Assembly (NCBI GenBank): GCA_030035585.1
Contig: CM057476.1
Coordinates: forward strand, 23,420,501-23,484,500
Origin: Dugong dugon
Taxonomy: Eukaryota; Chordata; Mammalia; Sirenia; Dugongidae
Reading direction: 5' to 3'
Length of the DNA stretch: 64,000 nucleotides
Both the position numbers and the translations under genes were made by a program. Below, piece by piece: positions 1-64,000 of the stretch. The notes under the pieces are model-generated. The model was not told where the DNA came from. It made no database searches and saw only the letters and a program-made list of their open reading frames with translations. Position 1 is the stretch's first letter; the number at the start of each line of letters is the position of its first letter.

Positions 1-1130
1 AAACTCAGTATTCCATAAGCAATAAACTCACTTTCCCCCTCCCTCACACCCCTGGTAACCACTAATAAACTTTGGTCTCTCTGCATTTGCCTGTTCTTGT
101 CTTTTTACGTAAATGAGGTCATACAATATTTGTCCTTTTGTGATTGACTTCTTTCACTCAGCGTAGTGTCTTCAAGCTCCACCCATATTGTAGCATGTAT
201 CAAGACTTCATTTCTCTTTCTGAGTAGTATTCCATTGTATGTATGTAGCACACTTTGTTTATTCATTCATCTGTCAGTGGGCATTTAGGTTGTTTCCACT
301 TTTTGGCTATTGTGAATAGTGCTGCGGTAAACATTGGTGTACAAGTCTCTGAGTATCTGCTTTCAAGTCTTTGGGTATATACCTAGGAGTGGAATTTCTG
401 GGTTATATGGTAGTTCTGCTTTTAATTTTTTGAGGAACTGCCACACGGTTTTCCATAGTGGCTGTGTCATTTTGCATTCCCACCGGCAATGGATAAGTGT
501 TCCAATTTCCCCACAACCTGACCAATATTTGTTGTTTTATTATCATATTTTATTTTAGCCATCCTAGTGGGAGTGAAATGGTATCTCATTTTAGTATTGA
601 TTTGCATCTCTCTGATGGCTAATGACATTGAGCATTTTTTTTTTGTGTCTGGTGGTGATTTGAATGTCCTCTTTGGTGAAATGTCTATTCAAGTCCTTTG
701 CCTATTTTAGGATTGGGTGATTAGTCATTTTGTGGTCGTCAAAGTTTTATATATATTTTGGCTATTAGATTCTTATCAGATATATGGTTTCTGAAGATAT
801 TGTCTCGATTGGTAGCTTGTCTTTTCACTCTTTTGGTAGTCTTTTGATGATCAAAAGTTTTAAAATTTTATGATGTCCCATTTATCTATTTTGCCTTTTG
901 CCATTTGTGCTTTTGTTATTATATTAGCTAATCCATTGTTAAAAGCTAGGCCTGACAGCATTGCCTCTGCATTTTCTTCTAAGAATGTCGTGGTTTCAAT
1001 GTTCACATTTAAATCCTTAATCCATTTTGCATTTGTTTTTGTGTGTGATGGGAGGCGTGGATTCTGTTTTATTTTTCTGCATTTGGAAACCCAATTTTCC
1101 CAGCATCAATAATGGAAGAGACTCTTCTTT
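1..1130 (-). mobile_element. L1 3' fragment (ORF2 C-terminus and 3' UTR)
   Basis: Antisense translation shows the degenerate C-terminal L1 ORF2 pattern (a [14 protein letters not shown]-like segment and a CTPMF-like end), broken by stops and frameshifts. Shared with 51950-53200 on the other arm, so inserted before the arm duplication. Confidence 0.8.
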
Positions 1131-1194
1131 CAATGGACCATTCTTGAAAATAGAGGCCTCGACAGCTGTTTTCTCCTAAGTCTCTGAAGTTGCA

Positions 1195-1400
1195 TGTAGG
1201 GGAAAGAGTGTGAGATTTGGAGCTAAAGAGGTGAGCCTTGCTGACCCTAAACACTCTGCCAGTGTGACCCTGGGCAGGTCGCCTCATCTCCCTGACCTTG
1301 GCTTTCCCCTCTATTAAATAAGGATGATGACTCATGGGGTTACTTTGAGAGTGAAATGAGTGGCTAGGGGTGAAGGAGCTGACTATGTGTAAGACATCAA
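1195..1400 (+). repeat. MIR SINE
   Basis: Contains the MIR core pattern: a GTGACCCTGGGCAGGTC-like stretch, then a pyrimidine-rich stretch and TTAAATAAGGATGATGA. Mirror copy at about 51680-51880. Confidence 0.65.
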
Positions 1401-1424
1401 ATAATCCTCTCCACACTTTTTTAA

Positions 1425-2075
1425 AAATGATTTTATTTATTTTGTTGTTGTTGTTGGGAATATACACAGCAAAATATACCCAATCCAACAGTTTCTACGT
1501 GTACCATTTAGTGACACTGATTACATTCTTAGAGTTGTGCAACCATTCTCACTCTCCTTTTCTGAGTTGTTCCTCCCCCATTAACATAAATTCACTGCCC
1601 TCTAAGGATCTTATCTAATCTTTCGAGTTGCTGGTATAGATTTGATCCCATATAGATAGTTCTGAAAAGAGTATAATGCTCAAGGCAGAACTGTTTTACT
1701 ATAAGCTAAATTATTGTTTGGTTTTAAGAAGACTTCATGGGATATTTTTGGATTAAGGTTTAAAGGTTATCTCAGGATAGTAGTTTCAGGGGTTCATTCA
1801 ACCCTCGTGGCTCTAGGATGTCGCGCATCCATGAGAATTTGAAATTCTGTTCTGCATTTTCCCCTTTTGATCAGGATTCTTGTATGGAATCTTTGATCAA
1901 AATATTCGGTAATGGTGGCCAGGCACCATCCAGTTCTTCTGGTCTCATGGCAAAGGAGGCAGTTGTTCATGGAGGCAATTAGCCACACATTCCATGTCCT
2001 CCTCCTATTCTTACATCTCCATAATGCCCCCACTTTCGAGCAACCGTCCCTTTCCTTGGCAGCACCCAGTGATCC
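1425..2075 (-). mobile_element. L1 3' UTR segment, left arm only
   Basis: About 650 bp with antisense L1 tail character, interposed between sequences that are directly joined in the right arm (near 51630). It begins beside a T run, as an antisense L1 with a poly-A tail would. Either a left-arm insertion or a right-arm deletion; no clean target duplication is seen. Confidence 0.6.
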
Positions 2076-2602
2076 GGACACCAGCTACCTTGCTGTTTCT
2101 GCCTGTGCCCAAGCACCACCTACCCCACCTCAGCCCCCGCCAGTATCCTTGCCCTGTGAGGCCTTTACCCACCCTCCTGTCCTTTGCCGAGCAGAGCCCA
2201 CTTGGCTGGGCGCTCAAGTAGGGACAGTGCCACCCTCCAGCCCATCTCCCACATCAATATACTTTGGAGAGCATGCCAAGAGAAGATTCCTTATTGATTT
2301 CTCTTTTTTCTTAAAAAAATAAGAAGTATTCCTTTGGTATAAAAAAAAAATTTTTCAATACGACATTGAATACATAAAAATTGTCTCTCAATATGAAACA
2401 TTCCTCCAATACATTCACCAAACAGGAACTTGTTACCCAAGGCAAAGTCCTTTCTGGTGGAAAGAAAGGACAGGGAACATCTAAGGACAATGCCACAGGG
2501 TGGGTCCCACTGAGCTAGCAGTGTGCATGGGAATGGGGGTTGGGTCAGGGCAATGGGGTGGTCGGAAATAATCCTCAGATAAGAACAGCTGTACCATTTG
2601 AA

Positions 2603-2805
2603 GGAGCCCGAGTAGCACAAGCAGTTTGCAGGGGGCTGCTAACCCAAACGTTGGCAGTTTGAACCTACCCAGCAGCTTCACGGAAGAAAGGCTTAGTGAT
2701 TTGGTTCCGTAAAGATTACAACCAAGAAAATCCTAGGGAGCAATTCTTCTCTGTAACACATGGGGTCACCATGAGTCAGAGGCCAGTTTGACAGCAGCTA
2801 ACAAC
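2603..2805 (+). mobile_element. AfroSINE
   Basis: tRNA-like head, then the body with GAAGAAAGGCTTAGTGAT, and the RTE-like 3' end (GGTCACCATGAGTCAGA, then CTAACAAC). Mirror copy at 50911-51112. Confidence 0.85.
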
Positions 2806-2891
2806 ATTCCCCTAACTCAGCGACTTTCAACACTTGCTTCACACTAGAATAACCTGGAGAACAACAAACAAAAAAACACTAAAGCTTCGGC

Positions 2892-3778
2892 AAGCAGCCC
2901 TCTTGGTGCAAAGTTTGAGCGCTTCAACGCTAAACAAAATGTTGGTGGTTCGAACTGGCAGTATGCTTCCATAAAGCTTACAGCCCATGTGGAGACTATG
3001 GTCTCAGGGAATACCTAGCTCAGGTGGAATAACATAGTTTATAAAGAAATGGTCTGCATTCTATTTTGGTGAGTAGCATCTGGGGTCTTAAAAGCTTGTG
3101 AGCAGCCATCTAAGATACTCCACTGGTCTCACCCCTTCGGGAGCAAGGAAGAATGAAGAAAACTAAAGATACAAGGGAAAGATTAGTCCAAAGGACTAAT
3201 GGACCACATCCACCACGGCCTCCACCACACGAGTCCAGTACAACTAGACGGTGCCCAGCTACCACTACGGACTGCTCTGACAGGGATCATAATAGAAGGT
3301 CCCAGACAGAGCTGGAGAGAAACGTACAACAAAATTCTAACTCAAAAAAGACCAGACTTACTGGCCTGACAAAGAATGGAGAAACCCTGAGAGTATGGCC
3401 CCCGGACACCCTTTTAGGTTCACCCTTCAGCCACAGATTAGACAGCCCCATAAAACAAAATGAGACTAAAGGGGCACACCAGCCCAGGGGTAAGGACTAG
3501 AAGACAGGAGGGGACAAAATGCTGATAATAGGGAACCCAAAGTCGAGAAGGGGTGTGTTGACATGTCATGGGGTTTATAACCAATGTCATAAAACAATAT
3601 GTGTACTAACTGTTTAATGAGAAACGTGTTTGTTCTGTAAAACTTCAGCTAAAGTACAATTAAAAAAAAAAGATTACAATCAAGAAAACCCTATGCAGCG
3701 GTTCTACTCTGTCACTTGGGCTTGCTGTGAAATTGAATCGACTCGATGGCACCTAACAACAACAACAAAGCCTGGACT
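2892..3778 (+). mobile_element. AfroSINE split by an L1 3' end
   Basis: SINE head at 2892-2990 and tail at 3672-3778 (ending CCTAACAACAACAACAAAG) flank an L1 3' UTR insertion. Mirror at about 49873-50810, which keeps more of the SINE. Confidence 0.8.
2990..3671 (+). mobile_element. L1 3' UTR end nested in AfroSINE
   Basis: Afrotherian L1 tail: a CACACCAGCCCAGGGG block, a TTGACATGTCATGGGG block and an AAAGTACAATT end with an A run at 3661-3671. Near repeats of the SINE sequence at both edges suggest a target duplication (AAAGCTTACAGCC and AAAGATTACAATC). Confidence 0.75.
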
Positions 3779-3989
3779 CCACACAGGACCATTAAATCAG
3801 AACCCCTGTGCCTTTTGAGAGGAAATTATTACCTCTCTCAATTCCAGGGCCCCAGCCCCACACACTGTATCTATTGCAGAGGGCCAGCCAAGCAGGGATG
3901 GACGGCCTCTGTCAGGGGAGAACTGCCCCAGTGGAAACCACGGGAGATGAGGGGGAGGAGGCAGGAGGAGCGACAAGAAAGAAAGATTT

Positions 3990-5464
3990 TTTTTTTTTTA
4001 ATATATGACTGTCCTACCTCCTCCTCTACTGAGCCCCCCCACCCCCGGCTCCTTAAAATCATCTCTGGTCCAAGCACATGACCCAGGATGCCAGGAGTGG
4101 GTCAATGCCAGCAGAAGAAAATGAGAAAAGAACAGTTTTTTCACACAAAGTCTCAAAAATTCAGGATGCTGTGTTCAGGGGATGCTAATATGCTAGGGTA
4201 GTTCTAGAAAGAGCACTGTGGACAGGGACCAAGGCACAGAACTGGGGCTGGCGTGGAAGTAGGGGTGGGCAGTGAGACAGTCGAGGGGCCGGGGGTGGCT
4301 TGGGAAGGAAGGCTGCCCAGATGTGAGCAGCACAGATGTTTCCTCAAGGTGCTGAGATGATGGGAGACCAGCAGGCCCAGGGCTCTGGAGTCACCAGTTC
4401 TGGCTTTCCGATGAGACTGGCTGTCTTGTAGCTGTCCACAGAGCAGAGAGATGGGAAGGGTAGCAGGCCAAGATCTGGGACAAAGGTGAGTGTGACCCAT
4501 GATCTCTGAGCTGAGTCTCCACATCCTAGTCTTGCCATGGAGACAGGTAACTCCTGGCCTGGGCACAGCCTCCGGGCTTGCTTGCTGCCCGCCTGCCTGC
4601 CAGCTAGTGGGACTGGATGAAGTGCTCACAGAACGAGAGAGAAAGGGGCAAAGTGAATGCAAATCATCATAACCTAATTGGCTGAACTGCTAGGACCGCT
4701 GCCACCTGCTCGGGGTTTGAGAAGACCAAATTGGTCCTCTCAGCAGCTGCCCCAGATTCCAGACTGGAGGCTGTTTCTAGACTTGCCTGGCCCTCAGCCC
4801 AAAGGAAAGGATTGGGTTCCTTGCTTCAGAGCTCAGAACCAGGTGAGGGAGTTTGGGAGCTGGGGCAGCAGGGGCCCATAGACTCCTGTTCTGAGTGAAG
4901 GTGCGTGGGGTAATGCCCCCCTCTCCAGAGAGGAGCAGTGGCTCCCTCCCCGCCACCCCCCACAGCTCCAGCTTCCTAAGTTCTCCTCAGCCAGGTCCTC
5001 AAGTCCTCCCTGGTGTTTGGGACACCCAAGAAGGAGCCTCCCGCTGTGCAGGAGTATCTTCAGGGGGAGGGTGCTGGGTAAGGACAGTTCCAGGGCTCCT
5101 TAACTGCTCCCTTGCCCTTGTCTGCTCAAAGTCTAAAGCCACGCCAGAGATCAGGTGTGGGCAGAAGACCAGTCACACTCCACTCGCCAGCCTGACACCT
5201 TGAAGCTTGGCTGCCATTTTCCACAGGAAGAGGCACCACTTTTAACTGGTGCGGTATCGAGGCCATGCCTGAGGAAGTTTTGACCCTGTTCGGCTACATC
5301 CCAGCCCACCCCTCAGTGGAGTGGACTGGCAGGGAGCCCCACAGTTTCTGCCAGCAGCCCCACTTGCTCTTAGTGATGACCATGTGCCACACTGTGAGAG
5401 CCCCCCACCTCTAGATCCCGCTCCCAAGATCCCTTGATCCACAGCACACTTCAAGATCCTGTGC
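3990..5464 (-). other. LIF copy A 3' flank, probable 3' UTR
   Basis: Mirror of 48284-49640, with the extra segment at about 5289-5400 retained. The ATTAAA hexamer of copy B is present here too, followed by an uninterrupted A run (T run on the plus strand at 3988-4001). Confidence 0.5.
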
Positions 5465-7043
5465 CTAGAAGGACTGGGCCAGATCGGCAATGACCTGCTT
5501 GTATTTAAACAGGAGCTGACAGCCCAGCCTCTTCTTCTGGAAGACGTACTGCTCCGAGGTGTTGAGGCCGTTGATCACGTCGGTCAGTCTCACGTTGTAG
5601 GTGTCGCACAGGCGGCAGAGCACATTGCTGAGGATCCCCCGAACGGTGTCCGCCGTGGAGTTAAGCTTGCTGTGGAGGTTCTGATCTTTGGGGTTGAGGG
5701 TCTTCTGGCACTGCATGACGTCGTCCAGGGAGAGGTGAAAGTAGGCCATGACACGGTACAGCTCCACCAGCTTGTCCTTCTCAGTACTGTTTGCGTGGAA
5801 GGGTGGGAAGCTCATCAAGTCTTTGTGGCACAGCCTGTCCACATACTTGGTGAACGGCTCGCCCTGGGCCGTGTACTGAGGAGCAGAGGGCAGAGGGGAG
5901 GTGAGCAAGGAGGCAGGGATCCTTGTTTCAGCACTGCCACTCACTCTTATAGCAAGCTATTGTGCCTCAGTTTCCCTGCTATGGCATGGAGACCCAACTC
6001 TGTGTCCTGTAGGCATCTCAAGATGGTCATGAGAGGCAGATGGAAATCTGGGTGTGAACACACTTGGTAAAGAATCAAGGCCTCTACCATGCAAGGATTG
6101 TTATTTTTACTTGTTATTAGTATTAGGAATCCCTGGGTGTGGAAACGGTTAACGCTTTCGGCTGCTAATTGAAAGGCTGGAGATTTGAGTCCACCCAGAG
6201 GTGCCTCAGAAGAAAGCTTTGGTGATCTACTTGCAAGAAATCAGCCATTGCAAAACCTATGGAGTACAGTTCAACTCTGACACACATGGGGTTGCCATGA
6301 GTCAGAATGGACTGGTGGCAACTAGTTTTGATTTATTTTTAATTATGGTGAACTTATGGAGAAAGAAAGAAAACTGGGGTGCCTCACCTTCAGAGGTGTG
6401 CCACACACACTTGCCCTTTCACCCACCTGGGCATCTCTCTGCATCCAGACACCCTCCGCCCACCGTCTCGCTCAACGTCATCTCTCTGAATACCTCCCAG
6501 GCTTTTCCCTCTTTTGTGGATCTCCATCTGTCTCCAGCTCTACTGTGATGGAGGAATCCCCAAACCTGAAGTGCCAGGCCTTTTACATTCTCACCAGAGC
6601 TCTACCCTGACCTAACCCTTGGGAAGGCTATTGCTATCTGGGCTTGGGGCAAGATGTGGGGAAAGCTAGATGGGGTTTAACCAGCCTCTCTATTTTCCTT
6701 CCAGCTCCAAAAATTCCTCTCCCTGGCCAGCACCCCCAGCTCAGGTCATTGCAGACTCTACTGATATCTGTAGGAATTCTGCCCACTTCTCCCACCTCAG
6801 GCCACACCCTCCTTCCTGGGTCCCCAGAGGTGGGAGGGGTAAACTTACATAGGCAACAAAGAGGGCGTTGGCACTACTGTTGAGCTGTTCCAGTTGGTTC
6901 TTGACCTGGGTCATGATGTTGCTGGAACATGGGTGGTCCATGATGCAGGTGGTCTTGTCAGGAGTGGGGCTCCCTGCCCCATGTTCCCAGTGCAGAACAA
7001 GCAGCAGTGACAGGATTGCTGGGAGTCGGCCAAAAGGTGCCAT
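5465..7043 (-). CDS. LIF: LIF-like cytokine, copy A (two coding exons)
   Basis: Leukemia inhibitory factor paralogue, a secreted four-helix IL-6-family cytokine that signals through LIFR and gp130. Coding exons are 7043-6849 (65 codons) and 5875-5465 (136 codons plus stop), giving 201 residues against about 202 in mammalian LIF. Donor TAT|GTAAGT and acceptor CTCCTCAG|TAC fit LIF exon 2/3 junctions. Residues 1-24 form a signal peptide (core AILSLLLVL, likely cut before SPTP). The six LIF disulfide cysteines appear at 33, 39, 81, 152, 155 and 184; an extra one sits at 121. The FxxK LIFR-contact motif is present (F177, K180). N-glycosylation sequons lie at N55, N94, N137 and N170. The usual first coding exon is absent. 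An ATG with a strong Kozak context (A at -3, G at +4) lies just upstream of the old exon-2 acceptor and supplies the start. No frameshift or stop is seen. Expression cannot be judged from sequence; a silent copy is possible. Confidence 0.85.
5876..6848 (-). other. Intron between LIF copy A coding exons
   Basis: GT-AG intron of 973 bp. It contains a short MIR-like stretch (about 5935-6060) and an AfroSINE (6127-6330) shared with copy B, so that SINE predates the arm duplication. Hand comparison with 46900-47872 finds about 11 differences, none in the 310 bp next to exon 3. This is fewer per base than in the exons. Confidence 0.8.
6127..6330 (+). mobile_element. AfroSINE in LIF copy A intron
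   Basis: Starts AATCCCTGGGTGTGG and ends in the RTE-like tail (GGTTGCCATGAGTCAGAATGG). Shared with copy B (47419-47622), so older than the arm duplication. Confidence 0.85.
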
Positions 7044-7117
7044 GATCAGGACGGTGGGGATGGCAGCTCGAGGCTCCGGTCACACTAGATGCACTGCGTC
7101 TCCACCTACAGCTCTAT

Positions 7118-7190
7118 CACCACTGTCTCTGTCTCCCTCTCCTCTACCTTGCTATCCCTGCTTCTCTCCACCTGCTTATATCTCCCAGCA
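7118..7190 (-). promoter_or_regulatory. Candidate TATA promoter block, LIF copy A
   Basis: A TATAAG hexamer (minus strand, 7180-7175) lies 137 bp upstream of the ATG. The block from GTGCTGGGAGATATAAGCAG onward is identical to copy B for about 65 bp, while the sequence on both sides differs by roughly 7%. It would replace the ordinary LIF promoter, which lay upstream of the missing exon 1. Inferred from position and conservation only. Confidence 0.4.
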
Positions 7191-7589
7191 CGACACAAGC
7201 TGTTCCCACCTACCGATTGGAACCTGGCTCTACGGTGACACCCCACCTCCCAATCATCTAAACCTTTCCCTCAATAAGGCAAAAGCCCCTTGGCCTCTTG
7301 GCCCTCTGACTTGAGGGTACCACTCCCCATCTTAATGGAAGAGGAGATGCCTATCTCTCTGTCTCCTGAGATGGCTCAGATTCCTAAGCATTTCTTCATG
7401 TGCACCTGCCTAGAGCAAACCAAATCTTTCAATCTGGGCTCTCAGTGGGACCACGGAGGGTCCTTCGCTGACCCTCTTCATCCTCCCAAACATGCCACCT
7501 GTTTTTGGCTCCCCAGGCCAATTGCCCCCCAGTTTGCCATCTCCTTCATCTATATCCTTCGCCAAATATGGCCAACCTCCCAAGCTCTG

Positions 7590-7804
7590 TTTTTGTTGTT
7601 GTTACCAGTCGCCATTGAGTCAGTTTTGAATCATGGTGATCCATGTGTGTCAGAGCAGTATTGTGCTCATTGGGTTTGCAGTGACTGATTTTTCAGAAGT
7701 AGATCACCACGCCTTTCTTCCAAGGACCATCTGGGTAGGCTCAAACCTCCAACCTTTTGGTTAGCAGCTGAGCACATTAACCGTTTGCACCACCCAAGAT
7801 CTCC
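7590..7804 (-). mobile_element. AfroSINE
   Basis: Antisense copy starting from a T-rich GTTGTTGTTACCAGTCGCC end and closing with CACCACCCAAGATCTCC. Mirror at 45950-46170. Confidence 0.85.
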
Positions 7805-7984
7805 CCTTCTGCCTAGTATTTGAATTTAGGGCAGAGGTGACACAGAACGTTCTCTTTCTTCTACCACAAACCCTGAGCTCCTTGGGCACAAAGCCTGGCA
7901 CATGGAAGATCTTCCCAGGCTTGACCATGTGAGTGGACAGATGATGGAAAGAGCATGAAAATGAGTGAACATGAGCAGCATCTC

Positions 7985-8140
7985 TCACCAGCTGAGTGAT
8001 GTCAGGATGGTCCCTTAGCCTCCCAGGGCCTCAGTTTCCTCATCTGTAAACGGAGACAGTCACCTGACCCCACCTTCACAGAGTGGCTGGGAGAAGCTTA
8101 GATGGGTGAGAAAACACCTTGTAAACTGTAAAGTGCAGGA
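7985..8140 (+). repeat. MIR SINE
   Basis: Classical MIR core, CCTCAGTTTCCTCATCTGTA, preceded by a weakly conserved head. Mirror at about 45620-45770. Confidence 0.7.
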
Positions 8141-8559
8141 CCCGCACAGACCGTGGGCTTGTGTATCTGGCGGGGTACTTGATGGTTTTGGGAGTCCCCC
8201 TGTCCTATTGAGTCCTCCTGAGAGCCCGGATGGAGAAGGCCCAGCTGGGGACCGGGGCTGCCCTGACACCTCCACCACATGGACAGGAGGCCTCTCTGTC
8301 AGGTCTCCTACCAGCCTGGAATCGGGACACCTGAGGCAGAGGAGGAATCTGCTGGGAGGGTGGTCCTTCCTGCTCCCCCTTCCCCACCAGCCTGGCCTGT
8401 GGCCTTGGATCCGAGCTGTCAGAATCCTGCAGGCACAGTGAGAGAGTGGTCCTTCCCCTGCAAGAGCGTGCAGGTGTCTGGGATTCACTTGGCTTTGTCC
8501 ATCTCCCCCGGGGTGGGTGGACTGGGTCCTGCTCTCAGAACAGAAGCTCCCTGCTCATG

Positions 8560-8710
8560 GGATCCTTCCAGCAACCTTGTGAAGGAGATAGACCAGTGGT
8601 CATCATTATTACTCTCGCAATTACACCGATAAGAGAGCTGAGCTCACCCGAGAGGGACAGCTACTCATGGTCACAGGACAGGATAGAGCAGAGCCAGGGC
8701 AAAGACCTGG
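8560..8710 (-). repeat. MIR-like SINE
   Basis: Antisense MIR pattern: AGCAACCTTGTGAAGGAGAT, then GAGAGCTGAGCTCACC and GTCACAGGACAGGA. Mirror at about 45060-45200. Confidence 0.5.
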
Positions 8711-9449
8711 GCACCCGGGCAGTGCCCCTTCCTCCTGCTGAGTGAGTGTTCCTGCCTCCTGTTTGGAGGGTGACCCAGTCACTGATTCTCAGTCCTTTGT
8801 TCTCTCTGGCCCAAGGGAGGGCAGACAACAGAACTGCTGCCCTCTCCTCAGGACCAGAGAATTTCCCAGACAGTGTGAGGGCAAGAACCCGGGGCCAGAG
8901 TACTGGGCGGCCCTTCTGCCCTGCAGGCGGGCATTTGGGCTCTGTCATTATCCTCCCTTTCTGGCCTAGGCATTTGTTTTGTTTTCTCTAGTTTCCTAGT
9001 AAAGGGTTTTTTTGCAAAGCTTCAACCCTGTCTCAGATGAGTGGAGGGGACACCAAGGACAACGGGGTGTGGCTGGCCTTGACGTGGTAGGCGAATAAGT
9101 ATGGCAGGTATGGCTGGTGCCCTGGATGCTGGTTGGTTGGGGGTGCAGGTGGGGCACCAATGAGCAGTTTCTATTGGCCGTTGCAGTTTCTATTGCCAGC
9201 TGTGAGAAATCATTCAGAAATTTCAAACTAATTCCACAGGTAAGATGCTGGCTGTGGGTTTAGCCAGCCAGGCAGGGAGGGGCCAAGACACTGGAACTCA
9301 CCTTGGGGAAAAGGAGTCAGAAGCAGCTGGGGATCTGGCTCCAGACCCTACCCAGTGGCCTCTCCCTTCCCAAGCAGCTGCCTGTGCTGCTGTGGTGATC
9401 TGCATTTGGGGAAAGTTCTAGAACGGTGAGGAGTGATAGATGGAGGGGC

Positions 9450-9542
9450 TACAGGGCAGTGTTTTCAGACTTCAGTGTGCACACGGATCCCTGGGACCTT
9501 ACTAAAAGGCTGACTCCCATTCAGCAGGTCTGTGGGTGGGGC
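9450..9542 (+). mobile_element. MER5A-like hAT fragment
   Basis: Matches the MER5A pattern TTTTCAGACTTCAGTGTGCA, then CATTCAGCAGGTCTGTGGGT, cut by a SINE at 9543. Mirror at 44194-44285. Confidence 0.6.
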
Positions 9543-9724
9543 CGAGTCTCTGGGTGGTACAAATGGTTGAAGTGCTTGGTTGCTAAAGGAAATGTTGGAG
9601 GTTTGAGTCCTCTCAGAGGTACTTTGAAAAAAAAGCCTGGTGATCTAGTTCTGAAAAATCAGCCATTGACACACACCGGGTCGCCATGAGTCAGAGCTGA
9701 CTCGATGGAAACTGGTTCTATGCC
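9543..9724 (+). mobile_element. AfroSINE with internal deletion
   Basis: Head GAGTCTCTGGGTGGTAC, tail GGTCGCCATGAGTCAGAGC. Relative to its mirror at 43986-44193 it lacks about 31 bp in the body, a left-arm deletion after duplication. Confidence 0.85.
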
Positions 9725-10773
9725 GAGGGGGAATTCATTTATTACACTAAATAACCACATTTTCAGAAGTAAATATTAATGTCAAAGTGGAAACAAGATG
9801 TATTTGTTTCCTTTTAAACAGCATGTAAGGCTTACAACAGAATGCACACGATAAAAATACTGATAAAATAGATCAAGGGAATCAGAATCAGAGAAAACAT
9901 AAGCAGACCGATGAAATCAGCATCACAGAAATAAAATAAATAAATGCTTCAGCTCACACGGGGCCACATAGTTACCATGGCCAAGCTTCAAATCTGGCTC
10001 CGAGACTCCTGGCAGCAAAAGGAAAAAGGGCAATAGGATGTGTTATGTGCTTCTTATGATTTAAAAGGAGAAGGCTTTCCCAAACCTCAGGGGAAGCAGA
10101 GCCCATCCTGAGCCTGGGTCTAAAGGAAATTTCTTTTGAGATCCCTGGGTGGGAGAGTGTGAGGGGTGAGAGATGGTTGACTTCCCGCTCAAGGTCGCAT
10201 TTTCCATTGGGTATTACAGCCTGAACTTGCTGTGGTCTTTGCAAAAGTTGGTGTCCAATGTCAAATGCAGCCCAATGAAGGAGATTCTACAAGAGGCCAG
10301 GTGACCCAGCACTAACTGGGGCTTCAGCCCAATCCAAGGGGAGTCTGTTGAGTCCTAGGGTGGGACACGGATTGAATATGCCTTGGAAGCTTCTCACTGC
10401 CCCCAGAGTTATTTTCTTTGCTCTTTTTTTAAAAAAAAATTGTGTTAAAAGTATATATAACTAAACATTTTCCATTTCTACATTTTTTACCTGCACAATT
10501 CAGTGACATTAATTACCATATTGTGCAACCATCACCAGTATCCATTTGCAAATTTTTCCATCACCCTTAAAAACTCAGTGCCCCCTCAACAATGACTCCC
10601 CCTTTCCTTCTCCCTCCCACTCCTAGTAACCACTAATAAGTCTGGTGGTTATTTGCCAAGACTAGATATTTCATATAAGTGCAATCATACAATATTTGTC
10701 TTTTTGACTTTTTTTTTCACTTAGCATAATGTTTTCAAGGTTCATATGTGTTGCAACATTTATCAGAACTCCT

Positions 10774-11996
10774 TATTGTTAGGTGCCATCAAGTCAGTTC
10801 TGACTCATACCGACCCTATGTACAGCAAAACAAAACACTGCCCAGTCCTGCGCCATCCTAACAATCATTGTTACCCTTGAGTCCATTGTTGCAGCCACTG
10901 TGTCAATCCATCTCCTTGAGGGTCTTCCTCTTTTTCACTGACCCACTACTTTACCAAGCATGATCTCCTTCTCCGGGGACTGATCCCTCCTGATAACATG
11001 TGCAAAGTATGTGAGATAAAGTCTTACAATCCTTGCTTCCAAGGAGAATTCTGGCTGTACTTCTTCCAAGAGAGATTTGTTCATTCTTTTGGCAGTCCAT
11101 GGTGTATTCAGTATTCATCTTCAACACCATAATTCAGAGACATCGATTCTTCTTCTGTCTTCCTTATTCATTCTCCAGCTTTCACACGCACATGAGGTGA
11201 TTGAAAACATTGTGACTTGGGTCCAAAAAAAAAACCCATTGCTGTTGAGGGGATTCCGACTCATAGTGACCCTATAGGACACAGCAGAACTGCCCCATAT
11301 GGTTTCCAAGGAGCTCCTGGTAGCTTTGAACTGCTGACCTTTTGGATAGCAACCATAGCTCTTAACCACTACATCACCAGGATTTCCTGGCTTGGGTCAG
11401 GCACACCTTATTCTTCAAGGTGACATCTTTGCTTTTGAACACTTTAAAGAGATCTTTTGCAGCAGATTTGCCCAATGCAACCCATCGTTTGATTTCTTCA
11501 CTACTGCTGCCATGGGTGTTGGTTGCGGATTCAAGTACAGTGAAATCCTTGACAATTTCAATCCTTTCTCAGTTTATCATGATGTTGCCTATTGGTCCAG
11601 TTGTGAGGATTTTTGTTTTCTTTACGTTGAGGTGTAATCCATACTGAAAGCTGTAGCCTTTGATCCTCATCGGTAAGTACTTCAAGTCCCCTTCACTTTC
11701 AGAAAGTAAGGTAGTGTCATCTGAATAACGAAGTAGTTAATGAGGCTTCCTCCAATCCTGATGCCCCGTTCTATCAGACAATGTTCCACTGCTATTCAAA
11801 GGGTTTTCACTGGCTAATTCTTTTCAGAAGTAGACCGCCAGGTCCTTCTTCCTAGTCTGTCTTAGTCTGGAAGCTCAGCTGAAACCTGTCCACCATGGGT
11901 GACTCTGCTGGTGTTTGAATACCGGTGGCATAGCTTCCAGCATCACAGCAACACGCAAGCCCCCACAGTATGACCAACTGACAGACACGTGGGGAT
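10774..11996 (-). mobile_element. Internally deleted RTE retrotransposon
   Basis: 3' end (10774) starts with the GTTAGGTGCCATCAAGTCAG tail shared with AfroSINEs. It runs through the RT C-terminal region, then near 11770 jumps to 5' UTR-type sequence (CAGACAATGTTCCACTG) ending near 11996. The endonuclease and most of RT are missing. It carries a nested SINE at 11224-11390. Mirror at 41701-42931. Confidence 0.8.
11224..11390 (-). mobile_element. Short AfroSINE nested in RTE
   Basis: Starts with an A run and CCCATTGCTGTTGAGG, ends TACATCACCAGGATTTCC. CTTGGGTC repeats on both sides (about 11216 and 11391), the target duplication. This is a third nesting level: SINE in RTE in L1. Confidence 0.85.
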
Positions 11997-12394
11997 ATCA
12001 GAACTTAACTTCTCTTTATGGCTGAATAATATTCCAGTGTGTGTCTATGCCACATGTTGTTTATCCATTCATGTGCCGCTGGATGTTTAAGTTGTTCCTA
12101 ACTTTAGGCTACTGTGAATAGTGTGGCAATGAATGTTGGTGTACGAGTTACCCCCAGGGTTTTACAACCTTTTTACTGATGTCTAATATACTTACAAAAT
12201 GTACATCAAATAACGTCTACCCTCTTAGATGATTCTGTGAGGGCTGGAGCAAGCAGGGAACACATGAAGGATGGCGTTGGGGGAGGAGACTTGGGGAGTG
12301 AGTGGGCTTTGAGTCTTTGTGCCTGCCTCATTCCCTGGCCACTGGTCTGAAGTCCAAATAGAAAGCGTTTACGGGCCACTGGCTTCAGCGTCAG

Positions 12395-12605
12395 CAGAGC
12401 CCTGGTTGTGCAGTGGTTAAGTACTTGGCTGCTAACTAAAATGTCAGTGATTCAAACCCACCAGCCTCTCCGTGGGAGAAAGATGTGGCAGTCTGCTTCC
12501 GTAAAGATTACTGCCTTGGAAACTCTATGGGGCAGGTCTACTCTGTCCTAAAAAGGGTTGCTATGAGTTGGAATCAACTCGACGGCAACAAGTTTTGGTT
12601 TTTGG
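12395..12605 (+). mobile_element. AfroSINE
   Basis: Near-consensus head GAGCCCTGGTTGTGCAGTGG and tail ATCAACTCGACGGCAACAAG. Mirror at 41093-41302. Confidence 0.88.
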
Positions 12606-13112
12606 CTTTGGTGTCGAGGACAGTTTCCACGCTGCCACCCGCCCTACTAGAGGACCCCACCTGCCCAGCCTGCCTCCGTCCCTTTGACTTGGGGTAGCAG
12701 CACCCTGCTCCGGCCTCACTTAAGAACCAAATATTTCAAATATGAGGACGTGGTCAAGGCCTGCCCACTCCATCTGATCCTCAGTGATGGGTGACAGGGG
12801 TGAAGAGAAGGTCTAGCTCCTGCCCAATGAATCAAAGCCGGAGAAGGCTCTACCTGTCAGCAGGCTTTCTCCTTGGCCCTGCTCACCAAGTCCCCACCGT
12901 CCACCCGCACAGGTGGCAGGCAGCCCTCTCAGCTTCCTAGAAGGACCATTCTCCACGGAGGAGGGTGCTGCATGTGGGGCCCCCGTGGTAGCTGTGGGTG
13001 TGGGACTCTTGTCCTTCTCAGCTTGCCTTTCTTGTCCTGTCTTGAGAAGGGGCATCACATACATCGCCCACTGTAGTGAGTTGAATGGGGGCCGCCCAGA
13101 AGGTATGTCAAG

Positions 13113-13684
13113 AATACACTAGGCTTAGGGGACATCTATGTCAATTGGCATAACATAGTGCATAAAAACAATGTTCTACATCCAACCTAGGTGAGAAACC
13201 CTGAGAGTATGGCCCCCAGACACCCTTTTAACTCAGTACTGAAGTCACTCTTGAGGTTCACCCTTCAGCCAAAGATTAGACAGGCAAATAAAACAAAATG
13301 AGACTAAATGGGCACACCAGCCCAGGGGCAACGATGAGAAAGTAGGAGGAGCCAGGAAAGTCAGTAGTGGGAACCCAAGTTCGAGAAGGGGAGAATGTTG
13401 ACACGTCATGGGATTGGCAACCGATGTCACAAAACAATAACCCATAACCCGTTGCAACCCAGTCAATTGCGACTCATGGCGACCCTATAGGAACTGCCCT
13501 ATAGGGTTTCCAAGGAGCAACTGGTGGATTCAAACTGCCAACCTTTTGGTTAGCAGCCAAGCTCTTAACCGCTACACCACCAGGGCTTCCACAAAACCAT
13601 ATACGTATTAATTGTTTAGTGAGAAACTAATTTGCTCTGTCAACCTTCATCTAAAGTACAATAAAAAACAAAAAAACAAAAAGA
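13113..13684 (+). mobile_element. L1 3' UTR nested in MLT1, with nested SINE
   Basis: L1 tail (CACACCAGCCCAGGGGCAAC, AAAGTACAATAAAAA) holding a short antisense AfroSINE at 13441-13598. Present in both arms. Confidence 0.75.
13441..13598 (-). mobile_element. Short AfroSINE
   Basis: Begins CATAACCCGTTGCAACCCAG and ends CACCACCAGGGCTTCC; mirror split at 39729-39787 and 40127-40233. Confidence 0.85.
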
Positions 13685-14429
13685 GTCTTTGCAGATGTAG
13701 TTAATGATCTCAGGATGAGATCTCCCTAGATTATCCATTGAGCCCTAACTGCAATGGCAATTGTCCTTATAAGAGATGCCCAGAGGAGAGGCGTGGGGAG
13801 AAGAGGAGAAGGCCGTGTGAAGACAGGCAGAGATTGGAATGATGTGGCCACAGCCCAGGAAGCCTGGAGCCACCGGAAGCTGGAAGAGGCAAGGGATGGA
13901 TTCTCCCCCGGAGTCTTCAGAGGGAGTGTGTCCTTACTCACCGCTTGATTTCAGACATCTAGCCTCTGGAAGTGTGAGAAGATAAATCTCTGTGGTTTTA
14001 AGCCAACCAGTTTACGGTCATTTGTTAGGTGGTCCTAGAACACTAGTATCTGTCATCCGTATCAGGTGTGTCCAAATCAAAGTCTACATGGCCTGAAGCC
14101 GTCCCCTCCTCTCTCCTCCCTGCCCCAGGCTGTCATTACTTCTTTCCTGGACTAGTGCAACAGCCTCCAGACTGTCTCCCTGCCTTCAGCTCATCCCCTT
14201 CCAATCGGGCCATACCTCCTCCTCATCCCAGCAGCTTTCAGAAGTCCTGGTCAAATTGCTGAAAGGGTAAGACCACCCGCTTTCTGTGGACCACAGTCTA
14301 GTTCCCAAATTCAAGCCTGACTTGATGGAGCCCCACTCAGAGGGGGCCCACGCTTGGTTTAATGCTCTGTGGTTGCCATCTTGAAATTCTGAATTGTTTT
14401 TGGAAAAGGGGCCTGCATTTTCGTTTTGC

Positions 14430-14648
14430 ACCAGTTGAAACCAGTTGCCGTGCAGTCAACTCCAACTCAGGGCGACTCCATGTATGCCAGCACAGAAGAA
14501 CAGAACTGTGCTCCATAGGATTTTCAATGGCTGGCTTCTCAGAAGTAGATCTGCAGGTCTTTCTTCTGAGGTGCCTCTGCACGACTTGAACCTCCAGCCT
14601 TTCAGTTAGCAGCTGAGTGCATTAACCATTTGCACCATTCAAGGACTC
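14430..14648 (-). mobile_element. AfroSINE with target duplication
   Basis: Flanked by TTTTGCACC at 14423-14431 and again at about 14650. Mirror at 38670-38885. Confidence 0.88.
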
Positions 14649-14654
14649 ATTTTG

Positions 14655-14873
14655 CACCAAAACAAACAAACAAACCCATTGCTGTTGAGCTGAATTGATT
14701 CTGACTCATGCTGACCGCATGCGTGACAGAATAGAACTGCTCCATTGGGTTTTCTTGGCATCTTTAGAGAAGCAGATCATCAGGCCTTTCTTCTGCAGCT
14801 CTGCTGGGTGCATTTCAGCCTCCAACCTTTAGACTTGTAGGCAAGCATTAACCATTTGTGCCACACAGGGGCC
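14655..14873 (-). mobile_element. AfroSINE near inner arm edge
   Basis: A-rich start (AAACAAACAAACAAACCC), closing GCCACACAGGGGCC. The arm homology continues about 90 bp past it to 14963. Mirror at 38447-38655. Confidence 0.85.
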
Positions 14874-14997
14874 TTCGTTACGTTCAAGGTCCTGCATATC
14901 ATGTAGCCAGCCCTGCCCAACTCAACCTTCTCAGCTCGCCTACTCCCACACCCCTTCCTTCAGTACAGTATTTATTCCCTTCTGTATCCAGAAAAAG

Positions 14998-15213
14998 GTC
15001 CCTGGATGGTGCAAATGGTTTGCACTCCTCTACTAACCTAAATGTTGGTGGCTTGAACCCACCCCGAAGCATAGTGGAAGAAAGGTTTGTAACTTGCTTC
15101 CATAAAGATTACAGCCAAGTAAACCCTATGGAACAGTTCTGCTCTATGACACATGGGGTTGCCATGAGTCAGAACCAACTCACCGGCAACGGGTTTGATT
15201 TTTGGTGTGGTAT
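14998..15213 (+). mobile_element. AfroSINE
   Basis: Head GTCCCTGGATGGTGCAAATG, tail GGTTGCCATGAGTCAGAACC. First repeat inside the spacer. Confidence 0.85.
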
Positions 15214-15215
15214 CT

Positions 15216-15394
15216 GAGTGGTGCAGATATTTAACATACTGAGCTGCTAACTGAAAGGGTGGAGGTACAGAAGAAAGGCCTGGCAATCTACTTCTGAAAA
15301 ATCAGCCACGGAAAACCCTCTGGAGCACAGTTCTACTACTGACATACGCGAGGTGACTATGAGGTAGAGTTGACTTGACGGCAGTTGACTGATG
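15216..15394 (+). mobile_element. AfroSINE, partial
   Basis: Head GTATCTGAGTGGTGCAG, body GAAGAAAGGCCTGGCAATCT, decayed tail. Tandem with the preceding SINE. Confidence 0.8.
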
Positions 15395-15419
15395 GGTGTC
15401 CAGAGTAACCACTCAGAGG

Positions 15420-15860
15420 CTGAGTGTTTTATTTTTTCTGGTTTCATGCGTGTTTATCTGTTTCTTTATTAAACTTGATCATACTGTGCCGATTGTTTTT
15501 TTAAATTTCATTTTCAGACTAAAACAGAAGTTTCCAAACCCAGAAAGTATAAAAAGGTCTACAGTGACAGATTTCACTGCCAGTCTTATCCCCTTCCTGC
15601 CTAGTTCCCATCTCTCTCCCAAATGGGCAACCGTATTTCTTAGTTTCTTTTGTAGCTTATCAGATTTCCTTAAGCAAACACAAATACAAATAAAGATAAT
15701 TTTTCCATTTTTTCCACACAAATGGCATACTATCTACACTGTTCCGCACCTTGATTTTTTCACGTCTTGGACATCTTTTCACATCAGTGCACAGAGACCT
15801 TCCTCATGCCTTTTTACAACTTCATAGTCCAGTTCTGGGATTTGTCTTATTAATGAATAC
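15420..15860 (-). mobile_element. Old L1 fragment
   Basis: T-rich antisense L1 3' UTR-like sequence with no open frame; the same element appears to resume at about 16650-16900. The family assignment is approximate. Confidence 0.45.
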
Positions 15861-16440
15861 TTGGGCTAAAAGGAACGGAATTTTTAATTCTTGTGGCATC
15901 CAGGTTTTCTGGATCCATGGAGGTTGAAAATGACCCACCCACGTTATTGCCAAACTAAACTAATCTTTGAACCTTAAACATTGAGTCAAGACTGGTTTCC
16001 TGAAAGTCATCTTTCAGTCAAACAACAGTTTAGCTTAATTAATAAAGAACGTTTACCTCAAGCATTGTGCTCTTTTATAGAATTATCTATGTACAGTCAG
16101 TTTTGACAAACAGTAATTACAAAGGTCAGACCAGAAGCTATGTTTTAAGGTGAGTCGGTAATTATTTGAATTGTTCTTCAAGAAAATGTTGCATGTCCAC
16201 GACTAATTATGTAAACACTATTCTGGCCCTGTTTTCACAGCAGCATACAATTTCTAGCAGTAAACTCGAGCATAAGAAGCTGTGAAAGATTTCTCTTATT
16301 TGGAACATTTGTGACTCTCTAGTCAGAAATGTTGCCCCGATTTGCAAATCGTATATTAAATAAACTTCAACCAATTTTTACTATTGGCTTAATATTCTTT
16401 TTGCTTTCGCAGCTGTTACAAATCTTTGCACTAGTGAATG
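15861..16440. other. Unclassified AT-rich insertion in L1
   Basis: About 15950-16140 resembles an L1 3' UTR piece also seen near 53880-54060 (TTTAGCTTAATTAATAAAGA and relatives). The rest, to about 16440, has an LTR-like feel (AATAAA near 16355) but I cannot name it. Confidence 0.35.
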
Positions 16441-16481
16441 ACCTTGTATACAGGGTCATTTCACACATTTGCTAATACATC

Positions 16482-16645
16482 GGGCCCTGGTGGTGCAGTT
16501 GTTAAGAGCTTGGCTGCTAACCAAAAGGTCGATATTTCGAATCCACCAGCTGTTCCTTGAAAACACTTTGGGGCGGTTCTGCTCTGTCCTATAAGGTTGC
16601 TATGACATGGAATCGACTTGATGGCAATGGTTTGTTTGTTTGTCT
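16482..16645 (+). mobile_element. Short AfroSINE with target duplication
   Basis: Near-consensus head (GGGCCCTGGTGGTGCAG), ending in GTTTGTTTGTTTG. CTAATACATC occurs on both sides (16472 and about 16646), giving a clean target duplication. A young copy that exists only in the spacer. Confidence 0.9.
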
Positions 16646-16885
16646 AATACATCTGTAGGCCAAATTTCCAGAAGTAGAAATACTGGGGTAGAGAGCCTAT
16701 GTATTCAAAATTTTTGTGGACGCTTACAAATTCTCCTTCATAAGGGCTGTATTACAGTTTAGACTCCCTCTAGCAATATGAGAGTATCTGGTTCTCCATA
16801 GCCTCACCAACATATTATATATCATCAAACTTTTAGATTTTTGTCGATATGATAATTAGAAATTATATCTCAGTATAGTCGTGTT
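16646..16885 (-). mobile_element. Old L1 fragment
   Basis: Antisense L1 pattern around TCTCCATAGCCTCACCAACA, typical of old L1 3' UTR sequence, with no open frame. Confidence 0.5.
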
Positions 16886-17185
16886 TTTGCTTTTTTTTTT
16901 TTTTAAACAAAAAAGAGAGTTTATTGACCGGGTAATGGAGACGTCCAGTGGTAGATGAACTTCAGGCACAACTTGATTCAGGTGTTCACACGGTGTCATC
17001 AGGACTCAAACTGTCAACACTTCCAAGCTGCTTTCCTCTCTGCTGTTCTTGGTTCACAGGGTGGCCTTCAACAGAGCTTCTCTGCACCGGTAGTTCCCAT
17101 AGTAGTATTGGAATTGGTTCTCATCACACACACACCTCTAAACTAATCGCAGTGGCAGAAGACAGCATATGATCGGCAATGCCTG
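16886..17185 (-). other. Retroposed transcript 3' end, source unknown
   Basis: On the minus strand the sequence ends CCGGTCAATAAACTCTC and then, after a short gap, a run of A (plus-strand T run at 16896-16910). AATAAA followed by an A tail is the mark of a retroposed transcript end. The roughly 260 bp body shows no clear frame and no family I recognise; it could be an LTR or LINE tail. Confidence 0.45.
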
Positions 17186-17234
17186 AACAGGCGTGCACGC
17201 TGGGGGTCTAGGTGTGCAAGGTCACGCAAACCAC

Positions 17235-17716
17235 ATGGCCTATATTATTTTCCTATGACTGCTTTAATAAATTACCACTAATAAGGTGATTTAAAACAAC
17301 ACAAATCTATTCCCTTACAGTTCTGGGGGCCAGAGTCCAAAATCATTTTTGGACTGTCGGCAGGGCTGCTTCTTTCTGGAGGCTCTAGGGGAGAATCTGT
17401 TTCCTGGATTTTTCCAACATCTAGAGGCTGCCTGTATTCCTTGGCTTGTGGCCCCTTCCTCCATCTTCAAATCTCATCACTCCAGTCTCTGCTTCCGTCT
17501 TCACAACACCTTTTCCTCTCACTCTGACTCCTCCTGCTCCCTCTTATAAAGAACCTTGGGATTACATTGGCCTAGCTGCATAATCCAGATGATCTCCCCA
17601 TCACAAAATTCTTAACCTTATCCCATCTGCAAAGCCCCTTTTGCTACATATAGGGACGTTCACAGGTTTCAGATTAGGACGTGGACATCTTTAGGGGCCA
17701 TTTTCAGCCTATTACA
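17235..17716 (-). mobile_element. MLT1-type LTR
   Basis: Antisense MaLR LTR pattern: a CTATGACTGCTTTAATAAAT-like end, ACAGTTCTGGGGGCCAGAGT, TTCCTTGGCTTGTGGCC, CTCTTATAAAGAACCTTGGG, and GGGGCCATTTTCAGCCTATT at the far end. Confidence 0.75.
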
Positions 17717-17779
17717 TGGCCTAAGAGTGTAGAGGTGTTGTTTCCCAAATGGAAGCAAAAGATGCAGTTTATTAGAAAA

Positions 17780-17973
17780 AGAGACAATGAAGTGGCCATC
17801 CAAGGCACAACAATTGGTCTCTACTTCCCTGGAGCCACAGAGGAAGGAGAGTTAGGAATAGGAGGAGGAAATGGAACGTGTGGCTAATTGCTGCCACGAA
17901 AAACTACCTCCTTTGCCATGAGACCAGAAGAACTGGATGGTGCCCAGCTACCATTACAGGCAGGCCCCTGGGG
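17780..17973 (+). mobile_element. L1 3' UTR fragment
   Basis: Matches other L1 tail copies in the window (GGAATAGGAGGAGGAAATGG, then GAACTGGATGGTGCCCAGC; compare about 53650-53760). Confidence 0.55.
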
Positions 17974-20078
17974 CAATGAACAAGATCTATTCCTAACTAT
18001 GTCTTTAAGTCAAATTTGTACGTAAGTCCCAACAGGTACGTATTGTTCTTATTTAGCCTTACTTTAGTGCAAGAAAGGGCTCAAAGCCTTTTCAATGATT
18101 TAAAAGCTGCAAATGCAAAACTAGATAATTGGGAGCTCCTAAAAATCAAACGCTTATGTTCATCAACATATTTCACCAAAAGAGTAAAAAGTCAACCTAT
18201 AGACTGGGAAAATTTTTTTAGCTACAACAAATCTGATCAGCATCTAATCTCTAAAATCGACAAGATATTGCAAAACCTCAACAACAAAAAGACAAATAAC
18301 CCGATTAAAAAATGGGCAAAGGAGATGAACAGACACTTCACCAAAGAAGACATTCAGGCAACTAACAGACACATGAGGAAATGCTCATGATCATTAGCCA
18401 TTAGAGAAATACAAATCGAAACTACAATGAGATACTATCTCACCCCGACAAGGCTAGCATTAATCCAAAAAACACCACATAATAAATACTAGAAAGGTTG
18501 TGGCGAGAGTGGAACACTTATACACTGTTGGTGGGAATGTAAAACGGTACCTCCACTTCGGAAATCGATTTGGCACTTCCTTAAAAAGCTAGAAATAGAT
18601 GTACCATGTGATCCAACAATCCCGCTCCTTGGAATATATCTTAGAGAAATAAGCGGCATCACACGAATAGATACATGCACACCCATGTTCACTGCAGCAC
18701 TGTTCACGATAGCAAAAACATGGAAACAACCTAGGTGCCCATCAACAGATGAATGGGTAAACAAATTACGGTATAGTCGCACAATGGAATACTACGCAGC
18801 TATAAAGAGCAACGATGAATCCATGAAACATAACATGGAGGAAGCTGGAAGGCATTATGCTGAGTGAATTTAGACAGTCACAAAAGAACAAATATTGTAT
18901 AAGACTACTGTCATAAGAACGCAAGAAAAGGTTTAAACACAGAAGAAAACATTCTTTGATGGTTATGAGGGTGGGGAGGGAGGGTGAGGGTTATTCACTA
19001 ACTAGATAGTAGATAAGAATTATCTTAGGTGAAGGGAAGGACAACACACACTCCAGGGGAAGTCAGCACAACTGGACTAAATCAAAAGCTAAGAAGTTTC
19101 CTGAACACAACCAAACACTTTGAGGGACAGAGTGGCAGGGGTGCGGGTCTGGGGACCATGCTTTCAGGGGACATCTAGGTCAACTGGCATAACAAAGCTT
19201 ATTAAGAAAATGTTCTGCATCCTACTTTAGTGAGTGGCGACTGGGGCCTTAAAAGCTAGCAAGCGACTATCTAAGATGCATCAATTGGTCCCAACTAAGG
19301 GGGAGTAAAGGATGATGAAGAACACCAAAGACACAAGGAAAGTATTAGCCCAAGAGACAGAAAGGGCCACATAAACCAGAGACTTCATCGGCCTGAGACC
19401 AGAAGAACTAGACGGTGCCCGGCTACCACCAATGACCGCCCTGACAGGGAACACGACAGAGAGTCCCTAATGGAGCAGAAGAAAGGTGGGGTGCAGAACT
19501 CAAATTCTAGTAAAGAGACCAGATTTTATGGTCTGACTGAGACTGGAGGAACCCCAGAAAGCATGACCCCCGGACTCTCTGTCAGCCCAGAAGTAAAACC
19601 ATTCCTGAGGCCATCTCTTCAGACAAAGATCAGACTAGATTATGGGACATAAAATGATACTTGTGAAGAATGTGCTTCTTAGCTCAAGTAGATTCGTGAG
19701 ACTAAATGGGCAGCTCCTGTCTGGAGGTGAGATGAGAAGGCAGAGAGGGTCAGGAGCTGGTTGAATGGACACAGGAAATCCAGGTTGGAAAGAAAAAGTG
19801 TGCTGTCACAGTACATGAAGAGCAACTAGGGTCACATAACAATGTATGTATAAATTTTTGTATGAGAGACTCACTTGAATTGTAAACTTTCAGTTAAAGT
19901 AGAACAATTTTTTTTAAAAGCTGCAAGTGCAGCAAGTGAAGGTGATTGTGATGAATTTGTTGCGAGTAGAGGTTGGTTCAGTCCTTTCCAAGGGAAGGCA
20001 AATTTACATAACATTAAACAGCAAGTACGAGTTGTCATAAGTCGGACTTCCGTAACCCTGGGGACTGCCTGTACTTAG
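17974..20078 (+). mobile_element. Tigger-like DNA transposon split by L1
   Basis: Outer ends are inverted: ACAGGCAGGCCCCTGGGG at the left and CCCTGGGGACTGCCTGT at the right, beside TA. The body, 18050-18116 joined to 19913-20030, reads as a fragment of a pogo/Tigger (CENP-B-like) DNA-binding region with an ASRGWFSPF segment and an LHNIK segment. An L1 sits in the middle. No catalytic region is present, so this is a non-autonomous or deleted element. Confidence 0.65.
18117..19912 (+). mobile_element. 5'-truncated L1 inserted in the Tigger element
   Basis: About 780 bp of ORF2 C-terminus (a [15 protein letters not shown] segment, a CTPMFTAALFTIAK segment and TMEYYAAIKSN) followed by a roughly 1-kb 3' UTR ending in an A-rich tail near 19912. 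TTTAAAAGCTGCAA plus TGCA is repeated at 18101-18116 and 19913-19930, the target duplication. ORF2 is broken, so the element is dead. It shows that the separate L1 tails elsewhere in the window belong to one L1 lineage. Confidence 0.85.
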
Positions 20079-20259
20079 TCATGAGTGTGTGTGTTTAAGC
20101 GAAATAGGCCCTGGGGTGGGAAGGGAGGGCAGTCAGCCACCCTCCCTGTCATCGTCATCGTTACTGTCGCTCTGAAGGGCAATGTCAGTCACATCCCACT
20201 CAACCCTGCTGCCTGCTCCTGACAGGCATGTCCTCTTCTGCACAGGGCTTGAAGTTCTG

Positions 20260-20605
20260 GCAGTGCCCTGTCGATGTACTGCTGCAATTGTAGTTGAATT
20301 ATTGCAGCATAATTTTATTTGCATGTGATATTAATGATACTGTTTGATAATTTCTGCATTCCATTGGATCGCCTTTCTTTGAAATGGGCACAAATATAGA
20401 TCTCTTCCAGTCAGTTGTCCAGATAGCTGTCTTCCAAATTGCTTAGCATAGACAAGTGAGCGCTTCCAGCCTTGCATCTGTTTGTTGAAACATCTAAGTT
20501 GGTATCCCATCAATACCTGGAGTCTTGTTTTTCCCCAAAGTCTTCAGTGCAGCTTGGACTTCTTCCTGCAGTACCCTCCTCCTGTCAGGAGAGCAGCTAT
20601 CAGCA
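20260..20605 (-). mobile_element. RTE fragment
   Basis: Antisense RT region, colinear with 59730-59960 (TGATATTAATGATACTGTTT, CTTGCATCTGTTTGTTGAAA). No intact frame. Confidence 0.75.
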
Positions 20606-20607
20606 CC

Positions 20608-20800
20608 ATGATTATGTCAAAAACGGTTTGTGCTTAACTACTAACCGAAAGGTTGATGTTTGAATCCACCCAGTGATGCCGTAGAAGAAAGGCCTGGTGG
20701 ATCTACTTCTGTAAGATCACAGCCATTGAAAACCCTGTAGAGTGCACTTCCAGCCTAAAACACATGGGATCGCCGTTAGTAGGACAATGTTAGTCTCTGG
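20608..20800 (+). mobile_element. AfroSINE, decayed
   Basis: Head damaged; body GAAGAAAGGCCTGGTGGATC and tail GGGATCGCCGTTAGTAGG recognisable. Confidence 0.7.
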
Positions 20801-21570
20801 TTTGCCAGGGGTGAGAGGTGGGGTGTTCGTTACATGACATAATTCAGGTAAAGAGCTGAGCAGGTAAAGGCTCAAGGTCAGCGATCAGTACACAGCAGCT
20901 GCCATCAGCATCATTAGAAACTTTATCACCACTCATGACCTCCTGAGTCCCTCCCTTGGCTTCTCCCTGAGCACCACACCAGGTGCTGGAATGAGGGAGG
21001 TGTGGGATGCGTCCCCTGCTCTTGAGGAACTTACAGTCTATCAGGGGAGCGGTTAGTGAGCAGGGCAGTCTTGCAAAGCACCAAGGAAGGCTGAAGGGGT
21101 CTGGAGAGAGTCTGGGGCAGGAGTGCCGGGTAGCCCACAGGAGATGGTATTCGAGCCACTATTTGGAAGCAGCTAGAACCTTTGAAATGGGGAGGGTAAA
21201 TGAGAGAAGACCCTAGATGGCTTGCGATGGGTGTTCCCCAAGGATTGAGGCTGGAGAGTCAGTGAGGGGCAAAGGTGAGGGGCCTGGGAGTGCAGCTCCA
21301 CATCCAGAGCTAAGCGGGAGCCAGGGGGGTCAAGTGTAAGAAAAGGCCATTTCCTAGATGATGCCCATGGTGCACACAGCCTTGGAAAATGAAAGGCTGT
21401 GTAATTCAATGGCATTTCAATCAAGTGGAGTGGCTCCTTCTTTCAATAGCTTTTATTTGGAATTCTTCTCTAATTATGGACGTGAATCATGCACGATGCA
21501 GAAAAGGAAAACATGCACACACACTGGGGGAAAAAAGCCAAAGTCATCTGTACCTCACAACCCCTAGATA

Positions 21571-21702
21571 AGCTACCTGGATGGTGCAAATAGTTTGTGC
21601 TCGACTACTAAACTGAAGGTTGGTGGTTCGAACCCACCCAGAAGCACCCCAGAAGAAAGACCTGGCTATCTGCTTCTCTAAAGATTAAAGCCAAGAAAAT
21701 CT
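21571..21702 (+). mobile_element. AfroSINE, 3'-truncated
   Basis: Head GCTACCTGGATGGTGCAAAT and body CAGAAGAAAGACCTGGC; the RTE-like tail is missing. Confidence 0.75.
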
Positions 21703-21729
21703 TCAGGGCACAGGGGGTGGGAAAGCAAA

Positions 21730-21885
21730 TAAATCAAATGACCAGTTGCTGAGCACCTACTGTATGTGCCAGCCTGTTCTCATGCGTGCCATGTCCCACC
21801 TCATTTGATCTTTCCTGAAGCCCCATGGGGTAGAGACAAGAGAAGTCTCCTTTTAGGATCAGGAAACAGGCGCCCACACCCAGTG
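21730..21885 (-). repeat. MIR-like SINE
   Basis: Antisense MIR pattern: GAGCACCTACTGTATGTGCC through CCTCATTTGATC to AGGATCAGGAAACAGG. Confidence 0.6.
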
Positions 21886-23480
21886 CTGGGATGTGGCAGT
21901 GGTTTGGACCCAGGCCTGGCTCACCTGAGGAGCGAGGAGCGGTGAGGAGGTGGGCTGCGAGGGTGGAGGCCACTGAGCTCCAGGGGCCACCCTCGAGGTG
22001 ACTGTCCTTCTGGAAGTTAAGCAGCAGGGGGCAGTAGGGGCCGAGTGCAGGAAGTTGGCATGGGGGGCCTTCTGGCATTCTGTCACATGCTGCGGGGGCC
22101 TCTCAGGGCGCCACAGGCCCAGATAATCACCCCTGTCCATCTAAGGTTGGACTTTTCAGCTGTAAAGCACGTGCCGCGCCCTTGAGGCTGAGCCAGAGAT
22201 AAGGGGGTACGGGACTCTGACTGCTGGTGAGCACGCGGAAGGCACAGCAAGGCGGTGTCTGGGTCAAGGGAAGGCCCCTCCAGGCTTTTCCGTCCACCTG
22301 CTCTGGCTACTCCGGTTGGGTTGGTGGGGCAGGAAAGGACAAGCCCAGGTGAGGAAAACAGCCAAGGATGATATTGAAAACTCCTCAAGCCTGTGCTGTG
22401 CCTTTAGGGTCACAAAGCACTTTTACTTTTACTCCCATTCTCAGCGTGGAAAGGAAAAATGAGACTTCCGAGCCAGTCCTGGCTGTATGAGCCTCAGTCT
22501 CCACATCTGTGAAATGAAAGCTGTTAATGCTGTCTCTCCTTGCCCAGGCTCAGCATCCTACCAGCCTGTTGGCACCTTCCTTCTGGCCCTGCTCCCTCCA
22601 CAGAGTCCCCCCCCAAGCCCGCCACCCGCCTTCTTGAGAGGGCACCACCTTTGCACTGCACCAGACACCCGGCCTTTGCCAGGCTGGGAGGTGACTCAGC
22701 CCTTGGTCAACCAACACGCTACTGGGCAGAGGAGCCCAAACTGCACAGGAGTCTTGTCCCAGCTCCCACCGGCAGGCAGGGCTTGCCAGGTCCAGGCGGC
22801 AGCTAGGGGAAGTGGGGTTGAGGGGAGTCCCCGATGGGAAGACTCCGATTTTGCCAGTGAAGGCTTTTGTGATCTGGAACGCCAGGCCAGGCAGTCAGGC
22901 CTGCCAGCGAGAGTCTGGGCTCAAACAATAATGTTTTCCTAGGTCTTCCAGAAGGCATCAGCTGCTTCCTAATTCAAACCATCAGGAGGTGGCTCACGTG
23001 TGCCGAGTCTCAAAAAACACCTGTAGAAAGAAAACAGCTTTCCGACCCAGGCAAGAGCCTTCTGGAGGGGACTTTGGCCAAGGGGCCCCAGAACAGGAGG
23101 CAGTGAGCACCTCCCCAAGCCTCCTCATGTCCAGCCAGACCCAGGTCCTCAGCTGGGGTCTGCCCCGGAGCACACTCGCTGCCGCCCGCTCCACCCACAC
23201 CCACGAAGGCCCACCCCACAGCAGAACCTGTGCTGGCTTTGGAGCGCTGACGTGATCATCTAGCTGTAATGCGTGCTTTATGCCAAGCCACTGTGCTGAG
23301 GACCTTACAGCCTACCTCTCAGCCACCTACCATGGTTCCACTCCACAGAAGGGGAAGATGAGGCTCAGCCAGGTGGAAAGACCTGGCCCAACCCCCTCAG
23401 GCAGAAGTGGAAGATCGGGCTTCCAGCCCAGGGTCAGCTTCCAGGGCCCATAGCTCCACCGCCAGGACTTGTCGCCTGGT
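21886..23480. other. GC-rich spacer sequence, no exon recognised
   Basis: Apart from MIR-like pieces near 22450-22560 and 23265-23460, this is apparently unique GC-rich DNA. Several frames of 90-150 codons occur on both strands, as expected of GC-rich sequence. None shows a domain, and I see no convincing start or splice context. Confidence 0.5.
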
Positions 23481-23489
23481 AAATATAGG

Positions 23490-24450
23490 GTTTAAGGCTT
23501 ACCACTTCACACTCTCTAGGACGGCTTAGAATCAGAAAGTCAGATAATTACAAGTGTTGAGGAGAATGTGGAGAAGTCAGAACCCTCATACCCTGCTGGT
23601 GGGGATGTCAAATGCTGCAGCTGCTTTGGAAAACAGTCTGGCAGTTTCTCACATATGAAACATAGAGTTAGCATGTTGTCGTTGGGTGAGCTGAGTCTAA
23701 CTCATAGTGATCCCATGTGACAGAGTAGAACTGCCCTATAGGGTTTCCTAGGTTGCTCTGCCCTATATGGTCGATATGAGTCAGAACTGACTGAACAGCA
23801 ACTAGTATGGCTTTCGGGTAACAGGTACAGGAGCAGATCGCCAGGTGAGTTTGAACCACCAGCCTTTTGGTTAGCAGCCAAGCACTTAACCATTGTGCCA
23901 CCAGCACTCCTTAGGGTGACCCGGCAATGCCACTGCTACGTATACACCCAGGAGAGTTGAAAACATATGTCCACACAAAAACCTGTGCACGGATGTTGAT
24001 AACAGCCTTAGTCCCAATAGCCAAACGGTGAAACAACCCAAGTGTCCATCAATGGAAAAACAACATGGAATATTGTTCAGCCGTAAAAGGAATGGAGTAC
24101 TTCATGCTACAGCGTGGGTGACCCTTGAAATCGTGATGCTGAGTGACAGAAGCTAGTCACAAAGGACTCACATTGTATGATTCCATTTCTATGAAATGTC
24201 CAGAATGGGGGAATCTATAGAGACAGAAAGTAGATTAGTGGTTGTCTGGGGCTGAGGGAAGAGGGCAATGGAGACTGACTGCTAATGGGTGTGGGGTTTT
24301 TTCGGAGGGGGGTGGTTGAAATGCTCTAAAAGCTTCATTTTGGTGGTGATAGTTACACAACTCTGTGACTATATTAAAAACTACTGAATTGTATACCTTA
24401 AAGGGGTGAATTGTATGGTATGTGAATGATATCTCAATAAAACTGTTTAC
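23490..24450 (+). mobile_element. L1 3' end with nested AfroSINE
   Basis: L1 ORF2 terminus and 3' UTR pattern (AAGTGTCCATCAATGGAAAA, ATGGAATATTGTTCAGCCGT, end AATGATATCTCAATAAAACT). Split by an antisense SINE at 23674-23912. Confidence 0.75.
23674..23912 (-). mobile_element. AfroSINE with internal duplication
   Basis: Head and tail are antisense AfroSINE, but the RTE-like tail motif occurs twice (about 23695-23730 and 23755-23800), making it longer than its neighbours. Confidence 0.8.
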
Positions 24451-24614
24451 AAAGGAGGAGGTGGGTTAGAGCTCAGCCTTTAAGGGACACACAAGTCAGG
24501 GAGGGCATGGAAGCAAACAATTTTAGTACAGCGTGAGGAGGGTCGCAGCACCAGCAAGCACAGGCCCGGGGCAAGGGGAGGAGGCGACCTGGTGAGTGGG
24601 GCTGGCCGAGGACG

Positions 24615-25860
24615 AGTTTTTTTTTTTTAAATTGTACTTTAGGTGAAGGTTTACGGAAGAAATAGTTTCTCATAATCAGTAGTACACATATTGTTTTATG
24701 ACATTGGTTAACAAACCCCCGACATGTCAACCCTCTCACTTCTTGACCTTTTTTTTTTTTTTTCGGTGAAAATATACATAGCCAAAGATACACCATTTAA
24801 AAGATTTCTACATGCACAGTTCAGTGACATCAACTACGCTGTTCCCATTGTGCTGCTATTCTCACTTTAGATGAAGATTTACAGAACAAAATAGTTTCTC
24901 ATTAAACAGTTAGTACACATGTTGCCCTATGACAATGGTTAACAAACTCACTACACATCGACACTGTCCTTAGTCAACTTTAGGTTCCCGATCAACCAGC
25001 TTTCCTGTCCCCTTCTGCCTTCTAGCCCTTGTCCCTGAACTGCTGTGCCTCATTAGTCCTGTTTTGTTTTATGGGGCTGTCCAATCTCCGGCTGAACGGT
25101 GAACCTCAGAAGTGACTTCACCACTGAGCTAAAAGGGTGTCTGGGGGCCGTACTCTCGGGGTTTCTCCAGTCTCCTTTAGGCCAGTAAATCTGGTCTTTT
25201 TTGTGTGTGTTAGAATTTTGTTCTACATCCTTCTCCAGCTCTGTCCAGAACCTTCTGTTGTGATCCCGGTCAGAGCAGTCAGTGGTGGTAGCCGGACAGC
25301 ATCGAGCTATACGGGTCAGTCTGGTGGAGGCCTTGGTGGCTGTGGTCCATTAGACCTTTGGACTAATCTTTTCCTTGTATCCTGTTCTCTTCATTCTCCC
25401 TTGCTACCAAAGAGATGAGACCAGTGGAGTGTCTTAGATGGCTGCTTACAGGCTTTTAAGACCCCAGATGCTACTCACCAAGGTAGAATGTAGAACATTG
25501 TCTTTGTAAACTGTGTTATGCCAGTTGAGCTAGATGTTCCCCAAGAAAAAGGTCCCCACAGCTCCTCTGCCCAGCAATTCCGTCCCTCAGGGAGTTTGGA
25601 TGTGTCTATGGGGCTTCCATGACCTTTCCTTATACATGTTGTGCTGGTTTCCCCTGTATTGTGTACCGTCTCACCCTTCACCAAAGATACCACTTACCGA
25701 TTGCCTATTTAGTATTTCCCCCGACCCCTCCCATCCCTGGTAACCAACAAAGATTGTTACTTCTTGTGTGTAAAATTTTTATGGGTTTTTACAATAGAGG
25801 TCTCATATAATATTTGTCCTTTTGTGATTGACTTATTTCACTCAGCATAATGAGAGGACA
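24615..25860 (-). mobile_element. Tandem antisense L1 3' UTR fragments
   Basis: Three tail starts in a row: 24622 (AATTGTACTTTAGGTGAAGG), about 24760 and about 24865. The last runs about 1 kb through CATTAGTCCTGTTTTGTTTT and TCTTAGATGGCTGCTTACAG to 25860. No ORF2 frame. Confidence 0.7.
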
Positions 25861-26971
25861 AGTTTTTACCAGAAGTCACATCGGTATAGTGGGATGGGAA
25901 GGGAGGCGGGGGCAAGGGGACACCTCTCAGCCTGGGGAGTGAGGGCAAAGGAGAGGCAATCCAGGAAGGCTTCCTGGAGTAGGTGATATTAGGCTGAGTC
26001 TTGAAGAATGAGTCAGGCGTGGGGCAGAGAAAGATGTCACAGTTGGAGGGTCAGGTGGAGGGAATGTTCTGAGGAGTGAGGTGCTGGGTGAGAGGAGGGC
26101 AGACACAGAGGGGATTCTGCAGGAATGGAGTGTGGGATTCCCCTTCCTGGCTGGTATAGCACGAAAGGCAGGGCTTCCCAAAGAACCCGTACCCGACTAT
26201 GTCCCTACAGGCAAGCCCCTGCCCCCCTCAACAAAATCCCTTCCATCTCTGAAGCTGTGATTCTCCAATGCAGCCCCTCAGATGAGGCTGAGATTGGAGT
26301 GACGAGGACCAGCAGGTGACAGATAGAAGCAGGAGGCGAGAGAGAGTGTTGGGGTGTCAGGGCCCTCTCAGCCACCAGCTGCCCACGGGGCTCCCCCCAC
26401 ACCCAGGAAATGCCGGTGCCTGAGGAGAAATGGAAACAGAAACACTGGTGTCTTTCCCTGGGCAGATTCCAAGAAAGAAGAAAGTGACTTCGAGAGGAGA
26501 CACCCACCAGCTTTGAAGGGAGGAAGGAAACCCCAGCCACGCTAGGGGAACCCAAAGAGAAGGGTGAGTGTGAGAGAGAAACAGGCGCAGGGGGGTGGGC
26601 TCCCAGCCCCGTCCACGTGCCTACGGCCCACCGGGTAGGGTAGCCGTGTTCAGGCAAACCGACTGCGACAAGCAGCAAAAAAGCGTGTGTGCAGACGGGA
26701 CAAGCCCCGGCCGCAGGGTCCTTCCCACCCTCACTCCTGTCAGCTCAGCACTGGGCTGCTCTCCTCTTCCTCCCCACTGCTGCCTCAGTTTGGAGCCAGA
26801 GGACCAGGGTTCAGCTTGTGGCTCTGCCATGTCTTCATTGCGATCTCTGAACCTTCGCTTGCTCATCTGTAAGATGGGGATCACACTTGCTGCTCTGCTT
26901 CTGCTCCGGTGAGTTAGGAGGAAGACAAAGGGACATCAGGGAAAACACTCTCAGTGGGGCTGTTCTAAATT
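25861..26971. other. Spacer sequence with L2/MIR-like pieces
   Basis: 25930-26100 has an L2-like pattern (GGAAGGCTTCCTGGAGTAGG, GTCTTGAAGAATGAGTCAGG). 26805-26935 is MIR (GCTCATCTGTAAGATGGGGA). The rest is GC-rich with no recognisable exon. Confidence 0.45.
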
Positions 26972-27178
26972 AAAAAATCCAGTTGCCATGGAGTCGGTTC
27001 CGACTCATAGTGACCCCATATGTGCAGAGTAGAACTGTGCTCCATAGGGTTTTCAAGGCTGTGACCTTGCAGAAGCAGATTGCCAGGACTTTCTCCAGAT
27101 GCACTTCTGGGGACTTGAACTGCCAACCTTTCCGTGAGTAGTTGAGCACTTAACCGTTTTCGCCACCCAGGGACTCCA
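26972..27178 (-). mobile_element. AfroSINE
   Basis: Begins AAAATCCAGTTGCCATGGAG and ends CGCCACCCAGGGACTCC. Confidence 0.88.
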
Positions 27179-27903
27179 CGGTGCAGACGTAGGGAAGGGT
27201 AGAGTGTGGTCACGATGACAGCAACCCTATCCGGTTTTGTGGCGCGCTTTCACCTTTCTGGAGCATCTTCCCGTCTGGTACCTCCGCCGAGCCTCGTGGC
27301 ACCGTGTGAGGAAGGCCCAGCGAGTGTCCTTACCCCCATTTGACAGGAGGAAAAACTGAGGCTCAGAGAAACTGCGTGACCCAGAGATTCAGGCAGGAAC
27401 CGTGAACTGGGAGAAGGGGGGAGGCGGGGCGTTGGGCTCCTCAGGGCCCCGATGTCACCACCGGCAGTTTCTGCTCTCCTGGCCTGCAGCAGGCTGGCCC
27501 GGTTGATGCTGAGCTGCGGTGATGGGATCCTGTGCTTGACACACAGGAGCAAAGAACCTGAGGCAGGAGACCACCCCGACCTTGAGTCAAACTTTCTGGT
27601 CACGTGGACGGTGTTTGGCCTGCAGCAGGGGAACTTTGCAAACAAGTCCTCAAATATTTGGAGGCCTCTCCTATGGAAGAGGAATTAGGCTAGGTCTAGG
27701 CAGTCCCAAGGGCAGGAATGGGACAAATGCTCGGAAGTTATAAGAACACTAAAAAGGGATTTCAGCTTTTTATGAAAAAGAACATTCTCCATATGCCAAA
27801 GTGTTACAGGTGGAACAGGCCACCTTAGGGGCAGTGAGCTCCCCGTCACTGGGGGTGCTCAAGTACAGGTCGGACAATCAGTTGGTGGACAGGTTAGCCT
27901 AGA

Positions 27904-28120
27904 GCAGGGTTTTCAGCCTTGACATGATTCACATTTGGCCCAGATATGCCTTTGTGGTGGGGACTGTCCCGTGCATTGTAGGGTGTTGAGCAGCATCCCT
28001 GGCCTCGACCCACCAGATGCCAGTAGCAGCCTCCCCTCGCCACCAGCCGTGTTAACCCAAACATCTCCAGACATTGCCAATTCCCTGGGGACAAGATCAC
28101 CCCCGGTGGAGAACCACTGG
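27904..28120 (-). mobile_element. MER20 DNA transposon
   Basis: Antisense MER20 pattern from AGGGTTTTCAGCC through GCATCCCTGGCCTCGACCCA to CCCCGGTGGAGAACCACTGG. MER20 is a non-autonomous hAT element known to carry endometrial enhancer activity in placental mammals; no activity of this copy is shown. Confidence 0.75.
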
Positions 28121-29249
28121 CCTAGATGACCTTTAAGACCCCTCCCCCCATGATCCTATGATCTCATCACACGAGAAACCGAAGGAATTGCTGTCGTTTT
28201 CCGAACCCCTGTGGCCTGCACGACGCATCATCCCACTTCATGTCGTCACCCGTGTTCTCAGCCTGGCTTATTCCAACTCCTCCTTACATCACCTCCCTGT
28301 CCCATCACGTTCCTGTCCCCTCTCTGATAGTATTCTAGCTCCCCATTTCTTCCCTAAAGACCACAGCGTTGGTTTGACATTTGTCTCCCACTGGACGGTG
28401 GGCTCCTACAGAGCCACATCTGAGGGGCTTGTCCATCTCTGGGCCTCCACATAGCAGGGAGAGAGGTAGGGCTGTCAGCTCAGTGGCATTGGTAAGCTTG
28501 CCGCAGTCAGCCAAGCCGCCTGGCTCTGCAATCTGAGCGTAGCTGCTGCCCCATGCTGCCGGCGGGTTCCCTAGAGAACCCCCTTTGCAAAATGACCAGC
28601 TGTTGGGGTCCCGCACAGCCCTCCCACACACAGGTCTCTGACCCAGATGCTGGCCAGCGTCCAGACAGGTGGCTCCACAGGCAGGACAGGGTGGGGGGTG
28701 GGGGGATGTGTGGGCAGGACCCTCCCCTCTAGGAGGAAATGACCCGGAGGGGGAGAGTGACCACAGACGTGCTCAGCAAACCCAGACACCCGAGCTGGTC
28801 CCTTTCGTGCAGGCTGGAAGGAGGTCACTTGGGGATAAATGAGGGATGCCCGGTCAAGGCCCGGGGGGCATGGTCAGGGCAGAAGGCGTTCTGGTTAAAC
28901 CAATGTTCTGGTTAAGTGGGAGTCGTGGTGCAGGAGGGTAGGAAGCCCACGGTCTCACAGGCGAATCAGGCCAGGCCTTGGGACCAGATCCCTCCCCTCC
29001 AAGAAAGTGAGGAAGATTTGAACCATATTGGTGGTTTTCAAGCTTTTGTGGGTGTTTTTATTTTGCTTTTAGTAAAAGAATCCTCTCCCCTTTATTAAAG
29101 GAAAGTCTTACGTGATATTCCAATATGTAAAACCCCAGGCTCTGACTTCTCCGTGCCCCCCAGTCGGCACCTGCCCCAGGGTGGGCCTGGATCACCTCCC
29201 AGCCCGACAGGCCTCCTCGAAGACCACTGGAAACCCACTAGGCTTTCTC
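28121..29249. other. Spacer sequence, nothing recognised
   Basis: GC-rich, apparently unique; no domain, RNA gene or clear repeat recognised. Several short frames on both strands look like chance. Confidence 0.4.
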
Positions 29250-29458
29250 CAGTGGTGCCTGGGTGGTGCAAACCATTCAGCACTCAACTACTAACCAAAA
29301 GGCTGGCAGATTAAATTTACTCAGAGGTGCCTCAGAAGAAAGGCCTGGCAATCTACTTCAGAAAGATCAGCCATTGAAGACTCTACGGAGCACAGTTCTA
29401 CTCTGACACATCTGGCATTGCCATGAGCTGGAATTGACTTGACAGCAACTGCTTTGGG
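29250..29458 (+). mobile_element. AfroSINE with target duplication
   Basis: GGCTTTCTC at 29241-29249 is repeated at 29458-29466. Head GGTGCCTGGGTGGTGCAAAC. Confidence 0.88.
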
Positions 29459-29466
29459 CTTTCTCA

Positions 29467-30130
29467 GAAGCCCACCAAGGTCTGGTGGTTTGTGATTCCA
29501 TTACTGGCCCCACCTAATGGTGAAACTCAATCAAACTCAACAGTGTGGACACCAGTTGATGCCGAGGCTCCGGGGTGATCTTGAACTGCGACTTGGGTTA
29601 TCCTTGAACATGCTGAGATGGAAAATTCTGGTCATCCGAGTCTTCTGTTTATTTTGTGGGTCCTTGGATAAACGAGAATCCACAGTACTCAGCAGGAATA
29701 AATTCATGGAGCTCATCACCCCAGAAAAAGTTACAGCCAAGGACATGCGCACACTTGAGCAGGCCTGCTGTGTTTGAATGACAGAGCCAGAGCGGGGACA
29801 CCTCAGGTCAGGTCCCGCCCGATAGCAGCAGCCACAGCCTGAGAGGGCGGCTCACGAGGCCTCACTCTGCAAAGCCGCACATGCATTTTCCCTTCCCTTT
29901 GAGGCTTGCTGTACGCTGTTTCCCCTTTTTACAGATCAAGACGCTCAAAGCGGCGGGGTTCTCACCTCCACTGTCAGGTGCCTCCCCTGCCATCCACTCA
30001 GGACCGTGAGGAGATCGACCTTCTTCTTGGGCTTGGCCGTCTAATCTGGGAATCGAGGGTGTTTGTGGAGTGCGCCTTCCCATCGACACACATGGGCTGA
30101 GAGATTGCTCTGGGTTTGGGGTTGGGCTCC
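29467..30130. other. Spacer sequence, nothing recognised
   Basis: A frame of 86 codons at 29517-29777 has no start context or similarity that I recognise. The MIR-like CCCTTTTTACAGATCAAG near 29925 is the only repeat hint. Confidence 0.35.
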
Positions 30131-30334
30131 AGTTTTCCAATTCCCATCGAGTCAATTCTGACTCAGGGCAAGCCCATGTGTTTCAGAGAACTGTGCTACA
30201 TAGGGTTTTCAAGGCTGTGACCTTTTGGAAGCAGATTGCCAGGCCTTTCTTCTGAGGTGCCTCTAGATCAGTTTGAACCACCAACTTTCCACTTAGCAGC
30301 CCAGCGTTTAAACATTACACCACCCAGGGACTCC
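30131..30334 (-). mobile_element. AfroSINE
   Basis: Begins AGTTTTCCAATTCCCATCGA and ends CACCACCCAGGGACTCC. Confidence 0.88.
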
Positions 30335-32615
30335 TTGGGGTTAGGTTAGATGCTGATAATAGAGAGGTGAATAAAGACATAGGACCTGGTGTAATGGCAG
30401 ACACAGGACAGTGTGACGAGTGCCACGTCCGAGAGACAAGGGGTGGCTTCCCTGGTAGGGGAGTGTTTGGAGAGGTTTCGCCCAGGTGTTCAGATGTCTG
30501 AGCCCGACTGGAGGCTGATAGTCCAGTAGCAGATGGAGGTGGCAGGGGAGAGCATTTCCTCCAAAGGGAACAGCCTGTGCTAAGGGAGAGAGGGATGAGG
30601 GATGGTCTCAAATGACGCCTCCAGTTCTAACCACTACAGGTGCTGGGGGTCATTAGGGAAGATGAGGGGAGGAAGGCTGGGTGTCCAGGCACTCCCTCCT
30701 CTTGGGGTCAGCATCTCAGAGAAGGATAAGGGTCTCCTTCCAGAGTCAGAGTCCCGGCTTCAGGGACCCTGGGGCTGCCCATGGGGCATGTTTCTGATGT
30801 TCTTGATATTTGTGAGTCTCTGAGCTAGTTCTGGATGGAGCTGGGAGAGCCTTTTAGTAATCTAACAGCCTCATTTTACACTTGAGAATACTGAGGCCCT
30901 GGCAGGAAAAGGCTCTTGCTCAAGGTCAGTGCCAAGGCTAGAATGGGGACCCTGGTATCCATGATGCCCAGGGTCCTGGTACTGATGCCACCATTGTCAC
31001 TATAGCGTAACACGCATGTCACTTAGTACAGGCCAGCTATGTTCCGTGTTTTACATCTACCAGCTCAGAGTAACCCCATTCTACAGATGAGGAAGAGAGG
31101 CACAGAGAGGTTCAGGGACTTGCCCAAGGTCACACAGCCTGAGTCTGCCGGCCTACTCTCTCCCTGCGGACCCTGGGGACCAGAGCAGTCCTGATGCCTA
31201 GGAGGTTGGTACACACGTGTGAATACTGACAGTGGAGGGGATCTGTGGGACTGTGAGGCCTCAGGGAGCTCTGCTGGAGAGCAGAACCAGGGTCTACAGC
31301 CTAGCTGGGGAGATCAACACATCAAAGATCATTTCATGGAAAGTGGGGGAGAGACCAGCCTAAGGTGCAGGGAGAATTCTCGAGGAAGAGGCCCCAGCTG
31401 AACCTGGAAGGAGGAATAAAAGCGTCCAGGAGAAGCAGAACTAGAAGGGTGTCCTAGGATGGGGGCTGGAGGCACAGAGACAGGGAAGCAGAGGAAGCCC
31501 AGCATGCCCCGGGACCACCAGTGGCTCGGTTTGCTGGAGCATGAAGCAGGAAGTGTTGGGGCTTGAGACTGGGAGCAGTGAGTGCAGGGTCCAGGCTGAG
31601 GCTTTGGACTCTATCCTAGGGGTCCTGGGGGGGACACAGAGGGTTTTAAACAGGAGCTACACAGTAGATTTGTGTTTCAGAAAGATTACCCTGGCCCCTA
31701 CAGTGACTTGGGCCTTGGGCCAGGCCTGGAGAGGCCGGGTGGGGGGGGGGGTATCTCTACGGGGCTCCCCTTCTGAGGATGCCATGGGTTGTACACTCAG
31801 AGTTCAGCTCTGGTCCCTTGCTGGACAGTTGTGGGATGAAGCTGAGATGTGGAGCAGGAGGAGCTGTGCCCGGCTGACCCCGCACCTCCTGCCTCTGTTT
31901 GAGTACCACGGGCCACAGCTGGAAGTCTGGGGAATGGGAGACAAAAGGTCTTCAGACCGAATTTAGCCCAGGGCCAGCCTTTGTGTGGGTCATATTAAAG
32001 GAGGTGGTTGGATCAGAGCTTCCCCGACTGACCGTGTCCTGAAAGAGCTGCTGAGAAGGCTCCGTGGACACCCTGCACACACCGCCCCACCTGGCTGTAC
32101 TAAAGGCTCTGACAAGTCCTGCAACATGGACAGCTTTTTAATTTTGTTTCCAAAACTTTTTTGATGTGAAGTCTTATTTTTCTCTGAACACCTATGAACT
32201 TCCCTGGAAGATGAAGAGTGGCAGCGGCCACTTTGGGCAACGCTGGTATACAAGAGAGAGCACTGGACCGGGAGTCAGAAGCCCTGGGTAGGTAGAGTCC
32301 TAGCAGGGACACTCACCACTGCTCTGAGCCTCAGTTTCTCCCTTACTCCCTCCTTTTTTGGCGGTTGTTGCATTGTATATTGAGTGTGAACACACTGCCT
32401 TCCTGTAAAAGGACAAGGGATCTTGTATTTCAACCTTGGGGTCCTGTTACCCGGCCCAGGGCCCGACACTGAGTGAATATGTGAGTGAATCAATGAAAGA
32501 AAGAAATAGAGAGAGGGAGGGACGGAGGAAGGAAGGAGGGAAGGAAGGAAGAAGGGAAGAAAGTCTAAAATGAGACTCACCTCTCCCTACTTAATGAAAT
32601 TAAGTAAGTGAATGT
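30335..32615. other. Spacer sequence with MIR/L2-like pieces
   Basis: 30340-30600 and 31210-31620 have L2-like decayed patterns. 31015-31145 is antisense MIR (CCATTCTACAGATGAGGAAG). 32270-32345 is MIR (GAGCCTCAGTTTCTC). A G run lies at 31741-31750. No exon recognised. Confidence 0.45.
32497..32570. repeat. GA-rich simple repeat (GGAA type)
   Basis: Purine-only tract dominated by GGAA and GGAG units (for example GGAAGGAGGGAAGGAAGGAA). Confidence 0.8.
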
Positions 32616-32619
32616 CTGT

Positions 32620-33490
32620 AGGATGAGTTCTATTTTTTACTTTTTCCCATACAAAAATGTGTACGTACATTGTTATGTGACCCTAATTGCTCTCCCCATA
32701 CTGTGACAGCACACTCCTCCTTTCCACCCCTGATTCCCCATGTCCATTCAACCAGCTCCTAACCTTCTCTGCCTTCCCATCTCACCTCTGGACAGAAGCT
32801 GCCTGTTTAGTCTCTTGTATCTCCTTGAGCTAAGAGGCACACTCCTCATGAGTATCACTTTATGTCCACACACAGTCCAGTCCAATCCCTGTCTGAAGAG
32901 TTGGCCTCGGAAATTGTTTTAGTTCTGGGCTGATAGAGAATCCAGGGGCGATGCTTTCCGGGGTTCCTCCAGTCTCAGACAGACCATTAAGTCTGGTCTT
33001 TTTACTAGAATTTGAATTCTGCACCCCACCTTTCTCCTGCCCCATCAGGGACTTTCTGTTGTGTTCCCTGTCAGGGCGGTCATTCGTGGTAGCCAGGCAC
33101 CATCTAGTTCTTCTGGTCTCAGGCTGATGAAGTCTCTGGTTTATGTGGCCCTTTCTGTCTCTTGGGCTAATACTTTCCTTGTGTCTTTGGTGTTCTTCAT
33201 TCTCCTTTAGTCCAGGTGGTTGGGACTAATTGATGCATCTTAGCTGGCTGCTTGCCAGCTTTGAAGACCCCAGATGCCACTCACCGAAGCAGGATGCAGA
33301 ACATTTTCTTAATAAGCTTTGTTATGCCAATTGACCTAGATGTCCCCTGAATGCATGCTCCCCAGACCCCTACCCCACTACTCTGTCCATCAAAGTGTTT
33401 GACTGTGTTCAGGAAACTTCTTAGCTTCGGTTTAGTCCAGTTGTGCCGACTTCCCCTGTAGTGTGTGCTGTCCTTCCCTTCACCTAAGAT
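32620..33490 (-). mobile_element. L1 3' UTR
   Basis: Antisense version of the complete L1 tail seen at 18900-19912 (CATTGTTATGTGACCCTAAT, TCTGTCTCTTGGGCTAATAC, TTATGCCAATTGACCTAGAT). No ORF2 part left. Confidence 0.8.
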
Positions 33491-34669
33491 AATTCTTATC
33501 TACTATGAGATGAGTTTTAAATTAGTAAACTTTAAAGTCCTGTCCACGAGGAAGGGCGTTTTTCTCAGACACACTGTAATTCAGGCCCCTTACTCCCTGT
33601 GGACTGGCCCCTTGCCTGGAATTGCACCATTAGTCACTCACTTGTCTTAGGGCACTGAGGGCCCCGATTAAGTTGAGGCTGTGTCACCTAGCAGTGTGTG
33701 CATTAAGCTGATGGCAATTACCTGACCCAATTAATCCTGCGGAAGACGGGTCCAGAGGAAAAAGATTAGAACCAGGCAGCTCCTATGTGGAAGAGGAGAT
33801 ACGGGGCAGGGGCTGGATGTTGCTGGGTGTTCTGGGGGACGAGGGGATCATGGTGGGGTTTGCCCACTGCCACGCCACCACCCTCAACCACCAGCTCCCA
33901 GCCAGACGGGCCTGGGCGATGTCTCCTATCACTGAGGACACCCAGGTTGTCAGCTTAGAGGGGGTCGTGCCCAGGCTGTCCTTTGGGGCTGGGAGCAAGC
34001 ATCTGGCCCAGTTTTCCAAGAGTAGCCCAGTCGGCCAGAGGGTCTGAGGTGCGCCTGCAGGAAATCCACAAAGGGCAGTCCCCCACCCCCTGTGACCCCT
34101 GGGTCTTCCAGCCCATCCACTGGGGTCTGGCCTGCCCGGCCAGCTGTGAACACATGGACAGGACACTCCTCCTGGGAATGGGCACAGGAAAACAGGAGGT
34201 CACTGCTGGCTATGGTCAGGTTGGGCCCTTGTTCCCTTTGCCCCCTCCTCTTCCCTCACTCCTCAGCCCACCCCCATCAGGGTGACAACCCTGCTGTCCA
34301 CGGCCACTCCTGTCCAGACAGAGGGGAGACAAAAGGTGCCACTCTCAAGGGTCTTGTGCAAAGGGGTTAGAAGAACCACTGCCTCCTGGCCAGAGCTGAA
34401 GTGTTCCCACTCTAAGCAGCCCTGGGTGACCCTAGGAGGCAGCGAATGGGGAAACTGAGGCTCCACCTCCGCTGTCAGGTCTCTACTCAATGCCACTCTT
34501 CAGAAGGCAACACCCCCCCCCCCCGCCCCGCCTTGTCCCTGCTCCCTCACTATTTCCTCCAAGGCATTTCATCGCCAGCTGACACCCTCTCGTGGACTCC
34601 TCTATTTTTCATCCTACTTCAGTGTCAGGCCCATGAGAGCAGGATCCATACCTAGCAGCGTCTAGCACG
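33491..34669. other. GC-rich spacer sequence, nothing recognised
   Basis: Apparently unique. Overlapping frames of 77-127 codons on both strands at 33780-34500 reflect GC content; none has a recognisable domain. A C run lies at 34507-34519. Confidence 0.4.
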
Positions 34670-34877
34670 TAAAAACCAGTTGCCCTCGAGTCGACTCCAA
34701 CTCACAGCAACCTCTTGTGTGTCACAGTAGAAATGTGCTCATAGAGTTTTCAGTGGCTGATTTTTCGGAAGTAGATCACCAGGCCTTTCTTCTGAGGCAC
34801 CTCTGAGTGGACTCCAACCTCCAGCCTTTCAGTTGGCAGCCGAGTACGTTAACAGTTTGCACAATGCAAGGACTCCA
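34670..34877 (-). mobile_element. AfroSINE with target duplication
   Basis: TCTAGCAC occurs at 34661-34668 and again at about 34878. Ends GCACAATGCAAGGACTCC. Confidence 0.88.
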
Positions 34878-35214
34878 TCTAGCACTTAGTAGGTGTTTAA
34901 TAAATATTTCTTGAACAAATGAAGGATTGAACGACCGAGGTCAAGAGAGGGGAGGGGAAAGGACTTCCCCAAGGCCTCTCAAAGTCAGCAAAGGACCAGC
35001 TCTAGAACCCAGGTTCCTGTCCCCTGGGCCCATACACTTTCCAATTTCTTCCAGGCTGTGTCCCCAGGATGACCAAGGGGCCCGCCTTCTTCTTCACTAA
35101 TCTCCTCTATCCACCTCCCAAAAAAAGGGGCTGTTACTCCATGTGCTCCAGACACACGCCCCACCACCCTCAGGGAATTACTTCCAGACCACCTTGTGAT
35201 AAGCAGAGCATAGA

Positions 35215-35400
35215 TTAGGGGTTGGCATACTTTTTCTGTAAAGGTCCAGATACTGTTTTAAGCTTTTCGAGTCATACTATCTCTGTTGCAACTACTCAAC
35301 TCTGTTGTAGTGCAAAAAGCAGCCACAGACAATATATAAATAATGGGTGTGGCTGTGTTCCAATAAAGCTTTATTTATAAAAACAGGTGGTGGGCTCAAT
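35215..35400 (+). mobile_element. hAT-type non-autonomous DNA element
   Basis: Matches the widespread eutherian repeat with GGTTGGCATACTTTTTCTGT at one end and TTCCAATAAAGCTTTATTTA near the other. The subfamily name is not certain. Confidence 0.6.
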
Positions 35401-36032
35401 TTAGCAAAGAAAAATACAGGGCATCTCATTAAATTTGAATTGCAGCATCCTATATTTTATCTGACAACCCTAAACTGGTGGAGTTGGGGAGAACTCTGGG
35501 AGTTGGAATGAACCTTGAATCAAGCAGGGAAGAGAACAACTGTCCAAGGAAGGGCCTCATGGGTGACCTGGGCTGGACACCCTGTGTCTACTATCTCATT
35601 TCATCTTCCCAGCAGTCCTGTGAGGTGAGATGTGGGGTCCCCACCTTACACATGAGGAAATGGTCACTCAGGGAAAGAAAGGAATGAGTCCAGTTTCCCA
35701 TAGCTGGTCAGGGACAGAGACAGGATCCAAACCCAAGGCAGCTGGCTCTAAAGCCTGTGGTCTCTCTTACACCAAGCTTGCTTTACAGTGTAAAAACCGA
35801 GGCTCAGAGAGGGGAAATGAGGTGTCCAGGGCACACCGTGATGAGGATGCCTGCCCGAGACTAGAACAAAAGGCCTCTTGGCTCCCAACCCCGAGCTTTC
35901 CCTGGAGACAAACAGGACCTGAAGCCACTGAGCTAGACGGTCAGTTTCTGGAGGGCTGGATTTGACTCCCCAAAGTCTGGGAGCCAATTAGGAGTTGGGG
36001 GATGATGGAGTAATCAATGGATGCGTTCTGGC
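35401..36032. other. Spacer sequence with MIR-like piece
   Basis: 35590-35830 has an antisense MIR character (CTTACACATGAGGAAATGGT, AAACCGAGGCTCAGAGAGGG). Nothing else recognised. Confidence 0.45.
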
Positions 36033-36252
36033 CAGGATTTCTCAACCCTGGCACTATTGATTGACATTTTGGACAGAATAATTCTTACGGTGGGAGGGTT
36101 GTTCTGTGTATTGTAGGAATTTGAGCAGCATCCCTGGCCTCTACCCACTAGATGACAGTAGCACCCCCTGTCCCAGTTGTGAGAACCAAAAATTTCTCCA
36201 GGCTTGCCAAACGTCCTCTGGGAGACAAATTGCCCCCAGTTGAGAAGGACTG
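36033..36252 (-). mobile_element. MER20 DNA transposon
   Basis: Near full-length antisense MER20: CCAGGATTTCTCAACCCTGG through GCATCCCTGGCCTCTACCCA to TTGCCCCCAGTTGAGAAGGA. Confidence 0.8.
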
Positions 36253-36499
36253 ATCTTGACTAACGCAGAGGTTTGAAGCTCCTCGAGGGACTAACTGGTG
36301 AACCCTCACTACTCACCCCTCCAGAGGCCACGAGCCAAGTCCCCCAAGCCTTTGGCAAAAACATTCTGGGACCAGACACTATGGGGAAGCCCTGAAGAGC
36401 AGAAGAAGGGGTTTGTGTTGGCCGAGCTGTGATAAAAATCGCTTTGAGCAGAGAATAAACACCAGCGATGCAGCTCTGTTCTGTAGGCAGCAAATGAGG

Positions 36500-36700
36500 C
36501 TTGAAGCCAGAGGTTCTGGAACCTGTCTGTGCACCAAATTCCCCAGAGCTGTCAAAGGCCGTTTCTGTGGCCTCTCCTCACAGACTAAAGCGGACTCTGA
36601 AGGGTGGTCCAGGAATCTGTCTTTTCAACAAGCATCCCACTCCTGCCCTATAATTCTCTTCCAGCCAGCCCAGCTCAGTTCTTCCAACAGGTGTTCGGGA
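36500..36700 (-). mobile_element. MER5-like hAT fragment
   Basis: Decayed MER5 pattern (AGAGGTTCTGGAACC, then GTCCAGGAATCTGTCTTTTC, then AACAAGCATCCCAC). Confidence 0.45.
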
Positions 36701-37842
36701 GCAGCTCCTGAACTCCACTCTGAGGAATGAAGTGGAGGAATTGGGGCCCAGGGCTGTAGCAGGAGGGCATTTGGCCAGGGAGCAGGGATGTGTGATTCCT
36801 GCCACATGGGTGGCTGACTTCTTCGCTTCAGGCTGGTCTGGCGGAGACAATGACCTCACCTGCTTGGAAGAGCCCGTGGCAGCTGCTTCGCTGTGGGGTT
36901 GGGGATGGGTCCTGACGGCCAGACAGAGAGGAGCTTGGAAGCTGAGAACACCTACCCCTGGCCTGGCTATTGCTCAGCACACTGGCCTGTGACCTGGCCA
37001 GGAGCAGAGGACCAGACCTCCCCCGTGGCTGGCACCCACTCAGCAGTCTCTTCCCAGCCACGGTGGAAAAGGGAGAGGGGCTGACGTGGGGCTGACCTCA
37101 CACCCGGCTCCCCTCCTCCAGTTCCTCTCTCAGGGGTTCACTGCTTCTGGGAAGCAGGACCTACTGGGGGCTTCTGGGGGAAGGGGAGGCGACTCTGGTC
37201 TTCCTGCAGGAAGCAGAGAATGCGGCAGGCTGAACTGAGTGGGATATACTGAGGACTGGGTCCTCAGCCAGAGTCAGAGCTGGGTGTAGGGAGACGGAGC
37301 TACCACATTGCACCCCAGTATCTCCTCTGCTGCCTATAGGAGAGCTGAGGTTTCCTGAGGATGGTCACCATGGTGAGGGCTTGTGGGGGTTCTAAAAGTA
37401 AGTTAAGAGCAGAGTAGATGTTCCAATAGGGGGGAGGCAGGTGCAGTGTGAGTATTCAGATGAGACCTGGCCAACTAACCCATGTGCTTACTGTGTGCTA
37501 AGCATTCTCTCACTCAGTCTCTCAACGGCCATATGAGGGTCATGTGACAGATGAGGAAACTGAGGCACAGAAAGTTAAGAAACTTGCCAAAGCTCCTACA
37601 GCTGAAAGGGCAGAGCCAGGATCCATATGCAGACGTGTGGAAGCCCTGGCCCTGTGTGCTGGGTGCCGTGCTGCGGGGCTTCGCAGACTCAAATGAACAG
37701 GAATCCCGATGACAGCACTGAAATGCAGATCCCAACTGAGTGGTGGGGGGTGGGCAAGCTCCCAGGGATGCATACGTGGCTGTCTGGGTTCTACCCATTA
37801 CCTGTGTAAGCCATCTACCCGTGCTCTGTGCATAATACCAAA
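36701..37842. other. Spacer sequence with MIR-like piece
   Basis: 37440-37625 resembles antisense MIR (GACAGATGAGGAAACTGAGG). The rest is GC-rich with no recognisable exon. Confidence 0.45.
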
Positions 37843-38060
37843 AATAACAACAACAAAAACCCAAACCCACTGCTGTCGATTAGATTCCAACTCATAGTGA
37901 TCCTGTAGGACAGAGTAGAACTGCCCCATAGGGTTTCCAAGGCTGTAATCTTTATGGAAGCAGATTGCCACATCTTTCTCTTGAAAGGCGGCTAATGGGT
38001 TCAAACCGCTAGCCTTTTGGTTAGTAGTTGAGTGCTTTAATCACTGTGCCACCAGGGCTC
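37843..38060 (-). mobile_element. AfroSINE with target duplication
   Basis: CTGTGCATA occurs on both sides (37831 and about 38064). Ends TGTGCCACCAGGGCTCG. Present only in the spacer. Confidence 0.88.
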
Positions 38061-38446
38061 GCGTCTGTGCATACTAGGTGTTTCAATAAACAGTAGGTGT
38101 CTTTGTTCTCATAAAACATGATCATATAAAGGAAGGGCTTGGTGAGTGCTAGAGCCCTGAGCAAATATATAATCAGAGCTAAAATGAACCTAAGTGTCAA
38201 ACCTGAAGGACTCAAGAGAGACTTCATGGAAGAAACATTTGAGCTGGGTCTTGAAGGAACAGAATTTTTCACGTAAAGGAGAAAATGCCTCTGCAAAGGC
38301 ATGGAGAGGTGAGAGAATGTGACATTTAACAGACCTCCAAGCTACTGCCAAGGCTGAGGGAAGGGGTGTGGGAGTAGGCAAGCTGAGAAGGTTGAGCTGA
38401 GCAGGGCTGGCTAAATGATTTGCAGGACCTGGTACATAACAAAGGC

Positions 38447-38655
38447 CCCTGTGTGGTACAAACGGTTTATGAGTGACTACAAGTCTAAAGGTTGAAGGTT
38501 GAAATGCACCCAGCAGAGCTGCAGAAGAAAGGCCTGATGATCTGCTTCTCTAAAGATGCCAAGAAAACCTAATGGAGCAGTTCTATTCTGTCACGCATGC
38601 GGTCAGCATGAGTCAGAATCAATTCAGCTCAACAGCAATGGGTTTGTTTGTTTGT
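38447..38655 (+). mobile_element. AfroSINE near inner arm edge
   Basis: Mirror of 14655-14873; head GGCCCCTGTGTGGTACAAAC. Confidence 0.85.
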
Positions 38656-38669
38656 TTTGGTGCAAAATC

Positions 38670-38885
38670 AGTCCTTGAATGGTGCAAATGGTTAATGCAC
38701 TCGGCTTCTAACTGAAAGGTTGGAGGTTCAAGTCCCCCCAGAGGCACCTCAGAAGAAAGACCTACAGATCTACTTCTGAGAAGCCAGCCATTGAAAATCC
38801 TATGGAGCACAGTTCTGTTCTTCTATTCTGGCATACATGGAGTCGCCCTGAGTTGGAGTTGACTGCATGGCAACTGGTTTCAATT
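38670..38885 (+). mobile_element. AfroSINE with target duplication
   Basis: TTGGTGCAAAA at about 38657-38667 repeats at 38885-38895. Mirror of 14430-14648. Confidence 0.88.
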
Positions 38886-39282
38886 GGTGCAAAATGAAAA
38901 TGCAGGCCCCTTTTCCAAAAACAATTCAGAATTTCAAGATGGCAACTGCAGAGCATTAAACCAAGCATGGGGCCCCTCTGAGTGGGGCTCCATCAAGTCA
39001 GGCTTGAATTTGGGAACTAGATTGTGGTCCACAGAAAGCGGGTGGTCTTACCCTTTCAGCAATTTGACCAGGACTTCTGAAAGCTTCTGGAATGAGGAGA
39101 AGGTTTGGCCCGATTGCAAGGGGATGAGCTGAAGGCAGGGAGACAGTCTGGAGGCTGTTGCACTAGTCCAGGAAAGAAGTAATGACAGCCTGGGGCAGGG
39201 ACAGAGAGAGGAGGGGACGGCTTCAAGCCATGTAGATGCTGATTCGTACACACCTGATACAGGTGACAGATATTAGTGTCCT

Positions 39283-40622
39283 AGGACCACCTAACAAATG
39301 ACCATAAAGTGGATGGCTTAAAACCACAGGGATTTATCTTCTCACAATTCCAGAGGCTAGATGTCTGAAATCAAGCGGTGAGTAAGGACACACTCCCTCT
39401 GAAGACTCCGGGGGAGAATCCATCCCTTGCCTCTTCCAGCTTCCGGTGGCTCCAGGCTTCCTGGGCTGTGGCCACATCATTCCAATCTCTGCCTGTCTTC
39501 ACACGGCCTTCTCCTCTTCTCCCCACGCCTCTCCTCTGGGCATCTCTTATAAGGACAATTGCCATTGCAGTTAGGGCTCAATAGATAATCTAGGGAGATC
39601 TTATCTTGAGATCATTAACTTAACTACATCTGCAAAGACTCTTTTTGTTTCTTTTTATTGTACTTTAGATGAAGGTTGACAGAGCAAATTACTTTCTCAC
39701 TAAACAATTAATACACATATTGTTTTGTGGAAGCCCTAGTGGTGGACTGGTTAAGAGCCTGGCTGCTAACCAAAAGGTCAGCAGTTTACTGGTTTGATGG
39801 AAGCCTAGGGGACAGTGAGTTGAAGACAATGGTGATGGAATAATCTGGAAAAGGACAGTGAGAAAAGCAGCACAACTGGAAGAAAGTAATTGATGTCACT
39901 GAATTGTACATGTAGAAATTTTTGAAATGGTGTATCTTTGGCGATGTATATTTTCACCAAAAAAAAAAAAGTCCTCCAAGGTCAAGAACGGAGAATGTTG
40001 ACACATCCTGGGGTTGTTAACCAATGTCATAAAACAATATGTGTACTGACTGTTCAATGAGAAACTATTTGTTCTGTAAACCTTCACCTAAAGTACAATA
40101 AAAAAATAAAAAATAATAAAAAAAAAAAGGTCGGCAGTTTGAATATACCAGCTCTTCCTTGGAAACCCTGTAGGGCAGTTCCTATAGGGTCGCTATGAGT
40201 TGGAATTGACTGGATGGCAACAGGTTATGGGTTATTGTTTGTGACATTGGTTGCCAACCCCATGACATGTCAACATTTTCCCCTTCTCAAACTTGAGTTT
40301 CCCACTATCGGCTTTCCTGTCTCCTCCTGCCTTCTCATCCTTCCCCTGGGCTGGTGTGCCCATTTAGTCTCATTTTGTTTTATTTGCCTCTCTAATCTTT
40401 GGCTGAAGGGTGAACCTCAGAAGTGACTTCAGTACTGAGTTAAAATGGTGTCCGGGGGCCATACTCTAGGGGTTTCTCACCAAAGTTGGATGTAGAACAT
40501 TGTTTTTAGGCACTACGTTATACCAGTTGACATACATGTCCCCCAAGTCTATGGTCTTTAGCCTTCAAGCCTACTGTATTCTGGACATGTCCTCTGGGTG
40601 GCCACCATTCAACTCACTACAG
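39283..40622 (-). mobile_element. MLT1-type LTR split by nested retroelements
   Basis: Mirror of 13071-14047. LTR parts lie at 39283-39645 and about 40568-40622, separated by an L1 3' UTR that itself holds a SINE and a right-arm-only insertion. The second LTR part contains GGACATGTCC (40583-40592). Confidence 0.75.
39788..40126 (+). mobile_element. Right-arm-only retroelement insertion
   Basis: About 340 bp with two L1-tail-like units: one ending in an A run at 39960-39970, the second ending ACCTAAAGTACAATAAAAAA. It splits an AfroSINE; AAAGGTCAGCAGTTT before and AAAGGTCGGCAGTTT after form a target duplication with one mismatch. The left arm keeps the unsplit SINE, so insertion followed the arm duplication. 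Confidence 0.85.
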
Positions 40623-41092
40623 TGGGCAATGTATGTGATGCCCCTTCCCAAGACAGCACAAGAAGAGCAAGCTGAGGACAAGAGTCCCACACCCACATCT
40701 ACCATGGGGGCCCCACATGCAGCGTGTTCTTCTGCAGAGAATGGTCCTTCTAGGGAGCTGGGAGGCTGCCTGCTGTCTGTGGGCGTGGAGGGTGGGGACT
40801 TTGTGAGCAGGGCCAGGGAGAAAGTCTGCTGACAAGTAGAGCCCTTTCTGGCTTTGATTCACTGACCGTCTGGGCTGGTGCTAGACCTTCTCTTCACCTC
40901 TGTCACCCATCATTGAGGATCAGATGAAGTAGGCAGGCTTGACCATGTGCTCATATTTGAAATATTTGGTTTCTTAAGTGAGGCCGGAGTAGGGTGCTGC
41001 TACCCCAAGTCAAAGGGACGGAGGCAGGCTGAGCAGGTGAGGTCCTCCAGTAGGGCAGGTGGCAGCGTGGGAAGTGTCCTCGACACCGAAGC

Positions 41093-41302
41093 CAAAAACC
41101 AAAACTCGTTGCCGTCGAGTTGATTCCAACTCATGGCAACCCTTTTTAGGACAGAGTAGACCTGCCCCATAGGGTTTCCAAGGCAGTAATCTTTACAGAA
41201 GCAGATTGCCAGATCTTTCTCCCATGGAGCAGCTGGTGTGATTGAATTAACGACCTTTTAGTTAGTAGCCAAGTACTTAACCACTGCACAACTAGGGCTC
41301 TG
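41093..41302 (-). mobile_element. AfroSINE
   Basis: Mirror of 12395-12605; near consensus in both arms. Confidence 0.88.
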
Positions 41303-41700
41303 CTGATGCTGAAGCCAGTGGCCCATAAATGCTTTCTATTTGGACTCCAGACCAGTGGTACTGGAATGAGGCAGGCACAAAGACTCAAAGCCCACTCACT
41401 CCCCAAGCCTCCTCCCCCGACGCCATCCTTCATGTGTTCCCTGCTTGCTCCAGCCCTCATAGAATCTTCTAAGAGGGTGGAAGTCATCTGATGTACATTT
41501 TGTAAGTATATTAGACATCAGTAAAAAGGTTGTAAAACCCTGGGGGTAACTCATACACCAACATTCATTGCCACACTATTCACAGTAGCCTAAAGGCAGG
41601 AACAAGTTAAACATCCAGCGGCAGATGAATGGATAAACAACATGTGGCAGAGACACACACTGGAATATTATTCTGCCATAAAGAGAAGTTAAGTTCTGAT

Positions 41701-42931
41701 ATCCCCACGTGTCTGTCAGTTTGTCGTACTGTGGGGGCTTGCGTGTTGCTGTGATGCTGGAAGCTATGCCACCGGTATTCAAATACCAGCAGAGTCACCC
41801 ATGGTGGACAGGTTTCAGCTAAGCTTCCAGACTAAGACAGACTAGGAAGAAGGACCTAGTAGTCTACTTCTGAAAAGAATTAGCCGGTGAAAACCTTTTG
41901 AATAGCAGTGGAACATTGTATGATAGAACAGGATATCAGGTTGGAGAAAGACTCATTAACAACCTGGGTTATTCTGATGACACAACCTTGCTTTCTGAAA
42001 GTGAAGAGGACTTGAAGCACTTACTGAAAAAGATAAAAGGCTACAGTCTTCAGTATGGATTACCACTCAACAAAAACAAAACAAAAATCCTCACAACTGG
42101 ACCAATGAGCAACATCAAGATAAACAGAGAAAAGATTGACGTTGTCAAGGATTTCATTTACTTGGATCCACAATCAACACCCATGGAAGCAGCAGTCAAG
42201 AAATCAAAGGACGCTTTGCATTGGGCAAATCTGCTACAAAAGATCTCTGTAAAGTGTTCGAAAGCAAAGATGTCACCTTGAAGAATAAGGTGTGCCTGAC
42301 CCAAGGCAGGAAATGCTGGTGATGTAGTGGTTAAGATCTATGGCTGCTAACAAAAAGGTCAGCAGTTCAAATTCACCAGGTGCTCCTTGGAAACCCTATG
42401 GGAGGTTCTACTTCATCCTGTAGGCTTGCTATGAGTTGTAATCCACTCAACAGCAACTGCTTTAGTTTTTCTTTTTTTGGACCGAGGCCATGGTGTTTTC
42501 AATTGCCTCATACTCACGCAAAAGCTGAACGATGACTAAGGAAGCCCGAAGAAGAATCGATGCATTTGAATTATGGTGTTGGAGAAGAATATTGAATATA
42601 CCATGGATTGCCAAAGGAACAAACAAATCTCTCTTGGAAGAAGTACAGCCAGAATTCTCCCTGGAAGCAAGGATGGCGAGACTTCGTCTCACACACTTTG
42701 AACATGTTATCAGGAGGGATCGGTCCCTGGAGAAGGACATCATGCTTGGCAAAGTAGAGGGTCAGCAAAAGAGAGGAAAACCCCCAAAGAGATGGAATGA
42801 CACAGTGGCTGCAACAATGGGCTCAAGCATAACAATGATTGTGAGGATGGTGCAGGTCTGGGCAATATTTCCTTCTGTGATACATAGGGTCGCTATGAGT
42901 TAGAACTGACTCGATGGCACTTAACGGTAAC
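41701..42931 (+). mobile_element. Internally deleted RTE with nested SINE
   Basis: Mirror of 10774-11996. AAGTTCTGAT occurs exactly on both sides (41691-41700 and 42931-42940), a perfect 10-bp target duplication in the L1 host. The RT tail keeps the GYSDDTTLL-like segment region but the endonuclease is missing. SINE nested at 42306-42478. Confidence 0.85.
42306..42478 (+). mobile_element. Short AfroSINE nested in RTE
   Basis: Mirror of 11224-11390; head AATGCTGGTGATGTAGTGG. Confidence 0.85.
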
Positions 42932-42940
42932 AAGTTCTGA

Positions 42941-43290
42941 TAAATGCTGCAACATGTATGAACCTTGAAAACATTATGCTGAGTAAAAAAAAAACAGTCA
43001 CAAAAGGACAAATATTGTATGATTGCACTTATATGAAATACCTAGAATTGGCAAATAACCACCAAAACCTATTAGTGGTTACTAGGAGTGGGAGGGAGAA
43101 GGAAAGGGGGAGTCATTGTTGAGGGGGCACTGAGTTTTTAAGGGTGATGGAAAAATTTGCAAATGGATACTGGTGATGGTTGCACAATATGGTAATTAAT
43201 GTCACTGAATTGTGCAGGTAAAAAATGTTGAAATGGCAAATATTTACTTATATATACTCTTAACACATTTTTTTTTTTTAAAGCAAAGAA
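42941..43290 (+). mobile_element. L1 3' end
   Basis: Mirror of 10425-10773 (ATGCTGAGTAAAAAAAAAAC, then GTCACTGAATTGTGCAGGTA). Confidence 0.75.
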
Positions 43291-43985
43291 AATAACCCTG
43301 GAGGCAGTGAGAAGCTTCCAAGGCATGTTCAATACCTGCCCCACCCTAGGACTCAGCAGACACCCCTTGGATTGGGCTGAAGCCCCAGTTAGTGCTGGGT
43401 CACCTTGGCCTCTTGCAGAATCCCCTTCATTGGGCTGCATTTGACACTGAGTACCAGCTTTTGCAAAGACCACAGCAAGTTCAGCCTGTAATCCCTAATG
43501 GAAGATGCCACCTTGGGTGGGACGTCAACCGTCTCTCACCCCTCACACTCTCCCACCCAGGGATCTCAAAAGAAATTTCCTTTAGAACCCAGGCTCAGGA
43601 TGGGCTCTGCTTCCCCCGAAGTTTGGGAAAGCCCTCCTCCTTTTTAATCATAAGAATCACATAACACATTCTATTTCCCTTTTTTCTTTTGGTGCCAGGA
43701 GTCTCGGAGCCAGATTTGAAGCTTGGCCATGGTAACTATGTGGCCCCGTGTGAGCTGAAGCATTTATTTATTTTATTTCTGTGATGTTGATTTCATCAGT
43801 CTGCTTATGTTTTCTCTGATTCTGATTCCCTTTATCTATTTTATCAGTATTTTTATCGTGTGCATTCTGTTGTAAGCCTTACATGCTGTTTAAAAGGAAA
43901 CAAATACATCTCATTTCCACTTTGACATTAATATTTATTTCTGAAAATGTGCTTATTTAGTGTAATAAATGAATTCCCCCTCGGC

Positions 43986-44193
43986 ATAGAACCAGTTTCC
44001 ATCGAGTCAGCTCCAATTCATGGCAACCCCGTGTGTGTCAGAGTAGAACTGTGCTCCATAGGGTTTTCAATGGCTGATTTTTCAGAACTAGATCACCAGG
44101 CTTTTTTTTTGAAGTACCTCTGAGAGGACTCAAACCTCCAACATTTCCTTTAGCAGCCAAGCACTTCACCCATTTGTACCACCCAGAGACTCG
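43986..44193 (-). mobile_element. AfroSINE
   Basis: Mirror of 9543-9724, without its internal deletion. Followed by a MER5A-like fragment at 44194-44285. Confidence 0.85.
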
Positions 44194-45949
44194 GCCCCAC
44201 CCACAGACCTGCTGAATGGGAGTCAGCCTTTTAGTAAGGTCCCAGGGATCCGTGTGCACACTGAAGTCTGAAAACACGGCCCTGTAGCCCCTCCATCTAT
44301 CACTCCTCACCGTTCTAGAACTTTCCCCAAATGCAGAGCACCACAGCAGCACAGGCAGCTGCTTGGGAAGGGAGAGGCCACTGGGCAGGGACTGGAGCCC
44401 GACCCCCAGCTGTTTCTGACTCCTTTTCCCCAAGGTGAGCTCCAGTGTCTTCGCCCTCCCTGCCTGGCTGGCTAAACCCAAGGTCAGCATCTTATCCGTG
44501 GAAGATAGTGCCTATGGCAATTAGTTTTAAACTACTGAATGATTTCTCACAGCTGGCGATAGAAACTGCAACAGCCAATAGAAACTGCTCATTGGCACCC
44601 CACACCCACCCACCCCCAACAAACTGGCACCCAGGGTACCAGCCATACCTGCCATACTAATTCACCTACCACCTGAAGGCCAGCCACATCCAGTTTTCCT
44701 TGGTGTCCCCTCCACTCATCTGAGACACCGCTGAAGTTCTGCAAAAAAACCTTCACTAGGAAACTAGAGAAAACAAAACAAATGCCTAGGCCAGAAAGGG
44801 AGGATAATGATAGACCCCAACTGCGGGCCTGCGGGGCAGAAGGGCCGCCCAGCACTCTGGCCCCGGGTTCTTGCCCTCACACTGTCTGGGAAATTCTCTG
44901 GTCCTGAGGAGAGGGCAGCAGTTCTGTTGTCTGCCCTCCCTTGGGCCAGAGAGAACAAAGGACTGAGAATCGGTGACTGGGTCACCCTCCAAATAGGAGG
45001 CAAGAACACTCACTCAGCAGGAGGAAGGGGCACTGCCCGGGTGCCCAGGTGCTCGCCCTGGCTCTGCTCTATCCTGTCCTGTGACCATGAGCAGCTGTCC
45101 CTCTCGGGTGAGCTCAGCTCTCTTATCGGTGTAATTACGAGAGTAATAATGATGACCACTGGTCTATCTCCTTCACAAGGTTGCTGGAAGGATCCCGTGA
45201 GCAGGGAGCTTCTGTTCTGAGAGCAGGACCCAGTCCACCCACCCCGGGGGAGATGGACAAAGCCAAGTGAATCCCAGACACCTGCACGCTCTTGCAGGGG
45301 AAGGACAACTCTCTCCCTGTGCCTGCAGGATTCTGACAGCTATGATCCAAGGCCACAGGCCAGGCTGGTGGGGAAGGGGGAGCAGGAAGGACCACCCTCA
45401 CAGCTGATTCCTCCTCTGCCTCAGGTGTCCCGATTCCAGGCTGGGAGGAGACCTGACAGAGAGGCCTCCTGTCCATGTGGTGGAGGTGGCAGGGCAGCCC
45501 CGGTCCCCAGCTGGGCTTTCTCCATCCAGGCTCTCGAGAGGGCTCAATAGGACAGGGGGACTCCCAACACCATCTGTTACCACATCAGATACACAAGCCC
45601 ACGGTCTGTGCGGGTCCTGCACTTTACAGTTTTCAAGGTGTTTCCTCACCCATCTTAGCTTCTCCCAGCCACTCTGTGAAGGTGGGGTCAGGTGACTGTC
45701 TCCGTTTACAGATGAGGAAACTGAGGCCCTGGGAGGCTAAGGGACCATCCTGACGTCACTCAGCTGGTGAGAGATGCTGCTCATGTTCACTCATTTTCAC
45801 GTTCTCTCCGTCATCTGTCCGCTCACCTGGTCAAGCCTGGGAAGACCCCCCATGTGCCAGGCTTTGTGCCCAGGGAGCTCAGTGTTCGTGGTAGAAGAAA
45901 CAGAACATTCTGTGTCACCTCTGCCCTAAATTCAAATACTAGGCAGAAG

Positions 45950-46170
45950 GGGAGATCGTGGGTGGTGCAACGGTTAATGTGCTCAGCTGCTAACCAAAAG
46001 GTTGGAGGTTTGAGGTTACCCAGATGGTCCTCAGAAGAAAGGCCTGGTGATCTACTTCTGAAAAATCAGTCATTGCAAATCCTATGAGCACAATTCTGCT
46101 CTGACACACATGGGTCACCATGATTCAAAACTGACTCAATCGCAACAACTGGCAACAACAACGAAAACAA
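45950..46170 (+). mobile_element. AfroSINE upstream of LIF copy B
   Basis: Mirror of 7590-7804; ends in ACTGGCAACAACAACGAAAA. Confidence 0.85.
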
Positions 46171-46554
46171 AGGTAGGGAGGTTGGCCGTATTTGGGGAAG
46201 GACATAGACAAAGGAGATGGGCCATCAGGGGGCAATTGGCCTGGGGAGCCAAAAACAGGTAGCATGTTTGGGAGGATGAAGAGGGTCAGCGAAGGATCGT
46301 CCGTGGTCCCAGTGAGAGCCCAGATTGAGAGATTTGGGTTGCTCTAGGCAGATGTACATGAAGAAATGCTTAGGAATCTGAGCCATCTCAGGAGACAGAG
46401 AGATAGGCATCTCCTCTTCCATTAAGATGGGGAGTGGTACCCTCAAGTCAGAGGGCCAAGAGGCCAAGGGGCTTTTGCCTTATTGACGGAAAGGATTGGA
46501 TGATTGCGTGTCACCCTAGAGCCATTCCAATTGGTAGGTGGGAACGGCTTGTGT

Positions 46555-46628
46555 CGTGCTGGGAGATATAAGCAGGTGGAGAGAAGCAGGGATAGCAAGG
46601 TAGAGGAGAGGGAGACAGAGAGACAGTG
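46555..46628 (+). promoter_or_regulatory. Candidate TATA promoter block, LIF copy B
   Basis: TATAAG at 46567-46572, 138 bp upstream of the ATG at 46705, inside the block shared without change with copy A. A start site about 30 bp downstream would give a 5' UTR of roughly 100 nt, read straight into the new ATG with no upstream intron. Inferred. Confidence 0.4.
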
Positions 46629-46704
46629 GCGATAGGACTGTAGGTGGAGACGCAGTGCATCCAGTGTGATTGAGCCTCGAGCTGCCATCCCTACTGACCT
46701 AATC

Positions 46705-48283
46705 ATGGCACCTTTTGGCCGACTCCCAGCAATCCTGTCACTGCTGCTTGTTCTGCACTGGCAACATGGGGCAGGGAGCCCCACTCCTGACAAGGCCACC
46801 TGTATCATGGACCACCCATGTTCCAGCAACCTCATGACCCAGGTCAAGAACCAACTGGAACAGCTCAACGGTACTGCCAACGCCCTCTTTGTTGCCTATG
46901 TAAGTTATCCCCTCCCACCTCTGGGGACCCAGGAAGGAGGGTGTGGCCTGAGGTGGGAGAAGTGGGCAGAATTCCTACAGATATCAGTAGAGTCTGCAAT
47001 GACCTGAGCTGGGGGTGCTGGCCAGGGAGAGGAATTTTTGGAGCTGAAAGGAAGAAAGAGGGGCTGGTTAAACCCCATCTAGCTTTCCCCATATATTGCC
47101 CCAAGCCCAGATAGCAATAGCCTTCCCAAGGGTTAGGTCAGGGTAGAGCTCTGGTGAGAATGTAAAAGGCCTGGCACTTCAGGTTTGGGGATTCCTCCAT
47201 CACAGTAGAGCTGGAGACAGATGGAGATGCACAAAAGAGGGAAAAGCCTGGGAGGTATTTAGAGAGATGACGTTGAGCGAGACGGTGGGCGGAGGGTGTC
47301 TGGATGCAGAGAGATGCCCAGGTGGGTGAAAGAGCAAGTGTGTGTGGCACACCTCTGAAGGTGAGGCACCCCAGTTTTCTTTCTTTCTCCATAAGTTCAC
47401 CATAATTAAAAATAAATCAAAACTAGTTGCCACCAGTCCATTCTGACTCATGGCAACCCCATGTGTGTCAGAGTTGAACTGTACTCCATAGGTTTTGCAA
47501 TGGCTGATTTCTTGCAAGTAGATCACCAAAGCTTTCTTCTGAGGCACCTCTGGGTGGACTCAAATCTCCAGCCTTTCAATTAGCAGCCGAAAGCGTTAAC
47601 CGTTTCCACACCCAGGGATTCCTAATACTAATAACAAGTAAAAATAACAATCCTTGCATGGTAGAGGCCTTGATTCTTTACCAAGTGTGTTCACACCCAG
47701 ATTTCCATCTGCCTCTCATGACCATCTTGAGATGCCTACAGGACACAGAGTTGGGTCTCCATGCCATAGCAGGGAAACTGAGGCACAATAGCTTGCTATA
47801 AGAGTGAGTGGCAGTGCTGAAACAAGGATCCCTGCCTCCTTGCTCACCTCCCCTCTGCCCTCTGCTCCTCAGTACACGGCCCAGGGCGAGCCGTTCACCA
47901 AGTCTGTGGACAGGATGTGCGGCGAAGACTTGATGAGCTTCCCACCCTTCCACGCAAACAGTACTGAGAAGGACAAGCTGGTGGAGCTGTACCGTGTCAT
48001 GGCCTACTTTCACCTCTCCCTGGACGACGTCATGCAGTGCCAGAAGACCCTCAACCCCAAAGATCAGAACCTCCACAGCAAGCTAAACTCCACGGCGGAC
48101 ACCGTTCAGGGGCTCCTCAGCAATGTGCTCTGCCGCCTGTGCGACACCTACAACGTGAGACTGACCGACATGATCAACGGCCTCAACACCTCGGAGCAGT
48201 ACGTCTTCCAGAAGAAGAGGCTGGGCTGTCAGCTCCTGTTTAAATACAAGCAGGTCATTGCCGAGCTGGCCCAGTCCTTCTAG
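46705..48283 (+). CDS. LIF: LIF-like cytokine, copy B (two coding exons)
   Basis: Second LIF paralogue, inverted relative to copy A. Coding exons are 46705-46899 and 47873-48283, also 201 residues, with the same splice sites, signal peptide, six conserved cysteines plus C121, FxxK motif and four N-glycosylation sequons (the first is NGT here, NSS in copy A). It differs from copy A at 13 residues: E20Q, T31A, I43L, S56G and S57T in exon 2, and Y76S, L80M, H82G, K83E, R145Q, I146L, V165M and D196E in exon 3. The start is the same new ATG before the old exon-2 acceptor, with A at -3 and G at +4. No exon-1 sequence is seen upstream. The frame is intact, so a secreted product is possible; published work on elephant LIF copies describes most as pseudogenes and one as a p53-induced intracellular form, so function must be tested. 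Confidence 0.85.
46900..47872 (+). other. Intron between LIF copy B coding exons
   Basis: GT-AG intron, 973 bp, colinear with the copy A intron. Includes an AfroSINE on the minus strand at 47419-47622. The polypyrimidine stretch before the acceptor (CTCTGCCCTCTGCTCCTCAG) is intact. Confidence 0.8.
47419..47622 (-). mobile_element. AfroSINE in LIF copy B intron
   Basis: Mirror of 6127-6330, almost unchanged between arms. Confidence 0.85.
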
Positions 48284-49640
48284 GCACAGGGTCTTGAAGT
48301 GTGCTGTGGATCAAGGGATCTTGGGAGCGGGATCTAGAGGTGGGGTGCAGAACAAGGTCAAAACTTTCTCAGGCAGGACCTCTATAGCATACCAATTAGA
48401 AGGTGGTGCCCCTTCCTGTGGAAAATGGCAGCCAAGCTTCAAGGTGTCAGGCTGGCGAGTGGAGTGTGACTGGACTTCTGCCCACACCTGATCCTCTGGC
48501 GTGGCTTTAGACCTTGAGCAAACAAGGGCAAGGGAGCAGTTAAGGGGCCCTAGAACTGTCCTTACCCAGCACCCTCCCCCTAAAGATGTTCCTGCACAGT
48601 GGGAAGCTCCTTCCTGGGTGTCCCAAACACCAGTGAGAACTTGAAGACCAGGCTGAGGAGAACTTAGGAAGCTGGAGCTGTGGTGGGGAGGGAGAGGTGG
48701 GCATTAGCCTACCCACCTTCACTCAGAACAGGAGTCTATGGGCCCCTGCTGCCCCAGCTCCCAAACTCCCTCACCTGGTTCTGAGCTCTGAAGCAGGGAA
48801 CCTAACCCTTTCCTTTGGGCTGAGGGCCCGGCAAGTGTAGAAATGGCCTCCAGTCTGGAATCTGGGGCAGCTGCTGAGAGGACTGATTTGGTCTTCTCAA
48901 ACCTTGAGGAGGTGGCAGTGGTCCTAGCAGTTCAGCCAATTAGGTTATGATGCTTTGCATTCATTTTGCCCCTTTCTCTCTCGTTCTGTGAGCCCTTTAT
49001 CCAGTCCCACTAGCTGGCAGGCAGGCAGCAGGCAAGCCCTGAGGCTGTGCCCAGGCCAGGAATTACCTGTCCCCATGGCAAGACTAGGATGTGGAGACTC
49101 AGCTCAGAGCTCATGGGTCACACTCACCTTTGTCCCAGATCTTGGCCTGCTACCCTTCCCATCTCTCTGCTCTGTGGACAGCTACAAGACAGCCAATCTC
49201 ATCGGAAAGCCAGAACTGGTGACTCCAGAGCCCTGGGCCTGCTGGTCTCCCATCATCTCAGCACCTTGAGGAAACATCTGTGCTGCCCACATCTGGGCAG
49301 CCTTCCTTCCCAAGCCACCCCCGGCCCCTCGACTGTCTCACTGCCCACCCCCACTTCCACGCCAGCCCCAGTTCTGTGCCTTGGTCCCTGTCCACAGCGC
49401 TCTTTCTAGAACCAGCCTAGCAGATCAGCATCCCCTGAACACAGCATCCTGAATTTTTGAGATTTGTGTGAAAAAACTGTTCTTTTCTCATTTTTTTCTG
49501 CTGGCATTGACCCACTCCTGGCATCCTGGGTCATGTGCTTGGACCAGAGATGATTTTAAGGAGGAGAGTGCCCTCAGCAAAGGAGAGGGTAGGACAGTCA
49601 TTTTCCAGTCATATATTAAAATAATAATAATAATAATTAC
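48284..49640 (+). other. LIF copy B 3' flank, probable 3' UTR
   Basis: Non-repeat sequence colinear with 5464-3990 on the other arm. It lacks about 105 bp present in copy A at roughly 5289-5400. No AATAAA is seen close to the stop; the first plausible hexamer is ATTAAA at 49615-49620, beside a (TAA)n tract. Confidence 0.5.
49618..49640. repeat. (TAA)n microsatellite
   Basis: AAAATAATAATAATAATAAT tract; the left arm has a plain T run at the same place. Confidence 0.9.
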
Positions 49641-49872
49641 CAAAAATTGTCGCTTGTTTCTTTGTCTCTCCTCCTGCCTCCTTCCCCTCGTCTCCAGTGG
49701 CTTCTGCTGGGGCAGTTCCCCCCTGAGAGAGACAGTCCATCCCTGCTTGGCTGGCCCTCTACAATAGATACAGTGTGGGGGGCTGGGGCCCTACAATTGA
49801 GAGAGGTAGTGATTTCCTCTCAAAAGGCACAGGGGTTCTGATTTAACGGTCCTGTGTGGAGTCCAAGCTTTC

Positions 49873-50810
49873 TTGTTGTTATTAGGTGCCACTGAGTCAC
49901 TTCAATTTCATAGCAAGCCCATGTGACAGACTAGAACTGCTCCATAGGGTTTTCTTAACTGTACTCTTTTTTTTTTTAATTGTACTTTAGATGAAGATTT
50001 ACAGAACAAACTACTTTCTCACTAAATAATACACATATTGTTTTATGACATTGGTTATAAACCCCACGACATGTCAACATTCTCCCTTCTCCACTTTGGG
50101 TTCCCTATTATCAGCTTTTTGTCCCCTCCTGCCTTCTAGTCCTTGCTTCTGGGCTGTTGTGCCTGTTTAGTCTCATTTTGTTTTATGGACATGTCTAATC
50201 TTTGACTGATGGGTGAACATCAAGAGTGACTTCATTACTGACGTATAAGCGTGCCCAGGGGCCATACTCACGGGGTTTCTCCATTCTTTATCAGGCCGGT
50301 AAATCTGGTCTTTTTTTGTGATTTAGAATTTTGTTTTACATTTTTATCCAGCTCTATCTGGGACCTTCTGTTGTGATTCCTGTCAGAGTAGTCAGTGGTG
50401 GTAGCTGGGCACCATCTAGTTGTACTGGACTCAGTCTGGTGGAGGCCGTGGTGGATGTCGTCCATTAGTCCTTTGGACTAATCTTTCCCTTGTATCTTTA
50501 GTTTTCTTCATTCTCCCTTGCTCCCGAAGGAGTGAGACCAGTGGAGTATCTTAGATGGCTGCTCACAAGCTTTTAAGACCCGAGATGCTACTCACCAAAA
50601 TGGAATGTAGAACATTTTCATCATAAACTATGTTATGCCCATTGAGCTAGACGTTCCCTGAGACCATAGGCCCCACATTGGCTGTAATCTCTATGGAAGA
50701 ATATTGCCATTTCTTTCCCCTGCGGAGCAACTGGGTGAATTTGAACCATTAATACTTTGTTTAGCGTCCAAGCGCTCAAACTTTGTACCATGAGGGCTGC
50801 TTGCCAAAGC
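49873..50810 (-). mobile_element. AfroSINE split by an L1 3' end
   Basis: SINE parts at 49873-49970 and about 50680-50810 flank an L1 3' UTR (49975-50680). Mirror of 2892-3778. Confidence 0.8.
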
Positions 50811-50910
50811 TTTAGTGTTTTTTTTGTTTGTTGTTTGTTTTGTTTTTTTAATTCTCCAGGTTATTCCAGTGTGAAGCAAGAGTTGGAAGTCGCTGAGTTA
50901 GGGAAATGTT

Positions 50911-51112
50911 TTTAGCTGCTGTCAAGTTGGCCTCTGACTCATGGTGACCCCATGTGTTACAGAGTAGAATTGCTCTCTAGGATTTTCTTTCTGGTAATCT
51001 TTATGGCAGCAAATCACCAGGCCTTTCTTCCGTGAAGCTGCTTGGTAGGTTCAAACTGCCAACCTTTGGGTTAGCAGCCCCCCGCAAACTGCTTGTGCCA
51101 CTCAAGCTCCTT
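50911..51112 (-). mobile_element. AfroSINE
   Basis: Mirror of 2603-2805. Confidence 0.85.
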
Positions 51113-51944
51113 CAAATGGTACAGCTGTTCTTATCTGAGCATCATTTCTAATCCCTCTATGCACTGACCCAACCCTAGTTCCCATGCACACTGCTAGCTC
51201 AGTGGGACCACCATGTGGCATTGTCCTTAGATGTTCGGTGTCCTTTCTTTCCACTAGAAAGGACTTTGCCTTCTGTGAAAATATCCTGTTTCATGAATGT
51301 ACCTGGGGGAATGTTCTATATTAACAAACGATGTTTATGTATTCAATGTCATATTGAAAATATTTAATTTTTTCTAACAAAGGAATACTTTTTTTGTTTT
51401 TGAGAAATTAGTAAATAATCTTCTCTTAGCATGCTCTCCAGAGTATACTGATGTGGGAGATGGGCTGGAGGGTGGGAGTGTCTCTACCTGAGTGCCCAGA
51501 CAAGTAAGGCTTTGCTCTGCAAAGGACGGGAGTGTTGGTAAAGGCCCCACAGGGCAAGGATGCTGGTGGGGGCAGGGGTGGGGTAGGTGGTGCTTGGGCA
51601 CAGGCAGAAACAGCAAGGTAGGTGGTGTCCAAAAAAAAGTGTGGGGAGGATTATTTGATGTCTTACACATAGTCAGCTCCTTCACCCCTAGCCACTCACT
51701 TAATTCTCATAGTAACCCCATGAGTCATCTTCCCTATTTAATAGAGGGGAAAACTGAGACTCAGGGAGATGAGGCGACCTGCCCAGGGTCACACTGGCAG
51801 AGTGTTTAGGGTCAGCAAGGCTCACCTATTTAGCTCCAAATCTCACACTCTTTCCCCTACATGCAACTTCAGAGACTTAGAAGAAAACAGCTCTCGAGGC
51901 CTCTATTTTCAAGAATGGTCCATTGAGAGAAGAGTCTCTTCCAT

Positions 51945-53200
51945 TATTGATGCTGGGAAAATTGGGTTTCCACATGAGAAAAATAAAACAGAATCCATGC
52001 CTCACATCATACACAAAAACAAATTCAAAATCGATTAAGAATCTAAATGCAAAAATTGAAATCACAGAATTCTTAGAAGAAAATGCAGAGGCAATGCTGT
52101 CAGGCCTAGCTTTAAACAATGGATTAGCTAATATAATAACAAAAGCACAAACGGCCAAATGCAAAATAGAGAAATTGGACCTCATAAAATTTTAAAAGTT
52201 TTGTTCATCAAAAGACTACCCAAAACTGAAAAGACAAGCTACCAATGGAGAGATTATCTTCAGAAACCATATATCTAATAAGAATCTAATAACCAAAATA
52301 TATATAAAACTTTGACAACAACAAAATGACAACCCAATCCTAAAATGGGCAAAGGACTTGAATAGACATTTCACCAAAGAGGACATTCAAATCACCACCA
52401 AACACACAAAAAAAATGCTCAATGTCATTAGCCATCAGAGAGATGCAAATCAAAACTAAAATGAGATACATTTCACTCCCACTAGGATGGCTAAGATAAA
52501 AAATAATAATAAAACAACAAATATTGGTCAGGATGTGGGGAAATTGGAACACATCCATTGTCGGTGGGAATGCAAAATGATACAGCCACTGTGGAAAACA
52601 GTGTGGCAGTTCCTCAAAAAATTAAGAGTAGAACTACCATATAACCCAGCAATTCCACTCCTGGGGATATACCCAAAAGACTTGAAAGCAGATACTCAGA
52701 GACTTGTACACCGATGTTTACCACAGCATTATTCACAATAGCCAGAAAGTGGAAACAACCTAAATGCCCACTGACAGATGAATGAATAAACAAAGTGTGG
52801 TACATACTTACAATGGAATACTACTCAGAAAGAGAAATGAAGTCTTGATACATGCTACAATATGGGTGGAGCTTGAAGACACTATGCTGAGTGAAAGAAG
52901 TCAATCACAAAAGGACAAACTTTGTATGACCTCATTTATGTAAAAAGACAAGAACAGGCAAATGTAGAGAGACCAAAGTTTATTAGTGGTTACCAGGGGT
53001 GTGAGGGAGGGGAAAGTGAGTTTATTGCTTATGGAGTACTGAGTTTTGGTTTACAGTGATGGAACAATGGCATTGATTACGGGTAGGGTTGCACAGACGA
53101 TTATTGTCAGTGCTGTCAATAAGTTGTACACCCGTAAAAAATTGAATTGGCACATGTTGTGTGATAGATATATTTACAACAATGACCAAATAAACAAATA
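51945..53200 (+). mobile_element. L1 3' fragment (ORF2 C-terminus and 3' UTR)
   Basis: Mirror of 1-1130 and continuing past the point where the left arm is cut. Reads as L1 ORF2 end with several stops (a [16 protein letters not shown] segment at about 52345), then 3' UTR to about 53200. Confidence 0.8.
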
Positions 53201-53271
53201 AATAAGAGTAGCTGCTGAGGCTGCTTATACACAACCAAACACCTCAAGGGATTTGGTTCCTTCCTTGGAAG

Positions 53272-53485
53272 TTTCTTGTCACTGTTAGATGGCGTCGAGT
53301 CAGTTCCAACTCATAGCGACCTTATGTAGAATAGAACGAAACACTGCCGGGTCCAGCCCCATCCTTACAATCATTGCTATGTATGAGCCCATTGTTGAAG
53401 CCACTGTGTCAATCTGTCTCGCTGAGGGTCTTTCTCTTTTTCACCGATCCTCTATTTTACTAAGCATGATGTCCTTCTCCGCTTT
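53272..53485 (-). mobile_element. RTE 3' end
   Basis: Antisense RTE tail (GATGGCGTCGAGTCAGTTCC, then CCACTGTGTCAATCTGTCTC), 5'-truncated. Confidence 0.8.
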
Positions 53486-53499
53486 GGAGGTTTAGGGTC

Positions 53500-54250
53500 A
53501 TTGTTTCATTGGACATGCCAGTTAATTGGCCTAATAACTTGTTTGGTGCTTCTGTTCTACCTCCTAGTTCATTTTGTAGTGCCTGGGGTCTTAAAAGTTT
53601 GCAAGTGGCCATCCAAGGTACAATACAGGTACATTCAAGGTACAATGAAGGAGAGTCAGGAATAGGAGGAGGAAATGGAATGTGTAACTAATTGCCTTCA
53701 TGAACAACTATCTCCTTTGCCATGAGACGAGAACCGGATGGTCCCCAGCTACCATTACTAGATTCTACAGAAGAATTCCAATCAAAACGGGGAAAATGTA
53801 GAACAAAACTTCAAATTATCACAAACTCCAGAGAGCCATGGATGCTGGATGACCCCCTGAAACAACAGCCCTGAGATAATCTTCAAAACTGAAACCAAAA
53901 ATATCCCCTGAAGTCTTCTTAAAACCAAACAATAGTGTAGCTTAATTAGCAAAAAAAGAAAAAACAGTCTGCCTTGAACATTATGTTCTTTAAGAATTAC
54001 CTATATGGGATCAAAGTGATAACAGCAACTTGAAAGATTAGATAGGAACCTTAGGGAGCAGTGAATTTGTTAATGGGGAAGAACAACTCAGAAAGGAAGG
54101 GTGAGAATGGTTGCACAAGTCAAAGAATGTAATAAATGTCACCAAATTGTACATATGGAAACTGTTGAATTGCTATATATTTTACTGTGTATACTCTCAA
54201 CAACAACAAAATGAACTTAAAAAATTTTTAAAGCAGTGAAGTGTGAAATT
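53500..54250 (+). mobile_element. L1 3' UTR
   Basis: L1 tail pattern (GTGCCTGGGGTCTTAAAAGT, GAGAGTCAGGAATAGGAGGA), ending near an AAAATTTTTAAAGC tail. Confidence 0.65.
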
Positions 54251-54289
54251 TAAAAGTAATAAAATATCTATGCACAATGTTAGAAAAAG

Positions 54290-54645
54290 AAAGAACAGAC
54301 TTACTGGTCTGACAGAGACTGGAGAAACCCTGAGAGTATGGCCCCCGGACACCCTTTTAGCTCAGCAATGAAGTCACTCCTGAGGTTCACCCTTTAGCCA
54401 AAGATTAAACAGGCCCATGAAACAAGACAAGACTGAATGGGCACAACAGCCCAGGGGCAAGGATGAGAAGGCAGGAGGGCACAGGAAAGCTGGTAATGGG
54501 GAACCCAAGTTCAAGAAGGGGAGAGTGTTGACGTGTTGTGGGGTGGGCAACCAATGTCACAAAACAAGATGTATATTGATTGATTAGTAAGAAACTTGTT
54601 TACTCTGCAAATCTTCATCTAAAGTATAATTTAAAAAAAGAGAGG
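54290..54645 (+). mobile_element. L1 3' UTR, second fragment
   Basis: Tail with GGCCCCCGGACACCCTTTTA, CAACAGCCCAGGGGCAAGG and TCTAAAGTATAATTTAAAAA. Confidence 0.75.
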
Positions 54646-54849
54646 ATGAAAGCTGGAGAAGCACACGGAGAAACAACAGCCAGTCGAGGTCCACTAGAAT
54701 GGAATCTATGACAATTTGATTCTGTAACGATTTGTGCGTTACTCTTTAATATATGTTTCCCACTAGACTGTATCAGGAAAGGCAGATCACGCGTCTATTT
54801 TGCTCACCTCTAGATCCCCAGGGCTACTCAAAATGTGGGTGCATAATAA

Positions 54850-55012
54850 TAACCAAACCCAGTGCCATGGAGTCGATTCAGACTGACAATGTCCTTATAG
54901 GACAGAGTAGAACTTCCCCATAGGATTTTCAAGGAGTGGCTGGTGGATTTCAACTGCTAATTCTTTGGTTAGTAGTCAGGCTCTTAACCACTGCACCTTC
55001 AGGATGCATACT
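54850..55012 (-). mobile_element. Short AfroSINE
   Basis: Begins AACCAAACCCAGTGCCATGG, ends CACTGCACCTTCAGG, inside an old L2-like stretch. Confidence 0.85.
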
Positions 55013-55029
55013 AAGAGACCAATAAATAT

Positions 55030-55985
55030 TTCTTTTTAAAATTTTTTTTTTATTGTTCTTTAGATGAAGGTTTACAGAACAAATAGTTTCTCATTAAACA
55101 GTTATGTGTACTAACAATAATGGTTAACAACCCCACGACATGTCAACACTGTCCCTTCTCAACCTTGAGTTCCCTATTACCAGCTTTCCTGTCCCCTTTT
55201 GCCTTCTAGTCCTTGTCCCTGGACAGTTGTGCCCCATTAGTCTTATTTTGTTTTAAGGGGCTGTCTAATCTTTGGCTGAACGGTGAACCTCGGGAGTGAC
55301 TTCATTACTGAGCTAAAAGGGTGTCCGGGGGCCACTCTCTTGGGGTTTCTCCAGTCTCTGTCAGGCCAGTAAGTCTGGTCTTTTTTTGTGGTTTAGAATT
55401 TTGTTCCACATTTTTCTCCGGCTCTGTCCGGGACCCTCTGTTGTGATCCCAGTCAGAGCAGTCAGTAGTGATAGCCGGGCACCATCTAGTTGTACTAGGC
55501 TCAGTCTGGTAGAGGCCATGGTAGTTGTGGTCCATTAGTCTTTTTGGATTAATCCTTCTGTTGTATCTTGTTTTGTTCATTCTCCTTTCCTGCCAAAGGG
55601 GTGAGACCAGTGGAGTATCTTAGATGGCTTTTAAGACCACAGGCGCTACTCACCAAGGTAGAATGTAGAACGTTTTCTTATAAACTGTGTTATGCCAACT
55701 GAGCTAGATGTTCCCTGAGACTATGGTCCCCACAGCCCTCCACCCAGCAATTCAGTCCCTCAGGGAGTTTGGATGTCTCTATGGAGCTTCCATGACCTTT
55801 CCTTGTACAAGTTGTGCTGGCTTCTCCAGTATTCTGTATGTCTTACCCTTCACCAAAGTTACCACTTATCTACTGTCTATTTAGAGTATTTCCCACCACC
55901 ATCCCTCACATCCCTCGTAACCAACAAAGATTGTTTCTTTTTGTGTGCAAACTATTTCTTGAGTTTTTCCAGTAGAGGTCTCATA
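55030..55985 (-). mobile_element. L1 3' UTR
   Basis: About 950 bp of antisense L1 tail from TTATTGTTCTTTAGATGAAG to TTTTTCCAGTAGAGGTCTCA. ATATTTCT on both sides (about 55024 and 55987) is the likely target duplication. Confidence 0.8.
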
Positions 55986-56099
55986 TATATATTTCTTGAA
56001 TGAATTAATACATGATGCTTATAATCGGTTGTGAGAAGATCAAGATAAAGGATGTCTAAATTTAAAGACTCCCACTCATCTGTCAGTTTGTCATACTGT

Positions 56100-57487
56100 G
56101 GGGGCTTGCCAAAAAATTTGGAAGACCTGACCAACCGACTGGAAAAGATCCATATTTACACTCATTCCAAAGAAAGGTGATCCAACAGAATGCAGAAATT
56201 ATCTAACAACATCGTTAATATCACACACAAGTAAAATTTTGCTGAAGATTATTCAAAAGCTGTTGCAGCGGTACATCTACAGGGAACTGCCAGAAAGTCA
56301 AGCCGGATTCAGAAGAGGACGGAGAATGAGGGTTATTATTACTGATGTCAGATGGATCCTGGCTGAAATCAGAGAATACCAGAGAGATGTTTACCTGTGT
56401 TTTATGGACCATGCAAAGGCATTCAACTCATGGATCATAACAAATTATGGATAACGTTGCAGAAGAATGGGAATTTCAGAACACTTAATTGTGCTCATGA
56501 GGAACCTGTACATAGATCAAGAGGCAGTCATTCAAATAGAACAAGAGAATACTGTGTGGTTTAAAATAGGGAAAGGTGTGCATCGGGGTTGTATCCTTTC
56601 ACCATACTTATTCAATCTGTATGCTGAGCACATAATCCGAGAAGCTGGACTGTATGAAGAAGAACACGGCATCAGGATTGGAGGAAGACTTACTAACAAC
56701 CTGCAATATGCAGGTGACACAACCTTGCTTGCTGAAAGTGAAGAGGACTTGAAGCACTTATGGATGAAGATCAGAGACCACAGCCTTCAGTATGGATTGC
56801 ACCTCAACATAAAGAAAACAAAAATCCTCACAGCTGGACCAATAAGCAATATCATGATAAACGGAGAAAAGATTGAAGTTGTCAAGGATTTCATTTTACT
56901 TGGATCCACAATAAACATCCATGGAAGCAGCAGTCAAGAAATCAAAGGACCCGTTGCACTGAGCAAATCTGCTGCAAAAGACCTCTTTAAAGTGTTAAAA
57001 AGAACTATGTCACTTTGAGGACTAAGGTGCGCCTAACCCAAGCCATGGTATTTTGAATCGCCTCATATACATGCAAAAGCTGGACTATGAATAAGGAAGA
57101 CAGAAGAAGAGTTGACACCTTTGAATTACGGTGTTGGTGAGGAGTATCAAATACACCATGGACTGACAGAAGAATGAACAAAACTGTCTTGGAAGAAGTA
57201 CAGCCAGAATGCTCCTTAGAAGCAAGGATGGTGAGACTTTGTCTCATACGCTTTGGACATATTATAAGGAGGGATCAGTCCCTGGAGAAGGGCATCATGC
57301 TTGGTAAAGTATAGGGTCAGCAAAAAAAAGGGAGACTCTCAGCAAGATAGATTGACACAGTCGCTGCAACAATGGGCTCAAACATAGCAACGATTGTGAG
57401 GATGGCACAGGACTGGACAGCGTTTCCTTCTGGTGTGCATGGGGTTGTTATGAGTCCGAACCGACTGGACGGTACCTAACAACCACA
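56100..57487 (+). mobile_element. Internally deleted RTE, reverse transcriptase part
   Basis: RTE 5'-end sequence (CAGTTTGTCATACTGTGGGG near 56083) is joined directly to the RT region, so the endonuclease is missing. The RT shows the finger/palm pattern (ESQAGFRRGR, GVHRGCILSPYLFNLYAEHI). Its catalytic box reads YAGD where YADD is expected, and a frameshift near 56430 and a stop at 57016 break the frame. The 3' end (57417-57487) carries the tail shared with AfroSINE. Bases 56214-57416 are almost identical to the reverse complement of 58539-59740. Confidence 0.88.
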
Positions 57488-57788
57488 GCAGTTCAATGCC
57501 TTTCTTACCATTTACGTGTGTGTGTGTGTGGGAGTGTGCACTTAAACACCAATCTCAACGTCTGCAATAGTAATTGAAAAACGTTTTGTTATGGTGATGG
57601 TAAAATACAACATAAAGTTTATCATTAGTGACATTTAGTGCCTTTACTACCTTGGCCAAAGTGGCCACTAGCTAGTTCCAGAACTTTATTATCACTCTAA
57701 AGGAAAACGCCTTACACATTAAGCAGCATTTGTCATTCTCTTCTTCCAGCCCCTGACAACTATTAATCTTCTTTCCATCTCTATGAAT

Positions 57789-57945
57789 TTGCCCTTGTGG
57801 CGCAGTGGTTAAGAGCTTGGCTGCTAACTCAAAGATCGGCACTTCGAACATACCGGCTGCTCCTTGGAAACCCTATGAGGCAGTTCTACTCTGTTCAGTA
57901 GGGTTGCTGTGAGTCCAAATCGACTTAACAGCAACGGGTTTGGGG
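57789..57945 (+). mobile_element. Short AfroSINE
   Basis: Near-consensus head GCCCTTGTGGCGCAGTGG, followed by a T run at 57949-57963. Confidence 0.88.
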
Positions 57946-57982
57946 ATTTTTTTTTTTTTTTTTCTGTTTTGGGTATTTCATA

Positions 57983-58185
57983 GGAGCCTTGGTGGCACAG
58001 TTGTTAAACACTTGGCTGCTAACTGAAAGGTTGGCAGTTCGATCCCACCAGCTGCTCCTCAGGGGAAAGATATGGCAGTCTGCTTCTGTAAATCTTTACA
58101 GCCTTGGAAACCCTATGGGGCAGTAATACTGTTCTATGAGCTGGAATTGACTTGACGGCAGTGAGTTTGGTTTTTGGGTTTGGGT
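57983..58185 (+). mobile_element. AfroSINE
   Basis: Head GGAGCCTTGGTGGCACAG, tail TTGACTTGACGGCAGTGAG. Confidence 0.88.
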
Positions 58186-58475
58186 GTTGTATATTAAAGG
58201 AATCTTATAGTATGTGCCCTTTTGTGTCTGGCTTCTTTTGGGGAATAGCCATTTTGTCTACCCGGTAGATTGTAATACAAGAATAAGGAGATATGTGGGA
58301 AGCAAGGTGTTTTGTTGCTTTCGTTCTTATTACTGTACCCTGGAGATTCTTAAAAGTTTTATCTGAATGTCAGCCTTATATAGGGCATTCATGATTACAA
58401 AAATAAATTTTTATAATATTCTGTTTTTCTTGTCATCCCAAATCTGAGTTCACTTGTTAAATTTGCTTTTGTGTT

Positions 58476-61400
58476 GTTAGGTGCCATCAAGTCGGTTCCG
58501 ACTCATAGCGACCCTGTGTACAACAGAACAAAACACTGCCCAGTCCTGTGCCATCCTCACAATCGTTGCTATGTTTGAGCCCATTGTTGCAGCGACTGTG
58601 TCAATCTATCTTGCTGAGAGTCTCCCTTTTTTTTGCTGACCCTTTACTTTACCAAGCATGATGCCCTTCTCCAGGGACTGATCCCTCCTTATAATATGTC
58701 CAAAGCGTATGAGACAAAGTCTCACCATCCTTGCTTCTAAGGAGCATTCTGGCTGTACTTCTTCCAAGACAGTTTTGTTCATTCTTCTGTCAGTCCATGG
58801 TGTATTTGATACTCCTCACCAACACCGTAATTCAAAGGTGTCAACTCTTCTTCTGTCTTCCTTATTCATAGTCCGGCTTTTGCATGTATATGAGGCGATT
58901 CAAAATACCATGGCTTGGGTTAGGCGCACCTTAGTCCTCAAAGTGACATAGTTCTTTTTAACACTTTAAAGAGGTCTTTTGCAGCAGATTTGCTCAGTGC
59001 AACGGGTCCTTTGATTTCTTGACTGCTGCTTCCATGGATGTTTATTGTGGATCCAAGTAAAATGAAATCCTTGACAACTTCAATCTTTTCTCCGTTTATC
59101 ATGATATTGCTTATTGGTCCAGCTGTGAGGATTTTTGTTTTCTTTATGTTGAGGTGCAATCCATACTGAAGGCTGTGGTCTCTGATCTTCATCCATAAGT
59201 GCTTCAAGTCCTCTTCACTTTCAGCAAGCAAGGTTGTGTCACCTGCATATTGCAGGTTGTTAGTAAGTCTTCCTCCAATCCTGATGCCGTGTTCTTCTTC
59301 ATACAGTCCAGCTTCTCGGATTATGTGCTCAGCATACAGATTGAATAAGTATGGTGAAAGGATACAACCCCGATGCACACCTTTCCCTATTTTAAACCAC
59401 ACAGTATTCTCTTGTTCTATTTGAATGACTGCCTCTTGATCTATGTACAGGTTCCTCATGAGCACAATTAAGTGTTCTGAAATTCCCATTCTTTGCAACG
59501 TTATCCATAATTTGTTATGATCCATGAGTTGAATGCCTTTGCATGGTCCATAAAACACAGGTAAACATCTCTCTGGTATTCTCTGATTTCAGCCAGGATC
59601 CATCTGACATCAGTAATAATAACCCTCATTCTCCGTCCTCTTCTGAATCCGGCTTGACTTTCTGGCAGTTCCCTGTAGATGTACCGCTGCAACAGCTTTT
59701 GAATAATCTTCAGCAAAATTTTACTTGTGTGTGATATTAATGATATTGTTGGATAATTTCTGCATTCTGTTGGATCACCTTTCTTTGGAATGAGTGTAAA
59801 TATGGATCTCTTGCTGTTGGTTGGCCAGGTAGCTGTCTTCCAAATTTCTTGTCATAGAGATGTGACGGCTTCCAGTGCTGCATCCGTTTGTTCAAACATC
59901 TCAATTGGTATTCTGTCAATTCCTAGAGCCTTGCTTTTCACAATCCCTTCAGCACAGCTTGGACTTCTTCAGTATCATTGGTTCTTGATCATATGCTACC
60001 TCCTGAAATTGTTAGTACAGTGACTCTATGTATTCCTTCCATCTTTTTTTTTTTTTGCACTTTTATTAGATTTTATATGAAGGTTTACAGAGCAAACTAG
60101 TTGCTCATTAAACTGTCAATACACATATTGTTTTGCAACATTGGTTGCCAATCCCATGACATGTCAACACTCTCCCCTTCTCGACCTTGGGTTCCCTGTC
60201 ACCAGATTTCCTGTCCTCTCCTGCTTTCTCATCCTTGCCCCTAAGCTGGTGTGCTCACTTAGTCTTGTTTTCTTTTATGGGCCTGTCTAATGTTTGGCTG
60301 AAGGGTGAACCTCAGGAATGACTTCAATACTAAGTTAAAAGGGTGCCTGGGGGCCTTATTCTCGGAGATTCTCCAGTCTCTGTCAGGCCAGTAAGCCTGG
60401 TCTTTTTTTGTGAGTTAGAATTTTATTCTGTTTTTCTCCAGCTGGCCTGGACCCTCTATCGTGATCCCTGTCACAACAGTCAATGGTGGTAGCTGGGCAA
60501 CATCAAGTTGTTCTGCACTCATTCTGGTAGAGGCTGGGGTATTTGTGGTCCATTAGTCCTTTGGACTAATCTTTCCCTGGTGTCTTTGGTTTTCTTCATT
60601 TTCCCTTGCTCCAGGCGGGGTGGGACCAGTGGAGTATCTTAGATGGCTGCTCACAAACTTTTAAGACCCCATATGCTGCTCACCAAAGTAGGATATAGAA
60701 CATTTTCTTTATAAACTATGTTATGCCAATTGAGCTAGATGTTCCACAATACCATGTTCCCCACAGCGCTCAGTCCAGTAATTTGGTACCTCAGGGAATT
60801 TCCTTCCATCTTCTTTTGATGGTTCCTGTGTCACTGAATAATTTCTATGCAGAATCCTTCAACTCAAGGCTTGATAGTTTTCTTCTGTTCTTTCAGCTTG
60901 AGAAATGCAGAGTGTGTTCTTCCCTTTTGGTTTTCTGATTCCATGTCTTTGCACATTTAATTATAATTCCTTTGTCTTCTCAAGTCGCCCTTTGAAATCT
61001 TCTGTTCATCTCTTTTACTTCACCGTTTCTTCCCTTCGTTTTAGCTTCTCGACTTTCACAAGCAAGTTTCAGAGTCTCTTCTGATATTCATTTTGGTCTT
61101 TTCTTTCTTTCCTGTCTTTTTTAATGACCTGTTGTTTTCTTCATGTATTATGTCCTTGATGTCATTCCACAACTCATCTGGTCTTCGGTCATTAGTGTTC
61201 AATTCGTCAAATCTATTATCGAGATGATCTCTAAATTCAGGTGGGATATATTCAAGGTCGTACTTTGGTTCCCACAGACTCTAATTTTTTTCAGCTTCAA
61301 CTTGAACTTGCATATGAGCAATTGACAATCTGTTCTGCAGTCGGCCCCTGGCCTTGTTCTGACTGATGATATTGAGCTTCTCCATCGTCTCTTTCCACAG

Positions 61401-62400
61401 ATGTAGTCAATTTGATTCCTGTGTATTCCATCTGGTGAGGTCCAGGCATATGGTCGCTGTTTAAGTTGTTGAAAAAAGGTATTTGCAATGAATAAGTCAT
61501 TGGCCTTGCAAAATTCTATCACTTGATCTCTAGCATTGTTCCTATCACCAAGGCCATATTTTCCAACTACTGGCCCTTCTACTTTACTTCCAACTTTCTT
61601 GTTCCAATTATAAGTGCATCTTGATTTCATGTTTGATCAACTTCAGACTGCAGAAGTTGGTAAAAATCTTCAATTTCTTCATTTTTGGCATTAGTGGTTG
61701 GTGCGTAAATTTGAGTAATAGTTGGTCTTCCTTGTAGGCATATGGCTATTATTCTATCACTGACAGCACTGTACTTCAGAATAGATCTTGAAATGTTCTT
61801 TTTGATGATGACTGCTACACCATTCCTCTTCAATTTGTCATTCCTGCCATAGCAGACCATATGATTGTCTGATTCAAAATGGCCAATACCAGTCCATTTC
61901 AGCTCATTAATGCCTAGGATATCGATCTTTATGCATTCTATTTCATGTTTGAGGACTTCCAATTTTCCTAGATTTATACTTTGTACATTTCACATTCCGA
62001 TTAGTAATTAATGTTTGTAACTGTTTCTTCTCATTTTAAGTCATGCCACATCAGCAAATGAAGGTCCTGAAAGCTTACTCCATCCACATCATTAAGGTCT
62101 ACTCTGCTTTGAGGAGGTAGCTCTTCCCCAATCATATTCTCAGAATGGCCCCAATCTAAGGGGCTCACCTTCTGGCACTATATCAGACAATGTTCCACTG
62201 CTGTCCATAAGGTTTTCACTGGTCAAATTTTTCAGTAGTAGATTTCCAGGTCCTTCTTCCCAGTCTGTCTTAGTCTGGAAGCTCCACTGAAATCTGTCCA
62301 TATGGTTGACCCTGATGTTATTTGATACACCAGTGGCATAGCTTCTAGCATCACAGCAGCATGCAAACTCCCAGAGTACAACAAACTGACAGATGAGTGC
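58476..62400 (-). mobile_element. Near full-length RTE, interrupted by L1
   Basis: From 5' (62400) to 3' (58476): 5' UTR to about 62000, APE-type endonuclease at 61962-61199, reverse transcriptase at about 60000-58938, and the AfroSINE-like tail. Without the L1 at 60046-60800 it is about 3.2 kb, the usual RTE length. It is dead: the C-terminal endonuclease motif expected as SDH reads TDC (near 61320), the RT box reads YAGD (59261-59250), and frameshifts separate the parts. The RT pieces include a 206-residue frame at 59558-58938. Confidence 0.88.
60046..60800 (-). mobile_element. L1 3' UTR inserted in RTE
   Basis: Antisense L1 tail (GATTTTATATGAAGGTTTAC, TCTTAGATGGCTGCTCACAA). The RTE sequence TTCCTTCCATCTT is repeated at 60034-60046 and 60803-60815, a 13-bp target duplication. 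RTE resumes exactly after it. Confidence 0.9.
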
Positions 62401-62420
62401 AGACAGGATAAGATTATGCA

Positions 62421-62640
62421 CAATGTAAAGATTATAGCCTAGGAAGTCCTACAGAGCAGCTCTACTCTGTCACATGGGGTTACTATGAGTAGAAATCAAT
62501 TTGATGGCACCTAACAAGAACAACAATCTTTACAGAAGTAGATTGCCAAGTCTTTCACCCGTGGAGTTTCTGGGTAGGTTTGAATCACCAGCATTTCATT
62601 AACAGCAACAACCTGGTTGCACTTCCAGGGCTCCTTGAAG
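62421..62640. mobile_element. Two facing partial AfroSINEs
   Basis: Plus-strand tail half at 62424-62525 (GTTACTATGAGTAGAAATCA) meets a minus-strand head half at 62526-62632 (TTTACAGAAGTAGATTGCC, ending CTTCCAGGGCTCC). Confidence 0.65.
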
Positions 62641-62679
62641 AGCAGTTCTATTACTCCCCAAATTCCCTTGTCCTTTCTC

Positions 62680-63375
62680 TTTGTAGTTAACCCCTCCCCC
62701 ACGCCCAATCTCTAAAAACCACTGATGTCTTCATCCCTACATTTTGACTTTATGTCATATGCATGGAATCATATGGTACGTAGCCTTTTCTTCCCCCAAC
62801 AATTTCTACATATATCGTTTAGTAACATTGCTTATATTCATGTTGTGCAACCATTCTCACTGTTTCCAAATCATTCCACCACCATTAACATAAACTCAAT
62901 GGTGCCTAAGCAAAAACTCCCTCTTTCCTTCTCCCTCCTCCCACCCCTGGTAACCACTAACAATCTTTGGTTTCTGTATATTTGCTTACTTCATATAAGT
63001 GAGATCATACAGTATTTGTCCTTTTGTGACTGATATATTTCACTCAGCATGATGTTTTCCAGGTTCATCTATGTTCTGGCATGCATCAGGACTTTGTTTC
63101 TCTGTATGACTGAGTAGTATTCCATTGTGTGTATAGACCACATTGTGTTTATCCATTCCTCTGTTGATGGACATTTCGGTTGTTTCCACCTTTTGGCTAT
63201 TGTGAAAAGTGCTGCAATGAACATTGGTGTACCAGTTTCTGTTTGCGTTCCTGGTTTCACTTTTTCTGGGTTATATGTAGGATTTGGATTGCTGGATCAT
63301 ATGGTAGGTTTATGTTCAGTTTTTTGAGGAACCGTCAAATTTTTCCACAGTAGCTGTACCATTTTACTTTATGAA
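62680..63375 (-). mobile_element. L1 ORF2 end and 3' UTR
   Basis: Antisense L1: 63260-63069 reads a CPSTEEWINTMWSIHTMEYY-like C-terminus, followed downstream by the 3' UTR. No intact frame. Confidence 0.75.
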
Positions 63376-63384
63376 TCAGTTTCT

Positions 63385-64000
63385 TTTGCTCAGCATAATG
63401 CCTCTGCAATTCATCCATGTTGTGTGTACCAGTGAACTTTGAAGCTTGGGTTGAGGCAGATTCACTCTTTATAGGTCCTTGAGTGACCACAATAAGCGTA
63501 GTCCCTTGCTCACCACACCGTATATGCAGCATGAGTGAGAAAGAAGTTTTCTTTGTGTTAGGCCTCTGGCATTGAGTCGTTTATTCTTGCAGACATAACC
63601 TACCCTATTGTTTCTGAGACAATTCTCCTGGGAAAAAATGACAGATGTTTTTTCATCAAACCAGGTGTACCTGCTGAGCCAACATCCAACATCAAGAAGG
63701 GCGCATTCCTAAAGCAGTCAGCAACTTTTCACATATAGTGTCTGTCCTCCAGGCCTCTGACATCTGACAAGAAATTCCTTAGAAAATTGACTCTATTGGT
63801 TGTTCCTTGTGGTTTGTTATCCTTCTAGGGGGAGGAAGATTTTGTTTGGCAGATGATTAAAGTCAGTCCTGGGTGGTATCTGGCCAGCTCATCCTGCCTA
63901 CAGCATTTAGAGCATGTCCATTTAGGGCAAAGAAGGAGGGGAGCCAGGTCAGACCCTCCTTTTGTCCTACCTGTCCCACTTGGGCCCACCATGAGAATGA
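63385..64000. other. Unclassified sequence at window end
   Basis: 63380-63410 looks like a short L1 remnant (TTTTGCTCAGCATAATGCCT). The remainder shows no repeat or exon that I can name. Confidence 0.3.

Follow-up and report, generated by a model that had tools for sequence, protein, structure and literature searches.

Gene conversion between inverted repeats as the best-supported explanation for the exon-intron contrast between two LIF copies of the dugong

Introduction

The elephant duplicate of the LIF6 type has a TP53-responsive promoter. On mammalian sex chromosomes, palindromes and ampliconic repeats undergo gene conversion, with near-identical inner parts of the arms and mosaic exchange between copies.

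Elephant LIF duplicates including LIF6 (Vazquez et al. 2018) are described, in the part of PMC7952090 that deals with them, as copies without parental exon 1 that use a non-parental start codon, and the same part credits manatees with 4 of the 13 LIF copies reported in elephants. According to a section of PMC9108310, one TP53 retrogene predates the split of elephant, hyrax and manatee, the expansion having taken place in elephants alone. Judging by title and abstract, the papers found on LIF, elephant and gene conversion apparently do not deal with this subject, and the whole word LIF is absent from the main text of the dugong genome paper (PMC11219930).

In this study we consider a window, meaning the whole stretch of 64,000 nucleotides at C19:23420501-23484500 of the Dugong dugon genome (3.16 Gb), which holds two LIF copies, A and B, whose exons differ from each other more than the introns between them do. 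Like the elephant duplicates, both are without parental exon 1 and have an alternative start, and they differ from these in that a start is possible upstream of exon 2 and a hydrophobic leader is kept; canonical LIF of the dugong (copy F) does have exon 1, for which no match was found within the window at up to 3 mismatches. No p53-like site pair of at least 18/20 was found within 2 kb upstream of A or B or in their bodies, a search in which the shuffled 2-kb flank of A averages 0.2 hits. The repeats that carry the copies resemble sex-chromosome palindromes in their inverted arms, near-identical inner parts and mosaic exchange, and are unlike them in that they carry cytokine copies, three in number, of which two pairs are inverted and one pair is direct. 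Against the 13 elephant and four manatee copies given in that part of PMC7952090, the dugong has 15 loci that match LIF exon 3, one of them canonical LIF, and against the TP53 retrogene expansion of elephants stands what looks like a single TP53-like retrogene fragment.

Results

Structure and coding capacity of copies A and B

The two copies lie on opposite strands of the window, as follows.

5465-7043, minus strand: copy A, whole
6849..7043, minus strand: exon 2 of copy A, 195 bp, with an in-frame ATG inside former intron 1
5876..6848, minus strand: intron 2 of copy A, 973 bp, GT-AG (splice signals)
5465..5875, minus strand: exon 3 of copy A, 411 bp including the stop (AG acceptor, open frame, LIF_OSM domain)
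46705-48283, plus strand: copy B, whole
46705..46899, plus strand: exon 2 of copy B
46900..47872, plus strand: intron 2 of copy B
47873..48283, plus strand: exon 3 of copy B

Each copy thus consists of an exon 2 of 195 bp, a GT-AG intron of 973 bp and an exon 3 of 411 bp, with open frames and intact splice sites, encoding 201 residues. Both match the PF01291 (LIF_OSM) profile far above its cut-off of 23 bits (A 150.2 bits, B 150.4 bits), and the protein of copy A, when compared with solved LIF structures, gave a best E value of 1.2e-67 over residues 27-201, aligning gap-free to a solved LIF. Cysteines 33, 39, 81, 152, 155 and 184 as well as F177 and K180 are kept in both, and a seventh cysteine at position 121 is extra to the six of LIF. 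We take the six cysteines and the FxxK receptor-site motif, with the roles ascribed to them, to be hallmarks of LIF. In the alignment with solved LIF, F177 and K180 fall opposite its positions 156 and 159, residues with a role in LIFR binding.

The in-frame ATG of A and B begins 25 bp before the former start of exon 2. In the aligned translations it is found at the same place, leading in frame into exon 2, in ten copies (A, B, C, D, E, F, G, J, K and M), some of which are broken downstream, and in canonical copy F it sits within intron 1; being shared so widely, by the canonical copy too, it seems to be older than the duplications. The hydrophobic leader of A and B resembles a signal peptide, and judging from sequence each copy could make a predicted secreted LIF-like cytokine from the upstream ATG.

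Differences between the two copies

On exact alignment A and B differ at 16 exon sites, six of them in exon 2 and the other ten in exon 3; the 973-bp intron has 11 differences. Codon by codon the exon differences resolve into 14 nonsynonymous changes at 13 codons and two synonymous ones. This reproduces the hand count of a previous sequence-only reading for the exons (16 coding differences, 14 of them replacements at 13 residues, two silent) and agrees with its figure of about 11 for the intron. As a count, the claim of the same reading that exons diverge faster than the intron stands (16/606 vs 11/973, Fisher p = 0.028), and an exon/intron ratio as high as that observed is attained by just 2 of 292 overlapping mask placements elsewhere on the arms. 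All 11 intron differences are confined to the exon-2 half of the intron. The exon differences are rich in transversions (9/16). Half of the exon-3 differences (5/10) fall within 21 bp at window 5824-5844, right at the border of the identical tract described below. Four of the 13 changed residues (codons 76, 80, 82 and 83) cluster, in the A-B loop.

A 570-bp identical stretch and the exon-intron contrast

The difference-free part of the intron beside exon 3, put at 310 bp in the sequence-only reading, is present and longer, extending over 539 bp of intron and a further 31 bp of exon 3.

5845..6414, minus strand: 570-bp stretch identical in A and B, an inferred conversion tract (539 bp intronic, 31 bp in exon 3; permutation p = 0.00015)

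The permutation value is that of a 570-bp empty run given 27 differences in 1579 bp; in a second comparison, the 32 variable sites in a row at which A=B were matched in 0 of 20000 shuffles. Outside this stretch exons and intron differ at equal rates (exon 16/575, 2.8%, vs intron 11/434, 2.5%; Fisher p = 0.85), so that the faster divergence of the exons is gone there, and the replacement excess cannot be judged by the intron as a clock. The intron, being partly homogenised, is unusable as a neutral clock.

The third close copy, C, gives the same picture. For the intron the pairwise differences are 11/973 between A and B, 66/972 between A and C and 67/972 between B and C (A and B each being about 6.8% from C), and for the exons they are 16/606, 9/606 and 19/606, respectively. 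Shared derived sites, polarised by outgroups, number 22 for A+B and one for A+C in the intron, none and one in exon 2, and two and two in the remaining exon 3, with 12 shared derived A-B sites lying inside the 570-bp tract. On the arms outside the gene body (about 12 kb aligned, n = 10,251) A and B diverge by 7.6%; the 973-bp arm windows of lowest divergence (0.8%) span the half of the intron next to exon 3 together with the first part of that exon, and the A-B exon divergence of 2.6% lies below the 5% quantile of arm placements (3.7%) and close to their minimum (2.3%). Given the identical stretch and arms at 7.6%, it is the intron that is unusually similar and not the exons that are unusually different. 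The exon-intron contrast is therefore due to the identical stretch and not to fast exons, and the exon excess is an intron deficit. We read the extreme ratio as one strong tract that happened to fall mainly in the intron.

Several observations stand against gene conversion as the whole explanation. The tract nearly ends at the exon-3 border, and selection against converted exons could have shaped which sequence was retained; its coincidence with the intron is unusual, as the mask placements indicate; the transversion excess and the five differences within 21 bp are unexplained by simple drift; and misassembly of near-identical arms is possible, the arrangement being that of the assembly.

Repeat arms and mosaic ancestry

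The copies are carried by nested repeats, the arms of which are located in the window as follows.

1..14963: A-side (left) arm of the A-B inverted repeat, reaching the window start and extending beyond it
38354..53046: B-side (right) arm of the A-B inverted repeat, the portion within the window
10939..48345: B-side arm of the larger B-C inverted repeat, its partner being at window coordinates -40846 to -3464

Identity of the A-B inverted repeat is 85-95% by segment, the B-C inverted repeat measures 37.4 kb at 98.06%, and A and C are direct copies at 88-96% by segment. Per 2-kb bin, B and C are 99.7-100% identical at 10.9-36 kb (difference 0-0.3%) and 93-98% identical at 36-48 kb, the LIF end (difference 1.7-7.1%). 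The inner B-C arms (window 10939-36000, with the inverted partner at about -28500 to -3464) are near-identical over some 25 kb. A separate short inverted repeat is found at window 56125-57487 and 58470-59830, its arms 98% identical and about 1 kb apart.

Along the arms, different stretches are most alike between different pairs of copies. A three-way scan together with a four-state HMM, the parameters of which were set by hand, placed A with C at 10281-9570 and 8320-7956, B with C at 7955-7740, A with B at 6652-5845, and A with C again at 5844-5579 and 5037-3140, with unassigned stretches in between; the per-pair runs exceed those of 2000/2000 shuffles. Two of these segments adjoin the 570-bp tract or lie beyond exon 3.

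5579..5844, minus strand: exon 3 segment in which A is closer to C than to B, holding 8/10 of the A/B exon-3 differences (HMM, hand-set parameters)
3140..5037, minus strand: 3' flank with A and C near-identical and B far off (137/150 private changes are B's)

Sharp switches of ancestry usually point to ectopic gene conversion, and both inverted arms and mosaic copy ancestry, which mark a gene-converting repeat, are found here. Identical tracts carry no sign of the direction of conversion.

This patchwork also bears on the proposal of the sequence-only reading that altered exon pieces were imported from a third LIF copy, which would amount to a second conversion event and is compatible with conversion in the intron. 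That A and C have the same state at 13/16 exon sites, that the 266-bp segment uniting them carries 8/10 of the exon-3 differences and that a long tract of the same kind occupies the 3' flank all agree with such an import, as do the ancestry switches along the gene, whereas clearly derived A+C exon sites number only three, the states of B match no single other aligned copy as a block, and genome searches with exon 2 and exon 3 of B found nothing nearer than A and C. Exchange with a third copy is right as a general idea, no donor block for B was found among the aligned copies or in the genome searches, and we regard the import as possible though somewhat doubtful.

Other LIF copies in the genome

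In a whole-genome search with the gene body, copy C was found at C19:23379717-23381300, 95% identical and 46 kb away, and among the 40 of 6914 first-look candidates that were scored the older LIF copies or pieces, at 71-81%, all lie on the same contig, the remaining matches listed being short (148-222 bp) and confined to a single part of the intron that is presumably a SINE. A search with exon 3 of B gave 15 matching loci, itself and canonical LIF included, all on C19 (15/15 candidates scored). Canonical LIF, copy F, lies at C19:22445901-22447484 with an exact exon 1, and with the exon 2/3 structure and LIF_OSM domain of A and B; another LIF_OSM locus 21 kb away from it is presumably OSM.

Among 16 aligned copies and fragments, a full frame free of stops and partial codons is found in A, B, D and F, the last base of F being clipped by the alignment edge. 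Copy C is open apart from one stop at codon 121, a codon that is cysteine in A and B and in none of the other listed copies, and the other 11/16 (beyond A, B, C, D and F) have stops, frameshifts or missing parts. Copy D (L012, C19:33521035-33522603) is an open LIF frame 10 Mb away with an omega of 0.26, significantly below 1 (p = 0.005), and may on that account be a working gene; for F omega is likewise 0.26 (p = 0.03).

The P53 family search returned 11 matches. Nine of these fall at three loci, three separate ones at each, presumably TP53, TP63 and TP73; the other two overlap at one further place, which also has a stop and looks like an intronless TP53-like retrogene fragment. Set beside the retrogene history given in PMC9108310, a single fragment fits a hyrax or sirenian and makes an elephant genome improbable.

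Selection on the A/B pair

Codon models were run with our own code, not PAML, with branch omegas taken from a restarted optimiser and branch-model p-values derived from log-likelihoods; all p-values are nominal and per test, and the tree is the exon tree, which conversion can distort. The tree-based codon models leave out the partial copies N and Pq throughout, and only the pairwise test includes the first nine codons, which are former intron.

Pairwise maximum-likelihood dN/dS between A and B is 1.44, 1.56 and 1.65 at kappa 2, 3 and 4 (p = 0.62, 0.54 and 0.48 against 1). With 14 copies in the tree, omega of the crown branches (A, B and AC) is 1.70, no different from 1 (2dlnL 0.56, p = 0.46) and marginally above the background of 0.447 (2dlnL 4.04, p = 0.044), a background that contains many broken copies, so that its low omega points to a risk of bias, for instance through CpG sites. 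The stem of A/B/C has an omega of 0.63 (2dlnL 1.63, p = 0.20 against 1).

In the branch-site analyses of 14 copies, for both of which branch lengths were fixed up to scale, the crown gave a 2dlnL of 3.19 (p = 0.07) in the base run, which had numerical warnings, and 1.60 (p = 0.21) with multi-nucleotide changes, a run from a single starting point; allowing such changes improved the fit by about 17 to 20 log units. Neither branch D (2dlnL 0.76) nor branch F (0) was significant in branch-site tests, and a five-taxon run gave 2dlnL values of 3.30 for the crown, 7.21 for the stem and 2.90 for both together. In none of the pairwise, branch and branch-site tests is dN/dS between A and B significantly above 1.

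Diversifying selection after duplication as the driver of the amino-acid changes, suggested in the sequence-only reading, is therefore not borne out. The 14:2 count, the crown omega above background, the branch-site value of 0.07 and the clustering of four of 13 changed residues are in its favour, and the crown omega and the branch-site value also count against a purely conversional account; yet the crown omega does not differ from 1, the branch-site signal fades once multi-nucleotide changes are modelled, simulated neutral changes yield two or fewer synonymous changes out of 16 with a probability of 0.08-0.26 over five mutation models, and the exons lie below the arm-average divergence. We consider it very unlikely, and note that these tests neither demonstrate nor refute positive selection on the pair.

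A and B may also be drifting pseudogenes that are still open by chance, which is compatible with conversion in the intron. The stop in C, the broken or partial state of 11/12 copies besides A, B, C and canonical LIF, and omegas no different from 1 on both crown and stem are consistent with drift, and the probability of no stop in 16 changes is 0.57-0.64, so that open frames say little of the recent period. On the other side, frames, splice sites and LIF cysteines are intact despite many exon changes on the stem (0.143 per site). Random pseudogene decay, which the sequence-only reading had named as an observation that would speak against it, is not what A and B display, both being open, and drift under chance openness is conceivable, with the balance slightly against it.

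An older signal on the stem

On the stem before the A/B/C split the branch-site test with 14 copies gave a 2dlnL of 12.36 (p = 0.0004), falling to 6.67 (p = 0.01) with multi-nucleotide changes. Under the multi-nucleotide model nine codons had a posterior above 0.8 (64, 75, 113, 121, 157, 161, 163, 166 and 173), and each of the eight of these nine that were compared with the outgroups is two or three bases off the commonest outgroup codon. Codons 157-173 presumably lie in the loop just before helix D, adjoining F177 and K180. Neutral divergence of the exons on the stem is about twice that of the intron branch (0.554 changes per codon vs 0.090 per base), so that exon mutability or old exchange may be partly responsible, and the signal is a lead worth following, not proof.

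One scenario suggested by these codons is an adaptive burst in the ancestor of A, B and C, in loops near the receptor face (64, 75, 113, 121 and several of 157-173, with the new cysteine 121), that would have changed receptor use, conversion then shuffling the gene among the palindrome copies while A and B are still diverging; we hold this to be unlikely.

Discussion

In conclusion, the count of differences between A and B holds, and an ordinary conversion reading is the best-supported one and is preferred over selection. A and B belong, with C, to a trio of close LIF copies on one chromosome, carried by inverted and direct repeats that are nested in each other and the arms of which, as their patchwork suggests, exchange sequence through ectopic gene conversion. 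Recent conversion over at least 570 bp, chiefly intronic, would have rendered A and B identical there, most of both exons outside it retaining older divergence, with exon 3 probably sandwiched between this A-B tract on one side and the long A-C tract of the 3' flank on the other. Gene conversion of the repeats, with a mainly intronic A-B tract, very probably explains the contrast and is the best explanation that we have. The replacement bias of 14:2 is what one would expect if A and B had been under little, if any, purifying constraint after their split, and weak positive selection in that period is possible.

The locus is a clean case of repeat gene conversion mimicking positive selection when an intron is taken as the neutral clock. 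With 15 LIF exon-3 loci on one chromosome of the dugong, four of them open, it also bears on claims that tie LIF expansion to the body size of elephants.
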